NCBI RefSeq assembly: GCF_000711885.1
Contig: NZ_JONK01000027.1
Span: 1 to 64,000, forward strand
Direction: 5' to 3'
DNA length: 64,000 nt
Source: Chromobacterium haemolyticum DSM 19808
Lineage (GTDB): Bacteria > Pseudomonadota > Gammaproteobacteria > Burkholderiales > Chromobacteriaceae
Part shown: positions 1-64,000 of the stretch, in pieces
Layout of the letters: every line of letters begins with the position of its first letter
Numbering within the stretch: the stretch's first letter is position 1
Program-made: the position numbers and the translations under genes
The notes under the pieces: model-generated
Seen by the model: only the letters and a program-made list of their open reading frames with translations
What the model was told of the DNA's origin: nothing
Databases searched by the model: none

Positions 1-40
1 TTAAGCTAACCGATACTAATTGCTCGTGAGGCTTGATCCT
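1..40 (+). rRNA. 23S ribosomal RNA, 3' end only
   Basis: The first 40 bases match the conserved 3' terminus of bacterial 23S rRNA: a GCTAACCGATACTAAT block followed by CGTGAGGCTT. The rest of the gene lies outside the window. The 5S gene follows on the same strand after a spacer of about 120 bases, the usual order of an rrn operon. The exact 3' end was set by comparison with the remembered E. coli terminus. Confidence 0.93.
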
Positions 41-160
41 ATCATTTGAGTGGCTTGGGAGACTGAGCGACGAAGTGTGGATGTGCGACACAATTGAATA
101 CCGAATATATGTGGGCTGATCAAAGATCAGCCCAGGCTTCTTCTAGTTTGTACCAGTTTA

Positions 161-279
161 TGTCTGGTGGCCATAGCGAGGTGGTCCCACGCCTTCCCAT
201 CCCGAACAGGACCGTGAAACGCCTTAGCGCCGATGATAGTGTGGCATTCGCCATGTGAAAGTAGGACACCGCCAGACGC
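161..279 (+). rRNA. rrf: 5S ribosomal RNA
   Basis: The block starts TGTCTGGTGGCCATAGCG and contains GGTGGTCCCACGCC, GTGAAACGCCTTAGCGCCGATG and GTAGGACACCGCCAGAC. The two ends pair to form helix I. All are standard 5S features. It lies about 120 bases after the 23S end and is followed by a strong terminator. The ends may be off by a few bases. Confidence 0.95.
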
Positions 280-290
280 CCGATTGCGAA

Positions 291-316
291 GCCCAGCTCA
301 GACGAGCTGGGCTTTT
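291..316 (+). terminator. Rho-independent terminator of the rrn operon
   Basis: GCCCAGCTC and GAGCTGGGC form a perfect 9-bp stem with a short loop, followed by TTTT. It lies directly after the 5S gene, so it should end the rRNA transcript. Confidence 0.88.
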
Positions 317-374
317 GCATTGGTGTTCAGATCTTGCCAAGCCTCTCCATGGGAGGCTTTCGCGTTTGCAGGGC

Positions 375-743
375 TCAGTAGTAACTGACGACCAATTGGC
401 CGCGCTGGCTGTTTTTGGGCGTGGCGATGCTGAAGCTGCGCAGATTATCGCTGCGACCCAGGTCGTAGCCGTTCGCGGCGGCTTGGCTGCTGGATTTTGC
501 GTCGGCGTTGGCCCGCACAAGAAGGTTCTCGCCGTTGGTCGCGAGGGCCTGGATGTGGACCGGAGCTTTGCATTTGCCGACTTCCAGCCGACTAGGGCCA
601 TTGAGGCCGCTGGGCGCGTTGAGCGCGAGTGGACATTGAGCCTCGACGATGCGGCCGTTGAAGATGATGACGCCGCCGTCGGCCAGTGCGACCGACGACA
701 GCAGCAGGCAAGCCATGGCGGCAAGCGACGCTGGTTGTTTCAT
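375..743 (-). CDS. Secreted fimbrial-like (type 1 pilin-like) protein
   Basis: The 122-residue product has a clear Sec signal peptide (about residues 1-21, ending SSVALA). A pilin-like opening follows: GGVIIFNGRIVEAQC resembles the start of FimA-type fimbrial domains, with the conserved Cys. The product ends in a beta-strand-like VVSYY. It is shorter than a typical 160-180-residue pilin, so it may be a minor or solitary member of the fold. ATG 743 was chosen because a GGGG ribosome site lies just upstream and the signal peptide starts there; a longer reading to 848 lacks support. No usher or chaperone gene is nearby. Family assignment is by motif memory and moderately sure. Confidence 0.7.
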   Translation of the reverse strand: MKQPASLAAMACLLLSSVALADGGVIIFNGRIVEAQCPLALNAPSGLNGPSRLEVGKCKAPVHIQALATNGENLLVRANADAKSSSQAAANGYDLGRSDNLRSFSIATPKNSQRGQLVVSYY

Positions 744-944
744 ATGAATACCCCGTTTGATCGAATAAGCTTGTTCCCAACGACTCTGGCGGCCGTTGTG
801 GCGGTGTGGCCTTCTAGATATAGGCGGTATCCAGTTTGATTCCAGCAAAAAATTAATATGTTAAAACCGTGTTTAATAGTAAATATCTATAAAAGTTACA
901 AATCAAGCCTTTATTAATCCAATTTTGTTTAAAATTTGCGTGAC
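744..944. other. AT-rich intergenic stretch
   Basis: About 200 bases between the fimbrial-like gene and the mor terminator. Bases 835-940 are strongly AT-rich against the high-GC surroundings and probably hold the promoter of the minus-strand fimbrial-like gene. No ORF with support was seen. Confidence 0.5.
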
Positions 945-980
945 AAAAGCCGCTCTCCGGTTTCGGATGAGCGGCTTTTT
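945..980 (-). terminator. Terminator after the Mor-family gene
   Basis: AAAAGCCGCTC and GAGCGGCTTTTT pair around a short loop, with T runs on both strands. It lies just past the stop of the minus-strand Mor-family gene and can also stop plus-strand transcripts. Confidence 0.8.
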
Positions 981-1003
981 GCATTCGAGCGACTGGGAGG
1001 CGC

Positions 1004-1351
1004 TCAGTTGGCCTGGCTGGCGCGTTGTTCCTGCTCTCGCTGGCGTTCCGTTTTGATGATTTTGTAGATCCATTGCAGCGAGACGCCGTAACGACGCGCC
1101 AGTTCGGCGTGGTTGCCGCCGGTGAATTCGCGGTAGATCTGCTGGTCGCGCTGGGAGGATTTATAGGACAGGCCGATGGGGAAATAGATGTTCTGTCCGC
1201 CCCAGTGCTTGGCCATGCGTTCGGCGATTTCCTGGCCCAGTTGTTCCGCTTGCTGCTGCTCGGTGTTGGCGAGCTGCCTCAGCGTCATGGCCACGTGTTG
1301 TGCCAGATCTACGAGCAGTTCCGGTCCTTTGCTGCGAAAGCGCGCTTGCAT
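1004..1351 (-). CDS. Mor/C-family phage transcription activator
   Basis: The 115-residue product matches the Mor transcription activator family of phage Mu. The segment HWGGQNIYFP followed by SQRDQQIYREFTGGNHAELARRYG is the family signature: the dimerisation segment, then the helix-turn-helix (about residues 75-105, ending SLQWIYKIIK). Mor and C switch on Mu middle and late promoters, so this protein probably activates the adjacent tail genes. It is transcribed away from them. ATG 1351 has an AAAGGA ribosome site. It has its own terminator at 945-980. Family call is firm; the target promoters are inferred. Confidence 0.9.
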   Translation of the reverse strand: MQARFRSKGPELLVDLAQHVAMTLRQLANTEQQQAEQLGQEIAERMAKHWGGQNIYFPIGLSYKSSQRDQQIYREFTGGNHAELARRYGVSLQWIYKIIKTERQREQEQRASQAN

Positions 1352-1593
1352 GGCGTTGTCCTTTGGCGACGGTGTCGATGAAGGACATTATCGTCATCTT
1401 CGCGCGCGCGGCCCGGATGACGCGTGTCAGCGCCGACCGGGGCGCGTTGGCGGCCGCTTTTCTGTAAAGCGCGTTAAAAGACCGCCAGGACCCTGGTGGC
1501 GCATCCTTGCCCTCGTTCGATGGCCAGGCGCCGTCGGCAACCGTCATTGCGAGTGATCTCGCCTTTCTTCCCACGATGTCCAGGAGCCCGCCC

Positions 1594-2055
1594 GTGGCCA
1601 GCACTTCCCAAATTGTTGACGCGCTGTTGGCGCGTTTGCGCGGCGCTTTGCCGTCATTGAGCGTCGAGCATTGCGCCGCGCCGGCCGATTACCGGCTTGA
1701 ACATCCGCAAGGCGCGCTCTTGTTGAGCTACCGCGGCAGCCAATTCGCCTTGCCGCGCGATGTAGCCGGAGTTTGCCAGCAGCGCACGCTGCAGCTGGAG
1801 CTGACGCTGCTGCTGCGGCGCGCCAGCGCGCAACTCAACGATACGGAAGCGCTGGACGCGGCGCGGAGCGCCTGCCTGGGATTCCCCGCGCCGGATTGCC
1901 GACCCGCCTGCTTATCGAGCGAAACCTTTTTGGGCTTCAGCGACGGTATCGCCCGTTACGCCATTTCGCTGGCCGCCGACACCTTGCAGGTGGCGGAGGC
2001 GGCCCCGGGGCATGAGCCTGTGTTAACCGCAGTCACTAAGGAGGAGCAGTCATGA
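1594..2055 (+). CDS. Gp37-like phage tail protein (Mu gp37 position)
   Basis: A 153-residue product that opens the tail cluster. It starts with a helix (SQIVDALLARLRG) and reads like the Gp37/DUF1834 family seen just before gp38 and the sheath in Mu-like phages. Position and size drive the call more than strong motifs. GTG 1594 was chosen because AGGAG sits eight bases upstream. ATG 1576 and a farther ATG 1507 are in frame but lack ribosome sites. Its stop overlaps the next gene by four bases (ATGA), so the two are translationally coupled. Confidence 0.65.
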   Translation: MASTSQIVDALLARLRGALPSLSVEHCAAPADYRLEHPQGALLLSYRGSQFALPRDVAGVCQQRTLQLELTLLLRRASAQLNDTEALDAARSACLGFPAPDCRPACLSSETFLGFSDGIARYAISLAADTLQVAEAAPGHEPVLTAVTKEEQS

Positions 2056-2249
2056 AGTACTTGTATTCCGGGCCGATCAGCGGCGTCACTCTGGCCGACG
2101 GCCAGGAAATCATGTTGTTTCCCGGCGCTGAGGTGGAGATGCCGGAACAGCACGATTACACCCGCATGCTGTTGGCCTTGCAGCATCTGAGCCCGTTGCC
2201 GCAAGCGGCGACGGCATCGACGTCCCCTAGCGCTGAACAAGGAGCTTGA
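2052..2249 (+). CDS. DUF2635-like small tail-cluster protein (Mu gp38 position)
   Basis: A 65-residue protein between Gp37-like and the sheath, the place of Mu gp38. It contains a DGQEIMLFPGAEVEMPEQHDYTRML-type stretch, consistent with the DUF2635 family, whose members keep a short phrase of this form ahead of the sheath gene. ATG 2052 has an AGGAGG ribosome site and overlaps the upstream stop. The role in tail assembly is unknown. Confidence 0.65.
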   Translation: MKYLYSGPISGVTLADGQEIMLFPGAEVEMPEQHDYTRMLLALQHLSPLPQAATASTSPSAEQGA

Positions 2250-2251
2250 GC

Positions 2252-3688
2252 ATGGCAGCCAATTATCTGCATGGCGTGGAAACCATTGAAGTCGAACGCG
2301 GCGCGCGCCCGGTGCGCACCGTCAAATCGGCGGTGATCGGCCTGATCGGCACCGCGCCGACGGCGCCGGAGGCAGCCCATACCCCGGTGTTGTGCCTGTC
2401 GGAAAAAGACGCGGCGGCTTTTGGCCCGCAACTGGCCGGCTTTACCATTCCGCAAGCGTTGAATGCGATCTACGATCACGGCGCCGGCACCGTGGTGGTG
2501 ATCAACGTGCTGGACCCGGCCGTGCATAAAACCGCGGTGGCCGGCGAGGCGGTGACGCTGGACGCGGCCACCGGCCAGGGCAAAACCGCCAAGGCGGCGC
2601 TGTTGAACGTGGCGGTGAAGAGCGCCGACGGTGCCACCGCTTACGCGCTTGGGACCGACTACCTGCTGGATGCTGTCAACGGCAAGATCACGCGTGTGAA
2701 AGACGGCGCCATCGCCGCGGGCGCGGTGCTGAAGGTCAGCTACGATTACGCCGACCCGAGCAAGATCACCGCCGCCGACATCATCGGCGCGGTCAACGCC
2801 GCCGGCAACCGTACCGGTCTGAAGGCCTTGCAGGACACTTACAACCGCTTTGGCTTCTTCGCCAAGCTGCTGATCGCTCCGGGCTTCTGCACCCAGAACT
2901 CGGTGGCCAGCGCCATGGCCGCCATGGCAGACAAGCTGGACGCCATCGCCTATGTTGACGCGCCGATTGGCACCAGCTTCGCCCAGGCGCAAGCCGGCCG
3001 CGGTCCGGCGGGCGGCATCAACTTCAACACGTCCAGCGACCGCGTGCGCCTGTGCTATCCGCACGTCAAGGTATATGACCCGGCCACCAACGACACTCGC
3101 CTGGAGCCGCTGTCGGCCCGCGCCGCCGGCCTGCGCGCCAAGGTGGACAACGACAAGGGCTTCTGGTGGTCCAGTTCCAATCAGGAACTGGCCGGCGTCA
3201 TCGGCGTGGAGCGTCAGCTGACCGCGATGATCGACGATCCTCAGTCCGAGGTGAACCTGTTGAACGAGCAGGGCATCACCACGGTGTTCTCCAGCTTTGG
3301 CTCCGGCTTCCGTCTGTGGGGCAACCGCACCGCCGCCTGGCCCACCGTCAGCCATATGCGCAACTTCGAGAACGTGCGCCGCACCGGCGACGTGATCAAT
3401 GAGTCGATTCGCTATTTCAGCCAGCAGTTCATCGATATGCCGCTGAACCAGGCCACCATCGACGCGCTGGTGGAATCGGTGAACGGCTACGGCCGCAAGC
3501 TGATTGGCGACGGCGCGCTGCTGGGCTTCAAAGCCTGGTTCGACACGGCGCGCAATCCGGAAACCGAGCTGGCGGCCGGCCACCTGCTGATCAGCTACAA
3601 GTACACGGTGCCGCCGCCGCTGGAACGTCTGACCTTTGAAACCGAGATCACCTCGGAATACCTGTTGAGCCTGAAGGGAGGCAATTGA
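2252..3688 (+). CDS. Contractile tail sheath protein
   Basis: The 478-residue product is a phage tail sheath subunit of the Mu L / P2 FI type. It starts with the typical LHGVETIEVERGARPVRTVK segment and AVIGLIGTAP strand. The C-terminal half has WPTVSHMRNFENVRRTGDVI, close to the sheath core signature. Length fits the family. In a tail it would form the contracting outer tube. Start ATG 2252 is preceded by AAGGAGC; a TTG two codons earlier is unlikely. The tube gene follows after two bases. Confidence 0.94.
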   Translation: MAANYLHGVETIEVERGARPVRTVKSAVIGLIGTAPTAPEAAHTPVLCLSEKDAAAFGPQLAGFTIPQALNAIYDHGAGTVVVINVLDPAVHKTAVAGEAVTLDAATGQGKTAKAALLNVAVKSADGATAYALGTDYLLDAVNGKITRVKDGAIAAGAVLKVSYDYADPSKITAADIIGAVNAAGNRTGLKALQDTYNRFGFFAKLLIAPGFCTQNSVASAMAAMADKLDAIAYVDAPIGTSFAQAQAGRGPAGGINFNTSSDRVRLCYPHVKVYDPATNDTRLEPLSARAAGLRAKVDNDKGFWWSSSNQELAGVIGVERQLTAMIDDPQSEVNLLNEQGITTVFSSFGSGFRLWGNRTAAWPTVSHMRNFENVRRTGDVINESIRYFSQQFIDMPLNQATIDALVESVNGYGRKLIGDGALLGFKAWFDTARNPETELAAGHLLISYKYTVPPPLERLTFETEITSEYLLSLKGGN

Positions 3689-3690
3689 TC

Positions 3691-4215
3691 ATGGCAGGCA
3701 AGATTGAAATCAACCGCATCACCAACGCCAACATCTATATCAACGGCAACTCGCTGCTGGGTCGCGCCGAGGAGATCAAGCTGCCGGACGTGTCCGCCAT
3801 CATGCAGGAGCATAAGGCGCTGGGCATGGTGGGCAAGATCGAGCTGCCGGCCGGTTTTGACAAGCTGGAGGGCGAGATCAAGTGGAACTCGCTGTACAAG
3901 GACGTGGCCAAGATCATCGCCAATCCGTTCCAGGCGGTGCAGCTGCAGGCCCGTTCCAGCATCGAGACCTACGGCGCGCAGGGTCGCCTGCAGCAGGTCA
4001 GCCTGGTGACCTTCCTGACCGTGATGTTCAAGAAGAACCCGTTGGGCACTTACAAACAGCATGAAAACGCCGATTTCAGCTCCTCCTTCTCCGCCACCTA
4101 CATCAAGCAGGTAGTGGACGGCGAGGATGTGCTGGAGCTGGACTACCTGGCCAATATCTTCCGGGTGGGCGGCAACGACATGCTGGAACTGTACCGCCGC
4201 AATATCGGCGGCTGA
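3691..4215 (+). CDS. Major tail tube protein
   Basis: The 174-residue product belongs to the P2 FII / Mu M tail tube family. Typical features are the N-terminal RITNANIYINGNSLLGRAEEIKLPD segment, a central GFDKLEGEIKW, and a C-terminal LELDYLANIFRVGG. The protein would form the inner tube inside the sheath. The start has an AAGGGAG ribosome site and the gene lies two bases after the sheath gene, as in intact phage tails. Confidence 0.94.
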   Translation: MAGKIEINRITNANIYINGNSLLGRAEEIKLPDVSAIMQEHKALGMVGKIELPAGFDKLEGEIKWNSLYKDVAKIIANPFQAVQLQARSSIETYGAQGRLQQVSLVTFLTVMFKKNPLGTYKQHENADFSSSFSATYIKQVVDGEDVLELDYLANIFRVGGNDMLELYRRNIGG

Positions 4216-4429
4216 TGAAGGGCCGGCCGCCGGCCGGCTTGTCGGCACGCTCCAGTTTCCATGAAGGTGGGCCCGGCTTGGCCGGGTCCACCGGAGCCAC
4301 GGCGATTCAGTTTGCAGGCAAGCCGGCTGGCGCTTTCAAGCCTTTCCCTAAAGGGCTTTAACAGACCCGCAGGGCCGTAAACCGGACAATGAAGCTCATC
4401 AACCACGCAGTCCGCGACAAGGAGCTCCC
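4216..4429. other. Non-coding gap in the tail operon with hairpins
   Basis: About 210 bases between the tube and chaperone genes without a supported ORF. It holds a strong palindrome, GGCCGGCCGCCGGCCGGC near 4221-4239, and a second GC-rich hairpin near 4264-4292. They could set the relative expression of the abundant tube and sheath against the minor proteins downstream, but this is inference. Confidence 0.45.
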
Positions 4430-4684
4430 ATGAAGATCAAACTCAAATACCCGTTCACCGACGCCGCCGGCGAACGCCTGGACAGCCTGGAAATCAGCCG
4501 CCTGAAGCGCGCAGACCTCAAGGCCGCCAGCCATCACAGCCAGGACGACGCCGACCAGGAAGATTTTCTGTTCGCGCGCATGACCGGCCTGACCCTGGAA
4601 GACATCGACCAGCTCGACATCGCCGACAGCCGCGCGCTGGCGGACTGCTTTCGCGACATGGTGGGCGTCTCCGACGACGCTTAA
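4430..4684 (+). CDS. Tail assembly chaperone (Mu gp41 / P2 E-like)
   Basis: An 84-residue acidic protein between the tube and tape-measure genes, the fixed place of tail assembly chaperones. Sequence is of the gp41/GpE type: short beta start (KIKLKYPFTDAAGERLDSLEI), then helices ending LTLEDIDQLDIADSRALADCFRDMVG. These proteins bind the tape measure during tube assembly and are usually made in two forms by frameshifting near their 3' end. The ATG has AAGGAGC upstream. A second reading frame open past the stop is listed separately. Confidence 0.82.
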   Translation: MKIKLKYPFTDAAGERLDSLEISRLKRADLKAASHHSQDDADQEDFLFARMTGLTLEDIDQLDIADSRALADCFRDMVGVSDDA

Positions 4685-4838
4685 AGATTTCGACGAAGCG
4701 CTGCTGACCGTGCTCGGCCTGCCGCCGTCGGAAATCGACGCGCTGGCGATGGACGACTACTGGTTTTGGTGCGAGGTGGCGGAGCGAGAGGTCCAGCGCC
4801 GCCACGAGCGCGAACAACAGTGGCTGGATCGAGACTGA
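4683..4838 (+). CDS. Out-of-frame extension of the tail chaperone (E'-like), possibly made by recoding
   Basis: The frame starting at positions divisible by 3 stays open from well inside the chaperone gene to TGA 4836-4838. It encodes a conserved-looking tail with FDEALLTVLGLP, MDDYWFWCEVAERE and a charged helix ending QWLDRD. This pattern is typical of the second half of P2 E+E'-type chaperones. Relative to the upstream gene it is shifted by +1 or -2, and Mu has been described as using -2. An ATG at 4749 could also start a 29-residue peptide on its own. No clean slip heptamer was seen; GGTGGGCG around 4660-4667 is a weak candidate. Confidence 0.6.
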   Translation, partial: KDFDEALLTVLGLPPSEIDALAMDDYWFWCEVAEREVQRRHEREQQWLDRD

Positions 4839-4962
4839 TTTTTCCTGCGCCGCGCGTCCGCGCGGCCCGGGGCCGGCCCATCCGTCAGGACGTCCGCCGG
4901 CCCCACCCAGAGCCGCCGGAGCTGGTTTGGCGGCCCTCCCCACATACTCACAGGCTAACACC

Positions 4963-7692
4963 ATGGTAAGCGAGTTTTTCATCGGCCTTAAGGTGGGAGC
5001 GACGCTGTCCGGGGTCTTCGACAACGCCTTCCGCTCCGCGCGCGCCTCCTTGGACGAACTGGGCAAGACCAGCTTGCGCCTGCGTGACCGCCAGCGAGAG
5101 CTGAGCGACAGCGTGGAGCGTTCCCGCAAGGCTTTCGCCGCGCTGGATCTGCCGCAGCTGGAGCGCGACCATCACAAGCTGGAGCTGACGCTGGACCGTT
5201 TGCGTCAGCGGCACGACGCCTGGCTGGACAGCGTCAAACGCGGCCAGGGCGTCAAGCTCGCCCTGCCCGGCGTGTCCCAGGTCAGCGAACTGGTGGCCAA
5301 GTGCCGCGTCGAGTTGCAGGCCTCGGTGAAGGTCAAGGCGGTGATCGAAGTGGAACAGCGGGTGCTGGAAAGCCAGGAGCGGCAAAAAGACGCCACCTGC
5401 AATCCTCGCCCGCCAACCTGCCCAAAACGGCCGACACCCCGCGGCGACGGCGACGACAAAGCCAAAGACGCGCCCCCCGATCTCGAATCCACTCTCAAGC
5501 GTCTGCGCACGCCCGGCATCCAGCGATGGATAGGCGTGGCCGACGCTGTTCAGCTGTCCTCGCGCTGGCTGTCCGACGCCGCCGGCAAAACCCACGAAGT
5601 CCTATCCAAAGGCCTGGGCAATAAAGCGCTGCGCTATGTGCACGGCAAGCTCAACCCGCTGCTGGGCGGCAAGCTGCCCAGCGTGGACAGCATGCTCGGG
5701 GCGCTGGAAAGCACCCGCGACGCCGGCGACACCATCGCCAAGGGCGCGGCCAGGGTGGGCCGGGCGCTGCGTCGTTACGCCGATGCTCCGGGCAGTGTGT
5801 TGGCCAAGATCGCCGCAGCCAGCGAGGCGCTGTTGAAAGAAGACGGCGCCAAGTCTGCCGCGTCGGGCAAGACGGGCGGCGCGGCCGCCAAGGGCAAGGC
5901 CGGCGGCGGCAAGATCCGCTCCGCCATTCGGCTATTGCAAGGCCTGCCGGCGCCGGACGCCGCGCCCTTGATCGAATTCAACGATAAGCTGGGCAGCATC
6001 AGCCGCGATGTGGCGAAGGCGGCCGGCACGGTACACAAGACCTTGTCGCAAGGCATGGGCAACAAGGCGCTGCGCTATGTGCACGGCAAGCTCAATCCGC
6101 TGCTGGGCGGCAAGCTGCCCAGCGTGGAAAGCATACTCGGTTCGGTGAAAGCGCTGGAAGAGGGCGCAACCAAGGCCGGCGAGATCAGCGACAAGGTGGG
6201 CAAATCGCTGCGCCGCTATCAGGACACCAAGGGCGGCTTGCTGAGCAAACTGTGGGCCGCCGGCACCGAATGGTTCAAGGAAGACAAACCGGGCGCCACC
6301 CAGAGCCAGGCCGACAAGCCGGGCGACTGCATGGAGGCCAAGCCCGAGAACTGCTGCTGTTGCTGCCAGCCGGTCACGCGCGACATCGACAAGCCCGGCG
6401 ACAGCATGGACCCGGACCGGGACGAGCGCAAAAAGGAAGACAAGCGCGATAAGGAGAAAAAGAACGATCGGCGGGAGCGGGGCCGCAAGGAGCGGCGACC
6501 CAGACCCAAGCCGCGTCCCAAGCCCAGCCCGAAACGGAGGCCCAGTCCGAGACCTAAGCCCAGTCCGAAGCCGAATCCCAGAAGGAGTCCGCGTCCGCGG
6601 CGTTTACCTAAGGGACGTGGCCTGCCTGGCGGCATCGGCGACCTGTTCCGCCGCGGCGCGGCCTTGGCCAAAGCCGGCGTCAAAGGCCTGGGCAATGCGC
6701 TGAAGCAAGTGCCGGGCATGTTGCGCGGCGGCGTGCAGAAGACGGGAGACTGGCTCAAGAGCTTGCCGGGCAAGGCCAAGGCCGGCGCGCAGAGCGCGGC
6801 CAAGGCGGCGGGTTCGGCGGCGAGCCGCATCGGCGCCGGGATGAAGCGCCTGCCTGGATTGGCGCGCGGCGGTGTCAGCGGCGCGGCGAAGCTGGCCAGG
6901 GCGGCGGCCCAGCGGGCGGCTCCGTTGTTGAAGGCGGGGGTTGGCGTGGCCAAGGCCGGCCTCGGCATCGGCAAGGAAGTGTTCAAGCGCACCGGAGGCC
7001 TGCTCAAGGCCGGCATCGCCGGCTCGGTGATCACGGTGATGGAGGCCGGCCAGGAAGCCTGGAACGTCAGCAAGTCCAACCGCAGCCAGACAGAGAAGAA
7101 CAAGGAGTACTGGAAGATAGGCGGCAAGGCTGGCGGCTCCATAGGCGGCGCGGCGATGGGCGCGGCCATCGGCAGCATGATCCTGCCCGGCGTCGGCACT
7201 CTGGTGGGGGGGGTTATCGGCCACTTCGCCGGCAAATACGCTGGGGAATGGGCCGGCGGCAAGGTGGGCAACGCCATCCACGGCGCGCCCATGCCCGGCA
7301 AGGCCAAGCAGCCGCCCGCCGCGCCTCCGCCCGCGGCTACCCAGCCGCCGTCGCGGCCGCCCAAGGTGGACTTCAACAAGCCGACCGGCATGCGCGGCGG
7401 GGGCAACGCGGAAGTGACGGCCAGCGTCTCGGTGTCCGCCCAGGCGGAAGTGCGCGCACGGCAGCTGCAACGCCTGCAACAAGGCGTCGCGGCGGCCAAG
7501 GCGCCCGCCAAGAACGCCGGCGGCGGGATGAACGTCACCTTTGCGCCGCACATCACCGTTACTGCCAGCGCGGCTGCCACGGTGAAGCAGCAGGTGCAGC
7601 AAGCGGTGCAGTTGTCCTACGCCGAGTTTGAACGCCTGATGCGGCGCTACGAGGCGGATAGGCAACGGCGTAGCTATAGCGCCCGCGCTTGA
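4963..7692 (+). CDS. Tail tape measure protein
   Basis: The 909-residue product lies between chaperone and U, and is the longest gene of the module, as expected for the protein that sets tail length. Residues 1-130 are coiled-coil-like. Two copies of a 36-residue unit containing GNKALRYVHGKLNPLLGGKLPSV begin near residues 211 and 358. Five consecutive Cys lie at about 464-468. A Lys/Arg/Pro-rich low-complexity stretch covers about 490-550. A Gly-rich hydrophobic segment (GGSIGGAAMGAAIGSMILPG) lies near 725 and may cross a membrane. ATG 4963 begins VSEFFIGLKVGATLSG, the usual kind of start. The Cys run and basic stretch are unusual. Confidence 0.85.
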   Translation: MVSEFFIGLKVGATLSGVFDNAFRSARASLDELGKTSLRLRDRQRELSDSVERSRKAFAALDLPQLERDHHKLELTLDRLRQRHDAWLDSVKRGQGVKLALPGVSQVSELVAKCRVELQASVKVKAVIEVEQRVLESQERQKDATCNPRPPTCPKRPTPRGDGDDKAKDAPPDLESTLKRLRTPGIQRWIGVADAVQLSSRWLSDAAGKTHEVLSKGLGNKALRYVHGKLNPLLGGKLPSVDSMLGALESTRDAGDTIAKGAARVGRALRRYADAPGSVLAKIAAASEALLKEDGAKSAASGKTGGAAAKGKAGGGKIRSAIRLLQGLPAPDAAPLIEFNDKLGSISRDVAKAAGTVHKTLSQGMGNKALRYVHGKLNPLLGGKLPSVESILGSVKALEEGATKAGEISDKVGKSLRRYQDTKGGLLSKLWAAGTEWFKEDKPGATQSQADKPGDCMEAKPENCCCCCQPVTRDIDKPGDSMDPDRDERKKEDKRDKEKKNDRRERGRKERRPRPKPRPKPSPKRRPSPRPKPSPKPNPRRSPRPRRLPKGRGLPGGIGDLFRRGAALAKAGVKGLGNALKQVPGMLRGGVQKTGDWLKSLPGKAKAGAQSAAKAAGSAASRIGAGMKRLPGLARGGVSGAAKLARAAAQRAAPLLKAGVGVAKAGLGIGKEVFKRTGGLLKAGIAGSVITVMEAGQEAWNVSKSNRSQTEKNKEYWKIGGKAGGSIGGAAMGAAIGSMILPGVGTLVGGVIGHFAGKYAGEWAGGKVGNAIHGAPMPGKAKQPPAAPPPAATQPPSRPPKVDFNKPTGMRGGGNAEVTASVSVSAQAEVRARQLQRLQQGVAAAKAPAKNAGGGMNVTFAPHITVTASAAATVKQQVQQAVQLSYAEFERLMRRYEADRQRRSYSARA

Positions 7693-7753
7693 GCCGCGGA
7701 GCCTGGCGCGCTCGCGCGCCGGGTCCTCTTTCCACCCATTCGGAGGGCAACCC

Positions 7754-8665
7754 ATGTACGCGGTACTGGGCAATATCGAGTTTGATCTGATCAGTTATTT
7801 CGACGGCCTGGAACAGCGCAGCGGCAGCGACTTCGCCGAACACGGCCGCATCGGCGGCAAGCCGGTGCTGCAATTCGTCGGCGACAAGCTGGACGAAATC
7901 CGCATCGACCTGGTGCTGCACGCCGCCTACTGCCAGCCGGACGAGGAGTTGCAAAAGCTGCAGGCGGCGAGGCTGCAGCACCAGGCCTTGGCGTTTGTGC
8001 TGGGCAACGGCGACTACAAAGGCCGCTTCGTCATCGCCGAACTGCAAAGCACCGGCCGTCAGACCGACCGCAGCGGCAGCCTGCTGGCGGTGGAGGCCCA
8101 GCTCAGCCTGCGCGAGTACGGTGGGGATGCCCCGCCCAAGCCCAAGCCGGCGTTGGCCAAGGCCGCGGCCAGCCTGCCCGCGGGCAAGCTCAAATTGCCA
8201 GCCGGGCTGGAGCGCTTCAAGGCCGATATCGCCGGCCTGGCCAAGACCGTGGCTCAAGTGAAAAGCGTGGTGGGCAAGGTCAAGACCGTGATCAACACCG
8301 CGCGAGAGCTGCGTCAGCTGGCTGGCCGCGACCCGGCTGCGGCTTTGGAAAAGCTGCCCGGCCTGCTCAAGGAGGTGCAGGCGGCGGCGCCCGGATTGCA
8401 AGTCAGCGTCGAGCAGATGGCCAAGTTCGAGCAATACAGCAAGCTGGCCGGCGACGCGGTGCGCGTGGGCCAGAGCCTGCAGCAGGCCAAGCTCAACATG
8501 ACGGCGATGGGCCGGCTGCTGACAGGCACCCCGGCCGGCCAGGTGCTGGACAAGCTGGCCGCCTGCGAAGAAATCAACGGCCGCTCCGAAGTGGCCTTGC
8601 GCGAACTGGCCGAGCCGCTGGCCGGCTTGGCCGCCAAGGCCGCGGTGCGGCGCATCCTGAGGTGA
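7754..8665 (+). CDS. P2 U-like tail protein with a long C-terminal extension
   Basis: Residues 1-120 match the P2 gpU family (tail terminator/completion): MYAVLGNIEFDLI, a GGKPVLQFVGDKLDEIRIDLVLH block and GDYKGRFVIAELQ. P2 U is about 160 residues, so the 303-residue length here reflects an added helical, Ala/Lys-rich half from about residue 130. Such longer U proteins occur in some prophages. GGAGG lies seven bases before the ATG. The gene for X follows after four bases. Confidence 0.85.
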   Translation: MYAVLGNIEFDLISYFDGLEQRSGSDFAEHGRIGGKPVLQFVGDKLDEIRIDLVLHAAYCQPDEELQKLQAARLQHQALAFVLGNGDYKGRFVIAELQSTGRQTDRSGSLLAVEAQLSLREYGGDAPPKPKPALAKAAASLPAGKLKLPAGLERFKADIAGLAKTVAQVKSVVGKVKTVINTARELRQLAGRDPAAALEKLPGLLKEVQAAAPGLQVSVEQMAKFEQYSKLAGDAVRVGQSLQQAKLNMTAMGRLLTGTPAGQVLDKLAACEEINGRSEVALRELAEPLAGLAAKAAVRRILR

Positions 8666-8669
8666 CGCC

Positions 8670-8885
8670 ATGTTCCTGAACCATGTGACCCAAGAAAACG
8701 AACGCTGGGACCAGATCGCCTGGCGCTATTACGGCGATGTCGGCCAAATGGCGCAGCTGATCGCCAACAACGCCCACATCCCCATAGGCGAAACCCTGCC
8801 CGCCGGCCTGACCCTGGCCATCCCGGTGCTGGAGGCCGCGGACAGCGAGGCGCTGGAGCAATTGCCGCCGTGGAGACGCTCATGA
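8670..8885 (+). CDS. Tail protein X (LysM-like)
   Basis: A 71-residue P2 gpX-like protein. It has the LysM-like pattern ERWDQIAWRYYGDVGQMAQLIANN and ends with the short PAGLTLAIPVLE strand. gpX is needed for tail assembly and lies between U and D in P2, as here. Its stop overlaps the D start by four bases (ATGA). Confidence 0.88.
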   Translation: MFLNHVTQENERWDQIAWRYYGDVGQMAQLIANNAHIPIGETLPAGLTLAIPVLEAADSEALEQLPPWRRS

Positions 8886-9946
8886 GCGACAGCCGCGCGC
8901 AGGAGGTGCCGACTCCGGCCTTCGAACTCAGCTACAACGGCAAATCCATCACCGCGGACATCGCCCGCCACGCGCTCAGCGTCAGCTATACCGACCACCT
9001 GAGCGGCGAGTCCGACGAACTGGACGTGGAGTTGGAGGACGTGGACGGGCGCTGGCTGGACGGCTGGTATCCGGACAAAGGCGCCACGCTGGCGCTCAAA
9101 CTGGGCTATCGCGGCGCGGTGCTGGTGGCGGCGGGCAGCTTCGACATCGACGAAGTGGAATACCGCTCGCCGCCGTCCACCGTGCGCATCCGTGCGCTGG
9201 CCACCGGCGTGCAGCATCCGCTGCGCACCAAGAACGGCCGCGCCTATGAACAGATCACCTTGCAAGCGCTGGCCCAGCGCGTCGCCAAGCGCCACCGGAT
9301 GAAGCTGCAGGGCAAGATCGAGACGGTGAACATCGACCGGCTGACCCAGTACCACGAAACCGATCTGCAATTCCTGCAGCGGGTGGCGGACCAGCACGGC
9401 TATGTCTGCAAGGTGATGGACAACAACCGCAAGCTGGTGTTTTGGAAACGCAGCGATCTGATGCAGAGCCCCAGCGTGCGTCGCTACACCCCGGCACAGC
9501 TGATGGCCTGGCAGGCGCAGGACCAGCTTAGCAAGGTGCCGGCCCAGGTGGACGTCAGCTATCACGATCCGGCCAAGCGCGCGCTGCGCACCGCCAGCGT
9601 GCGCGCCGACGCCAAGGCGCCGGGCGGCAAGGCCAGCAGCGCGGATATCGTCAAGCTCACCCGCAAGGCGGCCGGCAAGCGCCAGGCGGAGCAGATGGCG
9701 GCGGCGGAACTGGAACGGCGCCAGTTGGAGCGCACCCGCATGTCCATCACCGTGGACGGCTCGCCGCAGTTGGCCGCCGGCAGCAACATTGATCTGGACG
9801 GGTTCGGCAAATTGTCCGGCCGTTACCAGATCCAGCGCGCCAGCCACCGCATCAGCCGTCAGGACGGCTATGTCTGCGAACTGGAACTGAAACGGGTGAG
9901 CGCCGGCGCCGCCCAAAACACAGCAAACGAGAGGAACAAGCCATGA
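8882..9946 (+). CDS. Baseplate hub protein D (P2 late control D family)
   Basis: The 354-residue product belongs to the gpD/gp27-like hub family. It opens FELSYNGKSITADIARHALSVSYTDHLSGESDELDVELED, the family's usual N-terminal beta domain. A central YHETDLQFLQRVADQHGY is also typical. The hub forms the trimeric ring under the tube that holds the spike. ATG 8882 overlaps the X stop; a GTG at 8870 is less likely. The spike gene overlaps the 3' end by four bases. Confidence 0.9.
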   Translation: MSDSRAQEVPTPAFELSYNGKSITADIARHALSVSYTDHLSGESDELDVELEDVDGRWLDGWYPDKGATLALKLGYRGAVLVAAGSFDIDEVEYRSPPSTVRIRALATGVQHPLRTKNGRAYEQITLQALAQRVAKRHRMKLQGKIETVNIDRLTQYHETDLQFLQRVADQHGYVCKVMDNNRKLVFWKRSDLMQSPSVRRYTPAQLMAWQAQDQLSKVPAQVDVSYHDPAKRALRTASVRADAKAPGGKASSADIVKLTRKAAGKRQAEQMAAAELERRQLERTRMSITVDGSPQLAAGSNIDLDGFGKLSGRYQIQRASHRISRQDGYVCELELKRVSAGAAQNTANERNKP

Positions 9947-10596
9947 TGGACGTACCCCTGCCGGAAGCGCTGGCCACCCTCAAGTTCGGCAGCGTCTCCG
10001 CCGTGGATGCCAATACCCAGCGCGTGCGCGTGCGGCTGCCGGAACTGGGGCGGCTGCGTACTGCCTGGCTGCCGGTGCTCAGCCGCAAGAGCGGCCGCGA
10101 CAAGGACTACTGGCTGCCGGACATTGGCGAACAAGTGGCGGTGTTGTTGGACGCTCGCGGCGAGGACGGCGTGGTGTTGGGCGCCATCTTCTCCGCCGCC
10201 GATGCGGTGCCGGTGGCCAGTGTCGATAAATGGCATCGGCGCTTCGCCGACGGCGCGACGCTGGAGTACGATCGCGCGGCCCATCAGCTCACCGTCAGCG
10301 GCGGGGTGCAAAAAGTGGTGGTGGAAGCGGGGGCGGAAATTGTCCTCAAGGCCGGTGCCAAGGTCAGCATAGACGCGCCGGCGACGGAGATCAGCGGCAC
10401 CCTGCTGGTCAAGGGCCTGCTCACCTACCAGGGCGGCTTGAGCGGTTCCGGCGGCAGCGGCGCCAGCTTCTCCGGCAATATCAGCCAGAGCGGCGGCAGC
10501 TTCAACAACGCCGGCGGCGACGTGGTGGCCAGCGGCAAGAGCCTGGCCGGCCACGTGCATCCGGCGCCGGGCGGCATGACCGGCGGACCAGTGTAG
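9943..10596 (+). CDS. Baseplate spike / assembly protein V
   Basis: The 217-residue product is a gpV/gp45-type spike. The N-terminal OB-like domain has FGSVSAVDANTQRVRVRLPELG and DYWLPDIGEQVAVLLD. The second half is a repetitive beta prism with Gly/Ser-rich repeats. It ends GHVHPAPGG, like the HxH metal-site tip of such spikes. It would pierce the target envelope. GAGAGGAACA precedes the ATG. It is the last gene of the module here; the wedge genes that normally follow V are absent. Confidence 0.9.
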   Translation: MMDVPLPEALATLKFGSVSAVDANTQRVRVRLPELGRLRTAWLPVLSRKSGRDKDYWLPDIGEQVAVLLDARGEDGVVLGAIFSAADAVPVASVDKWHRRFADGATLEYDRAAHQLTVSGGVQKVVVEAGAEIVLKAGAKVSIDAPATEISGTLLVKGLLTYQGGLSGSGGSGASFSGNISQSGGSFNNAGGDVVASGKSLAGHVHPAPGGMTGGPV

Positions 10597-10630
10597 GCGT
10601 CGCGTTTAGTCTAACCGCAGCGTCAAGCGC

Positions 10631-10670
10631 CCAGCCCCGATGGCGAGAGCCGTCGGGGCTGGGTTGTTTC
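10631..10670 (+). terminator. Terminator after the tail module
   Basis: CCAGCCCCGA and TCGGGGCTGG form a perfect 10-bp stem followed by GTTGTTT. It lies 35 bases after the spike gene and should end the tail operon. Confidence 0.8.
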
Positions 10671-10737
10671 ATGGGCAAGAGAATCCGCACCGGCGCACAG
10701 TCTGCTGCGCCGGGGGAGCCGCAGTACCGCGGGCATT

Positions 10738-10837
10738 GCTATGACTTTGCTCGTGCGCCGCTCGCGCATGCTGATTTCTCGGTCGTTTCCGCCTTGCCTC
10801 GTTCTTGGTCATGAGACCGTGAACACGTTCTTACAGC
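10738..10837. repeat. Intergenic repeat family B, degenerate copy
   Basis: The sequence has the family-B right half: TTTCCGCCTTGCCTCGTTCTTG and a closing GTGAACACGTTCTTA. The left half is poorly conserved. Its end includes the stop codon of the minus-strand gene at 10831, as the copy at 36041 does for its neighbour. Confidence 0.55.
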
Positions 10838-11169
10838 AAGCGGTTCAACTCGCTGGCCGCGTTCACCTGCATCGCGTGCAGCGGCTCCAGCATGAAGGCG
10901 AGATGGCTGCCGTAAGCCCCTGCGTCCTCGCCTTGCCACAGCAACTGCAGGGCCGCGCTGAGGCTGTTGTTGGCGGTATCCAGCTCCATCAGGTGGCGGC
11001 TGGCGATCTGGCGGATGGATTGATGACAGCGGCTCAATTCGTCTATCACCGCATCCAGCATGCCCAGCTCCGCGTGTTGCTGGCGTAGCGCCTGTAATTG
11101 GGCAATGGCCTGTCCCAACTGATGAGTGGGTTTGCCTTCGGCGGCAGAGGAGGTGGGGGGGAGGGCCAT
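10831..11169 (-). CDS. Small helical protein of unknown function (possibly DUF1484-like)
   Basis: A 112-residue, mainly helical protein with no signal peptide. Features are a Leu/Gln-rich helix (LGQAIAQLQALRQQHAELGMLDAVIDEL) and a second helix (IRQIASRHLMELDTANNSLSAALQLLW). Size and pattern recall the DUF1484 family known mainly from beta-proteobacteria, but this is a weak recollection. The ATG at 11169 is preceded by GGAAA; longer in-frame readings run through a repeat and are not credible. It stands alone between the tail module and the VioB-like genes. Confidence 0.65.
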   Translation of the reverse strand: MALPPTSSAAEGKPTHQLGQAIAQLQALRQQHAELGMLDAVIDELSRCHQSIRQIASRHLMELDTANNSLSAALQLLWQGEDAGAYGSHLAFMLEPLHAMQVNAASELNRLL

Positions 11170-11746
11170 GATGAAAATTTCCAATTGATGTCGGCGCAGC
11201 CTGTCCGGTACCGATCGGAAGCGGGCAAGTCCATGGCGGGGTGGCCTGCCGGCCTGCGTGGGCCGCGTTCCCGGCGCCGGGGAACTCCGGCACGTCGTGA
11301 ATTGTCGTCCAGCGCCGCGCTTGGGGTCAAGGCCGGAGAAAGCCGCCGCGCCCAAACCGCTTAGAACCTGTTCACGATCTGCTGCGCTGCGGCGATACGG
11401 CGTTAAAAACAAGCTCAAAATGCTCATGTACCACGTGTACATTCCGCTTTTTCGCTCGTTTTCGCCTTGTCTCGCTCTGGCTCCCGAGCCTTTGAATCCG
11501 CGCTTAGTTCGCATCTCACATTTTCCTTTGCGGCTGATCTGGCCGCCAGCTATAACCACACTTGCATGTAATGATAAAAGCATGATTGTTGGTGCGAATT
11601 AATACTAAGTGACTATACGTAGTGCGCTGCATCAGAGAGGGCGGGTTCGCCGCCTGTGAAGCGGCGCCGTCCGCAGTCAGCCGGGAAGGGAACGGCCGCC
11701 AAGGGGGCGGATGGCACCGGGGTTCCAATACGAAGGAGCACAATCG
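11170..11746. other. Intergenic region with a family-B repeat
   Basis: About 575 bases without a supported gene. A full family-B repeat covers 11361-11505 and is listed separately. The rest probably carries the promoters of the minus-strand helical protein and of the plus-strand secreted-protein operon. No hexamers could be assigned with confidence. Confidence 0.4.
11361..11505 (+). repeat. Intergenic repeat family B, full copy
   Basis: It starts TTAGAACCTGTTCACGATCTG and runs through CTCATGTACCACGTGTACATT and CTCGTTTTCGCCTTGTCTCG. Bases 11361-11470 are almost identical to 36040-36150, over 100 bases in this high-GC background. The centre TACCACGTGTACA is a near palindrome. Confidence 0.8.
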
Positions 11747-12772
11747 ATGTCATTGCAACAGTCTGTCTCCGTCAGCTCGCGCTGGGGGTGGCTGGTTCTG
11801 GCTTGCGCCGCCGCCGGCGTCCAGGCCGCGGACATGCCGGAGGCTTCCGCCGCCGCCGCGCTCAAGGTTTTGAAGAGCACGCCGGCGGGGCGTCACAGCT
11901 ATTACACCGGCGGGGTGCACAACACCGTCGGCTGTCTGTTGCCGGGCAGCTGCGTCTATCCGCGCAAGCCCGGCGAACCCAGCGATCCGCTGTTTCCTGA
12001 ATGGTGGGTCAGCGACTGGACCATGTATCGCATCTTCAATCAGGCGGCGATCAAGGAATACCCGCCGCCGTACGCCTCGCCGCCTGCCGGGATGAGCGAG
12101 GGCCAGGATTACGAAACGTCCTACGGCGCCAGCTATTACGACTCCAGTTATGTGCCGGCGGACGGCGATGGCCGCGGCGCGATGATGGAGCATTATGAAA
12201 AACGCTGCCTGCCCATCTTCCCCGGCAGCAATCATTACAGCTGCTCCTTTGTATCGCTGGGCAACAAGGCTTATTTCCTGCGCTACGCGGACCGACCCAA
12301 GGGCACGCCGCAGTGCTGTCAGTTCTCCTTGGACAACCACCCGCCGCGTCGAGATTTCATCAAGCATCTGCCGTACAACGCCGCGCAGAGCACCCACTTG
12401 AACGGCAGCGTCCAAGCGTACTCGCGCGTGGTGCAGCCGGGCAGCATCCTGTTTGGCTACGCCTTCTACAAACAGCCAACGCGCGACGGCGGCAAGGGCG
12501 CGCCGTACCGGCACCCGCAGTCCTTCTTCTTCTCCGGCGATCCAGGCTCGCCGCCGGACGCGCCCATGGTCAGCCAGAACTACAGCCACTTCCGTGCGCA
12601 GAAACCGGACCCGAAACAGACCTGGATGAAGGTGGCCGAGATGTGCCCGGCCAAGCCGGAATGGTGCTGCCTGTTCGCCACCGATTGCCCGGACAAGGGC
12701 AAGGCGGACGCGCCGGCGGCCGACAAGGCCAACGCCCAACCCGACCCGAGCTGGGCCACTTTGCAGCCGTAA
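11747..12772 (+). CDS. Secreted Cys-rich protein of unknown function, first gene of the VioB-like operon
   Basis: The 341-residue product has a signal peptide (about residues 1-27, hydrophobic WGWLVLACAAAGVQAA), so it should be exported. The mature part is rich in Tyr, Pro and Cys, with pairs such as QCCQF and EWCCLF and phrases HNTVGCLLPGSC, FPEWWVSDWTMYRIFNQAA. No known domain was recognised. ATG 11747 is preceded by AAGGAGCA. The next gene starts ten bases after its stop, so the three genes 11747-15825 probably form one operon. The Cys pairs may form disulphides in the periplasm. Confidence 0.8.
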   Translation: MSLQQSVSVSSRWGWLVLACAAAGVQAADMPEASAAAALKVLKSTPAGRHSYYTGGVHNTVGCLLPGSCVYPRKPGEPSDPLFPEWWVSDWTMYRIFNQAAIKEYPPPYASPPAGMSEGQDYETSYGASYYDSSYVPADGDGRGAMMEHYEKRCLPIFPGSNHYSCSFVSLGNKAYFLRYADRPKGTPQCCQFSLDNHPPRRDFIKHLPYNAAQSTHLNGSVQAYSRVVQPGSILFGYAFYKQPTRDGGKGAPYRHPQSFFFSGDPGSPPDAPMVSQNYSHFRAQKPDPKQTWMKVAEMCPAKPEWCCLFATDCPDKGKADAPAADKANAQPDPSWATLQP

Positions 12773-12782
12773 AGGAACCGCC

Positions 12783-14750
12783 ATGAGTTATCTCGACTCT
12801 CCCCGCATTCACTTTTCCGGCTACTTCCAGTCGGACGTATCCACCGTCAACAACAATGTCTGTTATTACGATTCCGACGCCTTCAAGGAGCAATATCAGC
12901 AGTACGGCGACGGGGGCTGGAACCCGCAGGGCACCGCCATTTTCCGCTTCGTCAGTTGCAGCGTCACCGGCGCCAGCCTCAACGGCAAGCCGGTCACCAG
13001 CAGCGCGCAGGACCCCATCATCGGCATGGCGATGGAAAATGCGGACTGCCGCGCGCCGGGCAAGATGGCGGACCTGGACCCGCAACAGCAAATGGTGTCC
13101 CAGATATGGGCGCTGCAAGTGCGGCTGACCGATAATGTCGAGCGCGCGCTGTTCATCGGCGACATGCTGCCGGTGGGCTTCATGAATTTATGGAAGCGTC
13201 AGCAAACCCAGGCATTCAACGATCAAACGCTGGCCGCCAACTACCAGTCCATCCTGGAAAACGTGCAATGGCAGGGGCACAGCCACTCGCCGGTGCTGGA
13301 GGCAATGCGCAAAGCCACCCAGCACGGCCTGCTGGCCATCGAATTCAATCTGTTCGGCTACGGCCGGGACCCCTCTATTCCACGCTACACCCAGGGCCAC
13401 ATCGTCGGCACCATCGGTCCTTACCATGAGCGCGAGCCCAAGCATTTCATCTTGGGCCGGCAAATGACGGCGCAGGTGGACAGCAACAATATGATGAAGC
13501 CGACTGAAGGGGTTTACAGCTTCCAGTGCAAGAATCATCCGGACCGTCAAACCCTGACCGCGGACTTTGGCAACGCGCTGCCCATCATTGACGCCAGCGG
13601 CGCCTTCGTTGATCTGGGGCCGTTGACCATGGCGGTGTTGAAACAGCCCGCGCATGCGCCAATCAGCGGCACGCTGGCTAAGGACCAGGTCATCGTGCTG
13701 GGCCAACTGGCCTACGACCCGCCGCAGCCGGGCGCGGCGCCCAGCGACGAGCCGTCCGAGTGGTTTCGCCAGACCGCGGCGATCCAGGACTTCGACTATG
13801 CCGCCATCCCCGGCGCCCGGCAGGCGCTGGAAGCCTGTCCGCTGTTGTTGCTGAGCCCGGCCGACGACGGCTATCAGGTGCTGGTGCAAGAATCCATAGA
13901 CGGTCTCTACGTGCGTTCCGACGAGCATGTGCTGCGGCTGAACGCCGGTCAGCAGCTTCCGGTCAGCTTCTTCGCCAGCCGCTACGGCCAGCCGCTGTCC
14001 GCCGAAGTCGACGTAGGCTTGCTGCCCAAGGACAAGAACCCAATGGGCGGCGGCAATGCTTTGCCGCCGTCGCCGCCCAACAACAAACCGGTGTTGCCGC
14101 CCAGGATCAGCGTGCCGGTGGACGCGGTGCAGTATCCGGCTTCCATCCACACCAACGACAGCGGTCATGGCCGGGCGGTGATCAGCGCGATTCCGGCCGG
14201 GCCGGGCAATCCGCGCGGCTATATCGACGGCCAGCTCTACGGCATTGGCTACCAGTTGCGGCTGCAGCCGCAAGACTACATCGACAACCCTTGGAATTTC
14301 GTCAGCGTGCTGGCCTTCGACCGCGTGCCGGTGCCGGAACATCCCACCTGGTACGACGATATCCGGCCCATCTTCGTCCAGTACGGCAACCTCTATCCCA
14401 TCATGAGCAAATACGTGGTGGACCTGGGCGATTACGACTCCGTGGTGCGCCATGTGGACATCCTCAAACTGGCGTTCGCCCTGCCGATGAGCGACCCCAA
14501 CCACATGCCGGTGACTCGCGACCTGTCCGACGACAAGCGCGCCATCATCCTCAAATGGTTGAAGCAGACGGATGCCCAGGGCAAACCGCTCAAGGGAGCG
14601 CCGCCGCTCAAGGCCGCCGTCGTGCCCGCGCCGCGGGAGGTGGACACCGATGCGGTGGCGGTGGCATTGGACGATCTGCAAATCGCCGGCAAGAGCGCGG
14701 TGGTGTTGCAACTCCAGGCGCGACGCAAAGCCGCGTCGTCCAAGGATTGA
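12783..14750 (+). CDS. VioB N-terminal-half-like protein
   Basis: The 655-residue product begins SYLDSPRIHFSGYF, close to the SILDFPRIHFRG start of VioB, the large enzyme that with VioA makes the iminophenylpyruvate dimer in violacein synthesis. Near residues 537-595 it has LYPIMSKYVVDLGDYDSV followed by MPVTRDLSDDKRAIILKWL. This parallels the VioB segment just before its ferritin-like half (YPFMSDKVFSL, MPSTRELS, FLKYL). The protein stops there; the ferritin-like half is encoded by the next gene, 13 bases on. No signal peptide is seen. Reaction and substrate are unknown. Resemblance is by remembered VioB sequence, not alignment software. Confidence 0.8.
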   Translation: MSYLDSPRIHFSGYFQSDVSTVNNNVCYYDSDAFKEQYQQYGDGGWNPQGTAIFRFVSCSVTGASLNGKPVTSSAQDPIIGMAMENADCRAPGKMADLDPQQQMVSQIWALQVRLTDNVERALFIGDMLPVGFMNLWKRQQTQAFNDQTLAANYQSILENVQWQGHSHSPVLEAMRKATQHGLLAIEFNLFGYGRDPSIPRYTQGHIVGTIGPYHEREPKHFILGRQMTAQVDSNNMMKPTEGVYSFQCKNHPDRQTLTADFGNALPIIDASGAFVDLGPLTMAVLKQPAHAPISGTLAKDQVIVLGQLAYDPPQPGAAPSDEPSEWFRQTAAIQDFDYAAIPGARQALEACPLLLLSPADDGYQVLVQESIDGLYVRSDEHVLRLNAGQQLPVSFFASRYGQPLSAEVDVGLLPKDKNPMGGGNALPPSPPNNKPVLPPRISVPVDAVQYPASIHTNDSGHGRAVISAIPAGPGNPRGYIDGQLYGIGYQLRLQPQDYIDNPWNFVSVLAFDRVPVPEHPTWYDDIRPIFVQYGNLYPIMSKYVVDLGDYDSVVRHVDILKLAFALPMSDPNHMPVTRDLSDDKRAIILKWLKQTDAQGKPLKGAPPLKAAVVPAPREVDTDAVAVALDDLQIAGKSAVVLQLQARRKAASSKD

Positions 14751-14763
14751 GGGAGAACAGGCC

Positions 14764-15825
14764 ATGATTCGCTTGCAACGCAGCATCATCCACGGCATCC
14801 GCGCCGCCAAGACCGCGGCGGAACTGCACTACTATCTGCAAAACGCGGTGGAGCTGGAGCACGCCACCATTCCCCCCTATCTGACCGCGATGTTTTCGCT
14901 GAAGCCGGGCTACAACGTGGAAATCCGCCAGCTGATCCACAGCATCGTGATGCAGGAAATGCTGCACATGTGCATCGCCGGCAACATCCTGATCGCCATC
15001 GGCGGCCATCCGCAGATCAACAAGCCGCCGTTCATCCCCAAATATCCGGGGCCGCTGCCAATGTCCATCGGCGGCGACGACTTCATCGTCGGCATCGAAC
15101 CGTTCTCCAAGGAGCTGGTGTTCAACACCTTCATGGTGATCGAGGAACCGGAAGACCCAGTGCCGGTGGAAACCCCCAAGCTCGCCGCCGAGGAAGAGCC
15201 GGACTACGCCACCATCGGCGAGTTCTACGACGCGATCAAAAAGAAGATCAAGGAACTGGGCGACGGCATCTTCATTCCAGCCACCGTGCCCAAGCAGGTG
15301 CTGGGCTGGTTCTCGCCGGAGCGCTTGTTCCCCATCACCGACGTGGCCAGCGCCCTGCACGCCATCAACATCATCATCGTTGAAGGCGAGGGCACCAGCA
15401 CCAACCCGAACCAATCTCCGGGCAACCCGGCGCACTACTACAAGTTCGGTGAAATCTATTATGGCCGCCGCATCGTCAGCACCCCGGACGGCGGCTACGC
15501 CTATGCCGGCGCCGAAGTGCCCTACGACCCGGCCGGGGTCTATCCGATGGTGTCCAATCCGCAGGACTACGACTACCAGGACAACACCCAGGCCAAGGTG
15601 AGGGTGGAGGCCTTCGCCTACAGCTACAGCAGCCTGCTCAACGCCTTGCACCAGGCCTTTAACGGCGAGCCCAAGCGTATCGATACCGCCATCGGCCTGA
15701 TGTACGACCTCAAAGTGCAAGCGGTGAGCCTGATGGAAACGCCGGTGGCGCCGGGCAGCGAGAAAACCGCCGGGCCCAGCTATCGCTACGTCAACACGCA
15801 GGGGGGGATGGATACCAGCGATTAA
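14764..15825 (+). CDS. Ferritin-like protein similar to the VioB/RebD C-terminal domain
   Basis: The 353-residue product corresponds to the ferritin-like iminophenylpyruvate dimer synthase domain (VioB, RebD, StaD). Residues 20-40 read ELHYYLQNAVELEHATIPPYL and residues 61-77 contain VMQEMLHMCIAGN. Glu30/Glu32 with Glu65 and His68 form an ExxH-type metal site as in these enzymes. Later segments (FNTFMVIEEPEDP, FYDAIKKKIKELGD) also fit the fold. ATG 14764 has GGGAGAA upstream. It sits 13 bases after the VioB-N-like gene, so the two may form a complex equal to one split VioB. An oxidative role on an aromatic substrate is inferred. Confidence 0.85.
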   Translation: MIRLQRSIIHGIRAAKTAAELHYYLQNAVELEHATIPPYLTAMFSLKPGYNVEIRQLIHSIVMQEMLHMCIAGNILIAIGGHPQINKPPFIPKYPGPLPMSIGGDDFIVGIEPFSKELVFNTFMVIEEPEDPVPVETPKLAAEEEPDYATIGEFYDAIKKKIKELGDGIFIPATVPKQVLGWFSPERLFPITDVASALHAINIIIVEGEGTSTNPNQSPGNPAHYYKFGEIYYGRRIVSTPDGGYAYAGAEVPYDPAGVYPMVSNPQDYDYQDNTQAKVRVEAFAYSYSSLLNALHQAFNGEPKRIDTAIGLMYDLKVQAVSLMETPVAPGSEKTAGPSYRYVNTQGGMDTSD

Positions 15826-15850
15826 GCGCCGCTCGCCATTGCGCAAGGCC

Positions 15851-15881
15851 AAAGCGGTCCGGCGGATGCCGGACCGCGTTT
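15851..15881 (+). terminator. Possible terminator after the VioB-like genes
   Basis: GCGGTCCGGC and GCCGGACCGC form a strong stem followed by a short GTTTG tract 25-55 bases after the ferritin-like gene. The weak T run makes it less certain. If it works, the ebo operon downstream is a separate transcript. Confidence 0.55.
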
Positions 15882-15979
15882 GCCATCTCATCGGAGCAAG
15901 CGCACTGGCCGCGGGATACGGAGCCAAGCTTAGGCGGGCCGCAGCGCCGGACCGTCGACGCGCAGCAGATTTAAGAACC

Positions 15980-16082
15980 GCTAACAAAACCTCGCAGAGA
16001 ACCTGAGCCAAGGCGTGCCGACGCAGGCAGTACAAAGTGGTACGACAAGGAGGCGCAACGCGGGATCAGGGGTTTTGTTAGC
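15980..16082 (-). repeat. Intergenic repeat family A, copy 1
   Basis: Begins GCTAACAAAACC and ends GGTTTTGTTAGC, a 12-base terminal inverted repeat around a partly palindromic centre (CGACGCAGGCAGTAC and GTACGACAAGGAGGCGCAACG). It lies between the ferritin-like gene and eboD. Its orientation is opposite to the copies at 27395, 29027 and 58765. Confidence 0.8.
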
Positions 16083-16117
16083 GGGTCGAAAGAGCCGGTT
16101 TTTTTAGGAGCAGAGCC

Positions 16118-17350
16118 ATGCCACTGCCAGTCAGCAAGCCAGACCTCGGCGACGCCGCAAGCGGCCGCAGCGCGGGGGCCATGACCATGCAGCGCTTCAG
16201 CGTGCCGTTCGAATACCCGGTGTATTTCGGCCGCGGCCTGCTGAGCGACCCTGGCAACCCGCTGTTGCGGCAAGCCATTTGCCGGCGCGAGCCGGAACGG
16301 CGTCATCGGTTCGTGGTTCTGATTGACCAGGACGTGGCCGCCGCCCACCCGCGGCTGCCCGCCGCCTTCGAGCGTTACGCCCGGCGTCACAGCGACGTGC
16401 TGGAGCTGGCCGCGCCGCCGCGGCTGACCATGGGCGGCGAAGCTTGCAAGAACGATCCGGAGCAGCTGTTCGCGCTGCAAAGCTGGTTGCAGCAATGCCA
16501 TGTGGACCGTCACAGCTGCCTGGTCATCGTCGGCGGCGGCGCCCTGCTGGACATGGCCGGCTTCGCCGCGGCCACTACCCACCGCGGCGTGCGCGTGGTG
16601 CGCATGCCCACCACCGTGCTGGCGCAGAACGATTCCGGCGTGGGTGTCAAAACCGCGATTAACGCCTTCGGGGCCAAGAACTTCCTCGGCGCCTTCGCGC
16701 CGCCGTTCGCCGTGCTCAACGACTACGACTTCATCGCCAGCCTGCCGCGCCGAGACCGCATCGCCGGCATCGCCGAGGCGGTGAAAGTGGCGGCGATACG
16801 CGACCGCGCCTTCTTCGACTGGCTGGACGCCAACGCCGAAGCGCTCACCGACGGAGACGACGAAGCGATGCAATGGATGATACGGCGTTGCGCCGAACTG
16901 CATCTGAACCACATCGGCCAGGGGGGCGACCCCTTCGAGTTCGGCAGCGCCCGTCCGTTGGACTTCGGCCACTGGGCCGCGCACAAGCTGGAAGCGCTGA
17001 GCGCTTACGCCTTGCGCCACGGCGAGGCGGTGGCGATAGGGCTGGCGCTGGACTGCCGCTACGCGGTGTTGGCAGGCCTGCTGCGCGAACCGGCGCAACT
17101 GAGTTTGCACCGGCTACTGCTGCGGCTGGGCTTTTCGTTATGGCACCCGGCGTTGGACTGGCGCGACGGCGAGCGTCGCCAGGTGCTGGCCGGGCTGGAT
17201 GAGTTCCGCGAACACCTAGGCGGCGAACTGACCATCACCCTGCTGCAGCGTTTGGGGCAGGGGGTGGAAGTGCACGCCATCGATGCGGATCGAATGAACG
17301 CGGCCATAGACTGGCTGCGCGACAGGAGCGAAGACCATGTTGCTGCTTGA
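16118..17350 (+). CDS. eboD: EboD: 3-dehydroquinate synthase-family sugar-phosphate cyclase
   Basis: The 410-residue product is a 3-dehydroquinate synthase homologue. The NAD-binding region has VIVGGGALLDMAGFAAATTHRG (from about residue 136), then RMPTTVLAQNDSGVGVKT. Metal ligands fit the family: Glu in IAEAVKVA (about 219), His in GHWAAHK (about 284) and His in RHGEAVAIG (about 301). Among such enzymes the member heading an ebo operon is EboD, whose product is not established. AGGAG lies seven bases before ATG 16118. The 3' end overlaps eboE by 14 bases, showing tight coupling. Confidence 0.9.
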   Translation: MPLPVSKPDLGDAASGRSAGAMTMQRFSVPFEYPVYFGRGLLSDPGNPLLRQAICRREPERRHRFVVLIDQDVAAAHPRLPAAFERYARRHSDVLELAAPPRLTMGGEACKNDPEQLFALQSWLQQCHVDRHSCLVIVGGGALLDMAGFAAATTHRGVRVVRMPTTVLAQNDSGVGVKTAINAFGAKNFLGAFAPPFAVLNDYDFIASLPRRDRIAGIAEAVKVAAIRDRAFFDWLDANAEALTDGDDEAMQWMIRRCAELHLNHIGQGGDPFEFGSARPLDFGHWAAHKLEALSAYALRHGEAVAIGLALDCRYAVLAGLLREPAQLSLHRLLLRLGFSLWHPALDWRDGERRQVLAGLDEFREHLGGELTITLLQRLGQGVEVHAIDADRMNAAIDWLRDRSEDHVAA

Positions 17351-18572
17351 CCCTCAACAACGGCCGGACAGTCTGCCCGCCGCCACTCTGCCCGCGGTCC
17401 ACATGAGCTACTGCACCAATATCCACCCCGGCGAAAGCTGGCAGGAAATGCGCGCTCAACTGGGCTTCCACCTGCCGCGGATCAAGGCGCGCGTGGCGCC
17501 GGACCGGCCGTTCGGCATTGGGCTGCGGTTGTCCGCGCTGGCCGCGCGCCAATTGGAGGAGGAGCCGGCGCAGGCGGAATTCCGCGATTTTCTGGCGGAA
17601 CACCAATGCTATGTGTTCACCCTCAACGGCTTCCCCTTTGGCGCCTTCCATCGGCAAGCGGTGAAGGAAGCGGTTTACCTGCCGGACTGGCGGGACCCGC
17701 AGCGGCTGAACTACAGCAACCGGCTGGCTCAGCTGCTGGCCGCGCTGCTGCCGCCGGAACTGGAATACGGCAGCGTCAGCACCGTGCCCGGCGGCTATCG
17801 CCAACATCTGAGCGGCGACGGCAGCGGCGCGCTGTGGATCGCCACCCATCTGCTGGAGCACGCCGCCTTCCTGCATCGGCTGCGGCAGGACAGCGGCCGC
17901 CGCATCGTGCTGGCGCTGGAACCGGAGCCGGATTGCCTGCTGGCCACCAGCGAAGACGCGGTCGCCTTCTTCGAGCTGCATCTATTGAGCCGGGCCGCGC
18001 TCAACCAAGTGGCCAAATGGTGCAATGTCAAACGCGAAGAAGCCGAAGCCATCGTGCGGCGGCACCTGGGCGTGTGCCTGGACGCCTGCCACGCCGCGGT
18101 GGAGTACGAACAGCCGGAAGACGCGGTGGCGCGGCTGGATCAGGCCGGCATCGCCATCGCCAAGCTGCAGCTCAGCGCCGGCCTGCGCGTGACTCGGCCG
18201 GACCGGATGGCGGCGGAAGCACTGCGCGCCTTCGCCGAAGACACCTATCTGCACCAAGTGGTGGCGCGGCGCGGCGACGATCTGTGGCGCTACCCGGACC
18301 TGCCGGCGGCGCTGGCGGCTCTGCCGCGACAGCCGGCCGACGAATGGCGCATCCACTTCCACGTGCCCATCTGCCACGCCGCGCTGGCGCCGTTCGCCAG
18401 CACCCAGGACTTTCTGTCGCGGTTGCTGGCTCTGCAACGCCAGCGGCCGCTGAGCGGCCACCTGGAAGTGGAAACCTATAGCTGGGGCGTGCTGCCCCCG
18501 GCCCACCGTCAGGGCGACCTGGGCGAAGCCATCTGCCGGGAGCTGCAATGGGCGGAGGGCCAGCTGCGATGA
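17337..18572 (+). CDS. eboE: EboE: TIM-barrel metabolite-traffic protein
   Basis: The 411-residue product matches EboE, a xylose-isomerase-like TIM barrel. Diagnostic phrases are HMSYCTNIHPGESW near the start, YVFTLNGFPFGAFH in the middle, and LEPEPDCLLATSEDAVAFF followed by GVCLDACHAAVEYE. The acidic and His residues suit metal binding. It is thought to act in the metabolite modification or export carried out by Ebo proteins; the exact reaction is unknown. It overlaps eboD by 14 bases and its stop overlaps eboC by four. Confidence 0.9.
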   Translation: MLLLDPQQRPDSLPAATLPAVHMSYCTNIHPGESWQEMRAQLGFHLPRIKARVAPDRPFGIGLRLSALAARQLEEEPAQAEFRDFLAEHQCYVFTLNGFPFGAFHRQAVKEAVYLPDWRDPQRLNYSNRLAQLLAALLPPELEYGSVSTVPGGYRQHLSGDGSGALWIATHLLEHAAFLHRLRQDSGRRIVLALEPEPDCLLATSEDAVAFFELHLLSRAALNQVAKWCNVKREEAEAIVRRHLGVCLDACHAAVEYEQPEDAVARLDQAGIAIAKLQLSAGLRVTRPDRMAAEALRAFAEDTYLHQVVARRGDDLWRYPDLPAALAALPRQPADEWRIHFHVPICHAALAPFASTQDFLSRLLALQRQRPLSGHLEVETYSWGVLPPAHRQGDLGEAICRELQWAEGQLR

Positions 18573-19510
18573 GCGGCCAGCGCGCCCTGCCCATTCCCAA
18601 GACCAGCGCCCGGCGGAGGCTGTCGCGGCGGCATGCGCGCCAGACCCGCCGGCGCGTGGCCGGGGTCTGGTCGCTGGCGCTGCGGCTGGGTCGGGTATCC
18701 AACCTGCCCACGGTGTGGAGCAACGTCCTCGCCGGCGCGGTATTGTCCGGCCACGCCGTGGCCGGCGGGCCGCTGGCCTTGCTGCTGCTGTCGCTGTCCT
18801 TGATCTACGTGGCCGGCATGTATCTGAACGATGTCTGCGACCGCCACATCGACGCGCGCGAACGGCCGGAACGGCCGATTCCCGCCGGGCTGGCGTCGGC
18901 GCGGCTGGTGTTGCTGGCCGGCGCCGCCCAGCTCGCGGTCGGCGTCGCCCTGTTGGCGGCGCTGGGCCTCTCCGCCTTGTTGGCCGGCCTGTGCCTGGCC
19001 GCCACCGTGGTGCTCTACGACCTCTGGCACAAGCACAATCCGCTCAGCCCGCTGCTGATGGGTTTGTGCCGGATGCAGGTTTATCTGATCAGCGGCCTGG
19101 CGCTGGGCGCTGGAGCTTTATCCGGCCCGCTGTTGCTGGCGGCGCTGGCGCTGCTGGCTTATCTGATCGCACTGACTTACGTGGCCAAGCAGGAAGGCCG
19201 CGCCGGGCTGGGGCGGCTGGCGCCGCTGCTGGGCCTGGCCGCGCCGCCGCTCTACCTGCTCAGCCAACCGTTCCAGCCCTGGGCGCTGCCCTTTTTGCTG
19301 CTCAGCCTGGGGTGGAGCGCGCATTGCCTGCGGCTGGCCTGGCCCGGACCCGGCCGCGACATGCCGCGCGCCGTCGGCGGCCTGATCGCCGGCATCGCGC
19401 TGGCGGACGCTTTGTTCATCGCCGCCGCGGGCCAGCCGCAGTGGGCAGCGTTGGCGGTTTTGGCCGCCTGGCTGACCCGGACATGGCAACGCCGGGTGCC
19501 GGGCACTTGA
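18569..19510 (+). CDS. eboC: EboC: UbiA-family prenyltransferase, integral membrane
   Basis: The 313-residue product is a UbiA-superfamily membrane protein with eight or nine hydrophobic helices. The first Asp-rich motif is NDVCDRHIDARERPERPIPAG. The second active-site region is VLYDLWHKHNPLSPLLMGLCR. Both motifs keep the residues needed for magnesium-pyrophosphate binding, so it is probably active on a prenyl diphosphate. The start was set at ATG 18569, overlapping the eboE stop and preceded by GGAGGG; ATG 18548 is possible. The N-terminus is Arg-rich. It fits EboC in position and family. Confidence 0.9.
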   Translation: MSGQRALPIPKTSARRRLSRRHARQTRRRVAGVWSLALRLGRVSNLPTVWSNVLAGAVLSGHAVAGGPLALLLLSLSLIYVAGMYLNDVCDRHIDARERPERPIPAGLASARLVLLAGAAQLAVGVALLAALGLSALLAGLCLAATVVLYDLWHKHNPLSPLLMGLCRMQVYLISGLALGAGALSGPLLLAALALLAYLIALTYVAKQEGRAGLGRLAPLLGLAAPPLYLLSQPFQPWALPFLLLSLGWSAHCLRLAWPGPGRDMPRAVGGLIAGIALADALFIAAAGQPQWAALAVLAAWLTRTWQRRVPGT

Positions 19511-19526
19511 ACGGAGAATCTGCGCG

Positions 19527-20225
19527 ATGGAAACGCAAACCATGCTGGCGGATCAATTGCACGCCAGCCTGCTGGACGCGGCGGACCGCCACAACGCCGC
19601 CCAGGCGCTGGTGTGGTTGGATGCCTGTCGTCGGCTGACCGCCGATGCGCCGGATCCCGCCGCCTGTCGCCGCTTGTTTAGCGTGGCCAACCGGCAACTG
19701 GCGGCGCTGACCCTGCTGCCCAAGGCCGCGATCAAGGCCTTGCAAGCCCAACGCGTGCTGGCGGCGGAGGCCTGGTCGCCCGGCGACGCCGGCCGCGCCC
19801 TGCTGCTGTTGCGGGCCTTGGCCGCCGGCGCGGATCCGGCGCTGGCGTTCGATCTGTATCGCGGCGGCGACAGCCTGGAACAGCAGGCGGTGGTCAAGGC
19901 GCTGATCCTGCTGCCCAAGCCGGAAGACTGGCTGGCGCTGGCCACCGACGCCAGCCGCAGCCACGTGGCCGGCGTGTTCCAGGCGCTGGCTTGCGACAAC
20001 GCCTACCCGGCGCAACAGTTTCCCGATCTCAATTTCAACCAGCTGGTGCTCAAGGCCTTGTTCACCGGCGCGCCGGCGCGGCGTATCGCCGGCCTGGAAC
20101 GGCGCTGGAGCCCAGAGCTGGAACACATGGTGGCCGCCTACGCCAGCGAGCGACGCGCCGCCGGCCGCAGCGTGTCCGACGACGTCGTTTTCCTACTGCA
20201 AGGACTGCATCATGAAAATGTTTGA
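19527..20225 (+). CDS. eboA: EboA-like protein
   Basis: The 232-residue helical protein matches EboA, whose most recognisable part is the C-terminal CDNAYPAQQFPDLNFNQLVLKALF (about residues 150-173). EboA has no known fold-based activity. It is soluble, has no signal peptide, and overlaps eboB by 14 bases, so it is translationally coupled to the next gene. The start ATG 19527 follows eboC by 16 bases with GGAG upstream. Confidence 0.88.
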   Translation: METQTMLADQLHASLLDAADRHNAAQALVWLDACRRLTADAPDPAACRRLFSVANRQLAALTLLPKAAIKALQAQRVLAAEAWSPGDAGRALLLLRALAAGADPALAFDLYRGGDSLEQQAVVKALILLPKPEDWLALATDASRSHVAGVFQALACDNAYPAQQFPDLNFNQLVLKALFTGAPARRIAGLERRWSPELEHMVAAYASERRAAGRSVSDDVVFLLQGLHHENV

Positions 20226-21102
20226 TCCGCACATCCACATGACTTCCCGCACCACCGACGACTACCAGGCGATGAGCCGGGCCGGCATCAGCGTGGTGGT
20301 GGAGCCGGCGTTCTGGATGGGCCAGCCGCGGCGGCACGTCGGCAGCTTCGACGACTACTTCCTGTCGCTGCTGGGCTGGGAGCGCTTCCGCGCCGCGCAA
20401 TTCGGCATCCGCCACTTTTGTACCTTGGGCCTCAACCCCAAGGAAACCAACAACCCGGACGTGGCTGACGGCGTGATGGCGCTGCTGGAGCGCTACTTGG
20501 ACAAGGACGGCGTGGTGGCGGTGGGGGAAATCGGCTTCGACGACGAAACCCCGGCCGAGGAGCGCTACTTCGCCCGTCAGCTGGAACTGGCGATAGCGTT
20601 CGACCTGCCGGCGCTGGTCCACACGCCGCATCGAGACAAAAAGGCCGGCACTCTGCGCAGCCTGGCGCTGGTGCGCGACAGCGGCATTGCGCCGGAGCGG
20701 GTGCTGATCGACCACAACACCGAAGAAACCCTGCCGCTGGTACTGGACTCCGGCTGCTGGGCCGGCCACTCCATCTACCCCAACACCAAGATGGACGAAC
20801 CGCGGATGGTGGCGCTGGTGCGCCAGTACGGCAGCGAGCGCATCATCATCAACAGCGCCGCCGACTGGGGCGTCAGCGATCCGCTTAAAGTACCCAAAAC
20901 CGTAGAGGCGATGCGCGCCGCCGGCATCGCCGAGCGCGACATCGAAACCATCGTCTGGCGCAATCCGCTGGACTTCTTCGCCCAGAGCGGCCGCTTGGAC
21001 ATAGAAGAAGCCAACAGCCCGCTGGCGGTGGACCAGCGCCGGCTGTATCAGGGCAATTCCGTGCTGCGTGGTCAAAATCCGCAGGTGGACATCGTGGAGT
21101 GA
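20212..21102 (+). CDS. eboB: EboB: TatD-like metal-dependent hydrolase
   Basis: The 296-residue product is a TatD-family amidohydrolase. It begins MKMFDPHIHMTSRT with the HxH metal ligands. VGEIGFDDETP supplies the bridging Glu, LVHTPHRDK and IDHNTEET further His ligands, and INSAADWGVSD the late Asp. EboB is the name for this member in ebo operons. In TatD relatives the activity is hydrolysis of phosphate or amide bonds; its Ebo substrate is unknown. ATG 20218 would also work as the start. Confidence 0.9.
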   Translation: MKMFDPHIHMTSRTTDDYQAMSRAGISVVVEPAFWMGQPRRHVGSFDDYFLSLLGWERFRAAQFGIRHFCTLGLNPKETNNPDVADGVMALLERYLDKDGVVAVGEIGFDDETPAEERYFARQLELAIAFDLPALVHTPHRDKKAGTLRSLALVRDSGIAPERVLIDHNTEETLPLVLDSGCWAGHSIYPNTKMDEPRMVALVRQYGSERIIINSAADWGVSDPLKVPKTVEAMRAAGIAERDIETIVWRNPLDFFAQSGRLDIEEANSPLAVDQRRLYQGNSVLRGQNPQVDIVE

Positions 21103-21106
21103 CATC

Positions 21107-22522
21107 ATGCAACGCACACTCGTTCTGAACGTGGTGGGCCTGACGCCGCAGCTGCTGCGGTACGCGCCGCACTTGATCCGGTTGGCGGAACGCGGCGCGC
21201 AGCGCCCGCTCATGGCGGTGACGCCGGCGCTGACCTGCCCGGCGCAAGCCACCTATCTGACCGGCCAGCTGCCGCAGGCGCACGGTTGCGTCGCCAACGG
21301 CTGGTATTCGCGAGAGCTGGCCGAGCCCTTGTTCTGGAGACAGAACAACGCCTTGATTCAGGGCGAGAAACTCTGGCACGAAGCCCGGCGCCTGCACGCC
21401 GGCTTCAGCTGCGCGCAGTTGTTCTGGTGGTACAACATGTATGCCGACGTGGACTGGAGCGTGACGCCGCGCCCGATCTACAAGGCCGACGGCCGCAAGA
21501 TTCCCGACTTCTACTGCAACCCGCCGGAACTGCACGCGGAGTTGCGTCAAAAGCTGGGCGATTTTCCCTTGTTTCACTTTTGGGGGCCGGCGGCGGATAT
21601 CCGCTCCAGCCGCTGGATCGCCGACTGCGCGCTGCATCTGTACCGCTCGCGCCAGCCCACGCTGACCCTAGTCTACCTGCCGCATCTGGATTACTGCCTG
21701 CAGCGCTTGGGGCCGGATCATCCGGACGTGGCGGCGGAGGTGGCGGCGGTGGATCAGTTGTGCGGGGAGTTGATCGAGGAGGCTGACCGGGACGGCAGCC
21801 GCGTGATCGTCTTGTCCGAGTACGGCGTCACGCCGGTCAGCAACGACATCGCCATCAACCGCGTTCTGCGCATGGCCGGTTGGCTCAAGGTGCGGGAGGA
21901 GCAGGGCGAGGACAAGCTGGACTGCGGCGCGTCGGCGGCTTTCGCGCTGGCGGATCATCAGATCGCTCATGTCTATGTGCGCCAGCCGGCGTTGGTGCCG
22001 GAGGTGAAGGCTTTGTTGCTGGAGCTGGAGGGGGTGGAAATGGTGTTGGACCAGGCCGGCAAGCGCTTGCTGGGGCTGGATCATCCGCGTTCCGGCGAGC
22101 TGGTGGCGGTGAGCCGGCCGGATCGCTGGTTCAGTTATTACTATTGGCTGGACGATGCGCACGCGCCGGATTTCGCTCGCACGGTGGATATTCACCGTAA
22201 GCCGGGCTATGACCCGGTGGAGTTGTTTTTGGACCCGGCTTTAAGTTGGCCGAAGTTGGACATTGCCTGGACGTTGTTGAAGCGCAAGTTGGGGATGCGG
22301 AGTTTGTTGGAGGTGATTCCGCTGGATCCGTCTTTGGTGAGGGGGGCGCATGGACGTCCCACGCTGAATCCGGAGCATGGTCCATTGATGATTAGTTCTT
22401 TGCCGGACAGTTTGCCGTCGGGGGCGGTGCCGGCGACGGCGGTGCGGGACATCATCATGGATCATATGTTTGGGGAGGTGGAGACGCGGCTGGCGTACGG
22501 GGCGCATGGGGTGATGGAGTAG
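21107..22522 (+). CDS. eboF: EboF: alkaline-phosphatase-superfamily phosphodiesterase
   Basis: The 471-residue product is a type I phosphodiesterase/nucleotide pyrophosphatase-like protein. The nucleophile region is TPALTCPAQATYLTGQLPQAHG, where the Thr in QATYLTG should be catalytic. Further metal ligands lie in PHLDYCLQRLGPDH and VLSEYGVT. Length and position match EboF. ATG 21107 is four bases after the eboB stop with GGAG upstream; an earlier in-frame ATG at 21068 would lie inside eboB. The last 300 bases use TTG and GGG/GTG codons far more than the rest, an unexplained composition change. Confidence 0.88.
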   Translation: MQRTLVLNVVGLTPQLLRYAPHLIRLAERGAQRPLMAVTPALTCPAQATYLTGQLPQAHGCVANGWYSRELAEPLFWRQNNALIQGEKLWHEARRLHAGFSCAQLFWWYNMYADVDWSVTPRPIYKADGRKIPDFYCNPPELHAELRQKLGDFPLFHFWGPAADIRSSRWIADCALHLYRSRQPTLTLVYLPHLDYCLQRLGPDHPDVAAEVAAVDQLCGELIEEADRDGSRVIVLSEYGVTPVSNDIAINRVLRMAGWLKVREEQGEDKLDCGASAAFALADHQIAHVYVRQPALVPEVKALLLELEGVEMVLDQAGKRLLGLDHPRSGELVAVSRPDRWFSYYYWLDDAHAPDFARTVDIHRKPGYDPVELFLDPALSWPKLDIAWTLLKRKLGMRSLLEVIPLDPSLVRGAHGRPTLNPEHGPLMISSLPDSLPSGAVPATAVRDIIMDHMFGEVETRLAYGAHGVME

Positions 22523-22527
22523 GGCGA

Positions 22528-22549
22528 AAGCCCCGCGTGGGCTTTTTTA
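22528..22549 (+). terminator. Terminator of the ebo operon
   Basis: AAGCCC and GGGCTT pair around a four-to-five-base loop and run into TTTTTT. It lies right after the eboF stop. Confidence 0.82.
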
Positions 22550-22639
22550 TGGGGAGTCTGTTGGGTGGATGATGATTTGGGATTGGCTTTGCGGGGTGCC
22601 TTTCCTCTTATGATCACGTTGTGTTGAGTGGAGACTGTT

Positions 22640-23170
22640 CTGTTGTATCCGCTGCGCGGATGATGTTTTTGGTGCCGCTTTCCGCGCGGCGAACGGGGAG
22701 AGGGCGGGCCGCCGCCCCCTTCCATCCCCCCTCGTCCCCCAGGACGCGAAACCCCGAAGAAAAAGGGGCCTGCAAGGCGCGGCTGAACTCGCGATTTGCT
22801 AGCGTCAAATCGCTCAAACAAAGCAGCCGCTTAAAACCTTGCAAACCCCTTTTTCTCCGGCGCGCCCCGAGGGGACACCTGGGCGCTACATGAGGTGGTC
22901 AATTTTCTAGATAGAGGAGGTTGATTCGCTGCCTGGGCCGTTCTGTGGGTAACTTTGCTTCATCATTCTTTCCTGTGGGTAAGTTTTGTTTCCCAAAAGA
23001 AACCACGTATCCGACGCGCCCTGGGTCCCTTCAAGCCTGTCGTTGGGTGGCAGGTCCGAGGTCTTAAGCGGCTACCCTGTTTGAGCGATTTGACGTTAGC
23101 AAATATCCTCTCCCTGCTCGCCGGGTAGCCCCGGCAATGAAAATCATCATACGCGCAGCGGATACAAAAC
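22640..23170. repeat. Inverted-repeat element of about 530 bases
   Basis: The left end TTGTATCCGCTGCGCGGATG is matched in inverse at the right end (CATACGCGCAGCGGATACAA), extending imperfectly for about 60 bases to GGGGAGAG/CTCTCCCT. An inner pair, ATTTGCTAGCGTCAAATCG near 22796 and its complement near 23085-23105, is about 38 bases long with few mismatches. No transposase ORF lies inside. It could be a non-autonomous mobile element or a structured RNA. Confidence 0.6.
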
Positions 23171-23262
23171 CCACACACCTAGCCACACCAACCACCCCAC
23201 CTTGACCCCAACCGCCCCCTCGGCAACAATTCCCACGTTGCCGCCCACATGCGGCACACGGG

Positions 23263-23418
23263 ATTGGCGTCCCGTTCGTGTGTACCACCAGCCTACGCAG
23301 CATACTGCGCGGGCTGTTTCACCATGGCTGTGCCGTTTGGCAGGCGCGTGGTGGGAGAGTGCCATGCACTCACCGGTCTGGTACACACCCGGTACGCCAA
23401 TCCTGCCACGCGCCTGCC
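23263..23418 (+). promoter_or_regulatory. Inverted-repeat leader upstream of a hypothetical gene
   Basis: Three perfect inverted pairs were found: ATTGGCGT 23263-23270 with 23394-23401, GTGTGTACCA 23278-23287 with 23379-23388, and GGCAGGCGCGTGG 23339-23351 with 23406-23418. The first two are nested. The third crosses them, so a pseudoknot or two alternative folds are possible. It ends about 60 bases before the ATG at 23477. Confidence 0.5.
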
Positions 23419-23476
23419 TAATACCTCAGCCTTCCCCGGCAGGTGGTTTATCTTGTGTCACAGCAGGAGAAACACC

Positions 23477-23926
23477 ATGCAACATCCTCAAAACTTCCCT
23501 CGTCGTCGCCGCTACAAACTGCACTCGCTGGAGCAGCAGGAAGTCTTGCTTCCCTTTGTTCGTTTCTGCCCCGGCCGCACCTATGCGCATTACTGGCAAA
23601 TGCCCACGCCCCGTAAGGATTACCCCGCCGACAGCGCCTACGGCCGCGAATGCGCGGCGCATTTGCTGCAATGGATGAAGGACAACCGCGAATACGTCGG
23701 CAAAGGCCTGCTCAGCCGCGTGGCGCGCGACATCGATTTTGACGACCGCGACGGACGCGGCCAGTGGATGGGTTTCTTCAACTATCTGGAAATCATGATG
23801 CTGCTGGGAGCCGACCGGGTCAGGGTCTACCGCCATGTCGATAGCCAACATCAGTTCTATCTGGCGCTGGGACAACGGCTCAAGCTGGAGGCGCGTTTCC
23901 GTCGCATCCGCCTGCGCAATCGCTGA
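23477..23926 (+). CDS. Hypothetical basic protein
   Basis: A 149-residue soluble, basic protein with no recognised domain. Features are an Arg-rich start (NFPRRRRYKLHSLEQQEVLLPFV), aromatic stretches (CPGRTYAHYWQMPTP) and a helical FFNYLEIMMLLGADRVRVYRHV. ATG 23477 has AGGAGA eight bases upstream and codon use is typical of real genes here. The in-frame reading can be extended upstream to 23249, but that part runs through the inverted-repeat leader. Function unknown. Confidence 0.7.
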   Translation: MQHPQNFPRRRRYKLHSLEQQEVLLPFVRFCPGRTYAHYWQMPTPRKDYPADSAYGRECAAHLLQWMKDNREYVGKGLLSRVARDIDFDDRDGRGQWMGFFNYLEIMMLLGADRVRVYRHVDSQHQFYLALGQRLKLEARFRRIRLRNR

Positions 23927-24004
23927 CCTAAGCAGGTGGGTGGAGCCGTAGGCGATACCCACCAAACCCCGCTGCCGCCGCTTGCCACTGCGCGGCGCGG
24001 GCGC

Positions 24005-24036
24005 AAAAAAAAACGGGGTGGCCATGGGCCGCCCCG
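24005..24036 (-). terminator. Catalase terminator
   Basis: On the minus strand CGGGGCGGCCCATGGCCACCCCG folds into a GC-rich hairpin followed by nine T residues. It lies about 20 bases after the katB stop. Confidence 0.88.
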
Positions 24037-24056
24037 CTTCATTCAAGCGGCTACGC

Positions 24057-25589
24057 TTATTCCTGCAACAGCGCCGCCCTGCGCTCAATCCCCTTCACCT
24101 CCACCTTCAAGGCCTTGGCCAGACGCTCGCCGTACTGGCGGTCCGCCTTGTAGAAGTGCGACAACATCACATCGCGGGTCTCGGCATTGCGTACCTTGGC
24201 CAGGTCGCCGGACAGATTGCGGATCAGGTCCGCCTGGTCCTGCGCGCTCAGCGAACGGTAGAACTCGCCGGCCTGCTGGAAGTTTAGCGTTTTGGCGATG
24301 GCCTCTTGTTGGGTGTTGCCCTGCAAGGGCAGGCGGCTGTGCTTGAACTGCGGGTCTTGCGGCTTGGGAGCAAGCCGGCTGGGTTCGTAATTGACGCTGC
24401 CCTGGCGGCCGGAGGCGTTTTGCGCGCCGTCCTGATTGTTGTTCACCACCTCAACCCGCGGGCGGTTTACCGGCAATGCCTGGAAATTGGTGCCCACGCG
24501 GTGCATCTGGGTGTCCAGATAGGAGAACAGCCGGCCTTGCAGCAGTCGGTCTTCCGAGGCCTCGATGCCCGGCACCAAGTTGGCCGGCGACATCGCCACT
24601 TGCTCGGTGGCTTCGAAGAAGTTGGCCGGAATCCGGTTCAGCGTCATGGTGCCCACCTTGCGTTCCGCCACGCCGGTCCACACCTTGGTGGGGTCCAGCG
24701 GGTTGAAGGCGAAGCGGTTCATGTCCTCTGGCTGGATCAGCTGCACGTACAAATCCCAGGACGGGTAGCGTTTCTGTTCGATGCTTTGCAGCAGGTCCGC
24801 GGTGGCGTGGCCAACCGATTGGCCCTGCACCTTGGGCAGTTCGTCCGGGCGCAGATTGCGCTCGCCCTGGCGCGATTTCCAGGTGAACTTGGCGTATTGG
24901 TAGCGGCCGTCGGCGGCCACCAGTTTCAGCGCGTGCACGCTGCTGCCGTTCATTTCACGGTAATTGGCCGGGGTGCCGTAGTTGGAGTACACCCGGGTCA
25001 GCATGTGGGTGGATTCCGGCTGGTGGGAGAAGAAGTCGAAGATACGGTTGGGGTCTTGCTCATTGCTCACCGGGTCCGGCTTCAGCGAGTGCACCATGTC
25101 CGGAAACTTGATCGCGTCGCGGATGAAGAACACCGGCAGGTTGTTGCCCACCAGGTCCCAGTTGCCTTGCGCGGTGTAGAACTTGGTAGCGAAGCCGCGC
25201 GGGTCGCGGTCGGTTTCCGGCGCGCCGCGGCTGCCTATCACGGTGGAGAAACGCACGAACACCGGGGTTTGTTCGCCCTTGCGGAACACCTGGGCGCGGC
25301 TGACGTCTTGCAGTCCCTCGCTGGCGACAAAAACGCCGCCGGTGCCCACGCCGCGCGCATGCACCACGCGTTCCGGGATGCGCTCGCGGTCAAAGCGCTG
25401 CAGCTTTTGCAGCAGTTGAATGTCTTGCAGCAGGGTGGGGCCGTTGGGGCCGGCGGTTTGGCTGTTCTGGTTGTCGCCCACCGGCGCGCCGTTGTCCTGA
25501 GTCAGGGCTGCGGCTTGGGTCAGAGCGGCGCTACAAGCTAGCGCCACGGTGAAAAGCTTGCGGTTCACGGAAAAGGTCAGAGCAGACAT
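24057..25589 (-). CDS. katB: Exported monofunctional haem catalase KatB
   Basis: The 510-residue product is a haem catalase that splits hydrogen peroxide. It has a Sec signal peptide of about 27 residues (VALACSAALTQAAA), then LTQDNGAPVGDNQNSQTAGPNG, very like Pseudomonas KatB. Catalytic His lies in VVHARG, Asn in DLVGNNLPVFFIRD, and the haem-ligand Tyr in RLFSYLDTQMHR. It should act in the periplasm. ATG 25589 has GGGAG at the right distance; the codon at 25601 does not. It is transcribed alone. Regulation by OxyR is plausible but no convincing site was found. Confidence 0.95.
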   Translation of the reverse strand: MSALTFSVNRKLFTVALACSAALTQAAALTQDNGAPVGDNQNSQTAGPNGPTLLQDIQLLQKLQRFDRERIPERVVHARGVGTGGVFVASEGLQDVSRAQVFRKGEQTPVFVRFSTVIGSRGAPETDRDPRGFATKFYTAQGNWDLVGNNLPVFFIRDAIKFPDMVHSLKPDPVSNEQDPNRIFDFFSHQPESTHMLTRVYSNYGTPANYREMNGSSVHALKLVAADGRYQYAKFTWKSRQGERNLRPDELPKVQGQSVGHATADLLQSIEQKRYPSWDLYVQLIQPEDMNRFAFNPLDPTKVWTGVAERKVGTMTLNRIPANFFEATEQVAMSPANLVPGIEASEDRLLQGRLFSYLDTQMHRVGTNFQALPVNRPRVEVVNNNQDGAQNASGRQGSVNYEPSRLAPKPQDPQFKHSRLPLQGNTQQEAIAKTLNFQQAGEFYRSLSAQDQADLIRNLSGDLAKVRNAETRDVMLSHFYKADRQYGERLAKALKVEVKGIERRAALLQE

Positions 25590-25713
25590 TGGCACTCCCA
25601 TAAATTATTAGAACATTTACTAAGGGAGTGGCCATTATCGGAACTGGCAATAGTTTTGTTAAATCTTAAATTACAATTTGTTTGATAGTGTTTATTAATG
25701 GGCGGCGACGGCG

Positions 25714-26292
25714 TTACTTTTCCGCCAACAGCCGCTCAATGCGCCGGTCCGGCACGAGCCAGATCAGGGCCATCAGCACGTACATCGCCGCGGACAGCCA
25801 TTCCCAGTAAAAGGCGGCGGCGATGCCGATCAGGTAGCACAGCGGGGATATCTTGCCCTTGATGTCCTTGCCCAGCGCCTCGGACAGCCGGGTGCGGTTG
25901 CCGGGCAGGCACAGCAGGGATTGTTGCATCAGCCACCAGGCCAGCGCGCACATCAGCAGCACCACGCCGTACAGGGCCAGCGGCAGCGGGGCGAAGTGGT
26001 TTTCTCCCATCCAGCCCGTGACAAAGGGAATGAGGGACAGCCAGAACAGCAGGTGCAGATTGGCCCACAGCACGCGGCCGTCCACGCGCTGGATGGCGTG
26101 ATAGAAATGGTGGTGGTTGTTCCAGTACAGGCCCACATAGATGAAGCTCAGCACGTAGCTGAGGAAGACCGGCCAGCGGTCTTGCAGCGCCGCCCAACTG
26201 GTGTCGTGCGGCACTTTCAGCTCCAGCACCATGATGGTGATGATGATGGCGAGCACGCCGTCGCTGAACGCTTCTAGCCGGTTCTTTCCCAT
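25714..26292 (-). CDS. TMEM175/DUF1211-family membrane protein
   Basis: The 192-residue protein starts KNRLEAFSDGVLAIIITIMVLELKVP, the first-helix signature of the TMEM175 family, where the FSD motif lines the pore. About six hydrophobic helices follow, including SYVLSFIYVGLYWNNHHH. Bacterial members are potassium channels working as tetramers; this is family knowledge, not shown here. It stands between katB and algZ on the same strand, with separate spacing to each. Confidence 0.9.
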   Translation of the reverse strand: MGKNRLEAFSDGVLAIIITIMVLELKVPHDTSWAALQDRWPVFLSYVLSFIYVGLYWNNHHHFYHAIQRVDGRVLWANLHLLFWLSLIPFVTGWMGENHFAPLPLALYGVVLLMCALAWWLMQQSLLCLPGNRTRLSEALGKDIKGKISPLCYLIGIAAAFYWEWLSAAMYVLMALIWLVPDRRIERLLAEK

Positions 26293-26364
26293 TATATCCC
26301 TATTAGCTGTTTCAATCGGATGATAGGAGGAGTATAGACGGCTTTACAGATCGTAAATAGGTTC

Positions 26365-27393
26365 TCAGCCTGGCTGCTGGGTTGGCGCCGGGCGGTAAGG
26401 CAGGCGGATGCGGGTGATGAAACGATCACCGTCCAGCCGGGCGCTGAGCGAGGCCTCGGCGTCGAAATATAGCTCCAGCCGTTCGGCCAGGTTGTCCAGC
26501 GCCATATGGTGTCCGGGTGTGTCCGCGGCGGGTTCCGGGTTGACCGGGTTGCTCAGCGTCAGCTCCAGCAGTTGTTCATGCCGGCGCGCCTGGATGCGGA
26601 TCTCGCCGCCGTCGGCCAGCCGTTCTATACCGTGGAACACCGCGTTTTCCACTAGCGGTTGCAGGATCAGCGGCGGCAGCGCGGCGTCCAGCGGCGCTTG
26701 CACGTCCCAGCTCACTTGCAGGCGCGCGCCCAGCCGCTCGGCCTCGATCGCCAGATACATGGCCGCCAATTCGATTTCGCGGCCCAGCGTGGATTGTCGC
26801 GCCGGGTCGCCCAGTTGGGCGCGGAACAGGTCGGCCAGGTTTTCCAGCACCATTTCCGCCTTGTCCGGCTGTTTGCCGATCAGGGCGATGGCGGCGTTGA
26901 GGCTGTTGAACAGGAAATGAGGACGGATGCGGGCCTGCAACGCGATCAGCCGGGCCTCGGACAAGGCCGGGGACAGCGCGCGCGCGCGCAGATTGAGGTA
27001 GTGCTGCATCAGCCCGCCCACCGCGCCGGCCAGCAGCACCTGGCCCCAGGGCATGGGCGCCAGCGGGTTGAGCAGGCGGCCGCAGAAGGCGAAGGAGAGC
27101 AGACAGATGGCGGCGGCGGCCAGCGCGGCGCGGCGTCCGTGGTGGAGGCGGCGGCCCAGCAGGGCCAGCAGGCCCAGGCTAAGCAAGGCGCCGGGCACCA
27201 GCAGGCTGGACAGGCGCAGCAAGCGCCAGGGCAGCGGCTCTCCGCCGTCGTCCAGCAACAGGCCGCCCAGCAGGAACAAGCCCAGCAGCAGCAGCGCGCG
27301 CAGCAGCACGCCCAGGTTGCGGTAGTCGGGCAGGTCGGGCGGGGACGGTAGCGGCATGGCGGCGCGGGGAGGAGCGAAATAGGATAGCCGCAT
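26365..27393 (-). CDS. algZ: AlgZ/FimS-type sensor histidine kinase
   Basis: About 342 residues. After a Pro-rich start come LPDYRNLGVLLRALL and four hydrophobic helices. The LytS-type kinase core follows: ALQARIRPHFLFNSLNA (phospho-His in RPHF) and an ATPase with LQPLVENAVFHGIE and GHHMALDNLAERL. This is the AlgZ/FimS family that governs pili and surface behaviour with AlgR. The gene is divergent from argH as in Pseudomonas, but no algR follows; the next gene is a TMEM175 protein. The start is uncertain: ATG 27393 or ATG 27357. Family-A repeat 27395-27507 abuts it. Confidence 0.87.
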   Translation of the reverse strand: MRLSYFAPPRAAMPLPSPPDLPDYRNLGVLLRALLLLGLFLLGGLLLDDGGEPLPWRLLRLSSLLVPGALLSLGLLALLGRRLHHGRRAALAAAAICLLSFAFCGRLLNPLAPMPWGQVLLAGAVGGLMQHYLNLRARALSPALSEARLIALQARIRPHFLFNSLNAAIALIGKQPDKAEMVLENLADLFRAQLGDPARQSTLGREIELAAMYLAIEAERLGARLQVSWDVQAPLDAALPPLILQPLVENAVFHGIERLADGGEIRIQARRHEQLLELTLSNPVNPEPAADTPGHHMALDNLAERLELYFDAEASLSARLDGDRFITRIRLPYRPAPTQQPG

Positions 27394-27394
27394 T

Positions 27395-27507
27395 AGAGCG
27401 GCTAACAAAACTCCTGATGCTGCGTTGCGCCGACTTGCCGTACTCAAGTACTGCCTGCGTCGGCGCGCCTTGCCTCAGACGTGAAACTGACTTTTGTTAG
27501 CCGCTCT
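27395..27507 (+). repeat. Intergenic repeat family A, copy 2
   Basis: Bounded by AGAGCGGCTAACAAAA and TTTTGTTAGCCGCTCT apart from one mismatch, with the inner arms GCGCCGACTTGCCGTAC and GTCGGCGCGCC. It fills the space between the divergent algZ and argH genes, so it lies in a promoter region instead of after genes. Confidence 0.85.
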
Positions 27508-27635
27508 TATAGCAAGGAAAACCCGCACTGGCCGAAGGCGCTCGCCGCTGGCATAGTAAGAGGTTCCCGGCGGCATTGCGCGTGTCCGGGGTTTCGCCAA
27601 GTTTTTCGTCCGCAGCCATCGTAGAAAGCATTGCC

Positions 27636-29021
27636 ATGCAAGATCAACACGCCTGGTCCGGCCGTTTCTCGGAGCCGGTATCCGAACTCGTCAAGAAATA
27701 CACCGCCTCGGTGGATTTCGACCGACGACTGGCCGAATTCGACATTGAGGGCTCGCTGGCCCACGCCGCCATGTTGCAGCGCGCCGGCGTCCTGTCCGCC
27801 GAAGACCTGGAAGCGATCCGACGAGGCATGGGCGAAGTGCTGGACGATATCCGCGCAGGCCGCTTTGAGTGGAGCGTGGATCTGGAAGACGTGCACATGA
27901 ACGTGGAACGCCGGCTCACCGACAAGATCGGCGACGCCGGCAAGCGCTTGCATACCGGCCGCAGCCGCAACGACCAAGTGGCCACCGATATCCGCCTGTG
28001 GCTGCGTGCGCAGATCGACGCCATCGTCGGCCTGATCGGCGAGCTGCAGCACAGCCTGCTGGACCTGGCCGAGCAGCACGCCGAAACCGTGTTGCCGGGC
28101 TTCACCCATTTGCAGGTGGCGCAGCCGGTGACCTTTGGCCACCACATGCTGGCCTACGCGGAAATGCTGGCGCGCGACGCCGAGCGGATGAGCGATTGCC
28201 GCAAGCGCGTCAACCGCCTGCCGCTGGGCGCGGCGGCGTTGGCCGGCACCACTTTCCCGATAGACCGTCATTACACCGCCCAACTGCTGGGTTTCGACGA
28301 TGTTTGCCACAATTCGCTGGACGCGGTGTCCGACCGCGATTTCGCGATTGAATTCACCGCCGCCGCCAGCCTGGTGATGGTGCATCTGTCGCGGCTGTCC
28401 GAGGAGCTGATCCTGTGGATGAGCCCGCGCGTCGGCTTCATCGACATCGCCGACCGCTTCTGCACCGGCAGCTCCATCATGCCGCAGAAGAAAAACCCGG
28501 ACGTGCCGGAGCTGGTGCGCGGCAAGTCCGGCCGCGTGGTGGGTCACCTGATTGCGCTGGTGACGCTGATGAAGGCGCAGCCGCTGGCTTACAACAAGGA
28601 CAACCAGGAGGACAAGGAACCGCTGTTCGACACCGCGGACACCTTGATCGACACCTTGCGCATTTACGCCGACATGATGCGCGGCGTCACCGTCAAGCCG
28701 GAGGCGATGCGCGCGGCGGTGCTGCAAGGCTTCGCCACCGCCACGGATCTGGCCGACTATCTGGTGAAGAAGGGCGTGCCCTTCCGCGATAGCCACGAGG
28801 TCGTGGCGCTGACGGTGCGTCACGCCGAGCAGCAGGGCGTTGACATCGCCGACCTATCTCTGGCCAAGCTGCGCGAGTTCTCGCCGCTGATCGAAGACGA
28901 CGTGTTCGCCGTGCTGAGCCCGGAAGGCAGCCTGGCGCAGCGCGATCACGTGGGCGGCACCGCGCCGCGCCAGGTGCGCTTGCAGATCGAGCGCCATCGT
29001 CAACGCTTGCAGCCGCGTTAA
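27636..29021 (+). CDS. argH: Argininosuccinate lyase
   Basis: The 461-residue product cleaves argininosuccinate to arginine and fumarate, the last step of arginine synthesis. It has the full family signature: HAWSGRF at the start, [13 protein letters not shown], a [15 protein letters not shown] block and [12 protein letters not shown], which carries the catalytic serine loop. Length is standard. ATG 27636 is the family start; the longer reading from 27576 is not expected. The gene is the first on the plus strand after algZ, an arrangement shared with Pseudomonas. A family-A and family-B repeat pair follows. Confidence 0.97.
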
Positions 29022-29026
29022 TACCC

Positions 29027-29120
29027 GCTAACACAACCCCTGATCCTGCGCGCCTTACGTGTACTGCCTGCGTTGGCGCGCCTTGGCTCAGGTTCTCTGC
29101 GCGGTTTTGTTAGCGGCTCT
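29027..29120 (+). repeat. Intergenic repeat family A, copy 3
   Basis: Begins GCTAACACAACCCCTGAT and ends GTTTTGTTAGCGGCTCT, with GTACTGCCTGCGTTGGCGCGCC inside. It lies five bases after the argH stop and abuts family-B copy at 29121. Confidence 0.82.
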
Positions 29121-29260
29121 ATAGAGCCTGTTCAAAGTCTCGCGAGCAAGGGCGAGACAAGGCGAAAACGAGCGAAAAAGCGGAATGTGCGAGGGGCGCA
29201 TGAGCATTTTGAGCTTGTACTCACCGTGCAACGCTCCACGAAGCGCAGCAGATTTCTAAA
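29121..29260 (-). repeat. Intergenic repeat family B, inverted copy
   Basis: Begins ATAGAGCCTGTTCAAAGTCTC and runs GGCGAGACAAGGCGAAAACG, GAGCGAAAAAGCGGAATGT, ending GCGCAGCAGATTTCTAAAC. This is the reverse complement of the layout at 11361 and 36041. It directly follows a family-A copy. Confidence 0.82.
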
Positions 29261-29621
29261 CACCACGCATGGCTGTCGGGCCGCGCCCGCCCACCCTGGC
29301 GGCACGCGGCCCGATTGTGGCAATTTATATCAAACATAAGTCAATCAAAGACATTTTATTAAATAAATCTTTCTAATTAGCTTTTCTGTCTTCGGCTAAA
29401 CCGTTATCTTTAGCGCCAGACTTGCGGGAGCTTCGAAAAATCGCGATGGCGGCCGAGCACGCGCCGCGCGGCAATGCCCGCTCATCCCTCATCCTGGCAG
29501 TCCCCGTCCATCCATGCTGTTCTCGCCAGCGCCAGCCGTGTCGCGGATTGGCGCGCGTCGTCATGGCCGGGCGCCGGGCTGCTTCTTGTCATTCAGTCAC
29601 TCAGTCACGCCGGGGAACAAT

Positions 29622-31229
29622 GTGTTTTGTCGCCATCGCTTCCGTCACCTGATCAGCCGAGGCAATCAGTTCCGCGGCAGCCTCAACGCCGCGGAATGGG
29701 CCTTGGTCTTGCTGGTGGCCGTGTTGCCGGCGGCAATAGGCCTGCCCTTGACCTGGAACCGCTACCAGCTGGATGTGCAGGCGCAGCTGCAAAGCGCCGC
29801 GGGGCGCGCGGTCAATTCTGTGGACCGGGTGTTTGGTCAGGTGGATCGCTCGCTGCGCGAAGCCGCGCCGCTGGCTGGCCTGCCCTGCGCGCAGGCGCGC
29901 GGGAAACTGGTGTCGCTGGCGGCTTTCGACCCCTATATCCGCTCGCTGGGGCTGCTGGACGGGCGCCGCCTGTATTGCACTTCGGTGCTGGGCGCGCAGG
30001 ACACGGTGCTGCCCTTCACTCCATCGGCGCCGCAACAGCTGATCCATCGCCAGGGTTCCGGCCCCTTGTATCCCAAGCGCCCCTTCCTGATGCGTTCTTT
30101 GCTGGGGGAGCGGGGGCAGGGCATTGTCGCCAGCGTGGAGCTGGCCTATTTCAGCCCCTTGCTGCCCTGGCAGGCCGACGACGGCCACAGCGGCTCGCTG
30201 CTGGTGTTGAACCATAAGGAAGCGGTGCAATCCACCTTGCCGGGCGTCGCCGAGGTGCCGGGCAGCGCGGTGCTGCGCGTGATCGCGGCGTCTCGGCACT
30301 ATCCGCTGGCGGTGCACAGCTGGGTGGACTCCGAGTACCTGTGGCGCGGCGCGTCGGCGCGCCTGCTGCGCGCCTTGCTGCTGTTGCTGCCGGTGGGCGT
30401 GGTGGGGGCGGCCCTGCTGCTGGGCTATTTGCGCAAGCGCGGCTCGGTCAGCGGGGAGATACTGCTGGCTTTGCGCAATCAGGAGTTCCTGCCTTACTAC
30501 CAGCCGGTGTTCGACGCTTGCGGCCATCGCTGCATGGGGGTGGAAGTGTTGCTGCGCTGGCAGCATCCGCGCCAGGGCCTGGCGCCGCCGGATCTGTTCA
30601 TCCCGGTGGCGGAAGCTTCCGGCATGATCATCCAGATTACCCGCTACCTGATGCGGCGGGTGGCCGCGGACATGGAGTCGCTATCCTTGCCCGACTGTTT
30701 CTTTGTCGCGCTCAATCTGTCGCCCAGCCATTTGCAACATGCGCAGCTGGTGGAGGATTGCCAGGCGTTTTTGCAACACTTCTCGAAGACGCCGCCGCGC
30801 TTGGTGCTGGAAGTGACCGAGCGCGAGCCTATCCGGGTGACGCCGCAAAGCCAGCAGGTGATGGCCGAGCTGCGGCGGATGCGGGTGCAGATCGCCATCG
30901 ACGACTTCGGCACCGGCCACAGCAGCTTGGCGGAACTCAACCGCATTCACGCCGACCATCTGAAGATAGACCGCGTGTTCGTGGCGGCGATAGGCAGTGA
31001 CTCCATCGCCAACCGCATTCTGGAAATGATCATCGACCTGGCCAAGCAACTGCGCATCTCCATGGTGGCAGAGGGGGTGGAAACCGAACAACAACGCGCC
31101 TATCTACAGCAAAGCGGCGTGCATTACCTGCAGGGCTATCTGCTGGCGCGGCCGATGCCGCTGGAGCAGTTGCGCGATTTTCTGTGGGGACGGCGTGCGT
31201 CCTTGGCGGAGGGCCAGGCGGCTCCCTGA
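29622..31229 (+). CDS. CSS-motif EAL-domain cyclic-di-GMP phosphodiesterase
   Basis: About 535 residues. An N-terminal membrane helix (WALVLLVAVLPAAIGLPL) leads to a periplasmic CSS-type sensor domain: Cys in GLPCAQARGK and the motif LYCTSVLG. A second helix (LLRALLLLLPVGVVGAALLLG) precedes the EAL domain. There the signature reads EVLLRWQHP (EVL in place of EAL, Glu kept), then DDFGTGHSSLAEL, LKIDRVFV and MVAEGVETEQQ, all active-site parts. Such proteins degrade c-di-GMP and respond to periplasmic thiol state. GTG 29622 has GGGGA upstream and was preferred; ATG 29514 lacks a ribosome site. Confidence 0.85.
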   Translation: MFCRHRFRHLISRGNQFRGSLNAAEWALVLLVAVLPAAIGLPLTWNRYQLDVQAQLQSAAGRAVNSVDRVFGQVDRSLREAAPLAGLPCAQARGKLVSLAAFDPYIRSLGLLDGRRLYCTSVLGAQDTVLPFTPSAPQQLIHRQGSGPLYPKRPFLMRSLLGERGQGIVASVELAYFSPLLPWQADDGHSGSLLVLNHKEAVQSTLPGVAEVPGSAVLRVIAASRHYPLAVHSWVDSEYLWRGASARLLRALLLLLPVGVVGAALLLGYLRKRGSVSGEILLALRNQEFLPYYQPVFDACGHRCMGVEVLLRWQHPRQGLAPPDLFIPVAEASGMIIQITRYLMRRVAADMESLSLPDCFFVALNLSPSHLQHAQLVEDCQAFLQHFSKTPPRLVLEVTEREPIRVTPQSQQVMAELRRMRVQIAIDDFGTGHSSLAELNRIHADHLKIDRVFVAAIGSDSIANRILEMIIDLAKQLRISMVAEGVETEQQRAYLQQSGVHYLQGYLLARPMPLEQLRDFLWGRRASLAEGQAAP

Positions 31230-31349
31230 GTAAAAAATGCGCAATAAACGAACACTATTGGCCGATATCAAGCCGGAATAGTGGTTCTGTTTGCCGCTGA
31301 CCCGCAAAATATGTTACTAAAGTGACGTGATTTTCGATTCCGAATAGTT

Positions 31350-32117
31350 ATGAGCCGCTCACCCCGTCACGACAAGATTCTGCAGCTGGTCCGCGAAAAC
31401 GGCTTCATGCCGATCGAAGAGCTGGCCAGACTGCTCGATGTCACCCCGCAAACCATTCGCCGCGATATCAACCAGCTGTGCGAGGCCAATTTGTTGCGCC
31501 GTTACCACGGCGGCGCCGCCTTGGGCAGCAGTGTGGAGAATGAGGACTATTTCGCGCGCAAAGGAAAATTCCAGAGCGAAAAAGCGCATATCGCGGACAT
31601 GATCGCCAGCAGCATTCCCGATCATGCCTCGCTGTTCATGAGCATAGGCACCACCATAGAGGCGGTGGCCCAGGCGCTGACCAGCACGCACAAAGGCTTG
31701 CGGGTGATCACCAACAACATTCACGTTGCCTCCATCATGTCCACCAATCCGGATTTCACGGTGATGATCACCTCCGGCACGGTGCGCGCGTCCGACGGCG
31801 GCATCACCGGCGTGGCCACGCTGGACTTCATCAATCAGTTCAAGGTGGATTACGCCATCATCGGCGTATCCGGCATTGAACCGGACGGCTCGTTGCTGGA
31901 CTTCGATTACCGCGAAGTGCGGGTGGCGCAGGCGATGATGTCCAACGCCCGTCACCGCTATCTGGCTGCGGATCACAGCAAGTTTGGCCGCAACGCCTTG
32001 GTGCGCATGGGCCACATCAGCGAATTCCACACCGTGTTCACCGACTCGCTGCCGCCGGAGCCGGTAACCAAGCTGCTGGAAGAGCAGGGCGTGCGCCTGG
32101 TGTTGACCGAGGCCTGA
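31350..32117 (+). CDS. glpR: DeoR-family repressor GlpR
   Basis: The 255-residue product has the DeoR helix-turn-helix (residues 1-60, with IEELARLLDVTPQTIRRDINQLCE and LLRRYHGGAAL) and the C-terminal sugar-phosphate sensor domain (SLFMSIGTTIEAVAQAL, VITNNIHVASIMS, IGVSGIEPDGSLLDFDYREV). This set fits GlpR, the glycerol-3-phosphate regulon repressor. AACGAACACT at about 31247 resembles one half of a GlpR operator and may reflect autoregulation; the second half is poor. No glp metabolic gene lies in the window. Confidence 0.88.
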   Translation: MSRSPRHDKILQLVRENGFMPIEELARLLDVTPQTIRRDINQLCEANLLRRYHGGAALGSSVENEDYFARKGKFQSEKAHIADMIASSIPDHASLFMSIGTTIEAVAQALTSTHKGLRVITNNIHVASIMSTNPDFTVMITSGTVRASDGGITGVATLDFINQFKVDYAIIGVSGIEPDGSLLDFDYREVRVAQAMMSNARHRYLAADHSKFGRNALVRMGHISEFHTVFTDSLPPEPVTKLLEEQGVRLVLTEA

Positions 32118-32130
32118 TGACCCGCGTGTA

Positions 32131-32180
32131 AGAGCCTGTTTACGATCTCGCTCTTGCTCGCGAGACCTTGAACAGGCTCT
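32131..32180. repeat. Family-B terminal-repeat fragment (50 bases)
   Basis: AGAGCCTGTT and AACAGGCTCT form a perfect 10-base terminal inverted repeat, with CTCGCTCTTGCTCGCGAGA in between. It looks like a family-B repeat whose middle is missing. Confidence 0.75.
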
Positions 32181-32191
32181 GAGCGTGCGCG

Positions 32192-32227
32192 AAAAAAGCC
32201 GGAGCGTCCTTGACGCCCCGGCTTTTT
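32192..32227. terminator. Bidirectional terminator between glpR and the GGDEF gene
   Basis: AAAAAAGCCGG(GAGCGTC) pairs with (GACGCC)CCGGCTTTTT, giving a long stem flanked by A and T runs. It can serve both convergent genes. Confidence 0.85.
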
Positions 32228-32244
32228 CATTGCCCGAGCCAGGC

Positions 32245-33834
32245 TCAGCCCGGCATGGTTTCCACCCGGTTGCGGCCGTTGGCCTTGGCCCGGTACAGCA
32301 TTTCGTCGGCCTGCTGCACCAGCTCCGTGCTGCTGCCGGCGGTATCCAGCGAGCTGATGCCCACGCTGAAGGTTTGACGGAAATCGCCGTCCGGCGCGCG
32401 TTGCTGGATCTGGCTGAAGTCCTGACGCAATTGGTCCATCAGTTCACGCGCCTGCGTCTGATTCGTGCTTGGCAGCACGATGGCGAACTCCTCTCCGCCG
32501 TAGCGGCCCACCAGGTCGCTGCTGCGCAGCCGCTCCTTGAGAAAGCGCGCCAGATTGATCAGCAGCTCGTCGCCGGCCGGGTGACCGTGGCTGTCGTTGA
32601 TGGTTTTGAAGAAGTCCAGATCCAGCATGGCCAGCGATAACGGCCGTTGATCGCGGCGCGCGCGCTGGATGCTGTACTCCAGCTGACCGTGCAGATGGGA
32701 GTGATTGAGCAGGCCGGTGAGGCTGTCGTTGATGATGTAGGAGCGCAGCTTGCGGTAACGGCGCGCGCGGTTGATCACGGTGACGATCAGCTCCTCCGGC
32801 GCCACAGGCTTGGTCAGGAAGCCGTCTATGCCCAGGGTCAGCGCGTCCAGCTGCACCGCCTGGCGCTTTTCCACCGACAGGAACACCACGGGGATGCCGT
32901 CCAGCAGCCGTTGCTGACGGATCACCTTGGCCAGCTCCATGCCGCTGCATTGCGGCATGTACATGTCCATCAGGATCAGGTCCGGGCGGAACTGCTCTAT
33001 CATGTCCAGCACCCGTTCCGGCTGCGTCTCCTCGCGGGTTTCCACCCCCTGGGCGTTGAGCACGCTGGAGTAGAGCCCGGCCAGCGACTCCATGTCTTCC
33101 ACGATCAGCACGCGCAGGGGCTCGCGCTTCTCGCCCAAATCTCCAAAGCTCAGCTGGTCTATCAGCTGATGCGCCTGCAGCGGCCAGTCCAGCAGGCTGC
33201 CGGCGCCGGCCCGCACCGCCGCCAGCCTCGCCTGGAAATCGTGCCGCGGCGAGGTCAGGATCAGCGGACAGATGCTGCTGATGGTGGGCGCCAGCAAGAG
33301 GATGGGGTCGTTGGCGGCGAATTCGGTGAAGGCCACCACGGCTTCCGGCGCCATGTCCTGCAAGGCTTGGGCCAGTTTGGCCGCCTGCTGGATCACTTTG
33401 GCGTGAATGCCGTAGCAGGACAACTGCTGGATCAACGGCGTGGCGTCCACATCCTGCGGCAGCCATAGATAAAGGGTGACCAAGTCGCCGCCCAGCAGCT
33501 TGTCGTAGTCGATCTCCGGCAGGCCGTCCTTGCGTTCCATCATGCCCAGTTGGCTGACCAGGCCCAGGTGGTGACGCAGGCGGTTGTAGCGCTCGCTTTC
33601 CGACGGCGCGGTCTGCGGTTGCTGGATCCAGCCCTGCAGCAAGCGCGACAGGGTCTGGATTTCTCCCGTGATTTCGTTGAGGTCCTGCTCGCGCACCATA
33701 TCTTCCAGCCGCAGGATCAGCGACAGCAGGTGAGCGGCCAGCGGTCGTTCCCAGCGAGTGACCAGCAGGTGGCCGATGCGATCGATTTCCTGTGCCAGAT
33801 GCACGCGTTGTTTGAAAGCCTGATGTTGCGACAT
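32245..33834 (-). CDS. Response regulator with GGDEF diguanylate cyclase domain
   Basis: The 529-residue product has an N-terminal helical region (1-120), a degenerate receiver-like segment (about 120-225), a canonical receiver (about 240-360: VLIVEDMESLAGLY, phosphoacceptor Asp in LILMDMYMPQCSG, Lys in FLTKPVAPEE) and a GGDEF domain (about 370-525). The active site is GGEEF in RYGGEEFAIVLP and RSSD five residues earlier is an intact inhibitory site, so it is probably an active c-di-GMP synthase under product control. ATG 33834 was chosen over a TTG two codons earlier. No partner kinase is adjacent. Confidence 0.92.
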   Translation of the reverse strand: MSQHQAFKQRVHLAQEIDRIGHLLVTRWERPLAAHLLSLILRLEDMVREQDLNEITGEIQTLSRLLQGWIQQPQTAPSESERYNRLRHHLGLVSQLGMMERKDGLPEIDYDKLLGGDLVTLYLWLPQDVDATPLIQQLSCYGIHAKVIQQAAKLAQALQDMAPEAVVAFTEFAANDPILLLAPTISSICPLILTSPRHDFQARLAAVRAGAGSLLDWPLQAHQLIDQLSFGDLGEKREPLRVLIVEDMESLAGLYSSVLNAQGVETREETQPERVLDMIEQFRPDLILMDMYMPQCSGMELAKVIRQQRLLDGIPVVFLSVEKRQAVQLDALTLGIDGFLTKPVAPEELIVTVINRARRYRKLRSYIINDSLTGLLNHSHLHGQLEYSIQRARRDQRPLSLAMLDLDFFKTINDSHGHPAGDELLINLARFLKERLRSSDLVGRYGGEEFAIVLPSTNQTQARELMDQLRQDFSQIQQRAPDGDFRQTFSVGISSLDTAGSSTELVQQADEMLYRAKANGRNRVETMPG

Positions 33835-33904
33835 GGTCAAGTGTTCCCCGGTGGACCCGGTTGTCCGATATTCAAGTTCTGAAGCCGCGCCTTGGGCGCG
33901 CTGT

Positions 33905-33910
33905 TATAAT
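33905..33910 (+). promoter_or_regulatory. Candidate -10 box (TATAAT)
   Basis: A perfect TATAAT lies 37 bases before the start of the RNase II-family gene. No good -35 hexamer stands 17 bases upstream. This suggests a promoter for the ribonuclease gene. Confidence 0.55.
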
Positions 33911-33947
33911 TCGCCGTTGGATTGCAACGGCCTGGCAAAAATTTTTA

Positions 33948-35858
33948 ATGAACGTTTTTTACGAAGAGAGCGGCGGCTTTAAGGTCGGCAGCATCGTTTC
34001 GCGCAATGACGCTAGTCTGCAAGTGGATACCCAGCATGGCAAGCGCGCCAAGATCAAGGCTGCGAATGTTTTTCTGGAGTTTAGCTCCGCATTGGGCGAT
34101 TTTCTGCCCATGGTAGAGCAACTTGCCGCGGATATTGACCTGGATTTCCTGTGGGAATGCTGCCCGGACGACGAGTTCGGCTATGAGGCGTTGGCGGCCG
34201 ATTACTGGGGCCGCGCGCCGTCGGCGGCGGAGGCCGCCGCCATCGTGTCGCGTCTGTACGGCGCGCCGATGTATTTCTACAAAAAGGGCAAGGGCCGCTA
34301 CAAGAAGGCGCCGGAAGACGCGCTGAAGGCAGCGCTGGCCGGGCTGGAACGCAAAAAGCGCGAACAGGAGCAGATCGACCTGTGGGTGGCGGAGCTGAAA
34401 GCCGGCCAACTGCCGGAGGCGATCCGCAGCCAGTTGATGACGTTGTTGTGGAAACCCGACAAGAACACGCTGGAGTTCAAAGCCTTTGACCAGGCCGCGC
34501 GCGAACTGAGCCTGCCGCCGCTGCGGCTGGCGGACAAGGTGGGCGGCATCTCTTCGGTGCCGGACTACCTGATGGCCGGTTTCATGCTGGAGTTCTTCCC
34601 CAAGGGCCGCGGTTTCGGCAAGTACGAGCTGCCGGCGTTGCCGGAGGACTTGCCCTTGTCGCCGGTGCGCGCCTTCTCCATCGACGACGCCAACACCACC
34701 GAGATCGACGATGCGCTGTCGGTGCAGGACTTGCCTAACGGCAATAAGCGCGTGGGCATCCACATCGCCGCGCCGTCGCTGGGGATAGAGATCGGCTCTC
34801 CGCTGGAGAAGCTGGTGCTGTCCCGCCTGTCCACCGTGTATTTCCCCGGCGACAAGATCACCATGTTGCCGGACGATCTGGTGGAGATGTTCACCCTGAA
34901 GGAAGGACACGATTGCCCGGCGCTGAGCCTCTATGTGGAGGTGACGCCGGAGTTCGAGCCGGTCGCCTACGAAAACCGCATCGAAAAGGTGCATATCGCC
35001 GCCAACCTGCGCCACGCCGCGCTGGAGCAGTTCTTCAACGAAGAGACGCTGGCTTGCGATCCGGGCGTGGACTATCCGTTCAAGCAGGAGCTGATCTGGT
35101 TCTGGCAGTTCGCCGAGGCCTTGGAGAAGCGCCGCGGCAAATACGATCCGACCCGGCCGGTGCAGATGGACTACAACTTCGACGTAGTCGACGGCAAGGT
35201 GTTGATCACCCTGCGCAAACGCGGCGCGCCGATGGACAAGCTGGTGTCCGAGCTGATGATCCTGGCCAACAGCGAGTGGGGCCGGATGCTGGCCGAGGCC
35301 GACATCCCCGGCATGTACCGCGCGCAGAGCATGGGCAAGGTGAGGATGACCACGCGGCCGGAGCCGCACACCGGCTTGGGCGTGGCCCAGTACGCGTGGG
35401 CCACGTCGCCGTTGCGCCGCGCCACCGACTTCATCAACCAGCGCCAGCTGATGTCGATGATCCGCGAGGAGAAGCCGCAGTTCGAGCAGGGCGACGCGAT
35501 GTTGTTCGCCATCCTGCGCGATTTCGACACCACTTACTCCGCCTACCTGGGCTTCCAGGACCGGATGGAGCATTTCTGGTGCCTGCGCTGGTTCAGCCAG
35601 GAAGGGGTGTCCGACCCCACCGCCACCTTCATCAAGGAGGACTTGGTGCGCATCGACGGCTTGCCGATGCGGGTGCGTATCCCGGGCCTGCCGGAACTGG
35701 CGCGCGGCGACCGCATCCAGCTGGCCGTGATTCGCATCGACGAGTTGATGCAGGAGATCGAGCTGCGCTGCGTCGGAGTGCTCGGCCATGTGGATGCCGC
35801 CGAGGATGAAGAGACCGAAGCGGAGACAACCGGCGAGGTGGGCGGCCAGGCCGGCTGA
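33948..35858 (+). CDS. RNase II/RNase R-family exoribonuclease
   Basis: The 636-residue product contains the RNB catalytic domain: AFSIDDANTTEIDDALSV carries the metal-binding aspartates, followed by VGIHIAAPSLGIEIGSPLEK, PTRPVQMDYNF and the ATSPLRRATDFINQRQL motif near the C-terminal end. It degrades RNA from the 3' end. The N-terminal third resembles the RNase II-type proteins of Neisseriales more than E. coli RNase R. ATG 33948 follows a TATAAT box. A terminator and a pair of repeats follow the gene. Choice between the Rnb and Rnr subfamilies is left open. Confidence 0.9.
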   Translation: MNVFYEESGGFKVGSIVSRNDASLQVDTQHGKRAKIKAANVFLEFSSALGDFLPMVEQLAADIDLDFLWECCPDDEFGYEALAADYWGRAPSAAEAAAIVSRLYGAPMYFYKKGKGRYKKAPEDALKAALAGLERKKREQEQIDLWVAELKAGQLPEAIRSQLMTLLWKPDKNTLEFKAFDQAARELSLPPLRLADKVGGISSVPDYLMAGFMLEFFPKGRGFGKYELPALPEDLPLSPVRAFSIDDANTTEIDDALSVQDLPNGNKRVGIHIAAPSLGIEIGSPLEKLVLSRLSTVYFPGDKITMLPDDLVEMFTLKEGHDCPALSLYVEVTPEFEPVAYENRIEKVHIAANLRHAALEQFFNEETLACDPGVDYPFKQELIWFWQFAEALEKRRGKYDPTRPVQMDYNFDVVDGKVLITLRKRGAPMDKLVSELMILANSEWGRMLAEADIPGMYRAQSMGKVRMTTRPEPHTGLGVAQYAWATSPLRRATDFINQRQLMSMIREEKPQFEQGDAMLFAILRDFDTTYSAYLGFQDRMEHFWCLRWFSQEGVSDPTATFIKEDLVRIDGLPMRVRIPGLPELARGDRIQLAVIRIDELMQEIELRCVGVLGHVDAAEDEETEAETTGEVGGQAG

Positions 35859-35879
35859 GTCCGCCATGCGAGACGTGAG

Positions 35880-35907
35880 AAAAGGCGGCCCAGGCCGCCT
35901 TTTTTGC
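35880..35907 (+). terminator. Terminator after the RNase II-family gene
   Basis: AAAAGGCGGCC and GGCCGCCTTTTTT pair around CA, giving a compact hairpin with a T run 20 bases after the stop. Confidence 0.88.
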
Positions 35908-35930
35908 GTCCGGCTGGATGGTGCTTTGAG

Positions 35931-36040
35931 TGGCTGGCAAAACTCAGTTTTACGGCTGAGGCAAGGCGCGCCGACTCAGACAGTACATTGAGTACGGCAA
36001 GTTGGCGCAACGCGGCATCAGGGGTTTTGTTAGCCGCTCT
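35931..36040 (-). repeat. Intergenic repeat family A, copy 4
   Basis: The reverse-oriented member: CAGTTTTACGGCTGAGGCAAGGCGCGCCGAC at the left and GCGCAACGCGGCATCAGGGGTTTTGTTAGC at the right. The left terminal repeat is degenerate (CTGGCAAAAC). It abuts a family-B copy. Confidence 0.82.
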
Positions 36041-36184
36041 TAGAACCTGTTCACGATCTGCTGCGCTGCGGCGATACGGCGTTAAAAACAAGCTCAAAAT
36101 GCTCATGTACCACGTGTACATTCCGCTTTTTCGCTCGTTTTCGCCTTGTCTCGTTCTTGCTCGCGAGATCGTAAACACGTTCTT
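36041..36184 (+). repeat. Intergenic repeat family B, full copy
   Basis: Begins TAGAACCTGTTCACGATCTG and ends CGAGATCGTAAACACGTTCTTA. The first 110 bases are nearly identical to the copy at 11361. Its end overlaps the stop codon of the HDOD gene. Confidence 0.85.
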
Positions 36185-37004
36185 AGAACATCTCGTCCAG
36201 CGCGGTGCAAGCCTCGCGCAACTCCGGCAGCGCTTCCGCCAGCGCCTCGCGGTGCAGGCCGGCGCGCTCCATCACGCTGACCGGCAAGGTGGCCAGCATG
36301 TCTTCCTCGCTCATATCGTGATTGAAGCCGGAGGTCATGAAGGACGCCAGACCAATCAGCAGCGCGAACGGAGACACTTCCTCGTTCAGCAGATCGTGCT
36401 GATTGAAGATGGCCTCCTGGATTTCGTCTGGAAAATTCCAGCGCCGCGCCAGCTCGGCGCCCACCTCGGTCAAATCCATGCCCAGGAGCATGCGCTCGGT
36501 GGCCACCCGGTCGGCGCCGCCGGCAACGATGCGGTCTATCTGCAGCGCCTGTTCCGGCACCGCCACGTAGAGCACCAGTTCGCCGATATTGGACAGCAGG
36601 CCGCAGGTATAGCCCAACTGCGGGTCCAGCTTGGCCAGCCTGGCCAGCCGTTTGGCGGCGTTGGCCATTGCGAAGCTGCGCTGCCAGAACGCTTTCATGT
36701 CGAAGCCCTGAATGCCCAGCGTGGCGCCGGTGACGCCGGAGGCGATCACCAGCACCCTGAGATTGTCGAAGCCGAGCAGAATGATGGCGTCGTCCAGAGA
36801 GCCCACGCGCCGGCTGCCGCCGAAGCGCGCGGTATTGGCCAAGCGCAGCACGCGCGCGGTCAACACCTGGTCATGTCCCACCTTGTCGGTAATTTCATCG
36901 ATGTTCACGTCGGTGCGGTGAAAACTGGCCACCAGCTCCTGAACCACTTTGGGCACCATGGGCAGCTTGCCCGACGCTTTTTCAAATATTTCCGCCACTT
37001 GCAT
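36183..37004 (-). CDS. HDOD-domain protein
   Basis: The 273-residue product is a single HDOD domain: LPMVPKVVQELVASFHR at the start, then DQVLTARVLRLANTARFGGSRRVGSLDDAIILLG and the core LGYTCGLLSNIGELVL. HDOD proteins take part in signalling and regulation without the HD phosphohydrolase site, and are often linked to c-di-GMP and motility control. ATG 37004 has GGAG upstream; the longer reading adds a Pro/Arg-rich piece without support. It stands alone between a repeat pair and the eda terminator. Confidence 0.9.
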   Translation of the reverse strand: MQVAEIFEKASGKLPMVPKVVQELVASFHRTDVNIDEITDKVGHDQVLTARVLRLANTARFGGSRRVGSLDDAIILLGFDNLRVLVIASGVTGATLGIQGFDMKAFWQRSFAMANAAKRLARLAKLDPQLGYTCGLLSNIGELVLYVAVPEQALQIDRIVAGGADRVATERMLLGMDLTEVGAELARRWNFPDEIQEAIFNQHDLLNEEVSPFALLIGLASFMTSGFNHDMSEEDMLATLPVSVMERAGLHREALAEALPELREACTALDEMF

Positions 37005-37196
37005 ATGGGTCTCCAATATGAGGGTTTGCTGACGTCTGTTTTCCAGCGGCAAAACAGGCGTCAACAAACCCAACGGTGCCGTCGCCGGCGCGGGCGTGGG
37101 CCGGCGGCGATGAAGTCCTGCTCCTTGAGCTTAGGCAATTGGCGGGGGAAAGGAAGGACAAAACCGGACAGAGGCGCGCCAGCGGCGGGGCGGCCC

Positions 37197-37228
37197 CAAA
37201 AAAAAACAGGGCCGGGAGGCCCTGTAAA
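37197..37228 (-). terminator. Terminator of the edd-eda operon
   Basis: On the minus strand CAGGGCC-TCCC-GGCCCTG is followed by a run of T residues (ten A on the plus strand at 37197-37206). It lies just after the eda stop. Confidence 0.88.
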
Positions 37229-37241
37229 GAAGCAACGTCGT

Positions 37242-37874
37242 TTAATTCCTGTGCAGCTGGCTGGCTTCCAGCGCCAACTGGGTGATGCGGTCCCAGTCGC
37301 GGTTCGCGATGGCGTCGTCCGGCGTCAGCCAGCTGCCGCCCACGGCCAACACATTGGGCAGCGCCAGGTATTCCGGCGCTTTCTTGATGTCGATGCCGCC
37401 GGTGGGGCAGAAGCGCAGATCGGAGAACGGGCTGGCCAGCGATTTAAGCAGCTTGATGCCGCCCACGGCCTCGGCCGGGAACAGCTTCTGGATGGTGAAG
37501 CCTTCGTCTTGGGCGCGCATGGCCTCGGACGGGGTGGCCACGCCGGGAATCAGGGTCAGATTGGCGGCGCGCGCGGCGGCGCCCAGCTCCGGGGTGAAGC
37601 CGGGGCTGACGCCGAACTGCGCGCCGGCGTCGATGGCGGCTTCTACATGAGCGCGGGTGCGCAGCGTGCCGGCGCCCACGATGGCGCCCGGCACTTCGTC
37701 GCGCATGCGGCGCATCGCCGCCAGCGCGGCCTTGGTGCGCAGCGTCACTTCCAGCACGCGCACGCCGCCGGCCACCAGCGCCTGGGCCAGCTCCACGGCC
37801 ACGGCCGCGTCGTTGACGATGATCACCGGAACAACCGGGCCTTGGCGCAGCAGGGTCAATGCGTCCATATTCAT
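37242..37874 (-). CDS. eda: 2-keto-3-deoxy-6-phosphogluconate aldolase
   Basis: The 210-residue product is the Entner-Doudoroff aldolase that splits KDPG to pyruvate and glyceraldehyde-3-phosphate. Features are [12 protein letters not shown] (Glu of the active site), [30 protein letters not shown] and [12 protein letters not shown] with the Schiff-base Lys in KLFPAE. ATG 37874 has TTGGAG upstream. It overlaps edd by four bases (ATGA), so both enzymes of the pathway are coupled. Confidence 0.97.
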
Positions 37875-39721
37875 TTTCTCCAAGAAGCGGGGTGGAAGTC
37901 GGGATGGCGGAAGCTGGTGGCGCCGGCTTCGGCGTGGTCTGCCACCGAGCGGAACACCGCGAACAAGTCCCGGCCCATGCCAAAATCATTATGCGTCAGG
38001 TCGGCCTGCGCCTGTTCGCGCGCGGCCCATTCGGCGTCGTCCACCAGCACGGTCAGCGCGCCGCTATTGGCGTCCAGCCGTATCAGGTCGCCGTCGCGCA
38101 CTTTGCCGATCGGCCCGCCGGACAAGGCTTCCGGCGAGACGTGGATGGCGGCCGGCACTTTGCCGGAAGCGCCGGACATGCGGCCGTCGGTGACCAGGGC
38201 CACCTTGAAGCCGCGTTCCTGCAAAATGCTCAGCGCCGGGGTCAGCTTGTGCAGTTCCGGCATGCCGTTGGCGCGCGGGCCCTGGAAGCGGATCACCGCG
38301 ATGAAGTCTTTTTCCAGCTCGCCGCGCTTGAACGCGGCCAGCATATCGTTTTGGTCGTGGAAAATCACCGCCGGCGCTTCCACTACCCGGTGTTCCGGTT
38401 TGACCGCGGACACCTTGATCACCGCGCGGCCCAGTTTGCCGGACAGCAGCTTGAGGCCGCCGTCGGCGGAGAACGGGTCGGCGGCGGTGCGCAGCACGCT
38501 ATCGTCCCCGCTGTCGGTAGGCGCGTCGCGCCATTTGAGCTCGCCGTTGTCCAGCCACGGCTCCTGCGCGTAGCGCGACAGGCCGCGGCCCACCACGGTG
38601 CCCACGTCCTCGTGCAGCAGGCCGGCGGACAGCAGCTCGCGGATCACAAAGCCCATGCCGCCGGCGGCGTGGAAGTGGTTCACGTCGGCCTTGCCGTTGG
38701 GGTAGGCGCGGACCAAGAGCGGCACCACGGCGGAGAGTTCGTCGAAATCGTCCCAGTTCACGGCAATGCCGGCGGCGCGGGCAATGGCGACGATGTGCAT
38801 GGTGTGGTTGGTGGAGCCGCCGGTGGCCAGCAGCCCTACGATGGCGTTGACGATGGACTTCTCGTCTATCATCTCGCCCACCGGGGTGAAGGCCTTGCCT
38901 TGGGCGGCGATACGGGCCGCTTGCTGAGCGGCGGCGCGGGTCAGCGCCTCGCGCAGCGGGGTGCCCGGATTGACGAAGGCGGCGCCGGGCAGGTGCAGGC
39001 CCATGATCTCCATCAGCATCTGATTGGAGTTGGCGGTGCCGTAGAAGGTACAGGTGCCGGGGCCGTGGTAGGACTGGCACTCGGATTCCAGCAGCGCGTC
39101 GCGGCCCACCTTGCCTTCGGCGTACAGCTGGCGCACCTTGGCTTTTTCATCGTTGGCGATGCCGGTGGTCATCGGGCCGGCGGGAACGAATACCGCGGGC
39201 AGGTGGCCAAAGGAGAGCGCGCCTATCAACAGGCCGGGCACGATCTTGTCGCACACGCCCAAGTAAAGCGCGGCGTCGAACATCTGGTGGGACAGCGCCA
39301 CCGCGGTGCTCATCGCGATGATGTCGCGGGAGAACAGGGACAGCTCCATGCCCGGCTGGCCCTGGGTTACGCCGTCGCACATCGCCGGCACGCCGCCTGC
39401 GAACTGAGCGGTGGCGCCAGCCGCCAGCGCCGCTTCCTTCAGCTGCGCCGGATAGGTTTCCAGCGGCTGGTGGGCGGACAGCATGTCATTGTAGGAAGAG
39501 ACGATGGCCAGATTGGGGCGGTGTTCTTCCTTAAGATGTATCTTGATGCCGTCGGGCATGGCGGCAAAGGCGTGGGCCAAGTTGGTGCACGATAATTGCG
39601 AGCGCTCCACCCTTCCCTGATGGGCTGCGGCGCGCAAGCGGTCCAGGTAGGCGGCGCGCGTTGCCTGGCTCCGATTGACGATGCGCTCGGTAACGGCGGA
39701 CAGGGTGGAATGCAAGGCCAT
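37871..39721 (-). CDS. edd: 6-phosphogluconate dehydratase
   Basis: The 616-residue product belongs to the IlvD/Edd dehydratases and converts 6-phosphogluconate to KDPG. Iron-sulphur cysteines lie in [20 protein letters not shown] and [13 protein letters not shown]. The signature [13 protein letters not shown] and the C-terminal [19 protein letters not shown] are present. Length is standard. It is first in the operon, starting about 30 bases after a HexR-like palindrome in the edd-zwf divergent region, so glucose catabolism genes on both sides are probably repressed by HexR. Confidence 0.97.
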
Positions 39722-39749
39722 GATGACGTTCCGTGTTGAAGTGGGTTGA

Positions 39750-39765
39750 TAGTAGTTTTACTACA
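39750..39765. promoter_or_regulatory. HexR-like operator near edd
   Basis: TAGTAGTTTTACTACA reads as TGTAGTAAAACTACTA on the other strand. It matches the remembered HexR pattern TGTARTWWWAYTACA with one end mismatch and is a near-perfect palindrome. It lies 28 bases upstream of edd, a position suited to repression. Confidence 0.7.
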
Positions 39766-39929
39766 CTCAAAATGCAAGACGCGCTCCAGCGCCGTCTCGC
39801 CATGATACGCCCGGCGGCGCTGGGCAACACCCGCCGTTGCAGCGATTGAGCGAATTGTTTGCTTTGAGGCAAAAGGTGTTGCAAAAGCGGCCTGCGTCAG
39901 CGGGATGACATGGACAAGGTAAATGCTGG

Positions 39930-39945
39930 TGGTAATATAACTACA
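39930..39945. promoter_or_regulatory. HexR-like operator near zwf
   Basis: TGGTAATATAACTACA reads TGTAGTTATATTACCA on the other strand. It fits the HexR pattern with one mismatch. It sits 31 bases upstream of the zwf start, opposite the edd operator. Confidence 0.65.
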
Positions 39946-39975
39946 TCTACAAACATCTCGAGATGGAAGATCAGG

Positions 39976-41454
39976 ATGGATACCCGTACTACGCCAACCC
40001 CGGCCTTCGATATGGTGTTGTTCGGCGGCGCCGGCGATCTAGTGATGCGCAAGCTGCTGCCCTCCTTGTATCAGGCGCACGCGGCCGGCCTGCTCAATCA
40101 GCAGGGCCGCATCCTGGCGCTGGGCCGCAAGGAACTGAGCCGCGACGACTACCTGGCCTTTGTCGAGAAGAACTCGCGCCAGCACGTCAAAGCCCATTTC
40201 GACGCCGCCGCCTGGGACAGCTTCTGTGCGCGGATTGAATACCTGAAAGTGGACGCCTCCCAGCCGCGGGACTTCCCGGCGCTGGCGGACAAGCTCAAGG
40301 GCGACGACGGCCGCGTGGTGGTCTGTTATCTGGCCACCGCGCCCAATCTGTTCGCCGGCATCTGCGAGAACCTGGCGGCGGTGGGCCTCAATAGCGGCAA
40401 CGTGCGCGTGGTGTTGGAAAAGCCGCTGGGCACGGATCTGGACTCCTCCAACGAGATCAACGACGACGTGGCGCGCTTCTTCAAGGAAGAGCAGCTGTAC
40501 CGGATCGACCATTACCTGGGCAAGGAATCGGTGCAAAACCTGATGGCGATCCGCTTCGCCAACGCGCTGTTCGAACCGCTGTGGCGGCGCGAATGGATAC
40601 ACGACGTGCAGATCACCATCTCCGAAGACCTGGGCGTGGGCAGCCGCGGCGACTTCTACGACGGCACCGGCGCGCTGCGCGACATGGTGCAGAACCACCT
40701 GCTGCAACTGCTGTGTATTGTGGCTATGGAGCCGCCGGCCAATATGGAAGCCGACGCGGTGCGCGACGAGAAGCTCAAGGTGCTGAAGGCATTGCGCCCG
40801 TTCAGCGAGCAGGACGTGGCGGCCAAGACCGTGCGCGGCCAGTACAAGGCCGGCGCCGTGGGCGGCCAGCCAGTGGTGGGCTATTTGAGCGAGCAGGGCA
40901 TCCCCGCAGACAGCCAGACCGAAACCTTCGTCGCGCTCAAGGCCGAGATCGACAACTGGCGCTGGGCCGGCGTGCCCTTCTTCCTGCGCACCGGCAAACG
41001 GATGCAGGAGCGGCTGGCCGAAATCGTCATCAACTTCCGCGACGTGCCGCACCAGCTGTTCAATGGCCCGATGAGCGGCAGCCACACCGCCAACCGGCTG
41101 GTGATCCGCTTGCAACCGGAAGAAAGCATCCGCCTGTACTTCCTTGCCAAGGAACCCGGCGACACCATGCGCCTGCAACCGGCCTACCTCGACCTGGACT
41201 TCTACAAAGCCTTCAAGGTGCGCCGCGCCGACGCCTACGAGCGCCTGCTGCTGGACGTGATCCGCGGCAAGTTGGCCCTCTTCATGCGCCGTGACGAGCT
41301 GATCGAGGCCTGGCGCTGGGTGGAGCCCATCATGGACGCCTGGAGCCGCAGCAGCAACCTGCCGCCCAAGCAGTACACCGCCGGCACCTGGGGTCCGGCG
41401 GCGTCTAGTGCTTTGTTATCGCGCGATGGGATAGGCTGGCACGAGGAATGCTAA
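39976..41454 (+). CDS. zwf: Glucose-6-phosphate 1-dehydrogenase
   Basis: The 492-residue product oxidises glucose-6-phosphate to 6-phosphogluconolactone. The NADP-binding start reads LFGGAGDLVMRKLLPSLYQ and the active-site signature RIDHYLGKESVQNLMAIRF is intact. Near the C-terminus MRRDELIEAWRWVEPIMDAW is standard. ATG 39976 was chosen because the conserved domain begins ten residues later and the upstream extension would overlap the HexR-like site. It heads zwf-pgl-glk-hexR-pgi, but a 208-base gap with repeats separates it from pgl. Confidence 0.97.
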   Translation: MDTRTTPTPAFDMVLFGGAGDLVMRKLLPSLYQAHAAGLLNQQGRILALGRKELSRDDYLAFVEKNSRQHVKAHFDAAAWDSFCARIEYLKVDASQPRDFPALADKLKGDDGRVVVCYLATAPNLFAGICENLAAVGLNSGNVRVVLEKPLGTDLDSSNEINDDVARFFKEEQLYRIDHYLGKESVQNLMAIRFANALFEPLWRREWIHDVQITISEDLGVGSRGDFYDGTGALRDMVQNHLLQLLCIVAMEPPANMEADAVRDEKLKVLKALRPFSEQDVAAKTVRGQYKAGAVGGQPVVGYLSEQGIPADSQTETFVALKAEIDNWRWAGVPFFLRTGKRMQERLAEIVINFRDVPHQLFNGPMSGSHTANRLVIRLQPEESIRLYFLAKEPGDTMRLQPAYLDLDFYKAFKVRRADAYERLLLDVIRGKLALFMRRDELIEAWRWVEPIMDAWSRSSNLPPKQYTAGTWGPAASSALLSRDGIGWHEEC

Positions 41455-41662
41455 GCCGCATGGAGGCATCCATCTGCTACGCGTCTCGATCTCGAATGCT
41501 GCGGTGCTCGCCGTACTACTTGTACGGCTGTACTACTCGCTTCGACCTTGAGGCGCTCGCGACGATGGACGATGGCTGCGCCATGCTGACTGTTTTGCAG
41601 CGCGTTTCGAACTCGAACGCTGCGATGTTTGATTTTAATTTTTTACCCGCGGAGCGCCGCTG
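41455..41662. other. Repeat-containing gap between zwf and pgl
   Basis: About 205 bases without a supported gene. GCGTCTCGATCTCGAATGCTG near 41480 and GCGTTTCGAACTCGAACGCTG near 41606 are related direct repeats of about 24 bases. GCCGTACTACTTGTACGGC near 41510 is a short hairpin. The short in-frame ORF starting 41448 is not convincing. Confidence 0.5.
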
Positions 41663-42340
41663 ATGAACTGCGTAGAATTTTCCGATAGCGAGCAACAGTC
41701 CACCGCGCTGGCCAATAGCGTGGCCGCCAGGCTGGGCGCCGCCATCGCCAGTCAGGGCGCCGCCGTGTTGGCGGTGTCCGGTGGCAAATCGCCGATTCCC
41801 TTTTTCCACATGCTCAGCACCATGGCGATAGACTGGTCCAAGGTGACTGTCACCCTGGTGGACGAGCGTTTTGTGCCGGACAGCCATCCGGACAGCAACG
41901 CCGCGCTGGTGCGCGCCCACTTGCTGCGCGACCGCGCCGTGGAGGCGCGTTTCCTCCCCCTGGTGGAAGATGCCGCGGACATCGACGCCGAGGTGGCGCG
42001 CGCCAACGCCGGATTTGCGCCGCCCACCGTCGCCATCCTGGGCATGGGCGAGGACGGCCACACCGCCTCGCTATTCCCCGGCGCTGACGAGCTGGCGGCC
42101 GGGTTGGACCCGGCCTCCGCCGCGGCCTTCCTGGCGGTGACGCCCAAGACCGCGCCGCACCGCCGGATCTCGATGAGCTACGCCGCGTTGCTGCGCGCCG
42201 GTTGTCTGATTCTGTCCATCCAGGGCGACAAGAAGCGCCAGGTGCTGGACGCCGCCGCCAAGGGCGTCAGCGACGCGTTGCCCATCAGCCATTTCCTGGC
42301 CCAGAACAAGGTGGAGCTGGATGTCTACTGGTCTGCCTGA
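41663..42340 (+). CDS. pgl: 6-phosphogluconolactonase
   Basis: The 225-residue DevB-type lactonase opens 6-phosphogluconolactone. Motifs are AAVLAVSGGKSPIPFF near the start, VTLVDERFVPDSHPDSN and ILGMGEDGHTASLFPG, the classic signature. It lies between zwf and glk in pathway order and overlaps glk by 20 bases, so translation is coupled. The ATG follows the GAGCGCCGC segment; no strong ribosome site is seen, but the family start fits. Confidence 0.96.
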   Translation: MNCVEFSDSEQQSTALANSVAARLGAAIASQGAAVLAVSGGKSPIPFFHMLSTMAIDWSKVTVTLVDERFVPDSHPDSNAALVRAHLLRDRAVEARFLPLVEDAADIDAEVARANAGFAPPTVAILGMGEDGHTASLFPGADELAAGLDPASAAAFLAVTPKTAPHRRISMSYAALLRAGCLILSIQGDKKRQVLDAAAKGVSDALPISHFLAQNKVELDVYWSA

Positions 42341-43346
42341 GCAATGGCCGCGGCTGCTGGCCGATATCGGCGGCAGCAACGCCCGCTTTGCGCTGGAAAC
42401 CGCGCCCGGCGTGATCGAGGACATCGAGGTGCTGCCCTGCGCCGGCTACCCCACGCTGTTGGACGCGATCCGCGCTTATCTGGACCTGGCCGGCGCGCGA
42501 GCGGTCGCCCATGCCGCTTTCGGCATCGCCAACCCGGTGTTGGGCGACTGGGTGCAGATGACCAATCATCACTGGGCGTTTTCCATTGAGGCTACGCGCC
42601 GGGCGCTGGGCCTGACCACGCTGCGGGTGATCAACGATTTCACCGCGCTGGCGCTGGCCTTGCCGCATTTGCCGGCGAGCGAACTGCTGCGCATCGGCGG
42701 CGGCGAGGCGGAGGCCGGCGCGCCGCTGGCGCTGATCGGTCCCGGCACCGGCCTGGGCGTGTCGGCGCTGATTCCCTACCCGGGCGGCTACGCGCCCTTG
42801 TCCGGCGAGGGCGGTCACGTCGGTTTCGCTCCGTTTGACGAGCGGGAGGCCGATATCTGGCGGCACGCGATGCGGCGCTTTGGCCACGTATCCGCCGAAC
42901 GGCTGCTGTCTGGATCCGGTATCCCGTTGATTTACCAAGCCTTGTGCGAACGCGCAGGCGAAACGGCCGCGGTGTTGGACCCGGCCGAGGTCACCGCGCG
43001 CGGCCTGTCCGGAGCTTGTCCGCGCTGTCGCGAAACCCTGGAAGTGTTCTGCGGCATGCTGGGCGGCGCGGCGGCAAATCTGGCCCTGAATCTCGGCGCC
43101 CGTGGCGGCGTGTATCTAGGTGGTGGTATCGTGCCGCGTCTACGCGGTTTTTTTGAACAATCACCATTCCGCCGCCGCTTCGAGGATAAGGGACGGATGT
43201 CCGGCTATCTGGCCGCGATTCCGGTCTATCTGATCGTCAGCTCCTACCCGGCTTTGCCGGGCGTGGCCGCCCATCTGGCGGCCGAACTGGCGAGCGCCCG
43301 CGCCCGACCCCGGGCGCATCCTGACGACGGCGCGGCAGGAGAGTAA
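42321..43346 (+). CDS. glk: Glucokinase
   Basis: The 341-residue product belongs to the ROK-independent bacterial glucokinase family. It has the phosphate-binding LLADIGGSNARFAL at the start, ANPVLGDWVQMTNHHWAF, then LRVINDFTALALALP with the catalytic Asp. ALIGPGTGLGVSAL and GEGGHVGFAP follow. It makes glucose-6-phosphate for zwf. The start overlaps the end of pgl and hexR follows after four bases, giving one tight operon. Confidence 0.96.
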   Translation: MSTGLPEQWPRLLADIGGSNARFALETAPGVIEDIEVLPCAGYPTLLDAIRAYLDLAGARAVAHAAFGIANPVLGDWVQMTNHHWAFSIEATRRALGLTTLRVINDFTALALALPHLPASELLRIGGGEAEAGAPLALIGPGTGLGVSALIPYPGGYAPLSGEGGHVGFAPFDEREADIWRHAMRRFGHVSAERLLSGSGIPLIYQALCERAGETAAVLDPAEVTARGLSGACPRCRETLEVFCGMLGGAAANLALNLGARGGVYLGGGIVPRLRGFFEQSPFRRRFEDKGRMSGYLAAIPVYLIVSSYPALPGVAAHLAAELASARARPRAHPDDGAAGE

Positions 43347-43350
43347 ATAC

Positions 43351-44202
43351 ATGCTTGAACGTATCAGGAGCCAATTGGAGATCCTGTCCTCGGCCGAGCG
43401 CAAAGTGGCCGAGCTGGTGCTGGAGCAGCCTTACACCGTGATCCAGGCGGCGGTGGCCGACATCGCCAAGAACGCCGGCGTCAGCCAGCCCACCGTGATC
43501 CGCTTTTGCCGCACCGTGGGCTGTTCCGGCCTGCCGGACTTCAAACTGAAGCTGGCCGGCAGCCTGGTCACCGGCGTGCCCTATGTGCACTCCAGCGTGC
43601 GCCCTGAAGATCCAACCTCGGAAATCGTCGCCAAGGTATTCGACAACACCGTGTCCGCGCTGCTCAAGTGCCGCAACGACGTCAATCCGCAGTCGATAGA
43701 ATCCGCGGTGAGGTTGCTGACCGACGCGCGCCGCATCGAGTTCTACGGCCTGGGCAACTCCGGCATCATCGCCGCGGACGCCCAGCATAAATTCTTCCGC
43801 TTCGGCATTCCCACCGTCGCCTATTCCGACACCCACATTCAGATGATGGCGGCGTCGGTGCTGGGGCCGGGCGATGTGCTGGTGGCGATTTCCAGCTCCG
43901 GCCGCACGCTGGAGTTGCTGGAAGCCGTGGACGTGGCCTTGTCCGCCGGCGCCAGCGTGGTGGCGCTGACCACCAGCGGTTCGCCGCTGGCGCGCCGCGC
44001 CACTGTGGCCTTGATCGCCGACACATTGGAAGACAATGAAACCTACAGCCCGATGATTTCGCGCATCGTGCATCTGGTGCAGATCGACATCCTGGCGGTG
44101 AGCGTGGCGCTCAAGCGCGGGCCGGGCCTGATCAGCCAGCTGGAAAAAACCAAGCACAGCCTGAAGAACCGAAGGCTGGACAACAAAACCGAAGAGGATT
44201 GA
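43351..44202 (+). CDS. hexR: HexR: RpiR-family repressor of glucose catabolism
   Basis: The 283-residue product has the RpiR helix-turn-helix (residues 1-75: [39 protein letters not shown]) and a SIS phosphosugar-binding domain ([39 protein letters not shown]). In gamma- and beta-proteobacteria HexR binds KDPG and represses zwf and edd operons. Two matching palindromes in the edd-zwf intergenic region support this. It lies between glk and pgi and is thus within the operon it probably controls. Confidence 0.96.
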
Positions 44203-44207
44203 CCATC

Positions 44208-45866
44208 ATGAGCGAACTGACCGAACTGCCGGCCTGGCAGGCACTATGGGACCATTTTGCCGAGGCCAAGCACCAGCACATGCGCGATTTGTTCGCCGCC
44301 GATCCGGAGCGGGCGGAGCGCTATGCGCTGGAGGTGGGCGGCCTGTTCCTCGATTATTCCAAGAACCGCATCACCGATGAGACCCTGAAGGGCTTGATGC
44401 AGCTGGCGCGCGAGTCCGGGCTGCCGGCCAAGATCAAGGCCATGTTCAAGGGCGAGAAGCTCAACAGCACCGAAAACCGCGCAGTGCTGCACGTGGCGCT
44501 GCGCAACCGCACCAACTCGCCCATCCATGTGGATGGCGAGGACGTGATGCCCAAGGTCAACTCGGTGCTGGAGCGCATGGGCAAGTTTGCTCACGCGGTG
44601 CGTTCCGGCGAATGGCTGGGCTATACCAACCAGCCCATCACCGACATCGTCAACATCGGCATCGGCGGCTCGGATCTGGGCCCGTTGATGGTCTGTAGCG
44701 CGCTCAAGCCTTTCGGTCATCCGCGGCTGAACATGCACTTCGTCTCCAATGTGGACGGCGCCCAGCTCAAGGAAACCCTGAAAAAGGTCCATTCCGAGAC
44801 CACGCTGTTCGTGGTGGAGTCCAAGACCTTCACCACTCAAGAGACGCTGACCAACGCGCTGACCGCGCGCGACTGGTTCTTGCAGCGCTCGCGCGATGAA
44901 AGCGCGGTGGCCAAGCACTTCGTGGCGGTGTCCACCAACCAGAAGGCGGTGGCGGATTTCGGCATCGACCCGTCGAACATGTTCGAATTCTGGGACTGGG
45001 TGGGCGGCCGCTACAGCCTGTGGTCGGCCATCGGCCTGCCCATCATGCTCTACCTGGGCGAGGAGAACTTCACCGAACTCCTCAACGGCGCCCACATCAT
45101 GGACCAGCATTTCAGAAACGCGCCGTTCGAACAGAACATGCCGGTGCTGCTGGCCATGATTGGGGTCTGGTACATCAATTTCTACGGCGGCGGCAGCCAT
45201 GTGATCGCGCCTTACGATCAATACCTGCACCGCCTGCCGGCCTTCATCCAGCAACTGGACATGGAGTCCAACGGCAAGCAGGTGATGCTGGACGGCCAGC
45301 CGGTGAACTTCGAAACCGCTCCCATTATCTGGGGCGAGACCGGCATCAACGGCCAGCACGCCTTCTTCCAGCTCTTGCATCAAGGCACCCATATTTCGCC
45401 GATCGACCTGATTGCCTCGGTGCAAAACTGTTCCAGCCTGCCCGGTCACCATGAAATCCTGCTGGCCAACGTGTTTGCCCAGGCCGAGGCCTTCATGCGC
45501 GGCAAGACCGCGGACGAGGTGCGCGCAGAGCTGAAGGAGCAGGGCCTCAAGGGCGAGGCGCTGGAAGCGCTGGTGCCGCACAAGGTGTTCGGCGGCAACC
45601 GGCCCACCAACACCTTGCTGATGAGCCGCTTGAACCCGCGCAATCTGGGCTCCTTGATTGCGCTGTACGAGCACAAGATCTTCGTGCAGGGCGTGATCTG
45701 GCACATCAACAGCTTCGACCAGTGGGGCGTGGAGCTGGGCAAACAGCTGGCCAAGACCATACACGCCGAGCTGACCGGCAAGCTCCAGCACGCCGAACAC
45801 GACAGCTCCACCCGGCGGTTGATCGAGCTGTACCGTCAGGTCAACGCCGACGACTGCAAGTGCTGA
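44208..45866 (+). CDS. pgi: Glucose-6-phosphate isomerase
   Basis: The 552-residue product interconverts glucose-6-phosphate and fructose-6-phosphate. It contains [50 protein letters not shown] and [11 protein letters not shown]-type segments. C-terminal [22 protein letters not shown] is the signature pattern with the conserved Gly-Val-Glu-Leu-Gly. ATG 44208 has GAAGAGGA upstream; a TTG at 44199 is not likely. It is the last gene of the zwf operon, ended by a strong terminator. Confidence 0.97.
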
Positions 45867-45880
45867 GCCGGACGCCGGCC

Positions 45881-45919
45881 CAAACAAAACGCGAGGCCTC
45901 GGCCTCGCGTTTTGTTTGG
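45881..45919. terminator. Terminator after pgi
   Basis: CAAACAAAACGCGAGGCC and GGCCTCGCGTTTTGTTTG form an almost perfect palindrome with T and A runs, active on both strands. It lies 15 bases after the pgi stop. Confidence 0.85.
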
Positions 45920-45920
45920 A

Positions 45921-46067
45921 TCTCGCCGCTGCGCACGATCCGTTGTGGGCGGCAATACCGCGTTGAAAACAGCCTCGAAATGCCCAGGCACCCTGTGTGC
46001 CCTCCGCTTTCTCGGCCGTTTTCGCCTTGTCCCGCCTTAGCTCGCGAGATCGTGAATAGGCTTTATT
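45921..46067 (+). repeat. Family-B repeat, diverged copy
   Basis: Clear family-B parts remain: CTCGAAATGCCCAGGCACCC, TTTTCGCCTTGTCCCGCC and GCTCGCGAGATCGTGAATAGGC. It is more diverged than the copies at 11361 and 36041. It overlaps the stop of the minus-strand gene at 46063. Confidence 0.7.
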
Positions 46068-46740
46068 TCTTGACGATTTCCTGCTCCACCACCATGTCCA
46101 GCACCCAGCGGATGGACGAGGCGTCGGCCGGCGGATTCGCCACTTTGAATTCCTTCAGGCGCAGGCGGTAGGCGATGCCCGGCTCCGGTTTGAAACCCTC
46201 GATCTCGCCGTAGTGCAACTGCCACGGTTGGTCCTTGCTTTCGCGGACCTGCAGGCATTGCATTGGAGCCACGCCGGTGCAGGGCTTGCGTTCGGCCGCC
46301 ACATAGACGAAGCGGGTGAGGCCGCCTTCCAGCGAGGGCTGGCGGTCAAAGCTCAGCGTCTTGTCGCCGGCTTGCAGCGTCAGCTTGTCACCGTCCAGCT
46401 TCACCGCGGGCTTGGCGCCCAGGAAGGCGGCCAGCGCGCGGTCCCGCTCCATCGCTTCCGGCGGACACATCATCAGCGTGCTGCCCAGTTGGCCGCTGAC
46501 CAGCTTGCCGCTTTCCAGCGACACCGGGCCGAACATGCCGTTGCAGCCGGCGCGGGCGGACACGCTGCCGTCCTTGAAGCTCAGGGTGATCGGGTGCTCG
46601 GTGGCGGCCTGTTTCCATTGGCCGGCCAGCGCGTCCAGTTTGATATCCGCTTGAGCGTCCATTTTGGCTCCGGTTTGCGGGGTGGCACAGGCGCTCAGGG
46701 CGGCTGCGGTCAGTGCGGCGAGCAAAAGAGATTTTTTCAT
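46063..46740 (-). CDS. META-domain lipoprotein with DUF4377-like C-terminus
   Basis: The 225-residue product has a lipoprotein signal (LLAALTAAALSAC; lipobox LSAC, Cys at about 18). A META/HslJ-type domain follows: LAGQWKQAATEHPITLSFKDGSVSARAGCNGMFGP and LGSTLMMCPPEAMERDRALAAFLG. The C-terminal part (RFVYVAAERKPCTGVAPMQCLQVRE, EGFKPEPGIAYRLRL) matches the DUF4377 type. HslJ is linked to novobiocin resistance in E. coli; this member's role is unknown. A second gene of the same build lies upstream at 46806. Confidence 0.88.
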   Translation of the reverse strand: MKKSLLLAALTAAALSACATPQTGAKMDAQADIKLDALAGQWKQAATEHPITLSFKDGSVSARAGCNGMFGPVSLESGKLVSGQLGSTLMMCPPEAMERDRALAAFLGAKPAVKLDGDKLTLQAGDKTLSFDRQPSLEGGLTRFVYVAAERKPCTGVAPMQCLQVRESKDQPWQLHYGEIEGFKPEPGIAYRLRLKEFKVANPPADASSIRWVLDMVVEQEIVKK

Positions 46741-46805
46741 TATCGATGTTCCGTGGTTAAGGGCAGGGACGGGATGCTCTTGGAGCGCCCGCCGTTCTCT
46801 AGAGT

Positions 46806-47477
46806 TCAGCGTAGCTTGCTGACTTCCTCGCTGTAGACGATGCGTTCCAGCGTCCAGCGCGAGCCGGCGTCGGCCTGCGCCGCCGGTTTCAGCTTAATGT
46901 AGTAGCTGACGCCGGGCTTGGGGTGGAAGCCGGCGATTTCGCCTTGCAACGGCCGCCAGTTTTGCTCGGCGCGTTCGCGCACCTGAAGGCAGTCGCGCGT
47001 GGCTTCGCCGTTGTGGCAGGCCTGGCGTTCAGGCGCCACGTACAGGTATTGCAGCTTGGCCGGCTGGGCCGTCGGGTCGGGGTTAGGCGTCAAGCGCACG
47101 AAGCGGTACTCGGCGCGTTCCGATTTCAGCACCAGCTTCTGCGCGCGGCCGTCCGGCAGCACGCGGAAGGGGCTGGAGAGGAAGGCGATGAAGTGTTGCT
47201 CCATCTCCATCAGCGGCGGCCGGCAGGCCATGCGGGTGGTGGCCACCTGCGCCTTGCCCTGAGCGTCAACGGTGCGGATGAAGCGGTTGCAGCCGGCGAA
47301 GCCGGTCATCTTGCCCGGTTGGAAGGCCACGGTGGGCGGCTGGCCCGCGGGCGCGGGTTCCACCATCTGCCATTCGGTTCCCTGCAGATTGGGCATGGCC
47401 AGCGCCGGCAGCGGCAAGGCCAGCGCGCCCAGCCAGAGCGCAGCCAGGCGCCGGGCGGAGAAGCCAGTATTTTGCAT
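46806..47477 (-). CDS. META/DUF4377-type secreted protein, paralogue of the next gene
   Basis: The 223-residue product repeats the domain build of the gene at 46063: a META-like part (LQGTEWQMVEPA, MTGFAGCNRFIRTV, TTRMACRPPLMEMEQHFIAFL) and a DUF4377-like part (LQYLYVAPERQACHNG, CLQVRERAEQNWRPLQG). It has a normal Sec signal (ALWLGALALPLPALA) with no lipobox Cys, so it should be periplasmic where the paralogue is membrane-anchored. ATG 47477 has GGAG seven bases upstream. The very long ORF reaching 48317 is a shadow of pntB. Confidence 0.85.
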   Translation of the reverse strand: MQNTGFSARRLAALWLGALALPLPALAMPNLQGTEWQMVEPAPAGQPPTVAFQPGKMTGFAGCNRFIRTVDAQGKAQVATTRMACRPPLMEMEQHFIAFLSSPFRVLPDGRAQKLVLKSERAEYRFVRLTPNPDPTAQPAKLQYLYVAPERQACHNGEATRDCLQVRERAEQNWRPLQGEIAGFHPKPGVSYYIKLKPAAQADAGSRWTLERIVYSEEVSKLR

Positions 47478-47587
47478 TGCCATACTCCATGTATAAACAA
47501 AAACTAATATTTGTTTACAATACACCTGATAACCGCCGCTTGTGAAGCAGGGCGGCGCGGAAAAGCGGGGCTCGAAATAGACGGAAA

Positions 47588-47625
47588 CAAAAAACCGCCC
47601 AAGCTTAAAACATTGGACGGTTTTG
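47588..47625 (-). terminator. Terminator of the pnt operon
   Basis: AAAACCGCCCAA and TTGGACGGTTTT pair around a ten-base loop, with T residues on the minus strand side. It lies 25 bases after the pntB stop. Confidence 0.75.
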
Positions 47626-47650
47626 AAATGCCATGGGCATGGTTGATGCG

Positions 47651-49027
47651 CTATAGCTGCTCCACTCCCCTGAGCAACTCCTCCACCACTTTCTTGGCGT
47701 CGCCGAACACCATCATGGTCTTGTCCATATAGAACAACTCGTTGTCCAGACCGGCGTAGCCGGCGTTCATCGAGCGTTTGACCACGATCACGCTGCGCGA
47801 TTTGTGCGCGTCCAGGATGGGCATGCCGTAGATCGGGCTGGTTTTGTCCTTCTGCGCGGCCGGGTTGACCACATCGTTGGCGCCTATCACCAGCACCACG
47901 TCGGTGTTGGAGAAATCGGAGTTGATCTCCTCCATCTCCTGCACCTGCTCGTAGGGCACCTCGGCCTCGGCCAGCAGCACGTTCATATGGCCCGGCATCC
48001 GGCCCGCCACAGGGTGGATGGCGTAGCGCACGTTGACGCCCTTCTGGTGCAGGATTTCGGCAAACTCCTGCAAGGCGTGCTGAGCGCGCGACACTGCCAG
48101 GCCGTAGCCGGGGACGATGATCACGCTGTCGGCGTTGGCCATCAGGAAGGCGGCGTCCTCTGGGGAGCCGGATTTGTGGTTCTTGGGCCCGCTGTCGCCG
48201 GCACCGCCCCCCGTGGCCGCCTCGGCGCCGAAGCCGCCCAGCAGCACCGCGATGATGGAGCGGTTCATGGCCTTGCACATGATGTAGGACAGAATAGCGC
48301 CGGAAGCGCCGACGCAAGCGCCGGCGATGATCAGCACCGGGTTGTTCAGCGTGAAGCCGATGCCGGCGGCCGCCCAGCCGGAGTAGGAGTTGAGCATGGA
48401 CACCACTACCGGCATGTCGGCGCCGCCGATCGGAATGATCAGTGTCACGCCCAGCGCCAGCGCGATGGCCAGCATGGTCAGGAAGGCGGCCTGGCTGTCG
48501 CTGAGGAAATACACCACGCCAAAGCCAACCATGGCGACGGCCAGCAGCAGATTAAGCAGGTGTTGGCCTTTGAAGTTCACGGCCTTGGAGCCGAAGCGCC
48601 CGGACAGCTTGCCGTAGGCGATCACCGAGGCGGTGAAGGTGATCGCGCCGATGAAGGCGCCGATGAACAGCTCCACCTTTTGCACCTGGGTGTGCTCCAC
48701 GCCGCTGTGGAAGATGGCCGCCACCGCGATCAGCACCGCGGACAGGCCCACCAGCGAATGCATCGCCGCCACCAGTTCCGGCATGCCGGTCATCTGCACG
48801 GTCTTGGCCTTCCACGCGCCGATGGCGCCGCCGGCGACAATGGCGGACGCGATCAGCGCCAGCACCGGTTTGTCCATGATCAGCAAGGTGGTGGCCACGG
48901 CGATGAGCATCCCTATCATGCCGTAGAGGTTGCCGCGCAAGGCGGAGGCCGGACTGGACAGCCCCTTGAGCGCCAGGATGAACAACACCGCGGCGATGAG
49001 ATAAAGAATTGCGGACAGGTTTTCCAT
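47651..49027 (-). CDS. pntB: NAD(P) transhydrogenase beta subunit
   Basis: The 458-residue membrane subunit has nine or so helices in the first 260 residues (LIAAVLFILALKG, AGGAIGAWKAK, IGGADMPVVVSMLNSYSGWAAA) and an NADP-binding domain with IIVPGYGLAVSRAQHAL and VVLVIGANDVVNPAA. It couples proton entry to NADPH formation. It is the last of three pnt genes. NADPH use links to the zwf block nearby, but there is no shared operon. Confidence 0.97.
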   Translation of the reverse strand: MENLSAILYLIAAVLFILALKGLSSPASALRGNLYGMIGMLIAVATTLLIMDKPVLALIASAIVAGGAIGAWKAKTVQMTGMPELVAAMHSLVGLSAVLIAVAAIFHSGVEHTQVQKVELFIGAFIGAITFTASVIAYGKLSGRFGSKAVNFKGQHLLNLLLAVAMVGFGVVYFLSDSQAAFLTMLAIALALGVTLIIPIGGADMPVVVSMLNSYSGWAAAGIGFTLNNPVLIIAGACVGASGAILSYIMCKAMNRSIIAVLLGGFGAEAATGGGAGDSGPKNHKSGSPEDAAFLMANADSVIIVPGYGLAVSRAQHALQEFAEILHQKGVNVRYAIHPVAGRMPGHMNVLLAEAEVPYEQVQEMEEINSDFSNTDVVLVIGANDVVNPAAQKDKTSPIYGMPILDAHKSRSVIVVKRSMNAGYAGLDNELFYMDKTMMVFGDAKKVVEELLRGVEQL

Positions 49028-49036
49028 CTTGGTCCC

Positions 49037-49333
49037 TTATTTCTTCTTTTTCTTGAACATGTCCAGCATCCTCTGGGTGACCAGGAAGCCCCCGAAGATG
49101 TTGATGCTGGCGAGGAAGATGCCGATGGTGCCCAACACTGACGTGAGGGTGATTTCGGAACCGTTGATGTCCACCACCTGCAGCATGGCGCCGACGATGA
49201 TGATGCCGGAAATGGCGTTGGTCACCGCCATCAGCGGGGTGTGCAGCGCGGGGGTGACGTTCCAGACCACGTGGTAGCCGACGAAGACGGCCAGCACGAA
49301 GACGGTGAGGCTGGTGATGAAGGGATCTACCAT
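49037..49333 (-). CDS. pntAB: NAD(P) transhydrogenase alpha-2 (membrane) subunit
   Basis: The 98-residue product has three hydrophobic helices: [20 protein letters not shown], a [20 protein letters not shown] segment and [24 protein letters not shown]. It is the separate membrane part of the alpha subunit, as in Rhodospirillum-type three-gene pnt operons. It ends in Lys repeats. It lies 10 bases from both neighbours. Confidence 0.95.
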
Positions 49334-49343
49334 CTTGTTCTCC

Positions 49344-50465
49344 TTAATCGGCGGCGGGGAAGCGGACCTGGCCGGCGTGGGTCACCAGCGTGGCGGACAG
49401 GAGCTCGTCTTCCAGATTGAGGTTCAGGCCTTCCGGCGTCAGCAGCAGGCCGAGGAAGGTCAGCAGGTTCTTGGCGTACAGGCTGGAGGCGTCCGCCGCC
49501 AGCAGGCCGGGCAGATTGGTCTGGCCGACCACGGTGACGCCGTTGTCCAGGCGCACGGTTTCGCCGGGGCGGGTCAGCGCGCAGTTTCCGCCGGTTTCCG
49601 CCGCCAGGTCCACGATGACCGAACCCGGCTTCATCGCCTCCACCACCTCGGCCGACAGCAGCTTGGGCGCCGGTTTTCCCGGGATCAGCGCGGTGGTGAT
49701 CACGATGTCCGCCGCCTTGGCGTGTTTGGCCACCAGTTCGCCCTGGCGCTGGCGATAGCTCTCGGACATTTCCTTGGCGTAAACGCCGCTATTGGCCATT
49801 TTTTCTTCTTCGCTCATCGGCACTTCGATGAACTTGGCGCCCAGCGACTCCACCTGTTCCTTGGTGGCCGGACGCACGTCGAAGGCCTCCACCACCGCGC
49901 CCAGGCGCTTGCCGGTGGCAATGGCCTGCAGGCCGGCCACGCCCACGCCCAGAATCAGCAGCCGGGCCGGCTTCACCGTGCCGGCCGCGGTCATCAGCAT
50001 GGGCATGAAGCGCGGATAGTGCTGGGTGGCCAGCAGCACCGCGCGGTAGCCGGCGATATTGTTCTGGCTGGAGAGCACATCCATGCTCTGCGCGCGGGTG
50101 CTGCGCGGCAGCAATTCCAGCGCGAAGGCGGAGACGCGTTTGGCGGCCAGCGCCGGCAGATTGTGGTTGTGATAGGGGTTGAGCTGGCCGATCAGCACCG
50201 CGCCGTCCTTCAGCGCGGCAATGCCGTCCTCGTCCAGCGGGCGCACCGTCAGCACGATGTCGGCCTGGGCCAGCGCCGCGGCTCGGTCCGCCGCGATGGC
50301 GGCTCCGGCGTCCTGATAGGCCGCGTCCGGCTGCGCGGCCGCGAGGCCTGCGCCGCTTTCCACCGTGACGGCGTGGCCGCCGGCCACGAGTTTCTTCACC
50401 GTGTCCGGCGTTGCGGCCACGCGGTGTTCACCGGCCAGCCTCTCGGCTGGAATAGCGATATGCAT
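49344..50465 (-). CDS. pntAA: NAD(P) transhydrogenase alpha-1 (soluble) subunit
   Basis: The 373-residue soluble subunit binds NAD. It starts [26 protein letters not shown] and contains [21 protein letters not shown], the dinucleotide fold, and [36 protein letters not shown], the alanine-dehydrogenase-like signature. It is first in pntAA-pntAB-pntB. Upstream lies a 460-base gap that should carry the promoter. Confidence 0.97.
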
Positions 50466-50926
50466 GGTCTTCCTTTCCTGCGATTAGATAACAAAGATTC
50501 CAGATAGCGAACGCCCGTGCGGCGAAAATAGAACGAGCGTTTGAATTCAATTAAAGGCATGCGGGATTTTTCCGCGCAACACTTATATTGCCGACCGTAT
50601 ACCGTCGGACAATTTCGACGGATAAAGGGCCGGATGCTAGCAAAACCCTACAGCAGCGATGTGACGTGAATCAGACAGAGGCCAGTCAACGGCTGTTGGA
50701 GCGGAAATGCGGAAGAAAGACGGCGAAGCAGCCACGGGCGGGCAGGCGGAACAAGGCGCGGAGGCAAGTACGGCCGGTCGACGCGCATATGCTGCCGGCA
50801 AGGCTTATGCAGGACACTAGCGTTGATGGCGCGGCTTGTAAAGCTGCGCCATGCGCCAGTTGCCAGCCAGGGCGAGCGCCCGCGGCGGCCGGCGTTGGCT
50901 GTTGCGCGCGCGCGACGGAGGGCCGG
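50466..50926. other. Intergenic gap upstream of pntAA
   Basis: About 460 bases. AT-richer sequence at 50490-50600 probably holds the pntAA promoter. A plus-strand ORF of 123 codons (50588-50959) has no ribosome site and runs into the next gene, so it was not called. Nothing else recognised. Confidence 0.4.
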
Positions 50927-51670
50927 CTAGAAAGCCGGCCGCGACGCTTCCGCCAATAACCGCTCCACGGTGCCGTCCTGCAACATGGAGCGCATCGCCC
51001 TGGCGATGCGGCGCTTGTGCGGAGAGCGCGGGGACAGGCCGATGCGGCGCGGTTCCGGGGAATACAGCAGCAGCGGCGCGCGCTTTACGTATTGGCGGAA
51101 TTCGGAGCTGGCGGCCAGCTCGGCGGTTTGGCGTTCATCGGCGATCAAGGCGTCGATGCGGCCGGCCTTGAGCTTGCGGAAGTTGGAGTCCAGCGACGGG
51201 GCCGGCTCGCGCCGCACGCGCAGGTCGCTATCGAATTCGTCCTGGTAGCGTACGCCCTCCTCCACGCCGATCAGAAAGGGGTAGAGCTGACGATAACTGC
51301 GCAGCGGCCGCGGGTCGTCGGCGCGCTGATACAAGGCTAGACGGCTACCGGAGGCGAAGGCGGGGTCGATGAAGTCGATGAATTCGCGGCGGGCCGGGGT
51401 GCTTTTCACCCCGATCACCACATCCGCCTTGCCCTGGCGCAGGTATTGAAGACAGCGGGTCAGCGGGCAGGGGAGGAAGACCAGCCTCAGCTTGGCGCGC
51501 CTGGCCATCTCGCGCATCAGCTCGGTGTACGGGCCTTGAGGCGCGCCGTGCGCGTCCATGGTCTTCCAGGGCGGGAACAGATTGTAGGCGAAGACCAGTG
51601 CCGGCTCCGCCGCCGCGCACTGCATGCCTGCCATCAGGCAGGCCAGAGCCAAAAGGGACTTGAGTTTCAC
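50927..51670 (-). CDS. Family 3 periplasmic solute-binding protein
   Basis: The 247-residue product has a signal peptide (SLLALACLMAGMQCAAA) and a type II binding-protein fold: LVFAYNLFPPWKTMDAHGAPQGPYTELMREMARR at the start, a QYLRQGKADVVIGVKSTPARREFI block, and a late ADERQTAELAA segment. Family members bind polar amino acids or act as orphan sensors. No permease or ATPase is nearby, so it may be an orphan. The plain Cys pair LPCPLTRC is unusual. Confidence 0.88.
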   Translation of the reverse strand: MKLKSLLALACLMAGMQCAAAEPALVFAYNLFPPWKTMDAHGAPQGPYTELMREMARRAKLRLVFLPCPLTRCLQYLRQGKADVVIGVKSTPARREFIDFIDPAFASGSRLALYQRADDPRPLRSYRQLYPFLIGVEEGVRYQDEFDSDLRVRREPAPSLDSNFRKLKAGRIDALIADERQTAELAASSEFRQYVKRAPLLLYSPEPRRIGLSPRSPHKRRIARAMRSMLQDGTVERLLAEASRPAF

Positions 51671-51979
51671 AATGATGCACAGATGCGAACGGGCGTCGGC
51701 GGCCCCACGCAGCCGACTGTAGCCAGAGAGCCATTATCGGACGGCTGGGCGCGGCACGGGCGGGAAAATTCACCGTTCCGAAAAAAACCATGAAAACAGT
51801 ATGGTATTGGAAATGTCCGCATTGGCAACCTGTCCCATTGGCTGGCGCGGCGCGGATCGGCGTGGAGCGCCGCGCGTCGGCTTGCCGTTTTCAATCGAAG
51901 AACGGTAGGCTGTTGATTGTAAACATGTTTAACGAAGGCGCGCCATGGGTTTCATCATCGCCGCGGAGGAGGGCTGAGC
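51671..51979. other. Divergent intergenic region with a palindrome
   Basis: About 310 bases between the solute-binding protein and the CdhR-type regulator. A perfect 12-base palindrome TAAACATGTTTA at 51920-51931 is a possible operator. It lies about 50 bases before the regulator start. Nothing else recognised. Confidence 0.45.
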
Positions 51980-52915
51980 ATGCGGGATTTCAGCTTTGTG
52001 CTGCTGCCCGAGTTTTCCATGCTGGGTTTGCTGGCGGCCACCGAGCCCTTGCGCGTGGCCAACCGCTTTCACGGCGGCGCCTATCGCTGGCGGCTGTTGA
52101 GCGCCGATGGCCGGCCGGTGGTCGCCAGCAACGGCATGTCCTTGGCGGCGCACGGCGCCTGGGGCGAGGCGGAAGCGGCCGACGCGGTGTTGGTGGTGGC
52201 CGGTTTTCATCCGCTGCGCCACGGCGGCGCCGGCCTGCTGGCCTGGCTGCGCGGTCAGGACGCCGCCGGTCGGGTGCTGGGCGGCATCGATACCGGCTGT
52301 TTCATCCTGGCCGAGGCCGGACTGTTCCGGCAGCAGCGGCTGACCCTGCACTGGGAGGCGCTGCCGGCGTTCCGCGAGCGCTATCCCTTGCTCAATGCCA
52401 CGCAGGAGCTTTACGAACTGGGGCCGCGGCGCATCAGTTCCGCCGGCGGCACCGCCTCCATCGACATGATGCTGGCCTTGATGGCGCGCAGCCATGGCCA
52501 TGATCTGGCGGTGCAGGTTTCGGAGCAATTCGTGCTGGGGCGCATCCGCGCCCAGAGCGATCATCAACGGCTGGAGCTGGGCGCGCGTTACGGTGTGCAC
52601 AGCCGCAAATTGATCCAGGCCCTGGCCCTGATGGAAAAACATATGGACGCGCCGTTGGACAGCGCGGCCTTGGCGGCCGGGGTGGGCGTGACGGCGCGTC
52701 AGCTGCAACGCTTGTTCCGCGCCCAGTTGGGCGCGGCGCCCAATGTCTTTTACCTGGGCCTGCGCCTGGAACACGGGCAGCGCTTGCTGCGCCAGAGCGG
52801 GCTTAACGTCACCCAGGTCAGCGCGGCGTGCGGCTTCGAGTCCGCTAGTTACTTCGCGCGCGCCTATCGCCGCCGCTTCGGCTGCGCGCCGGGAACGGAG
52901 CGGCGCGAGGCGTGA
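51980..52915 (+). CDS. cdhR: GlxA/CdhR-type AraC-family regulator
   Basis: The 311-residue product has a DJ-1/PfpI-like N-terminal domain (FSFVLLPEFSMLGLLAATEPLRVANRF, GGIDTGCFILAEAGLF, ISSAGGTASIDMMLALM) and an AraC HTH (about 220-305: LAAGVGVTARQLQRLFRAQLG, VTQVSAACGFESASYFARAYRRRFG). This build is that of GlxA/CdhR/GbdR regulators. Next to a carnitine operon the best reading is CdhR, which activates the cdh genes when carnitine is present. It is convergent with the operon (50 bases apart), not divergent as in Pseudomonas. Confidence 0.85.
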   Translation: MRDFSFVLLPEFSMLGLLAATEPLRVANRFHGGAYRWRLLSADGRPVVASNGMSLAAHGAWGEAEAADAVLVVAGFHPLRHGGAGLLAWLRGQDAAGRVLGGIDTGCFILAEAGLFRQQRLTLHWEALPAFRERYPLLNATQELYELGPRRISSAGGTASIDMMLALMARSHGHDLAVQVSEQFVLGRIRAQSDHQRLELGARYGVHSRKLIQALALMEKHMDAPLDSAALAAGVGVTARQLQRLFRAQLGAAPNVFYLGLRLEHGQRLLRQSGLNVTQVSAACGFESASYFARAYRRRFGCAPGTERREA

Positions 52916-52964
52916 GCCGCTTTCCAGCGCTTGTTCAATAGCGCGGCGGGCACGTAACAGGTTC

Positions 52965-53435
52965 TCAGCGCATCTCGATGCGGCGGCCGCAGTCCTCGGG
53001 CCAGGGCAGGCCGGCTTGTCGACGCGCCAGCGCGTCCAAGCTGTGCTGCACCGGCGCTGAGAACGGCGCGCTCCGGCCCCGCTCGGGGTCCACATTGAGC
53101 AGCATCAGCTCGCAGCCGGCCGCGGCGTCGGCCTCCTCGTCGCGATGCAGGCTCAGATAGAGCCGCAGCCGCTTGGCATCGTGGTCCAGCAGCCGGCCCT
53201 CCACCCGCAGCTCGGCTTGTTGGCGGATTTCGCGTAGATAGCGCAGATGCAGCTCCGCCGTGTATAGGGTGTGGCCGCCGCGCTCACGCGCCGTGGCGTC
53301 CATGCCGATGCGCTTCATCAGCGCGTCCACCGCGTGGCTGAACACCAGCAGGTAATAGGCGTCGCGGACGTGACCGTTGTAGTCCAGCCATTCCGGCCGC
53401 GTTTGCGCGTGGAGCAGGACGAGGCGCTTATTCAT
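52965..53435 (-). CDS. cdhB: Hotdog-fold thioesterase of the carnitine operon
   Basis: The 156-residue product is a 4-hydroxybenzoyl-CoA-thioesterase-like hotdog protein ([54 protein letters not shown]). The Asp in DYNGHV is the usual catalytic position. In carnitine catabolism it is thought to hydrolyse betainyl-CoA to glycine betaine. ATG 53435 overlaps the cdhA stop by eight bases. It is the last operon gene. Confidence 0.85.
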
Positions 53436-54390
53436 GCGCGGCCAGTCCATGCTTGCGCTTGGCGGCCGCCACCGCTTCCATGATTCCAATCAGGCAGTCG
53501 TCGCGATAGCGCTCCAGATCGGCGATGGAGCGCTGACCCAACTGGCGCGCGCAACCGTCCACCACCCGATCTATCAGCGCTTCGCTCAAGTCCGGCGCCG
53601 GTAGCCGGGTCCAGGGCAGTTGCAGCGCCGGGCCGAACTGGCTCAGAAAGTGGCGCATGCCGGCTTCGCCGCCGGCTAGGGCGTAAGTCTGGAAGGTGCC
53701 CATGAAGGCCCAGCGCAGGCCGGCGCCGAAGCGGATGGCGTCGTCGATTTCGCCGGTGGTGGCCACGCCGTCGTTGACCAGGTGCAGCGCTTCCCGCCAC
53801 AGGGCCTCCAGCAGCCGGTCGGCGATGAAGCCGGGCACCTCGTGGCGCACGCGCAGCGGCCGCATGCCCAGCGCCGTATAGACGCGCTCGGCGGCATCCA
53901 GCGCCTGCGGCGCGGTGTCGCGTCCGCCCAGCACCTCGACCAGTGGCAGCAGATAGACCGGATTGAAGGGGTGGCCCACCACGCAGCGCGCCGGTCGGCG
54001 GACGTCCTGGTAAAACTCGGAAGGCAGCAGGCCGGAGGTGGAGGAGGCGATGATGACCGTCTCCGGCGCGGCCGCATCGGCGCGGCGATGCAGCTCCTGT
54101 TTCAGCGCCAGCGTTTCCGGCGCGCTTTCCTGGATGAAGTCGGCGGCGGCGGCGCAGTCTTCCAGCCGGGAAACGAAGCGCAGCCGCTCGGGCGCGGCGC
54201 CGGCGGCCAGGCCGCGGCGTTCCAGCGCCGGCCAGGCGCGCTCCACTTGGGCGCGCAGACGTGCTTCGGCCTGCGGCGCGGGGTCCCAGGCCAGCACGTC
54301 GCGGCCAGCCGCCAGCGCGCGGCAGGCCCAGCCGCCGCCGATGACGCCGGCGCCCAGCACGCCGAAGGTGGCGATGTCGGTACGGTACAT
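53428..54390 (-). CDS. cdhA: L-carnitine dehydrogenase
   Basis: The 320-residue product is a 3-hydroxyacyl-CoA-dehydrogenase-like enzyme: [19 protein letters not shown] at the N-terminus binds NAD, then [15 protein letters not shown] and [18 protein letters not shown] with the catalytic His in [25 protein letters not shown] carries the second domain. In this context it should oxidise L-carnitine to 3-dehydrocarnitine. It lies two bases after cdhC. Confidence 0.92.
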
Positions 54391-54391
54391 C

Positions 54392-55294
54392 TCAATCTCC
54401 TTTTCCGCGGCGCGGGGGCAGGCCCAGGTGGATCCGGCCTTCCACCGGCGTCAGCACGCGTGCGCCCATCAGGTCCAGCAATCGCCGCGCCTGTTCCACC
54501 AGCGCGCCGTTGCTGGCGTACACCCCTTTGGCCAGATACAGATTGTCTTCCAGCCCCACCCGGACATGGCCGCCCAGCAAGGCCGCTTGCGCCACCATGG
54601 GCATTTGTAGCCGGCCGATGCCGAAGGCCGCCCACTGCGCGCCCGGCGGCAGGCTGTCCACCATAGCCTTCATCGTGGTGGTGTCGGCCGGCGCGCCCCA
54701 GGGGATGCCCAGGCAGAGTTGGAACAGCGGCGGCGCGTCCAGCAGACCCTCGCTCAATAATTGTTTGGCGAAGCGCAGGTGGCCGGTGTCGAACACTTCC
54801 AGCTCCGGCTTGACGCCGAGTTGCTGAATGCGCCGCGCGCCGTCGCGCAACTGCCCGGGGGTGGCCACGTAGATGAAGTCGCCGTCGCCGAAGTTGAGCG
54901 TGCCGCAGTCCAGGGTGCAGATTTCCGGGCGCAATTCCTCCACGTGCAGCAGGCGCTCCAGGCCGCCGACCAGATCGGTGCCCGGCCCCAGCGGCAGCGG
55001 CCGCTCGCCGGGGCCGATCTCCACGTCGCCGCCCATGCCGGCGGTCAGGTTCAGAATCATGTCCACGCCGGACGCGCGGATGCGGTCCACCAGCTCCCGG
55101 TACAGCGCCGGCTCGCGGCTGCCCTTGCCGGTGAGCGGGTCGCGCACATGGCAGTGCACCACGGTGGCGCCGGCGCGGGCCGCCTCCACCGCGGCGGCGG
55201 CAATCTGCTTGGGCGTGACCGGTATCGCCGGATGCTTGCCCACGGTGTCGCCGGCGCCGGTGACGGCGCAGCTCAGCACGATGTCCCGGTTCAT
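54392..55294 (-). CDS. cdhC: Dehydrocarnitine cleavage enzyme (BKACE family)
   Basis: The 300-residue product belongs to the beta-keto acid cleavage enzymes. Features are [26 protein letters not shown] at the start, [18 protein letters not shown] with zinc-binding His residues, a [12 protein letters not shown] segment and [14 protein letters not shown] near the end. In carnitine degradation it condenses 3-dehydrocarnitine with acetyl-CoA to betainyl-CoA and acetoacetate. Its 5' end overlaps the broken caiX by four bases. Confidence 0.92.
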
Positions 55295-56247
55295 GGCCCG
55301 TTCCCTTCGCCTTGGCGCAGATAGGCCTGGACCAAGGGCAGGCCGGGTTTGCCGTCAAAGGAGGAGACGCCGTCCAGCCAGCGTTCCAGCGGCTGAGGGT
55401 TGGCTTGCAGCCATTGGCGCGCGGCGCGCGCGGGCGGAACCCGCTTGAGGATGGCGTTCATCACCTGGTTTTCCATGTCCAGGCTGAAGCGCAGCTGGCT
55501 GATCAGCTTCCCGGCGTTGGGACAGCGTTGCATGAAGCCGTTGGCCACCACGGTATAGACCTTGGAGCCGCCGTATTCGGCGCCGAAGGCCTGGTCGCCG
55601 CCGGCCAGATAGCTTAGCCGCATCAGGTAGTTCATCGGATGCGGCTCCCAGGCGAGGAACACCACCATGCGTTTTTGCCGGATGGCGCGGGATACCGCGG
55701 CCAGCATGCCGCTTTCGCTGGACTCCACCAGGGTGAAGCCTTTCAGACCGAAATCGTTGTTGGCGATCATTCACTTGATGATGGCGTTGCCCTGGCTGCC
55801 GGATTCTATGCCGTAGATCTTGGCGTCCAGCTGTTTGCGAAAGCGCGCGATGTCGGCGAAGGTGCGCAGGCCCTGCTCCGCAAGCTGGCTGGGCACCGCC
55901 AGCGTGTATTTGGCGCCGCTCAGATTGGGTTCGGGCAATACTTGCAGCGCCTTGGCCTGTAGAAAGGGCGTGATGGCCGTCGTTTGCGACGGCACCCAGT
56001 AGCCCAGATACACGTCGATCTGCTGGTTCTTGAGCCCGGTGAAGGCGATGGGCTCCGAGGCGAGCTGGGTGCTGGGCTGGTAGCCCAAGCCTTGCAGCAC
56101 GGCGGAGGCTAGGCCGGTGGTGGCCGCGATATCGGTCCAGCCGATGTCGGCGAAGCGGATCTTGCGACAGCTTTCCGGTTCCGCGGCCCAGGCCTGGGCG
56201 GCCAGCGCGCCGCACAGCAGCGCCAGCCAGGGGGTGGAGAGTTTCAT
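55291..56247 (-). pseudogene. caiX: caiX-like betaine/carnitine-binding protein gene with an in-frame stop
   Basis: The reading frame is open from ATG 56247 to 55291 except for a TGA at 55771-55773. Upstream it encodes a signal peptide (WLALLCGALAAQAWA) and an OpuAC-like lobe (IRFADIGWTDIAATTGLASAVLQGLGYQPS, a VYLGYWVPSQTT segment). Downstream it continues MIANNDFGLKGFTLVESSESGM and WEPHPMNYLM. GNAIIK-stop-MIANNDFGL is in one frame, so a single base change is enough to explain it. It may be a pseudogene, a read-through case or a sequence error. It is first in the carnitine operon, with GGGAGAA upstream. Confidence 0.85.
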
Positions 56248-56477
56248 GTCAGCTTCTCCCGCAAGCGGTTCCGTTGCCGACGGGCAGCGCCGGGCCGCGG
56301 GGTTGGAAGGCATGGCCGTGACCATGTTGACGCCGCGGACTTGCAGGGAGCCGGAGCGCAAGAACCAATCTAGGCGGGCGGCGCCGAATGTTAGCGCACG
56401 GGAGCGACCAATGCCGTCACCAGGGCGACCGGGCCGGCCTCGTCGAAGGAGGCCGGCGCCGGTTGCGGAACCCGGGC
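56248..56477. other. Intergenic gap upstream of caiX
   Basis: About 230 bases between the carnitine operon and the M60 gene. It must hold the caiX promoter. No clear operator or terminator was identified. Confidence 0.4.
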
Positions 56478-58556
56478 TTACGGGGTCAGGTACTGGCTGC
56501 CGTCATAAGCGCCGATGAAGGTCCAATTGCTGTTGCTGACGCCGGTGGTGGGAAAGTAGCCGTAGTTCGCGTTCTTCAGCACGAAGTAGTCGCGGGTTGA
56601 GCGATAGGGATTGTCGTAGACATAGACGTCCCCCACCGTGCCGGTTCGGCTTTCGCTCCAGCTGTTCAAACGGCTCTTGCGTTGCGAGGTCAGCATCGCC
56701 AGGTCGTAGGACTGGGTGGCGGACAGCGGGGCGCCGTTGTAGCTGTCCAGGAACTGCCAGCCGGCGTTGCTGCCGCCGTCGGTCGGGAAGTAGCCGTAGC
56801 GCGCGGTTTTCAGCTGGAAGTAGTCGCGGGTGTTGCGGTAGGGGTTGTCGTAGACGTAAACGTCTCCCGGCGCGCCCGTGCGGCTCTCGCTCCATTTTTG
56901 CAGCGATCCCTTGTTGTAGGCGGCCAGAATCATCGCATCGTAGCTTTGCGCGCCGGGGCGGCGCAGCTGGATGGCGCTGCCCAGCGTCATCTGGGTGACG
57001 CCGTCGCTGACGGTGACGCGAATCGGCGCGTACGCGCCTTGCAGCGCCTGAGCGGGCGCGGTCAGCGTCGCCGTCGCGCTGTTGCCGGGGGAGCCGCCGA
57101 AACCCGGCGGCAACTGCCACTGGTAACGCAGCGTCTTGCCGCCGGCGTTGCTGACCCGCGCTTCCACGCTGAAGGCGCGGCCGGCGTCGACGGCGGCCGG
57201 CAGCGACACGCGGCCGGCCAAGCCCTGCTGTTCAAGCGGGTAGCGATAGAGCAGGCTTTCGTCGCGGTTCAGCCAGATCGGCTGGGACAGGGCGGGCAGG
57301 GACAGGCCGCTCAGGGTCTGCCGGGTGGCCGCGCTGGCCTTCAAGCCCCATTTGTCGAAAAACGGGGTCAGGTTGTGACCGGCGACGCGGCTGGTTTCGA
57401 TGATGAAGCGCTGGCGTTTTTCCTCGTCACCGGCTGGCAGTTCGGCAAAGGGCATGCTGCGGTAGCGCTGCCCCAGCCGGCTGTAGAAATCCTTGCCAAA
57501 GGCCAGGTCCAGCTGCCAGAACATCGCCGCGCGCACGAACAAGTCCGCTTGCGCGTCGTAAGACGGCTGCGCCTGGTTCAGGTGCTGGCGCACCAAGTCC
57601 CATTTTCGGTCGGTTTCCAGCCGCGAGCGCTGGCCCAAGGCCCGTTGCACATAGAGCGAGGTCAGGTTCACCGTCACCTCGGTCTGGTCGTTCCAGGTCA
57701 TCGCCGGCATCTGGTAGTGATGGCCCAGCTCATGCCAGGGGCCCCAACCGTCTTGCTGCAGCAATTTGGAATTGGCCACCGAGCCGGCGCCGCTGACATT
57801 GGTGCCCAGCCAGTAATTGCTGGCCGACATATAGCCGCCGCTGCTGTCCGGCTTGGTGACGAATTGGTACTGGAACGGCGTTGCCGCGTGCGGATAAGGG
57901 TTGCCGGCGGCCAGGCCGTATTGTTCCTCTGCGAGGGTGACGATGCGGTCCCACAGCGTCATGGTGGCGCTTGGGTCGTCCACCTGCTGGCGCAGAACAG
58001 GTAACGGCATGGTCACGATCATGCGTTTGCCCACCAGCTCCGCGTAAGGCTCGGCCGCCAGGCGGCTCAGCATGGCGCTCCAGTCCGCCTTGCTGTGCTG
58101 TCCCAGGACGAAGCGCGGTATTTCGCGGCCGCCGCTTTGCAGCGTCGCCACGATCTTGCCGCTGCCGGGCTGGCTGCGCGGCGCGAAATAGATCACGCCG
58201 TCGTTCTGCGCGGTGATCAGGTTGAGGCCGGGACGCAACGGGACCACCTGATTGGACGGCATCGGGCTGTTGGCGCCGGCGATAGGCACTAGCCAAAGCT
58301 CCGGGGGGAGGTTGGGCGGCGTGCCCTGGTAGGCGATATTGACGCTCAGCGCTTCGCCTTTGCGCGCCCAGTAGCCGGTGGACTGGGTGGGATGGGTGAG
58401 AAAACCGCGGCGGTGAGCCAGCAGCCACTCGCTGGGATCGCCGCGTTGTTCCAGCGTCAACTGGCGAGGCGCGTCCGCGAAGGCGGGCAGAGAGGACAGA
58501 CTGGCGACCATCGCGGCGCCTAGCCACAGACAGGAACTGAGCTTAGATGCGTGCAT
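56478..58556 (-). CDS. M60-family (enhancin-like) secreted metallopeptidase
   Basis: The 692-residue product has a signal peptide (AAMVASLSSLPAFA) and a peptidase M60 domain with the zinc motif HELGHH in WGPWHELGHHYQMPAMTW, followed by a Glu in WNDQTEVTVNL. An Ig-like domain lies about 450-560. Residues 570-692 hold two copies of a 60-residue repeat built on WSESRTG-PGDVYVYDNPYR-TRDYF-LK-GYFPT. M60 proteins cut mucin-like glycoproteins; an extracellular role on host or insect mucins is likely by family. The leader upstream is highly structured. Confidence 0.92.
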   Translation of the reverse strand: MHASKLSSCLWLGAAMVASLSSLPAFADAPRQLTLEQRGDPSEWLLAHRRGFLTHPTQSTGYWARKGEALSVNIAYQGTPPNLPPELWLVPIAGANSPMPSNQVVPLRPGLNLITAQNDGVIYFAPRSQPGSGKIVATLQSGGREIPRFVLGQHSKADWSAMLSRLAAEPYAELVGKRMIVTMPLPVLRQQVDDPSATMTLWDRIVTLAEEQYGLAAGNPYPHAATPFQYQFVTKPDSSGGYMSASNYWLGTNVSGAGSVANSKLLQQDGWGPWHELGHHYQMPAMTWNDQTEVTVNLTSLYVQRALGQRSRLETDRKWDLVRQHLNQAQPSYDAQADLFVRAAMFWQLDLAFGKDFYSRLGQRYRSMPFAELPAGDEEKRQRFIIETSRVAGHNLTPFFDKWGLKASAATRQTLSGLSLPALSQPIWLNRDESLLYRYPLEQQGLAGRVSLPAAVDAGRAFSVEARVSNAGGKTLRYQWQLPPGFGGSPGNSATATLTAPAQALQGAYAPIRVTVSDGVTQMTLGSAIQLRRPGAQSYDAMILAAYNKGSLQKWSESRTGAPGDVYVYDNPYRNTRDYFQLKTARYGYFPTDGGSNAGWQFLDSYNGAPLSATQSYDLAMLTSQRKSRLNSWSESRTGTVGDVYVYDNPYRSTRDYFVLKNANYGYFPTTGVSNSNWTFIGAYDGSQYLTP

Positions 58557-58730
58557 ATTTCTCTTATTCCATCAGACCATGCCGGACTGCTGTGGGCGCT
58601 GGGCACGGTCTGTCCAGTTGCGGGTTGCGCCCTGGTCCCCGTTGGCTTGGTGGGGGGACCTACCCACTGGAGTCCGCTTCTTATTCCAAAGTTCTTATTT
58701 TATTTAGGTAAATATTTACTTTGGACTGAT
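58557..58730 (-). promoter_or_regulatory. Structured 5' leader of the M60 gene, candidate cis-regulatory RNA
   Basis: On the minus strand the leader can form CCAAAGT/ACTTTGG (58718-58724 with 58686-58692), CGGACT/AGTCCG (58671-58676 with 58583-58588), CCAGT/ACTGG (58666-58670 with 58614-58618) and GGTCCCC/GGGGACC (58654-58660 with 58634-58640). A 10-bp stem AGACCGTGCC/GGCATGGTCT (58602-58611 with 58574-58583) shares base 58583 with the CGGACT/AGTCCG stem and lies just before the start codon. The two folds compete, a riboswitch-like layout. No known class was recognised. Confidence 0.5.
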
Positions 58731-58764
58731 TGATTTTGTTCAGAACATAGACATTTTTAGACCC

Positions 58765-58872
58765 GCTAACAAACCCCTGATGCTGCGTTGCGCCGACTTG
58801 TCGTACTCATTGTACTGACTGCGTCGGCGCGCCTTGCCTCAGCCGTAAAACAGAGTTTTGTTAGCGGCTTTT
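58765..58872 (+). repeat. Intergenic repeat family A, copy 5
   Basis: Starts GCTAACAAACCCCTGATGCTG and ends GAGTTTTGTTAGCGGCTT, with GCGCCGACTTGTCGTAC and GTCGGCGCGCC inside. It closely matches copy 2 at 27395 and abuts a family-B fragment. Confidence 0.85.
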
Positions 58873-58915
58873 AGAGCCTGTTCAAAGTCTCGCGAGCAAG
58901 GGCGAGACAAGGCGT
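58873..58915 (-). repeat. Family-B repeat, truncated
   Basis: AGAGCCTGTTCAAAGTCTC GCGAGCAAGGGCGAGACAAGGCG is identical to the first 43 bases of the copy at 29121. After this the match ends. Confidence 0.75.
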
Positions 58916-58969
58916 TGCCCCCCGGGAAGCGCAGCGGGCTTTGAATCGGCTTTCAGCGCCGCGCCGCGC

Positions 58970-59455
58970 TCAGCGCACCACCAGCGCTTTCACCCGCCAG
59001 GCCAGCTTGACGTCGATGTCGGCGGTTTGCAGTTCGCGGAAGTCGTTGAGCGGATACATCATCCATTGGCTGAAGCCCATCTCCTCCAGCGGCCGGCCGT
59101 TGATGCGCAGCGCCAGGATGGGTTGATAGCGGCTTTGGTCTCCAGCTGGAATCACCACCTTGTACTGGTCTTCGGTCACCACTTCCACCGGCCGCCCGGC
59201 CGCGCCCACGGCGCGCAGGATGGCGGAGAGTGTGGGGCCGGTAAAGGAGGACTTGGGCGTCCAGGTGGTTTTAGTCTGGATGGTGCGTTGTTGCAGGCGT
59301 TCCAGCTCAGCCTTGCTGAAGTGGTATTCGCCGGCGCGGGCCTGGTTGGATACCTTGATCTGACCGGTGACGATCAGGGCCGGGGGCGTGCCGGCCCAGG
59401 AAGACGCGGCGCAGAACAAAGACAGGAGGGCGGCAAAGGACAGGATGGATCTCAT
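58970..59455 (-). CDS. Exported molybdopterin-oxidoreductase-fold protein
   Basis: The 161-residue product has a signal peptide (FAALLSLFCAASSWA) and resembles small oxidoreductase molybdopterin-binding (SUOX-fold) proteins: TGQIKVSNQARAGEYHFSKAELERL, WTPKSSFTGPTLSAILRAVG, YKVVIPAGDQSRYQPILALRINGRPLEEMG. The Cys that binds molybdopterin in YedY-like enzymes is absent, so a binding role may have been lost. ATG 59455 has AGGAG upstream. It stands alone. Confidence 0.82.
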   Translation of the reverse strand: MRSILSFAALLSLFCAASSWAGTPPALIVTGQIKVSNQARAGEYHFSKAELERLQQRTIQTKTTWTPKSSFTGPTLSAILRAVGAAGRPVEVVTEDQYKVVIPAGDQSRYQPILALRINGRPLEEMGFSQWMMYPLNDFRELQTADIDVKLAWRVKALVVR

Positions 59456-59951
59456 GGGGATGGACTCCTGAAGAGGGAATGTCGATGAAGATGACATTCT
59501 AACCTTGAAAATCCATTGTCATGCCTGCCGCTGCGCAATAAAACAAATCCATTTTAAGTTTAGGCCTACTATTCCCCTGGCTAATTTAGGTGCTAGATGG
59601 AAAAGTCATCTCCCAATCAATTAATGGTTTTAATTGTGACCGTTTTGTTTTGCATTAATGGTGTTGCCATTTGCATATTATTTTATGGTGTGGTTTATTT
59701 ATATAAATATCCGTCGCCAAATTTGGATATTAATATATTTACTCTAGAATAACTGTCCAATAGGGCAGTCAATTCAAACAAAAAGCCTGTCTATAATCTC
59801 GCCCCTTCTGAGTAGCCCGATGTCATGATTCGGACCTCTTCAGTTGCCGAAACAAATGCCGCGCCGTCCATCTCTCCGCGTTGCTTTTCATTGTCGGTTT
59901 TAAATTGCCCATGGTTTTTATAGGGCTGCCATTCAATTACCTTGATATTTT
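59456..59951. other. AT-rich intergenic region
   Basis: About 495 bases, strongly AT-rich between 59540 and 59760. It holds one small ORF (59597-59752), listed separately, and the promoter region of mdfA. The base composition differs sharply from the flanking genes. Confidence 0.55.
59597..59752 (+). CDS. Small single-pass membrane protein (51 residues), candidate
   Basis: The ORF starts ATG 59597 and ends TAA 59750-59752. Residues 1-9 are polar (EKSSPNQL). A 25-residue hydrophobic helix (about 10-36, containing VLIVTVLFCINGVAIC) follows, then VVYLYKYPSPNLDI and an acidic end. A helix of this length and the short polar tails look like a real small membrane protein, but an AT-rich sequence can give this by chance. 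The ribosome site (TTAGGTG) is weak. No homologue is known to me. Confidence 0.45.
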   Translation: MEKSSPNQLMVLIVTVLFCINGVAICILFYGVVYLYKYPSPNLDINIFTLE

Positions 59952-61208
59952 ATGAGTCAAAACTCAATTCAATCCTTGCTGCCTATTTCCCGAGGCCGCG
60001 CGCTGGGCTTTTGCCTATTGCTGGCCGCTTTCGAACTACTGACTTATATCGGCAGCGATATGGTGATGCCGGCCATGCTGCAAGTCGTCGCCGACTTGAA
60101 CGCCGACGCCCGCCACGTGCCCACGGCGCTCAACGCCTACCTGCTGGGCGGGGTGGCCTTGCAATGGCTGATTGGTCCATTGTCCGACCGTTACGGCCGC
60201 AAGCCGCTGCTGGTGGCCGGCGCCGTCGGCTTCGCCCTGGCCTGCCTGGCCGCGGTCGGCAGCCGCGATATCGAGCTGTTCAATCTGCTGCGTTTCATCC
60301 AGGGCCTGTCTCTGGGCTTCGTGATGGTGGTCAGCTACCCGGCGCTGCAAGAAGCGTTTCCGGAAAAAGACGCGGTGCGGCTGATGGCCCTGCTGGCCAA
60401 TATCGCGTTGCTGTCGCCGCTGGTCGGCCCCTTGTTGGGCAGCTTGTTGCTGGGCCTGTTGCCGTGGCGCGGCTTGTTCGCGCTGATCGGCGCGCTGGCG
60501 GCCTTGGTGGCCGTTGGCCTGTGGCGCTGGATGCCGGAAACCCTGGGCGTGGAGCGGCGCGACGGCAGCCGGCTGGCGGCGAGCCCGCTGCGCCTGGGCC
60601 GCAGCGCGCGTCAGTACGGGGCGTTGCTGCGCAACGCCCCCTTCATGCACGGCAGCGTGGCGTTGGGCCTGCTGTCCATCCCGCTGGTGGGGTGGATCGG
60701 CCTGTCGCCGCTGCTGCTGATGCGCGGGCTGGGTCTGTCCGGCATTGAGTACGGCCTGTGGCAGCTGCCGGTGTTCGGCGGGCTGATTGCCGGCAACCTG
60801 ACCCTGAACCGGCTGGCGGTCAGCCTGGAACTGGAACGGGTGCTGCGGCTGGCGCTGTGGCCCTTGTTCGGCGGCCTGGCGGCGATGCTGGCGCTGACCT
60901 GGTCCAGCGGCGCGCTGCCGGCTCTGGCGGCGGGCCTGACGCTGTACGCCTTCGGCCTGGGCCTGGGCCACGCCACCCTATACCGCTTCACCCTCTACGC
61001 CAGCGACAGCGGCAAGGGCGCGGTGGCGGCGATGCTGGGCATGATTTCCACCGCCTTGCTCGGCCTGGGTTGCAGCGCGCTGGCCTGGCTGGGCGCCGGC
61101 GCCGGCCTGCAAGCCTTCGCCGGCTGGGCCGCCTTGGGCGCCGGCCTGGCGGCTTGGCCGCTGTGGCGCTTGCTCAAGCAGCGCGCTTACGCGCTGCAAG
61201 CGGCTTGA
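59952..61208 (+). CDS. mdfA: MdfA-like multidrug major-facilitator transporter
   Basis: The 418-residue product has twelve predicted helices. The first reads LLAAFELLTYIGSDMVMPAML, keeping the acidic Glu and Asp of E. coli MdfA that handle drug-proton exchange. Motif A is GPLSDRYGRKPLLVAG. The loop phrase MALLANIALLSPLVGPLLGSLL is also MdfA-like. It is 30 bases upstream of the LuxE-like gene, so it may export the product of the pathway that follows. Confidence 0.93.
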   Translation: MSQNSIQSLLPISRGRALGFCLLLAAFELLTYIGSDMVMPAMLQVVADLNADARHVPTALNAYLLGGVALQWLIGPLSDRYGRKPLLVAGAVGFALACLAAVGSRDIELFNLLRFIQGLSLGFVMVVSYPALQEAFPEKDAVRLMALLANIALLSPLVGPLLGSLLLGLLPWRGLFALIGALAALVAVGLWRWMPETLGVERRDGSRLAASPLRLGRSARQYGALLRNAPFMHGSVALGLLSIPLVGWIGLSPLLLMRGLGLSGIEYGLWQLPVFGGLIAGNLTLNRLAVSLELERVLRLALWPLFGGLAAMLALTWSSGALPALAAGLTLYAFGLGLGHATLYRFTLYASDSGKGAVAAMLGMISTALLGLGCSALAWLGAGAGLQAFAGWAALGAGLAAWPLWRLLKQRAYALQAA

Positions 61209-61237
61209 ATCCCCATTCTCACTCCCGGAGCTCCTCC

Positions 61238-62362
61238 ATGCTGAACCACGTCGACGCGCTGTGCGCGCTGGAACACCCTTATCGCGCCGATGCCGACTGC
61301 GGCCGGCTGTTCGACGCCGCCATGCGCCAACTCAGCCATTACCACTGCGAACACACGCCCGGCTATCGCCATTGGCTGCAGGCCAACGGTCTGGACGCCG
61401 CGGCGCTGGACACGCTGGACGATTGGTCGCGGCTGCCGCCGCTGTTCGCCAACTATTTCAAACGCCAACTGGTGGTGAGCGCCACCGGTCAGGACGCGCT
61501 GGAGCTGACGTCCTCCGGCACCACCGGCCAGAAAAGCCGCATGCGCTACGACGAACGCAGCCTGGGCGCGGCGCAAAGCATGGTGGACCGCATCTTCCGC
61601 CATTACGGCTGGGACACGCCGCAACAGCCGTGCAACTACCTGCTGCTCAGCTATGAGCCGGCCGGCGCCATCACCCTGGGCACCGCCTACACCGACCAAT
61701 TCCTGTGCAAGTACGCGCCGGTGAACCAGGCCTGTTACGCCTTGCGCCACAACGGCCACGGCAACGAGTTCGACCCCTTCGGCGTGATCCGCGCCTTGCA
61801 GGACTTCGCCGAACAAGGCCTGCCGGTGCGCATGCTGGGCTTCCCCGCCTTCCTGTGGTTCGCGCTGGAACGCATGCGGGAACTGGGCCTGCCGCCGTTG
61901 CAACTGCACCCGGAATCGCTGGTGTTCCTGGGCGGCGGCTGGAAAACCCACGCGGACCGCGCCATTCCCAAGGCCGAGCTGTACCGGCGGCTGGGCGAGC
62001 AACTGGGCATTCCGGACGCGCGTTGCCGCGACGGCTACGGCGCGGTGGAGCACCCGGTGCCTTACGTGGAGTGCGAACGCCACCGCTTCCACCTGCCCAG
62101 CTACGCCCGCGCCGTGATCCGCGACACCGCCAGCCTGCGGCCGCAACCCTACGGCGCCGCCGGCTTCCTCAACCTGCTGTCGCCCTACATCACCTCCAGC
62201 CCGGCGCACAGCATTGTGATGGGCGATCTGGCCGTGCTGCATCCGGCCGAGAGCTGCGGCTGCGGCCTGGCCACCGACTGGTTCGAACTGCTGGGCCGCG
62301 CCGGCACCAGCAAGAGCCGCAGCTGCGCGGTGGCCGCCTCCGAATTGATCAAGGAATCCTGA
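61238..62362 (+). CDS. LuxE-like acyl-protein synthetase
   Basis: The 374-residue product matches LuxE/PaaK-like adenylate-forming enzymes. The nucleotide-binding loop is LELTSSGTTGQKSRMRYD, and FLGGGWKTHADRAIPKAELYRRLGE and YGAVEHPVPYVECERHRFH are typical for LuxE. LuxE activates fatty acids as acyl-AMP and passes them to LuxC for reduction. The next gene carries a LuxC-like domain, supporting that pairing. CGGAG stands upstream of the ATG. Substrate unknown. Confidence 0.9.
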   Translation: MLNHVDALCALEHPYRADADCGRLFDAAMRQLSHYHCEHTPGYRHWLQANGLDAAALDTLDDWSRLPPLFANYFKRQLVVSATGQDALELTSSGTTGQKSRMRYDERSLGAAQSMVDRIFRHYGWDTPQQPCNYLLLSYEPAGAITLGTAYTDQFLCKYAPVNQACYALRHNGHGNEFDPFGVIRALQDFAEQGLPVRMLGFPAFLWFALERMRELGLPPLQLHPESLVFLGGGWKTHADRAIPKAELYRRLGEQLGIPDARCRDGYGAVEHPVPYVECERHRFHLPSYARAVIRDTASLRPQPYGAAGFLNLLSPYITSSPAHSIVMGDLAVLHPAESCGCGLATDWFELLGRAGTSKSRSCAVAASELIKES

Positions 62363-62363
62363 T

Positions 62364-64000
62364 ATGTATCTATTGAACGGAACACTGAACGCCGCCGTGG
62401 ACGCCGCCGCCGCGCTGGCGCAGTTGCAAGCGGGGCTGCCCGCAGCGCTGGCCCGGCCCCCGGCCTTGGACGCGGTGCTGGATTGCGCCGAACGCTTCGC
62501 CGCGGCCCTGCCGCAACGGGCGGAGGCTCTGGGCCTGGACGCCGCCGCCGTCGACGCGCTGCAAGGCTTTTGCCGGCGCGAGGCGCTGCAAGCCAAGGTC
62601 CGCCGCGAGCTGGGCGAACAAGCCTTCTCGCTGCGCCGCTTCGACTACCGCCAGCCGCGTTTTGAAAGCTGGCGGCCGCTGGGCCTGGTGGCCCACATCA
62701 CCCCGGCCAACGCGCCGCTGCTGCCCTTCATGGCGGTGCTGGAAAGCCTGCTGGCCGGCAACGTCAACTGGCTGCGCCCCAGCGGCAGCGACCAAGGCCG
62801 CAGCGCGCGGCTGCTGGCTGATTTCCTGAGCCACGACGCCGCCGGCGTTCTGTCCGCCCACGTGGCGGTGCTGCCGCTGGCCACTGATCAACTGGCTGGG
62901 CTGCTGGCCCGCGCCGACGCGGTGTCCGCCTGGGGCGGCGACGCCGCGCTGGAGGCGATCCGCCGCCAGGCGCCGGCCGGCTGCCGCTGGATACCCTGGG
63001 GCCACCGCATCAGCTTCGCCTACCTGGACCCGGCCGCGGCGACGGAGGCCGATTACGACGCGCTGGCCGACGACGTCTGCCGTTTTGATCAGCAAGCCTG
63101 TTCCAGCCCGCAATGCCTGCTGGTGGACAGCGAGGACGAAGCCGCGTTGCGCGGCGCGGCCCAGGCCATGGCCGCCGCGTTGACGCGGCGCGCGCCGGCC
63201 TGGCCGGCCCTGCAGCCGGACGTGCAGGAAGCCGCGGAAATCTCCAGCCAGCTGGCCATGCTGCGGCTGGACCAGTCTTTCGCCGGCGTGACCGGCGCGG
63301 TGGAGCAGGGCGAGGGCTGGCGCGTGGCCTGGGCGCAGCGCCAAGAGCTGGCGGCCTCGCCGCTGTTCCGCACCCTGCAACTGCGGCCGGCGCCGCGCGC
63401 GCGACTAGTGGAACTGCTGCTGCCCTGGCGCACCCATTTGCAAAGCTGCGGCCTGATCGCCGCGCCGGAGCAAGTGCCGGCGCTCAGCCGCCTGCTGCTG
63501 GACGCCGGCGTCAGCCGGCTGTGCCCGGTGGGAGCGATGCACGACGGCTACGCCGGCGAGCCGCACGATGGCGTTTACGCGCTGAGCCGGCTGACGCGGC
63601 GGGTGTCCGTGAGCCTGAGCGACGGCCAACTGCCCGGCCATGCGACACTGGACGCCTTGCCCCCGCCGCCGGCCGGCCTGGACGCGCTGCCTGTGATGGA
63701 CAAGGCGGCCTTCCAACAAGCCGAGATGGGGCCGGCCGCCCAGCTGTTCTTCCGCAGCGGCGGCAGCAGCGGCGAGCCCAAGCTGGCCGGCTTCAGCTAC
63801 CGCGACTATCACCGCCAGATGCAAGCGGCGGCGGACGGCCTGCTCGCCGCGGGTCTGGATCCGGCGCAAGACCGGGTGATGAATCTGCTCTACGGCGGCA
63901 ACCTTTACGGCGGCATGCTCAGTTTCTTTACCATCCTGGACAAGTTGGGCGTGCCGCAATACCCGATGGGCGGCCCGGTGGACGACGACTTCAGCCAGAT
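62364..64000 (+). CDS. LuxC-like acyl-CoA reductase fused to an adenylate-forming domain, 3' end cut
   Basis: The frame opens at ATG 62364 one base after the LuxE-like stop and has no stop before the window ends, so at least 545 residues. Residues 1-430 are LuxC-like: PLGLVAHITPANAPLLPFMAVLESLLAGNVNWLRPS and the catalytic Cys in FDQQACSSPQCLLVD. From about residue 450 a second domain starts; LFFRSGGSSGEPKLAGFSYRDYH is an AMP-binding loop of the PaaK/LuxE type. The fusion would join activation and reduction in one protein. AAGGAATC lies before the ATG. Confidence 0.88.
   Translation, partial: MYLLNGTLNAAVDAAAALAQLQAGLPAALARPPALDAVLDCAERFAAALPQRAEALGLDAAAVDALQGFCRREALQAKVRRELGEQAFSLRRFDYRQPRFESWRPLGLVAHITPANAPLLPFMAVLESLLAGNVNWLRPSGSDQGRSARLLADFLSHDAAGVLSAHVAVLPLATDQLAGLLARADAVSAWGGDAALEAIRRQAPAGCRWIPWGHRISFAYLDPAAATEADYDALADDVCRFDQQACSSPQCLLVDSEDEAALRGAAQAMAAALTRRAPAWPALQPDVQEAAEISSQLAMLRLDQSFAGVTGAVEQGEGWRVAWAQRQELAASPLFRTLQLRPAPRARLVELLLPWRTHLQSCGLIAAPEQVPALSRLLLDAGVSRLCPVGAMHDGYAGEPHDGVYALSRLTRRVSVSLSDGQLPGHATLDALPPPPAGLDALPVMDKAAFQQAEMGPAAQLFFRSGGSSGEPKLAGFSYRDYHRQMQAAADGLLAAGLDPAQDRVMNLLYGGNLYGGMLSFFTILDKLGVPQYPMGGPVDDDFSQ

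Follow-up and report, generated by a model that had tools for sequence, protein, structure and literature searches.

In the literature found, as far as its texts were available, the cargo of the Ebo proteins has been worked out for scytonemin only. In Pseudomonas, insertions in the eboA, eboD or eboE homologues of the EDB cluster abolish the repelling of C. elegans, and this cluster is described as a full ebo set with further ORFs that have signal peptides (PMC6282210, available text). VioB had no crystal structure as of a 2021 review (PMC9705886, available text), and naturally split VioB parts may for this reason help structural work. The literature searched, in the portions available, gave no report joining ebo with ferritin-like proteins, VioB or Chromobacterium. 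The available main texts of PMC6282210 and PMC5133447 contain no ferritin, VioB or Chromobacterium, and that of PMC9235831 no ferritin or Chromobacterium.

The locus described here lies in the window, the 64,000-nucleotide stretch of Chromobacterium haemolyticum DSM 19808 (contig NZ_JONK01000027.1) that was analysed. It joins a VioB-like gene pair to ebo genes and points to what may be a route, so far undescribed, by which a compound is made and exported.

Gene content of the locus

The block consists of SEC, VioBN, FER and eboD-E-C-A-B-F, nine genes on the + strand at 11747-22522. All nine frames are open at these coordinates, which confirms the predicted arrangement of a secreted protein, a VioB-like pair and ebo genes on one strand.

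SEC, 11747..12772, + strand: secreted protein of an undescribed family with a predicted LolA/ependymin/VioE-like fold
VioBN, 12783..14750, + strand: homologue of the VioB N-terminal part (hhalign probability 98.0)
FER, 14764..15825, + strand: ferritin-like protein (PF12902), homologue of the VioB C-terminal part
Hairpin, 15854..15877, + strand: terminator-like, G+C-rich, between FER and eboD, from sequence
Repeat, 15972..16090, + strand: dispersed, MITE-like, ends inverted (source genome: 40 scored matches, itself included)
eboD, 16118..17350, + strand: sugar-phosphate-cyclase family (PF01761/PF24621, NF004852), start at 16118 or 16181
eboE, 17337..18572, + strand: NF035939, 455 bits, above the cut-off
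eboC, 18569..19510, + strand: UbiA-like prenyltransferase (PF01040), NF035940 as best match below the cut-off, alternative start at 18548
eboA, 19527..20225, + strand: NF035938, 139.8 bits, above the cut-off
eboB, 20212..21102, + strand: TatD-like metallohydrolase (PF01026)
eboF, 21107..22522, + strand: type I phosphodiesterase family (PF01663, E 1.4e-62)

SEC and VioBN are separated by 10 bp and VioBN and FER by 13 bp, and the ebo genes overlap or have small gaps between them. Between the window and C. haemolyticum, dN/dS is 0.033 for SEC, 0.136 for VioBN, 0.029 for FER and 0.065 for eboE; 5 of the 27 SEC rows in the same computation were omitted for cut or fused frames. The source genome measures 5.03 Mb. 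The closest named VioBN match is C. haemolyticum H4137, with 95% identity in a one-genome-per-species scan that may omit near-copies. A phage-tail or tailocin-like gene run, recognized by ORF reading only, lies immediately upstream of the block at 1576-10596 of the window.

The ebo set had been predicted to be complete, and Pfam and NCBIfam place all six genes, eboA-F, together in the block. The NCBIfam models give 455 bits for EboE (cut-off 250) and, with NF004852, 549 bits for EboD (cut-off 333). EboA is over the cut-off of its domain model (139.8 bits, cut-off 50) and under that of the EboA_family model (114.4 bits, cut-off 320). EboC is under the cut-off of its NCBIfam model (122.6 bits, cut-off 250), and its putative identity is taken from best match and position only.

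The gap between FER and eboD

The gap between FER and eboD is the sole large one in the block (292 bp), and the hairpin and repeat predicted to lie in it are both present (15854-15877 and about 15972-16090). The repeat is ~115 bp long, has inverted ends and is possibly a MITE. Its end occurs eight times in the window at two mismatches or fewer, against 0.09 expected, and the source genome has 40 scored matches, itself included. Copies within the window are at 15972-16090, 27393-27478, 29023-29120, 35956-36034 and 58756-58866. At the same site the repeat is present in C. haemolyticum (L035) and absent in L036, L037 and L038, which have the same gene order. Since three of the four close relatives lack it there, the repeat would most simply be a mobile-like insertion of this lineage.

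The hairpin is visible by eye in all five sequences compared (the window and four relatives), and 21-38 bp separate FER from eboD in four other species. The probable insertion in this lineage and the short gap elsewhere make a single transcript from SEC to eboF plausible, possibly one that is partly terminated within the C. haemolyticum group. The worry that hairpin and repeat divide the block into separate transcripts is weakened by the relatives.

VioBN and FER resemble the two parts of VioB

FER matches PF12902 over residues 25-232 (E 6.1e-64; 216.3 bits, gathering cut-off 22.3), and the structure model of VioBN has a pLDDT of 90.2. With hhalign, VioBN columns 1-610 align to VioB 1-578 (probability 98.0, E 2.8e-13) and FER aligns to VioB 596-932 (probability 97.3, E 1.7e-11). 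At least 95% conservation is found in 48 FER columns (n=63), 27 of them with an identical residue in nine Chromobacterium VioB proteins, and in 61 VioBN columns, of which 30 are identical in VioB. FER E32, E65, H68, E127, E209 and H224, present in 63/63 sequences, correspond to VioB E612, E672, H675, E728, E806 and H819, present in 9/9. These six identical residues fit ferritin-type metal ligands and are candidates for that role. The collinear alignment of both parts and the conserved candidate ligands bear out the original prediction of a split VioB. By sequence, the VioBN-FER pair is a VioB-like enzyme in two pieces that retains the candidate metal site, and neither protein shows a sign of export. 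The pair may carry out VioB-like oxidative chemistry, a tentative assignment given slightly less than an even chance.

By the curated cut-off neither protein is VioB proper, the TIGR04492 equivalog: as single sequences VioBN (18.7 bits) and FER (18.2 bits) are far under its 1250 bits. VioB itself has no match in the source genome and is above the cut-off in 9 of 19 Chromobacterium genomes.

Single-gene VioBN-FER fusions are encoded in one member of the Chloroflexota (936 aa), one of the Myxococcaceae (898 aa) and a Roseivirga MAG (945 aa). One Chromobacterium genome encodes a fusion of 906 aa (L049:7830-10550), whose adjoining genes read like those of the homogentisate pathway.

Linkage within Chromobacterium

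EboE is encoded in 12 of 19 Chromobacterium genomes (source included), and VioBN in the same 12. The VioBN-FER pair lies directly 5' of eboD in 12/12, including those with a VioBN of just ~30% identity. At three of these 12 loci eboF has been relocated to the opposite flank and is oriented outward. Two VioBN clades occupy the slot before eboD: clade A, with the window and its kin, and clade B, in three genomes (L043 in the tree). Clade B also forms a second, unlinked pair in eight further ebo-positive genomes and in 0/7 ebo-negative ones. Four pair-B rows from the genus were in the tree; the remaining copies were assigned by sequence similarity and position.

A berberine-bridge-type FAD oxidase (BBE) is encoded directly upstream of the unlinked pair B in five of the eight genomes and was not found beside it in the other three. 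The five are the source genome (L048:4347-5948, C20) and L212-L215, the match in L215 being in three alignment pieces. In L043, an ABM-glyoxalase fusion gene (15687-16442) follows eboB.

Linkage in other bacteria

The one-genome-per-species scan yielded 79 VioBN loci, the best 79 of 169 by query similarity, a choice that favours close kin. FER is encoded at 77 of these best 79 of 169 loci, and at the two without it the contig breaks off. At least one ebo gene lies within 10 kb at 21 of the best 79 of 169, and 20 have at least three. In all-against-all clustering of the same best 79 of 169 loci, the six commonest VioBN neighbours are the ebo families. ABM-glyoxalase fusions occur at 19 of the best 79 of 169 (for example L122:9129-9926).

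Among the best 79 of 169, ebo-linked loci are confined to Pseudomonadota and Cyanobacteriota and show about ten gene orders. In Pseudomonadota these are the orders of Chromobacterium, Oxalobacteraceae (three main orders), Photobacterium, Azospirillum and Nitrospirillum, together with that of Cupriavidus, which is common to Pseudoduganella flava. The cyanobacterial orders are those of Anabaena, Amazonocrinis and Symploca. A Lysobacterales MAG is also ebo-linked, with eboF at the contig edge. Three Oxalobacteraceae loci have SEC, pair A, pair B and eboDECAB in a row, which looks like a fuller form. Gene calls in several of the relatives' loci come from a simple codon-usage finder, and the contig of L040 ends inside eboB.

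The predicted association of the VioB-like pair with ebo is therefore found in 12/12 EboE-bearing Chromobacterium genomes and at 21 named loci (of the best 79 of 169). The two sets co-occur, rather than lying at unrelated loci with no co-occurrence.

The VioBN tree (n=87) was built without L109 and L134, with fusions trimmed to the N part and with five genus rows and the window added. By a quick method, this tree calls for 14 changes of the ebo label, of which branches with good support require at least ten; shuffled labels give 22.6. Linkage to ebo is thus clustered on the tree and has also been gained or lost many times, a pattern to be expected of modules that are of use in combination.

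It is conceivable that two unrelated gene sets merely share one island, by chance or shared ancestry. The window's linkage could have been passed down within the genus, the terminator-like hairpin and the repeat separate the two parts, and the pair is missing from many ebo loci elsewhere. In a random Pseudomonadota sample of 398 genomes (source included), EboE occurs in three, VioBN in three and both in two; minus the source genome the overlap is one of two and two, which is weak (chance 0.01). Such a neighbourhood does not account well for the roughly ten orders in two phyla (best 79 of 169 loci), the ten or more gains or losses on the VioBN tree, or the filling of one slot before eboD by two VioBN clades, and it is highly improbable. 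By linkage, the split VioB-like pair and ebo very likely form one functional system.

No ebo gene was present in the examined stretch at 58 of the best 79 of 169 loci, some of them on short contigs. EboE was lacking in the stretch at 61 of the 79, and 48 genomes of 50 chosen (L098 and L138 excluded) were searched for it as a whole. It was encoded elsewhere in 21 of the 48, three of which have further ebo genes next to the pair. In the remaining 27 of the 48 it was absent, including all six Lysobacter-type rows covered (L085, L086, L091, L092, L094 and L095), and the enzyme module therefore exists without ebo.

This bears on the possibility that ebo makes an isoprenoid-cyclitol or a prenylated aromatic compound, with EboD as cyclase and EboC as prenyltransferase, and that VioBN-FER is an oxygenase-like tailoring enzyme forming no dimer. 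A product of this kind was proposed by Yurchenko et al. (PMC5133447, available text), and an EboC homologue farnesylates 8-hydroxyquinoline-2-carboxylic acid (PMC9235831, available text). The ferritin-like candidate ligands would also suit oxygen chemistry. Against this idea stand the 27 genomes, of the 48 searched, that have VioBN but not EboE, and the accumulation of the same scytonemin monomer in each single ebo deletion of Nostoc, which indicates transport rather than serial synthesis (PMC6282210, available text). This alternative is considered rather unlikely.

The ebo genes also occur apart from the pair. Among 20 EboE regions from genomes with the pair elsewhere, only L185, L202 and L200 show any part of the module: FER at a contig end in L185, a divergent VioBN with SEC in L202, and a weak VioBN match (5e-10) in L200. 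In a cyanobacterial sample, EboE is found in 8 of 194 genomes and VioBN in 1 of 194, which is the centre genome; the seven other cyanobacterial ebo loci have no VioBN-FER pair within the stretch taken. These gene contents suggest several partners for the ebo set, the VioBN-FER module among them.

The secreted protein and Pseudomonas loci

SEC has a Sec-type N-terminus followed by ten cysteines, by reading of the sequence. It had no match in Pfam (23 members scanned), NCBIfam (one member only) or PDB sequences, and represents a conserved exported family that these two family databases, at that coverage, do not match. The secreted protein had been proposed as a partner in the system, and it does recur, at 26 of the best 79 of 169 VioBN loci. 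Its fold is predicted to be LolA/ependymin/VioE-like, with LolA and ependymin proteins scoring equally high. SEC thus combines an export signal with a predicted fold of the hydrophobic-cargo type (LolA/VioE-like). No sequence similarity between SEC and VioE was found (hhalign probability 0.4, E 0.14, weak for a two-row VioE profile).

P. cichorii MAFF 302096 (L202) and a same-class genome (L182) have eboD-C-A-B-E-F followed by five further genes. With lengths for L202 (L182 in brackets), these encode a protein of 385 (367) aa, a VioBN-like protein of 795 (790) aa, SEC, a protein of 430 aa and a second VioBN-like protein of 595 (602) aa. In P. cichorii, SEC is 58% identical to that of the window, and the starts of the 385- and 430-aa proteins look signal-like by eye. 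The VioBN-like genes are divergent (E 3e-14 to 3e-19), and FER was not found in the stretches examined at either locus. The P. cichorii ebo-SEC-VioBN-like locus, as judged from its genes, fits the description of the nematode-repelling EDB cluster, and the linkage suggests candidate genes for the EDB nematode-repelling compound.

Two further features of these loci may be mentioned. The eboD genes at L202:5169-7052 and L182:17497-19317 encode more than 600 aa, and by eye their products have an additional N-terminal stretch that looks membrane-like. At the end of the ebo-VioBN-SEC locus in L182, 3555-4622 has weak strictosidine-synthase/NHL matches; NHL-type proteins also belong to the scy genes.

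Oxidases and proposed function

Neither Pfam nor NCBIfam identifies an oxidase among the nine genes, and LodA was not found in the source genome. With no VioB there either, the dimeric aromatic amino-acid product of the original prediction is unsupported. That the product is a dimeric aromatic compound is doubtful.

LodA or LodB is encoded at 5 of the best 79 of 169 VioBN loci, LodA at four. By coordinates, a FER-type match adjoins LodA in 8 of 9 LodA-bearing genomes. In the violacein-bearing Chromobacterium L217 (4661-8895) and L218 (4514-8740), a PF12902-like gene, LodA and LodB are adjacent and end within ~100 bases of vioE; vioA-E lie at 8964-16288 in L217.

PF12902 genes beside LodA-type oxidases would suit a role of VioBN-FER (with SEC) in handling peroxide or radicals against oxidase by-products, the link to ebo arising through shared stress induction. 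VioB is also reported with haem b and catalase activity (PMC9705886, available text). From a general protector one would expect neither retention of the whole VioB N-terminal part nor tracking of ebo in 12/12 against 0/7 genomes of the genus, and this role is improbable.

One metabolite system of two modules is the best explanation overall and is somewhat favoured. In it, VioBN and FER would assemble into a single cytoplasmic complex. An oxidase encoded at another site would supply an oxidised precursor, probably aromatic or keto/imino, which this complex would couple or rearrange oxidatively. Transfer of the hydrophobic product over the inner membrane would fall to the Ebo proteins, in line with what is reported for the scytonemin monomer. 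SEC may then receive the product and carry or finish it in the periplasm. The product would stay cell-associated, plausibly as a grazer deterrent. Since the P. cichorii-type loci fit the EDB description, a cell-associated protective metabolite with VioB-like chemistry and ebo export is favoured by analogy.

A bolder version would make this a second widespread ebo-dependent system besides scytonemin, with cytoplasmic VioB-like coupling, Ebo export, periplasmic completion by a VioE fold and an EDB-type deterrent as product. This version is unlikely as a whole. If true, the logic of violacein synthesis, VioB then VioE, would be divided across the inner membrane to make an EDB-type cell-bound deterrent. 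The VioBN-FER partner module offers a defined candidate for an Ebo cargo pathway in culturable bacteria, linked in two phyla.

Comparison with known systems

The VioBN-FER pair is most readily compared with the VioB/RebD/StaD family (iminophenyl-pyruvate dimer synthase, TIGR04492), with which it has a common two-part collinear architecture and candidate ligands; VioB alone was compared. VioBN and VioB have a common N-terminal motif, and toward the end of the N part both carry YP.M and MP.TR.L. Unlike VioB, VioBN-FER is encoded by two genes; the nine genes include no oxidase, and the pair is associated with ebo and with a secreted protein.

The LodA/LodB quinoprotein loci are similar in having a PF12902 protein beside an amino-acid oxidase, but the source genome has no LodA. 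The comparison with the EDB cluster of P. fluorescens NZI7 (Burlinson 2013, per the available text of Klicki 2018) draws on its description. In contrast to the ebo and scy genes of cyanobacteria, the nine genes include no scy-like gene, by reading, and the partner module is VioBN-FER-SEC. The likeness to the cyanobacterial system lies in a complete eboA-F set beside an enzyme module and an exported partner (PMC6282210, available text).
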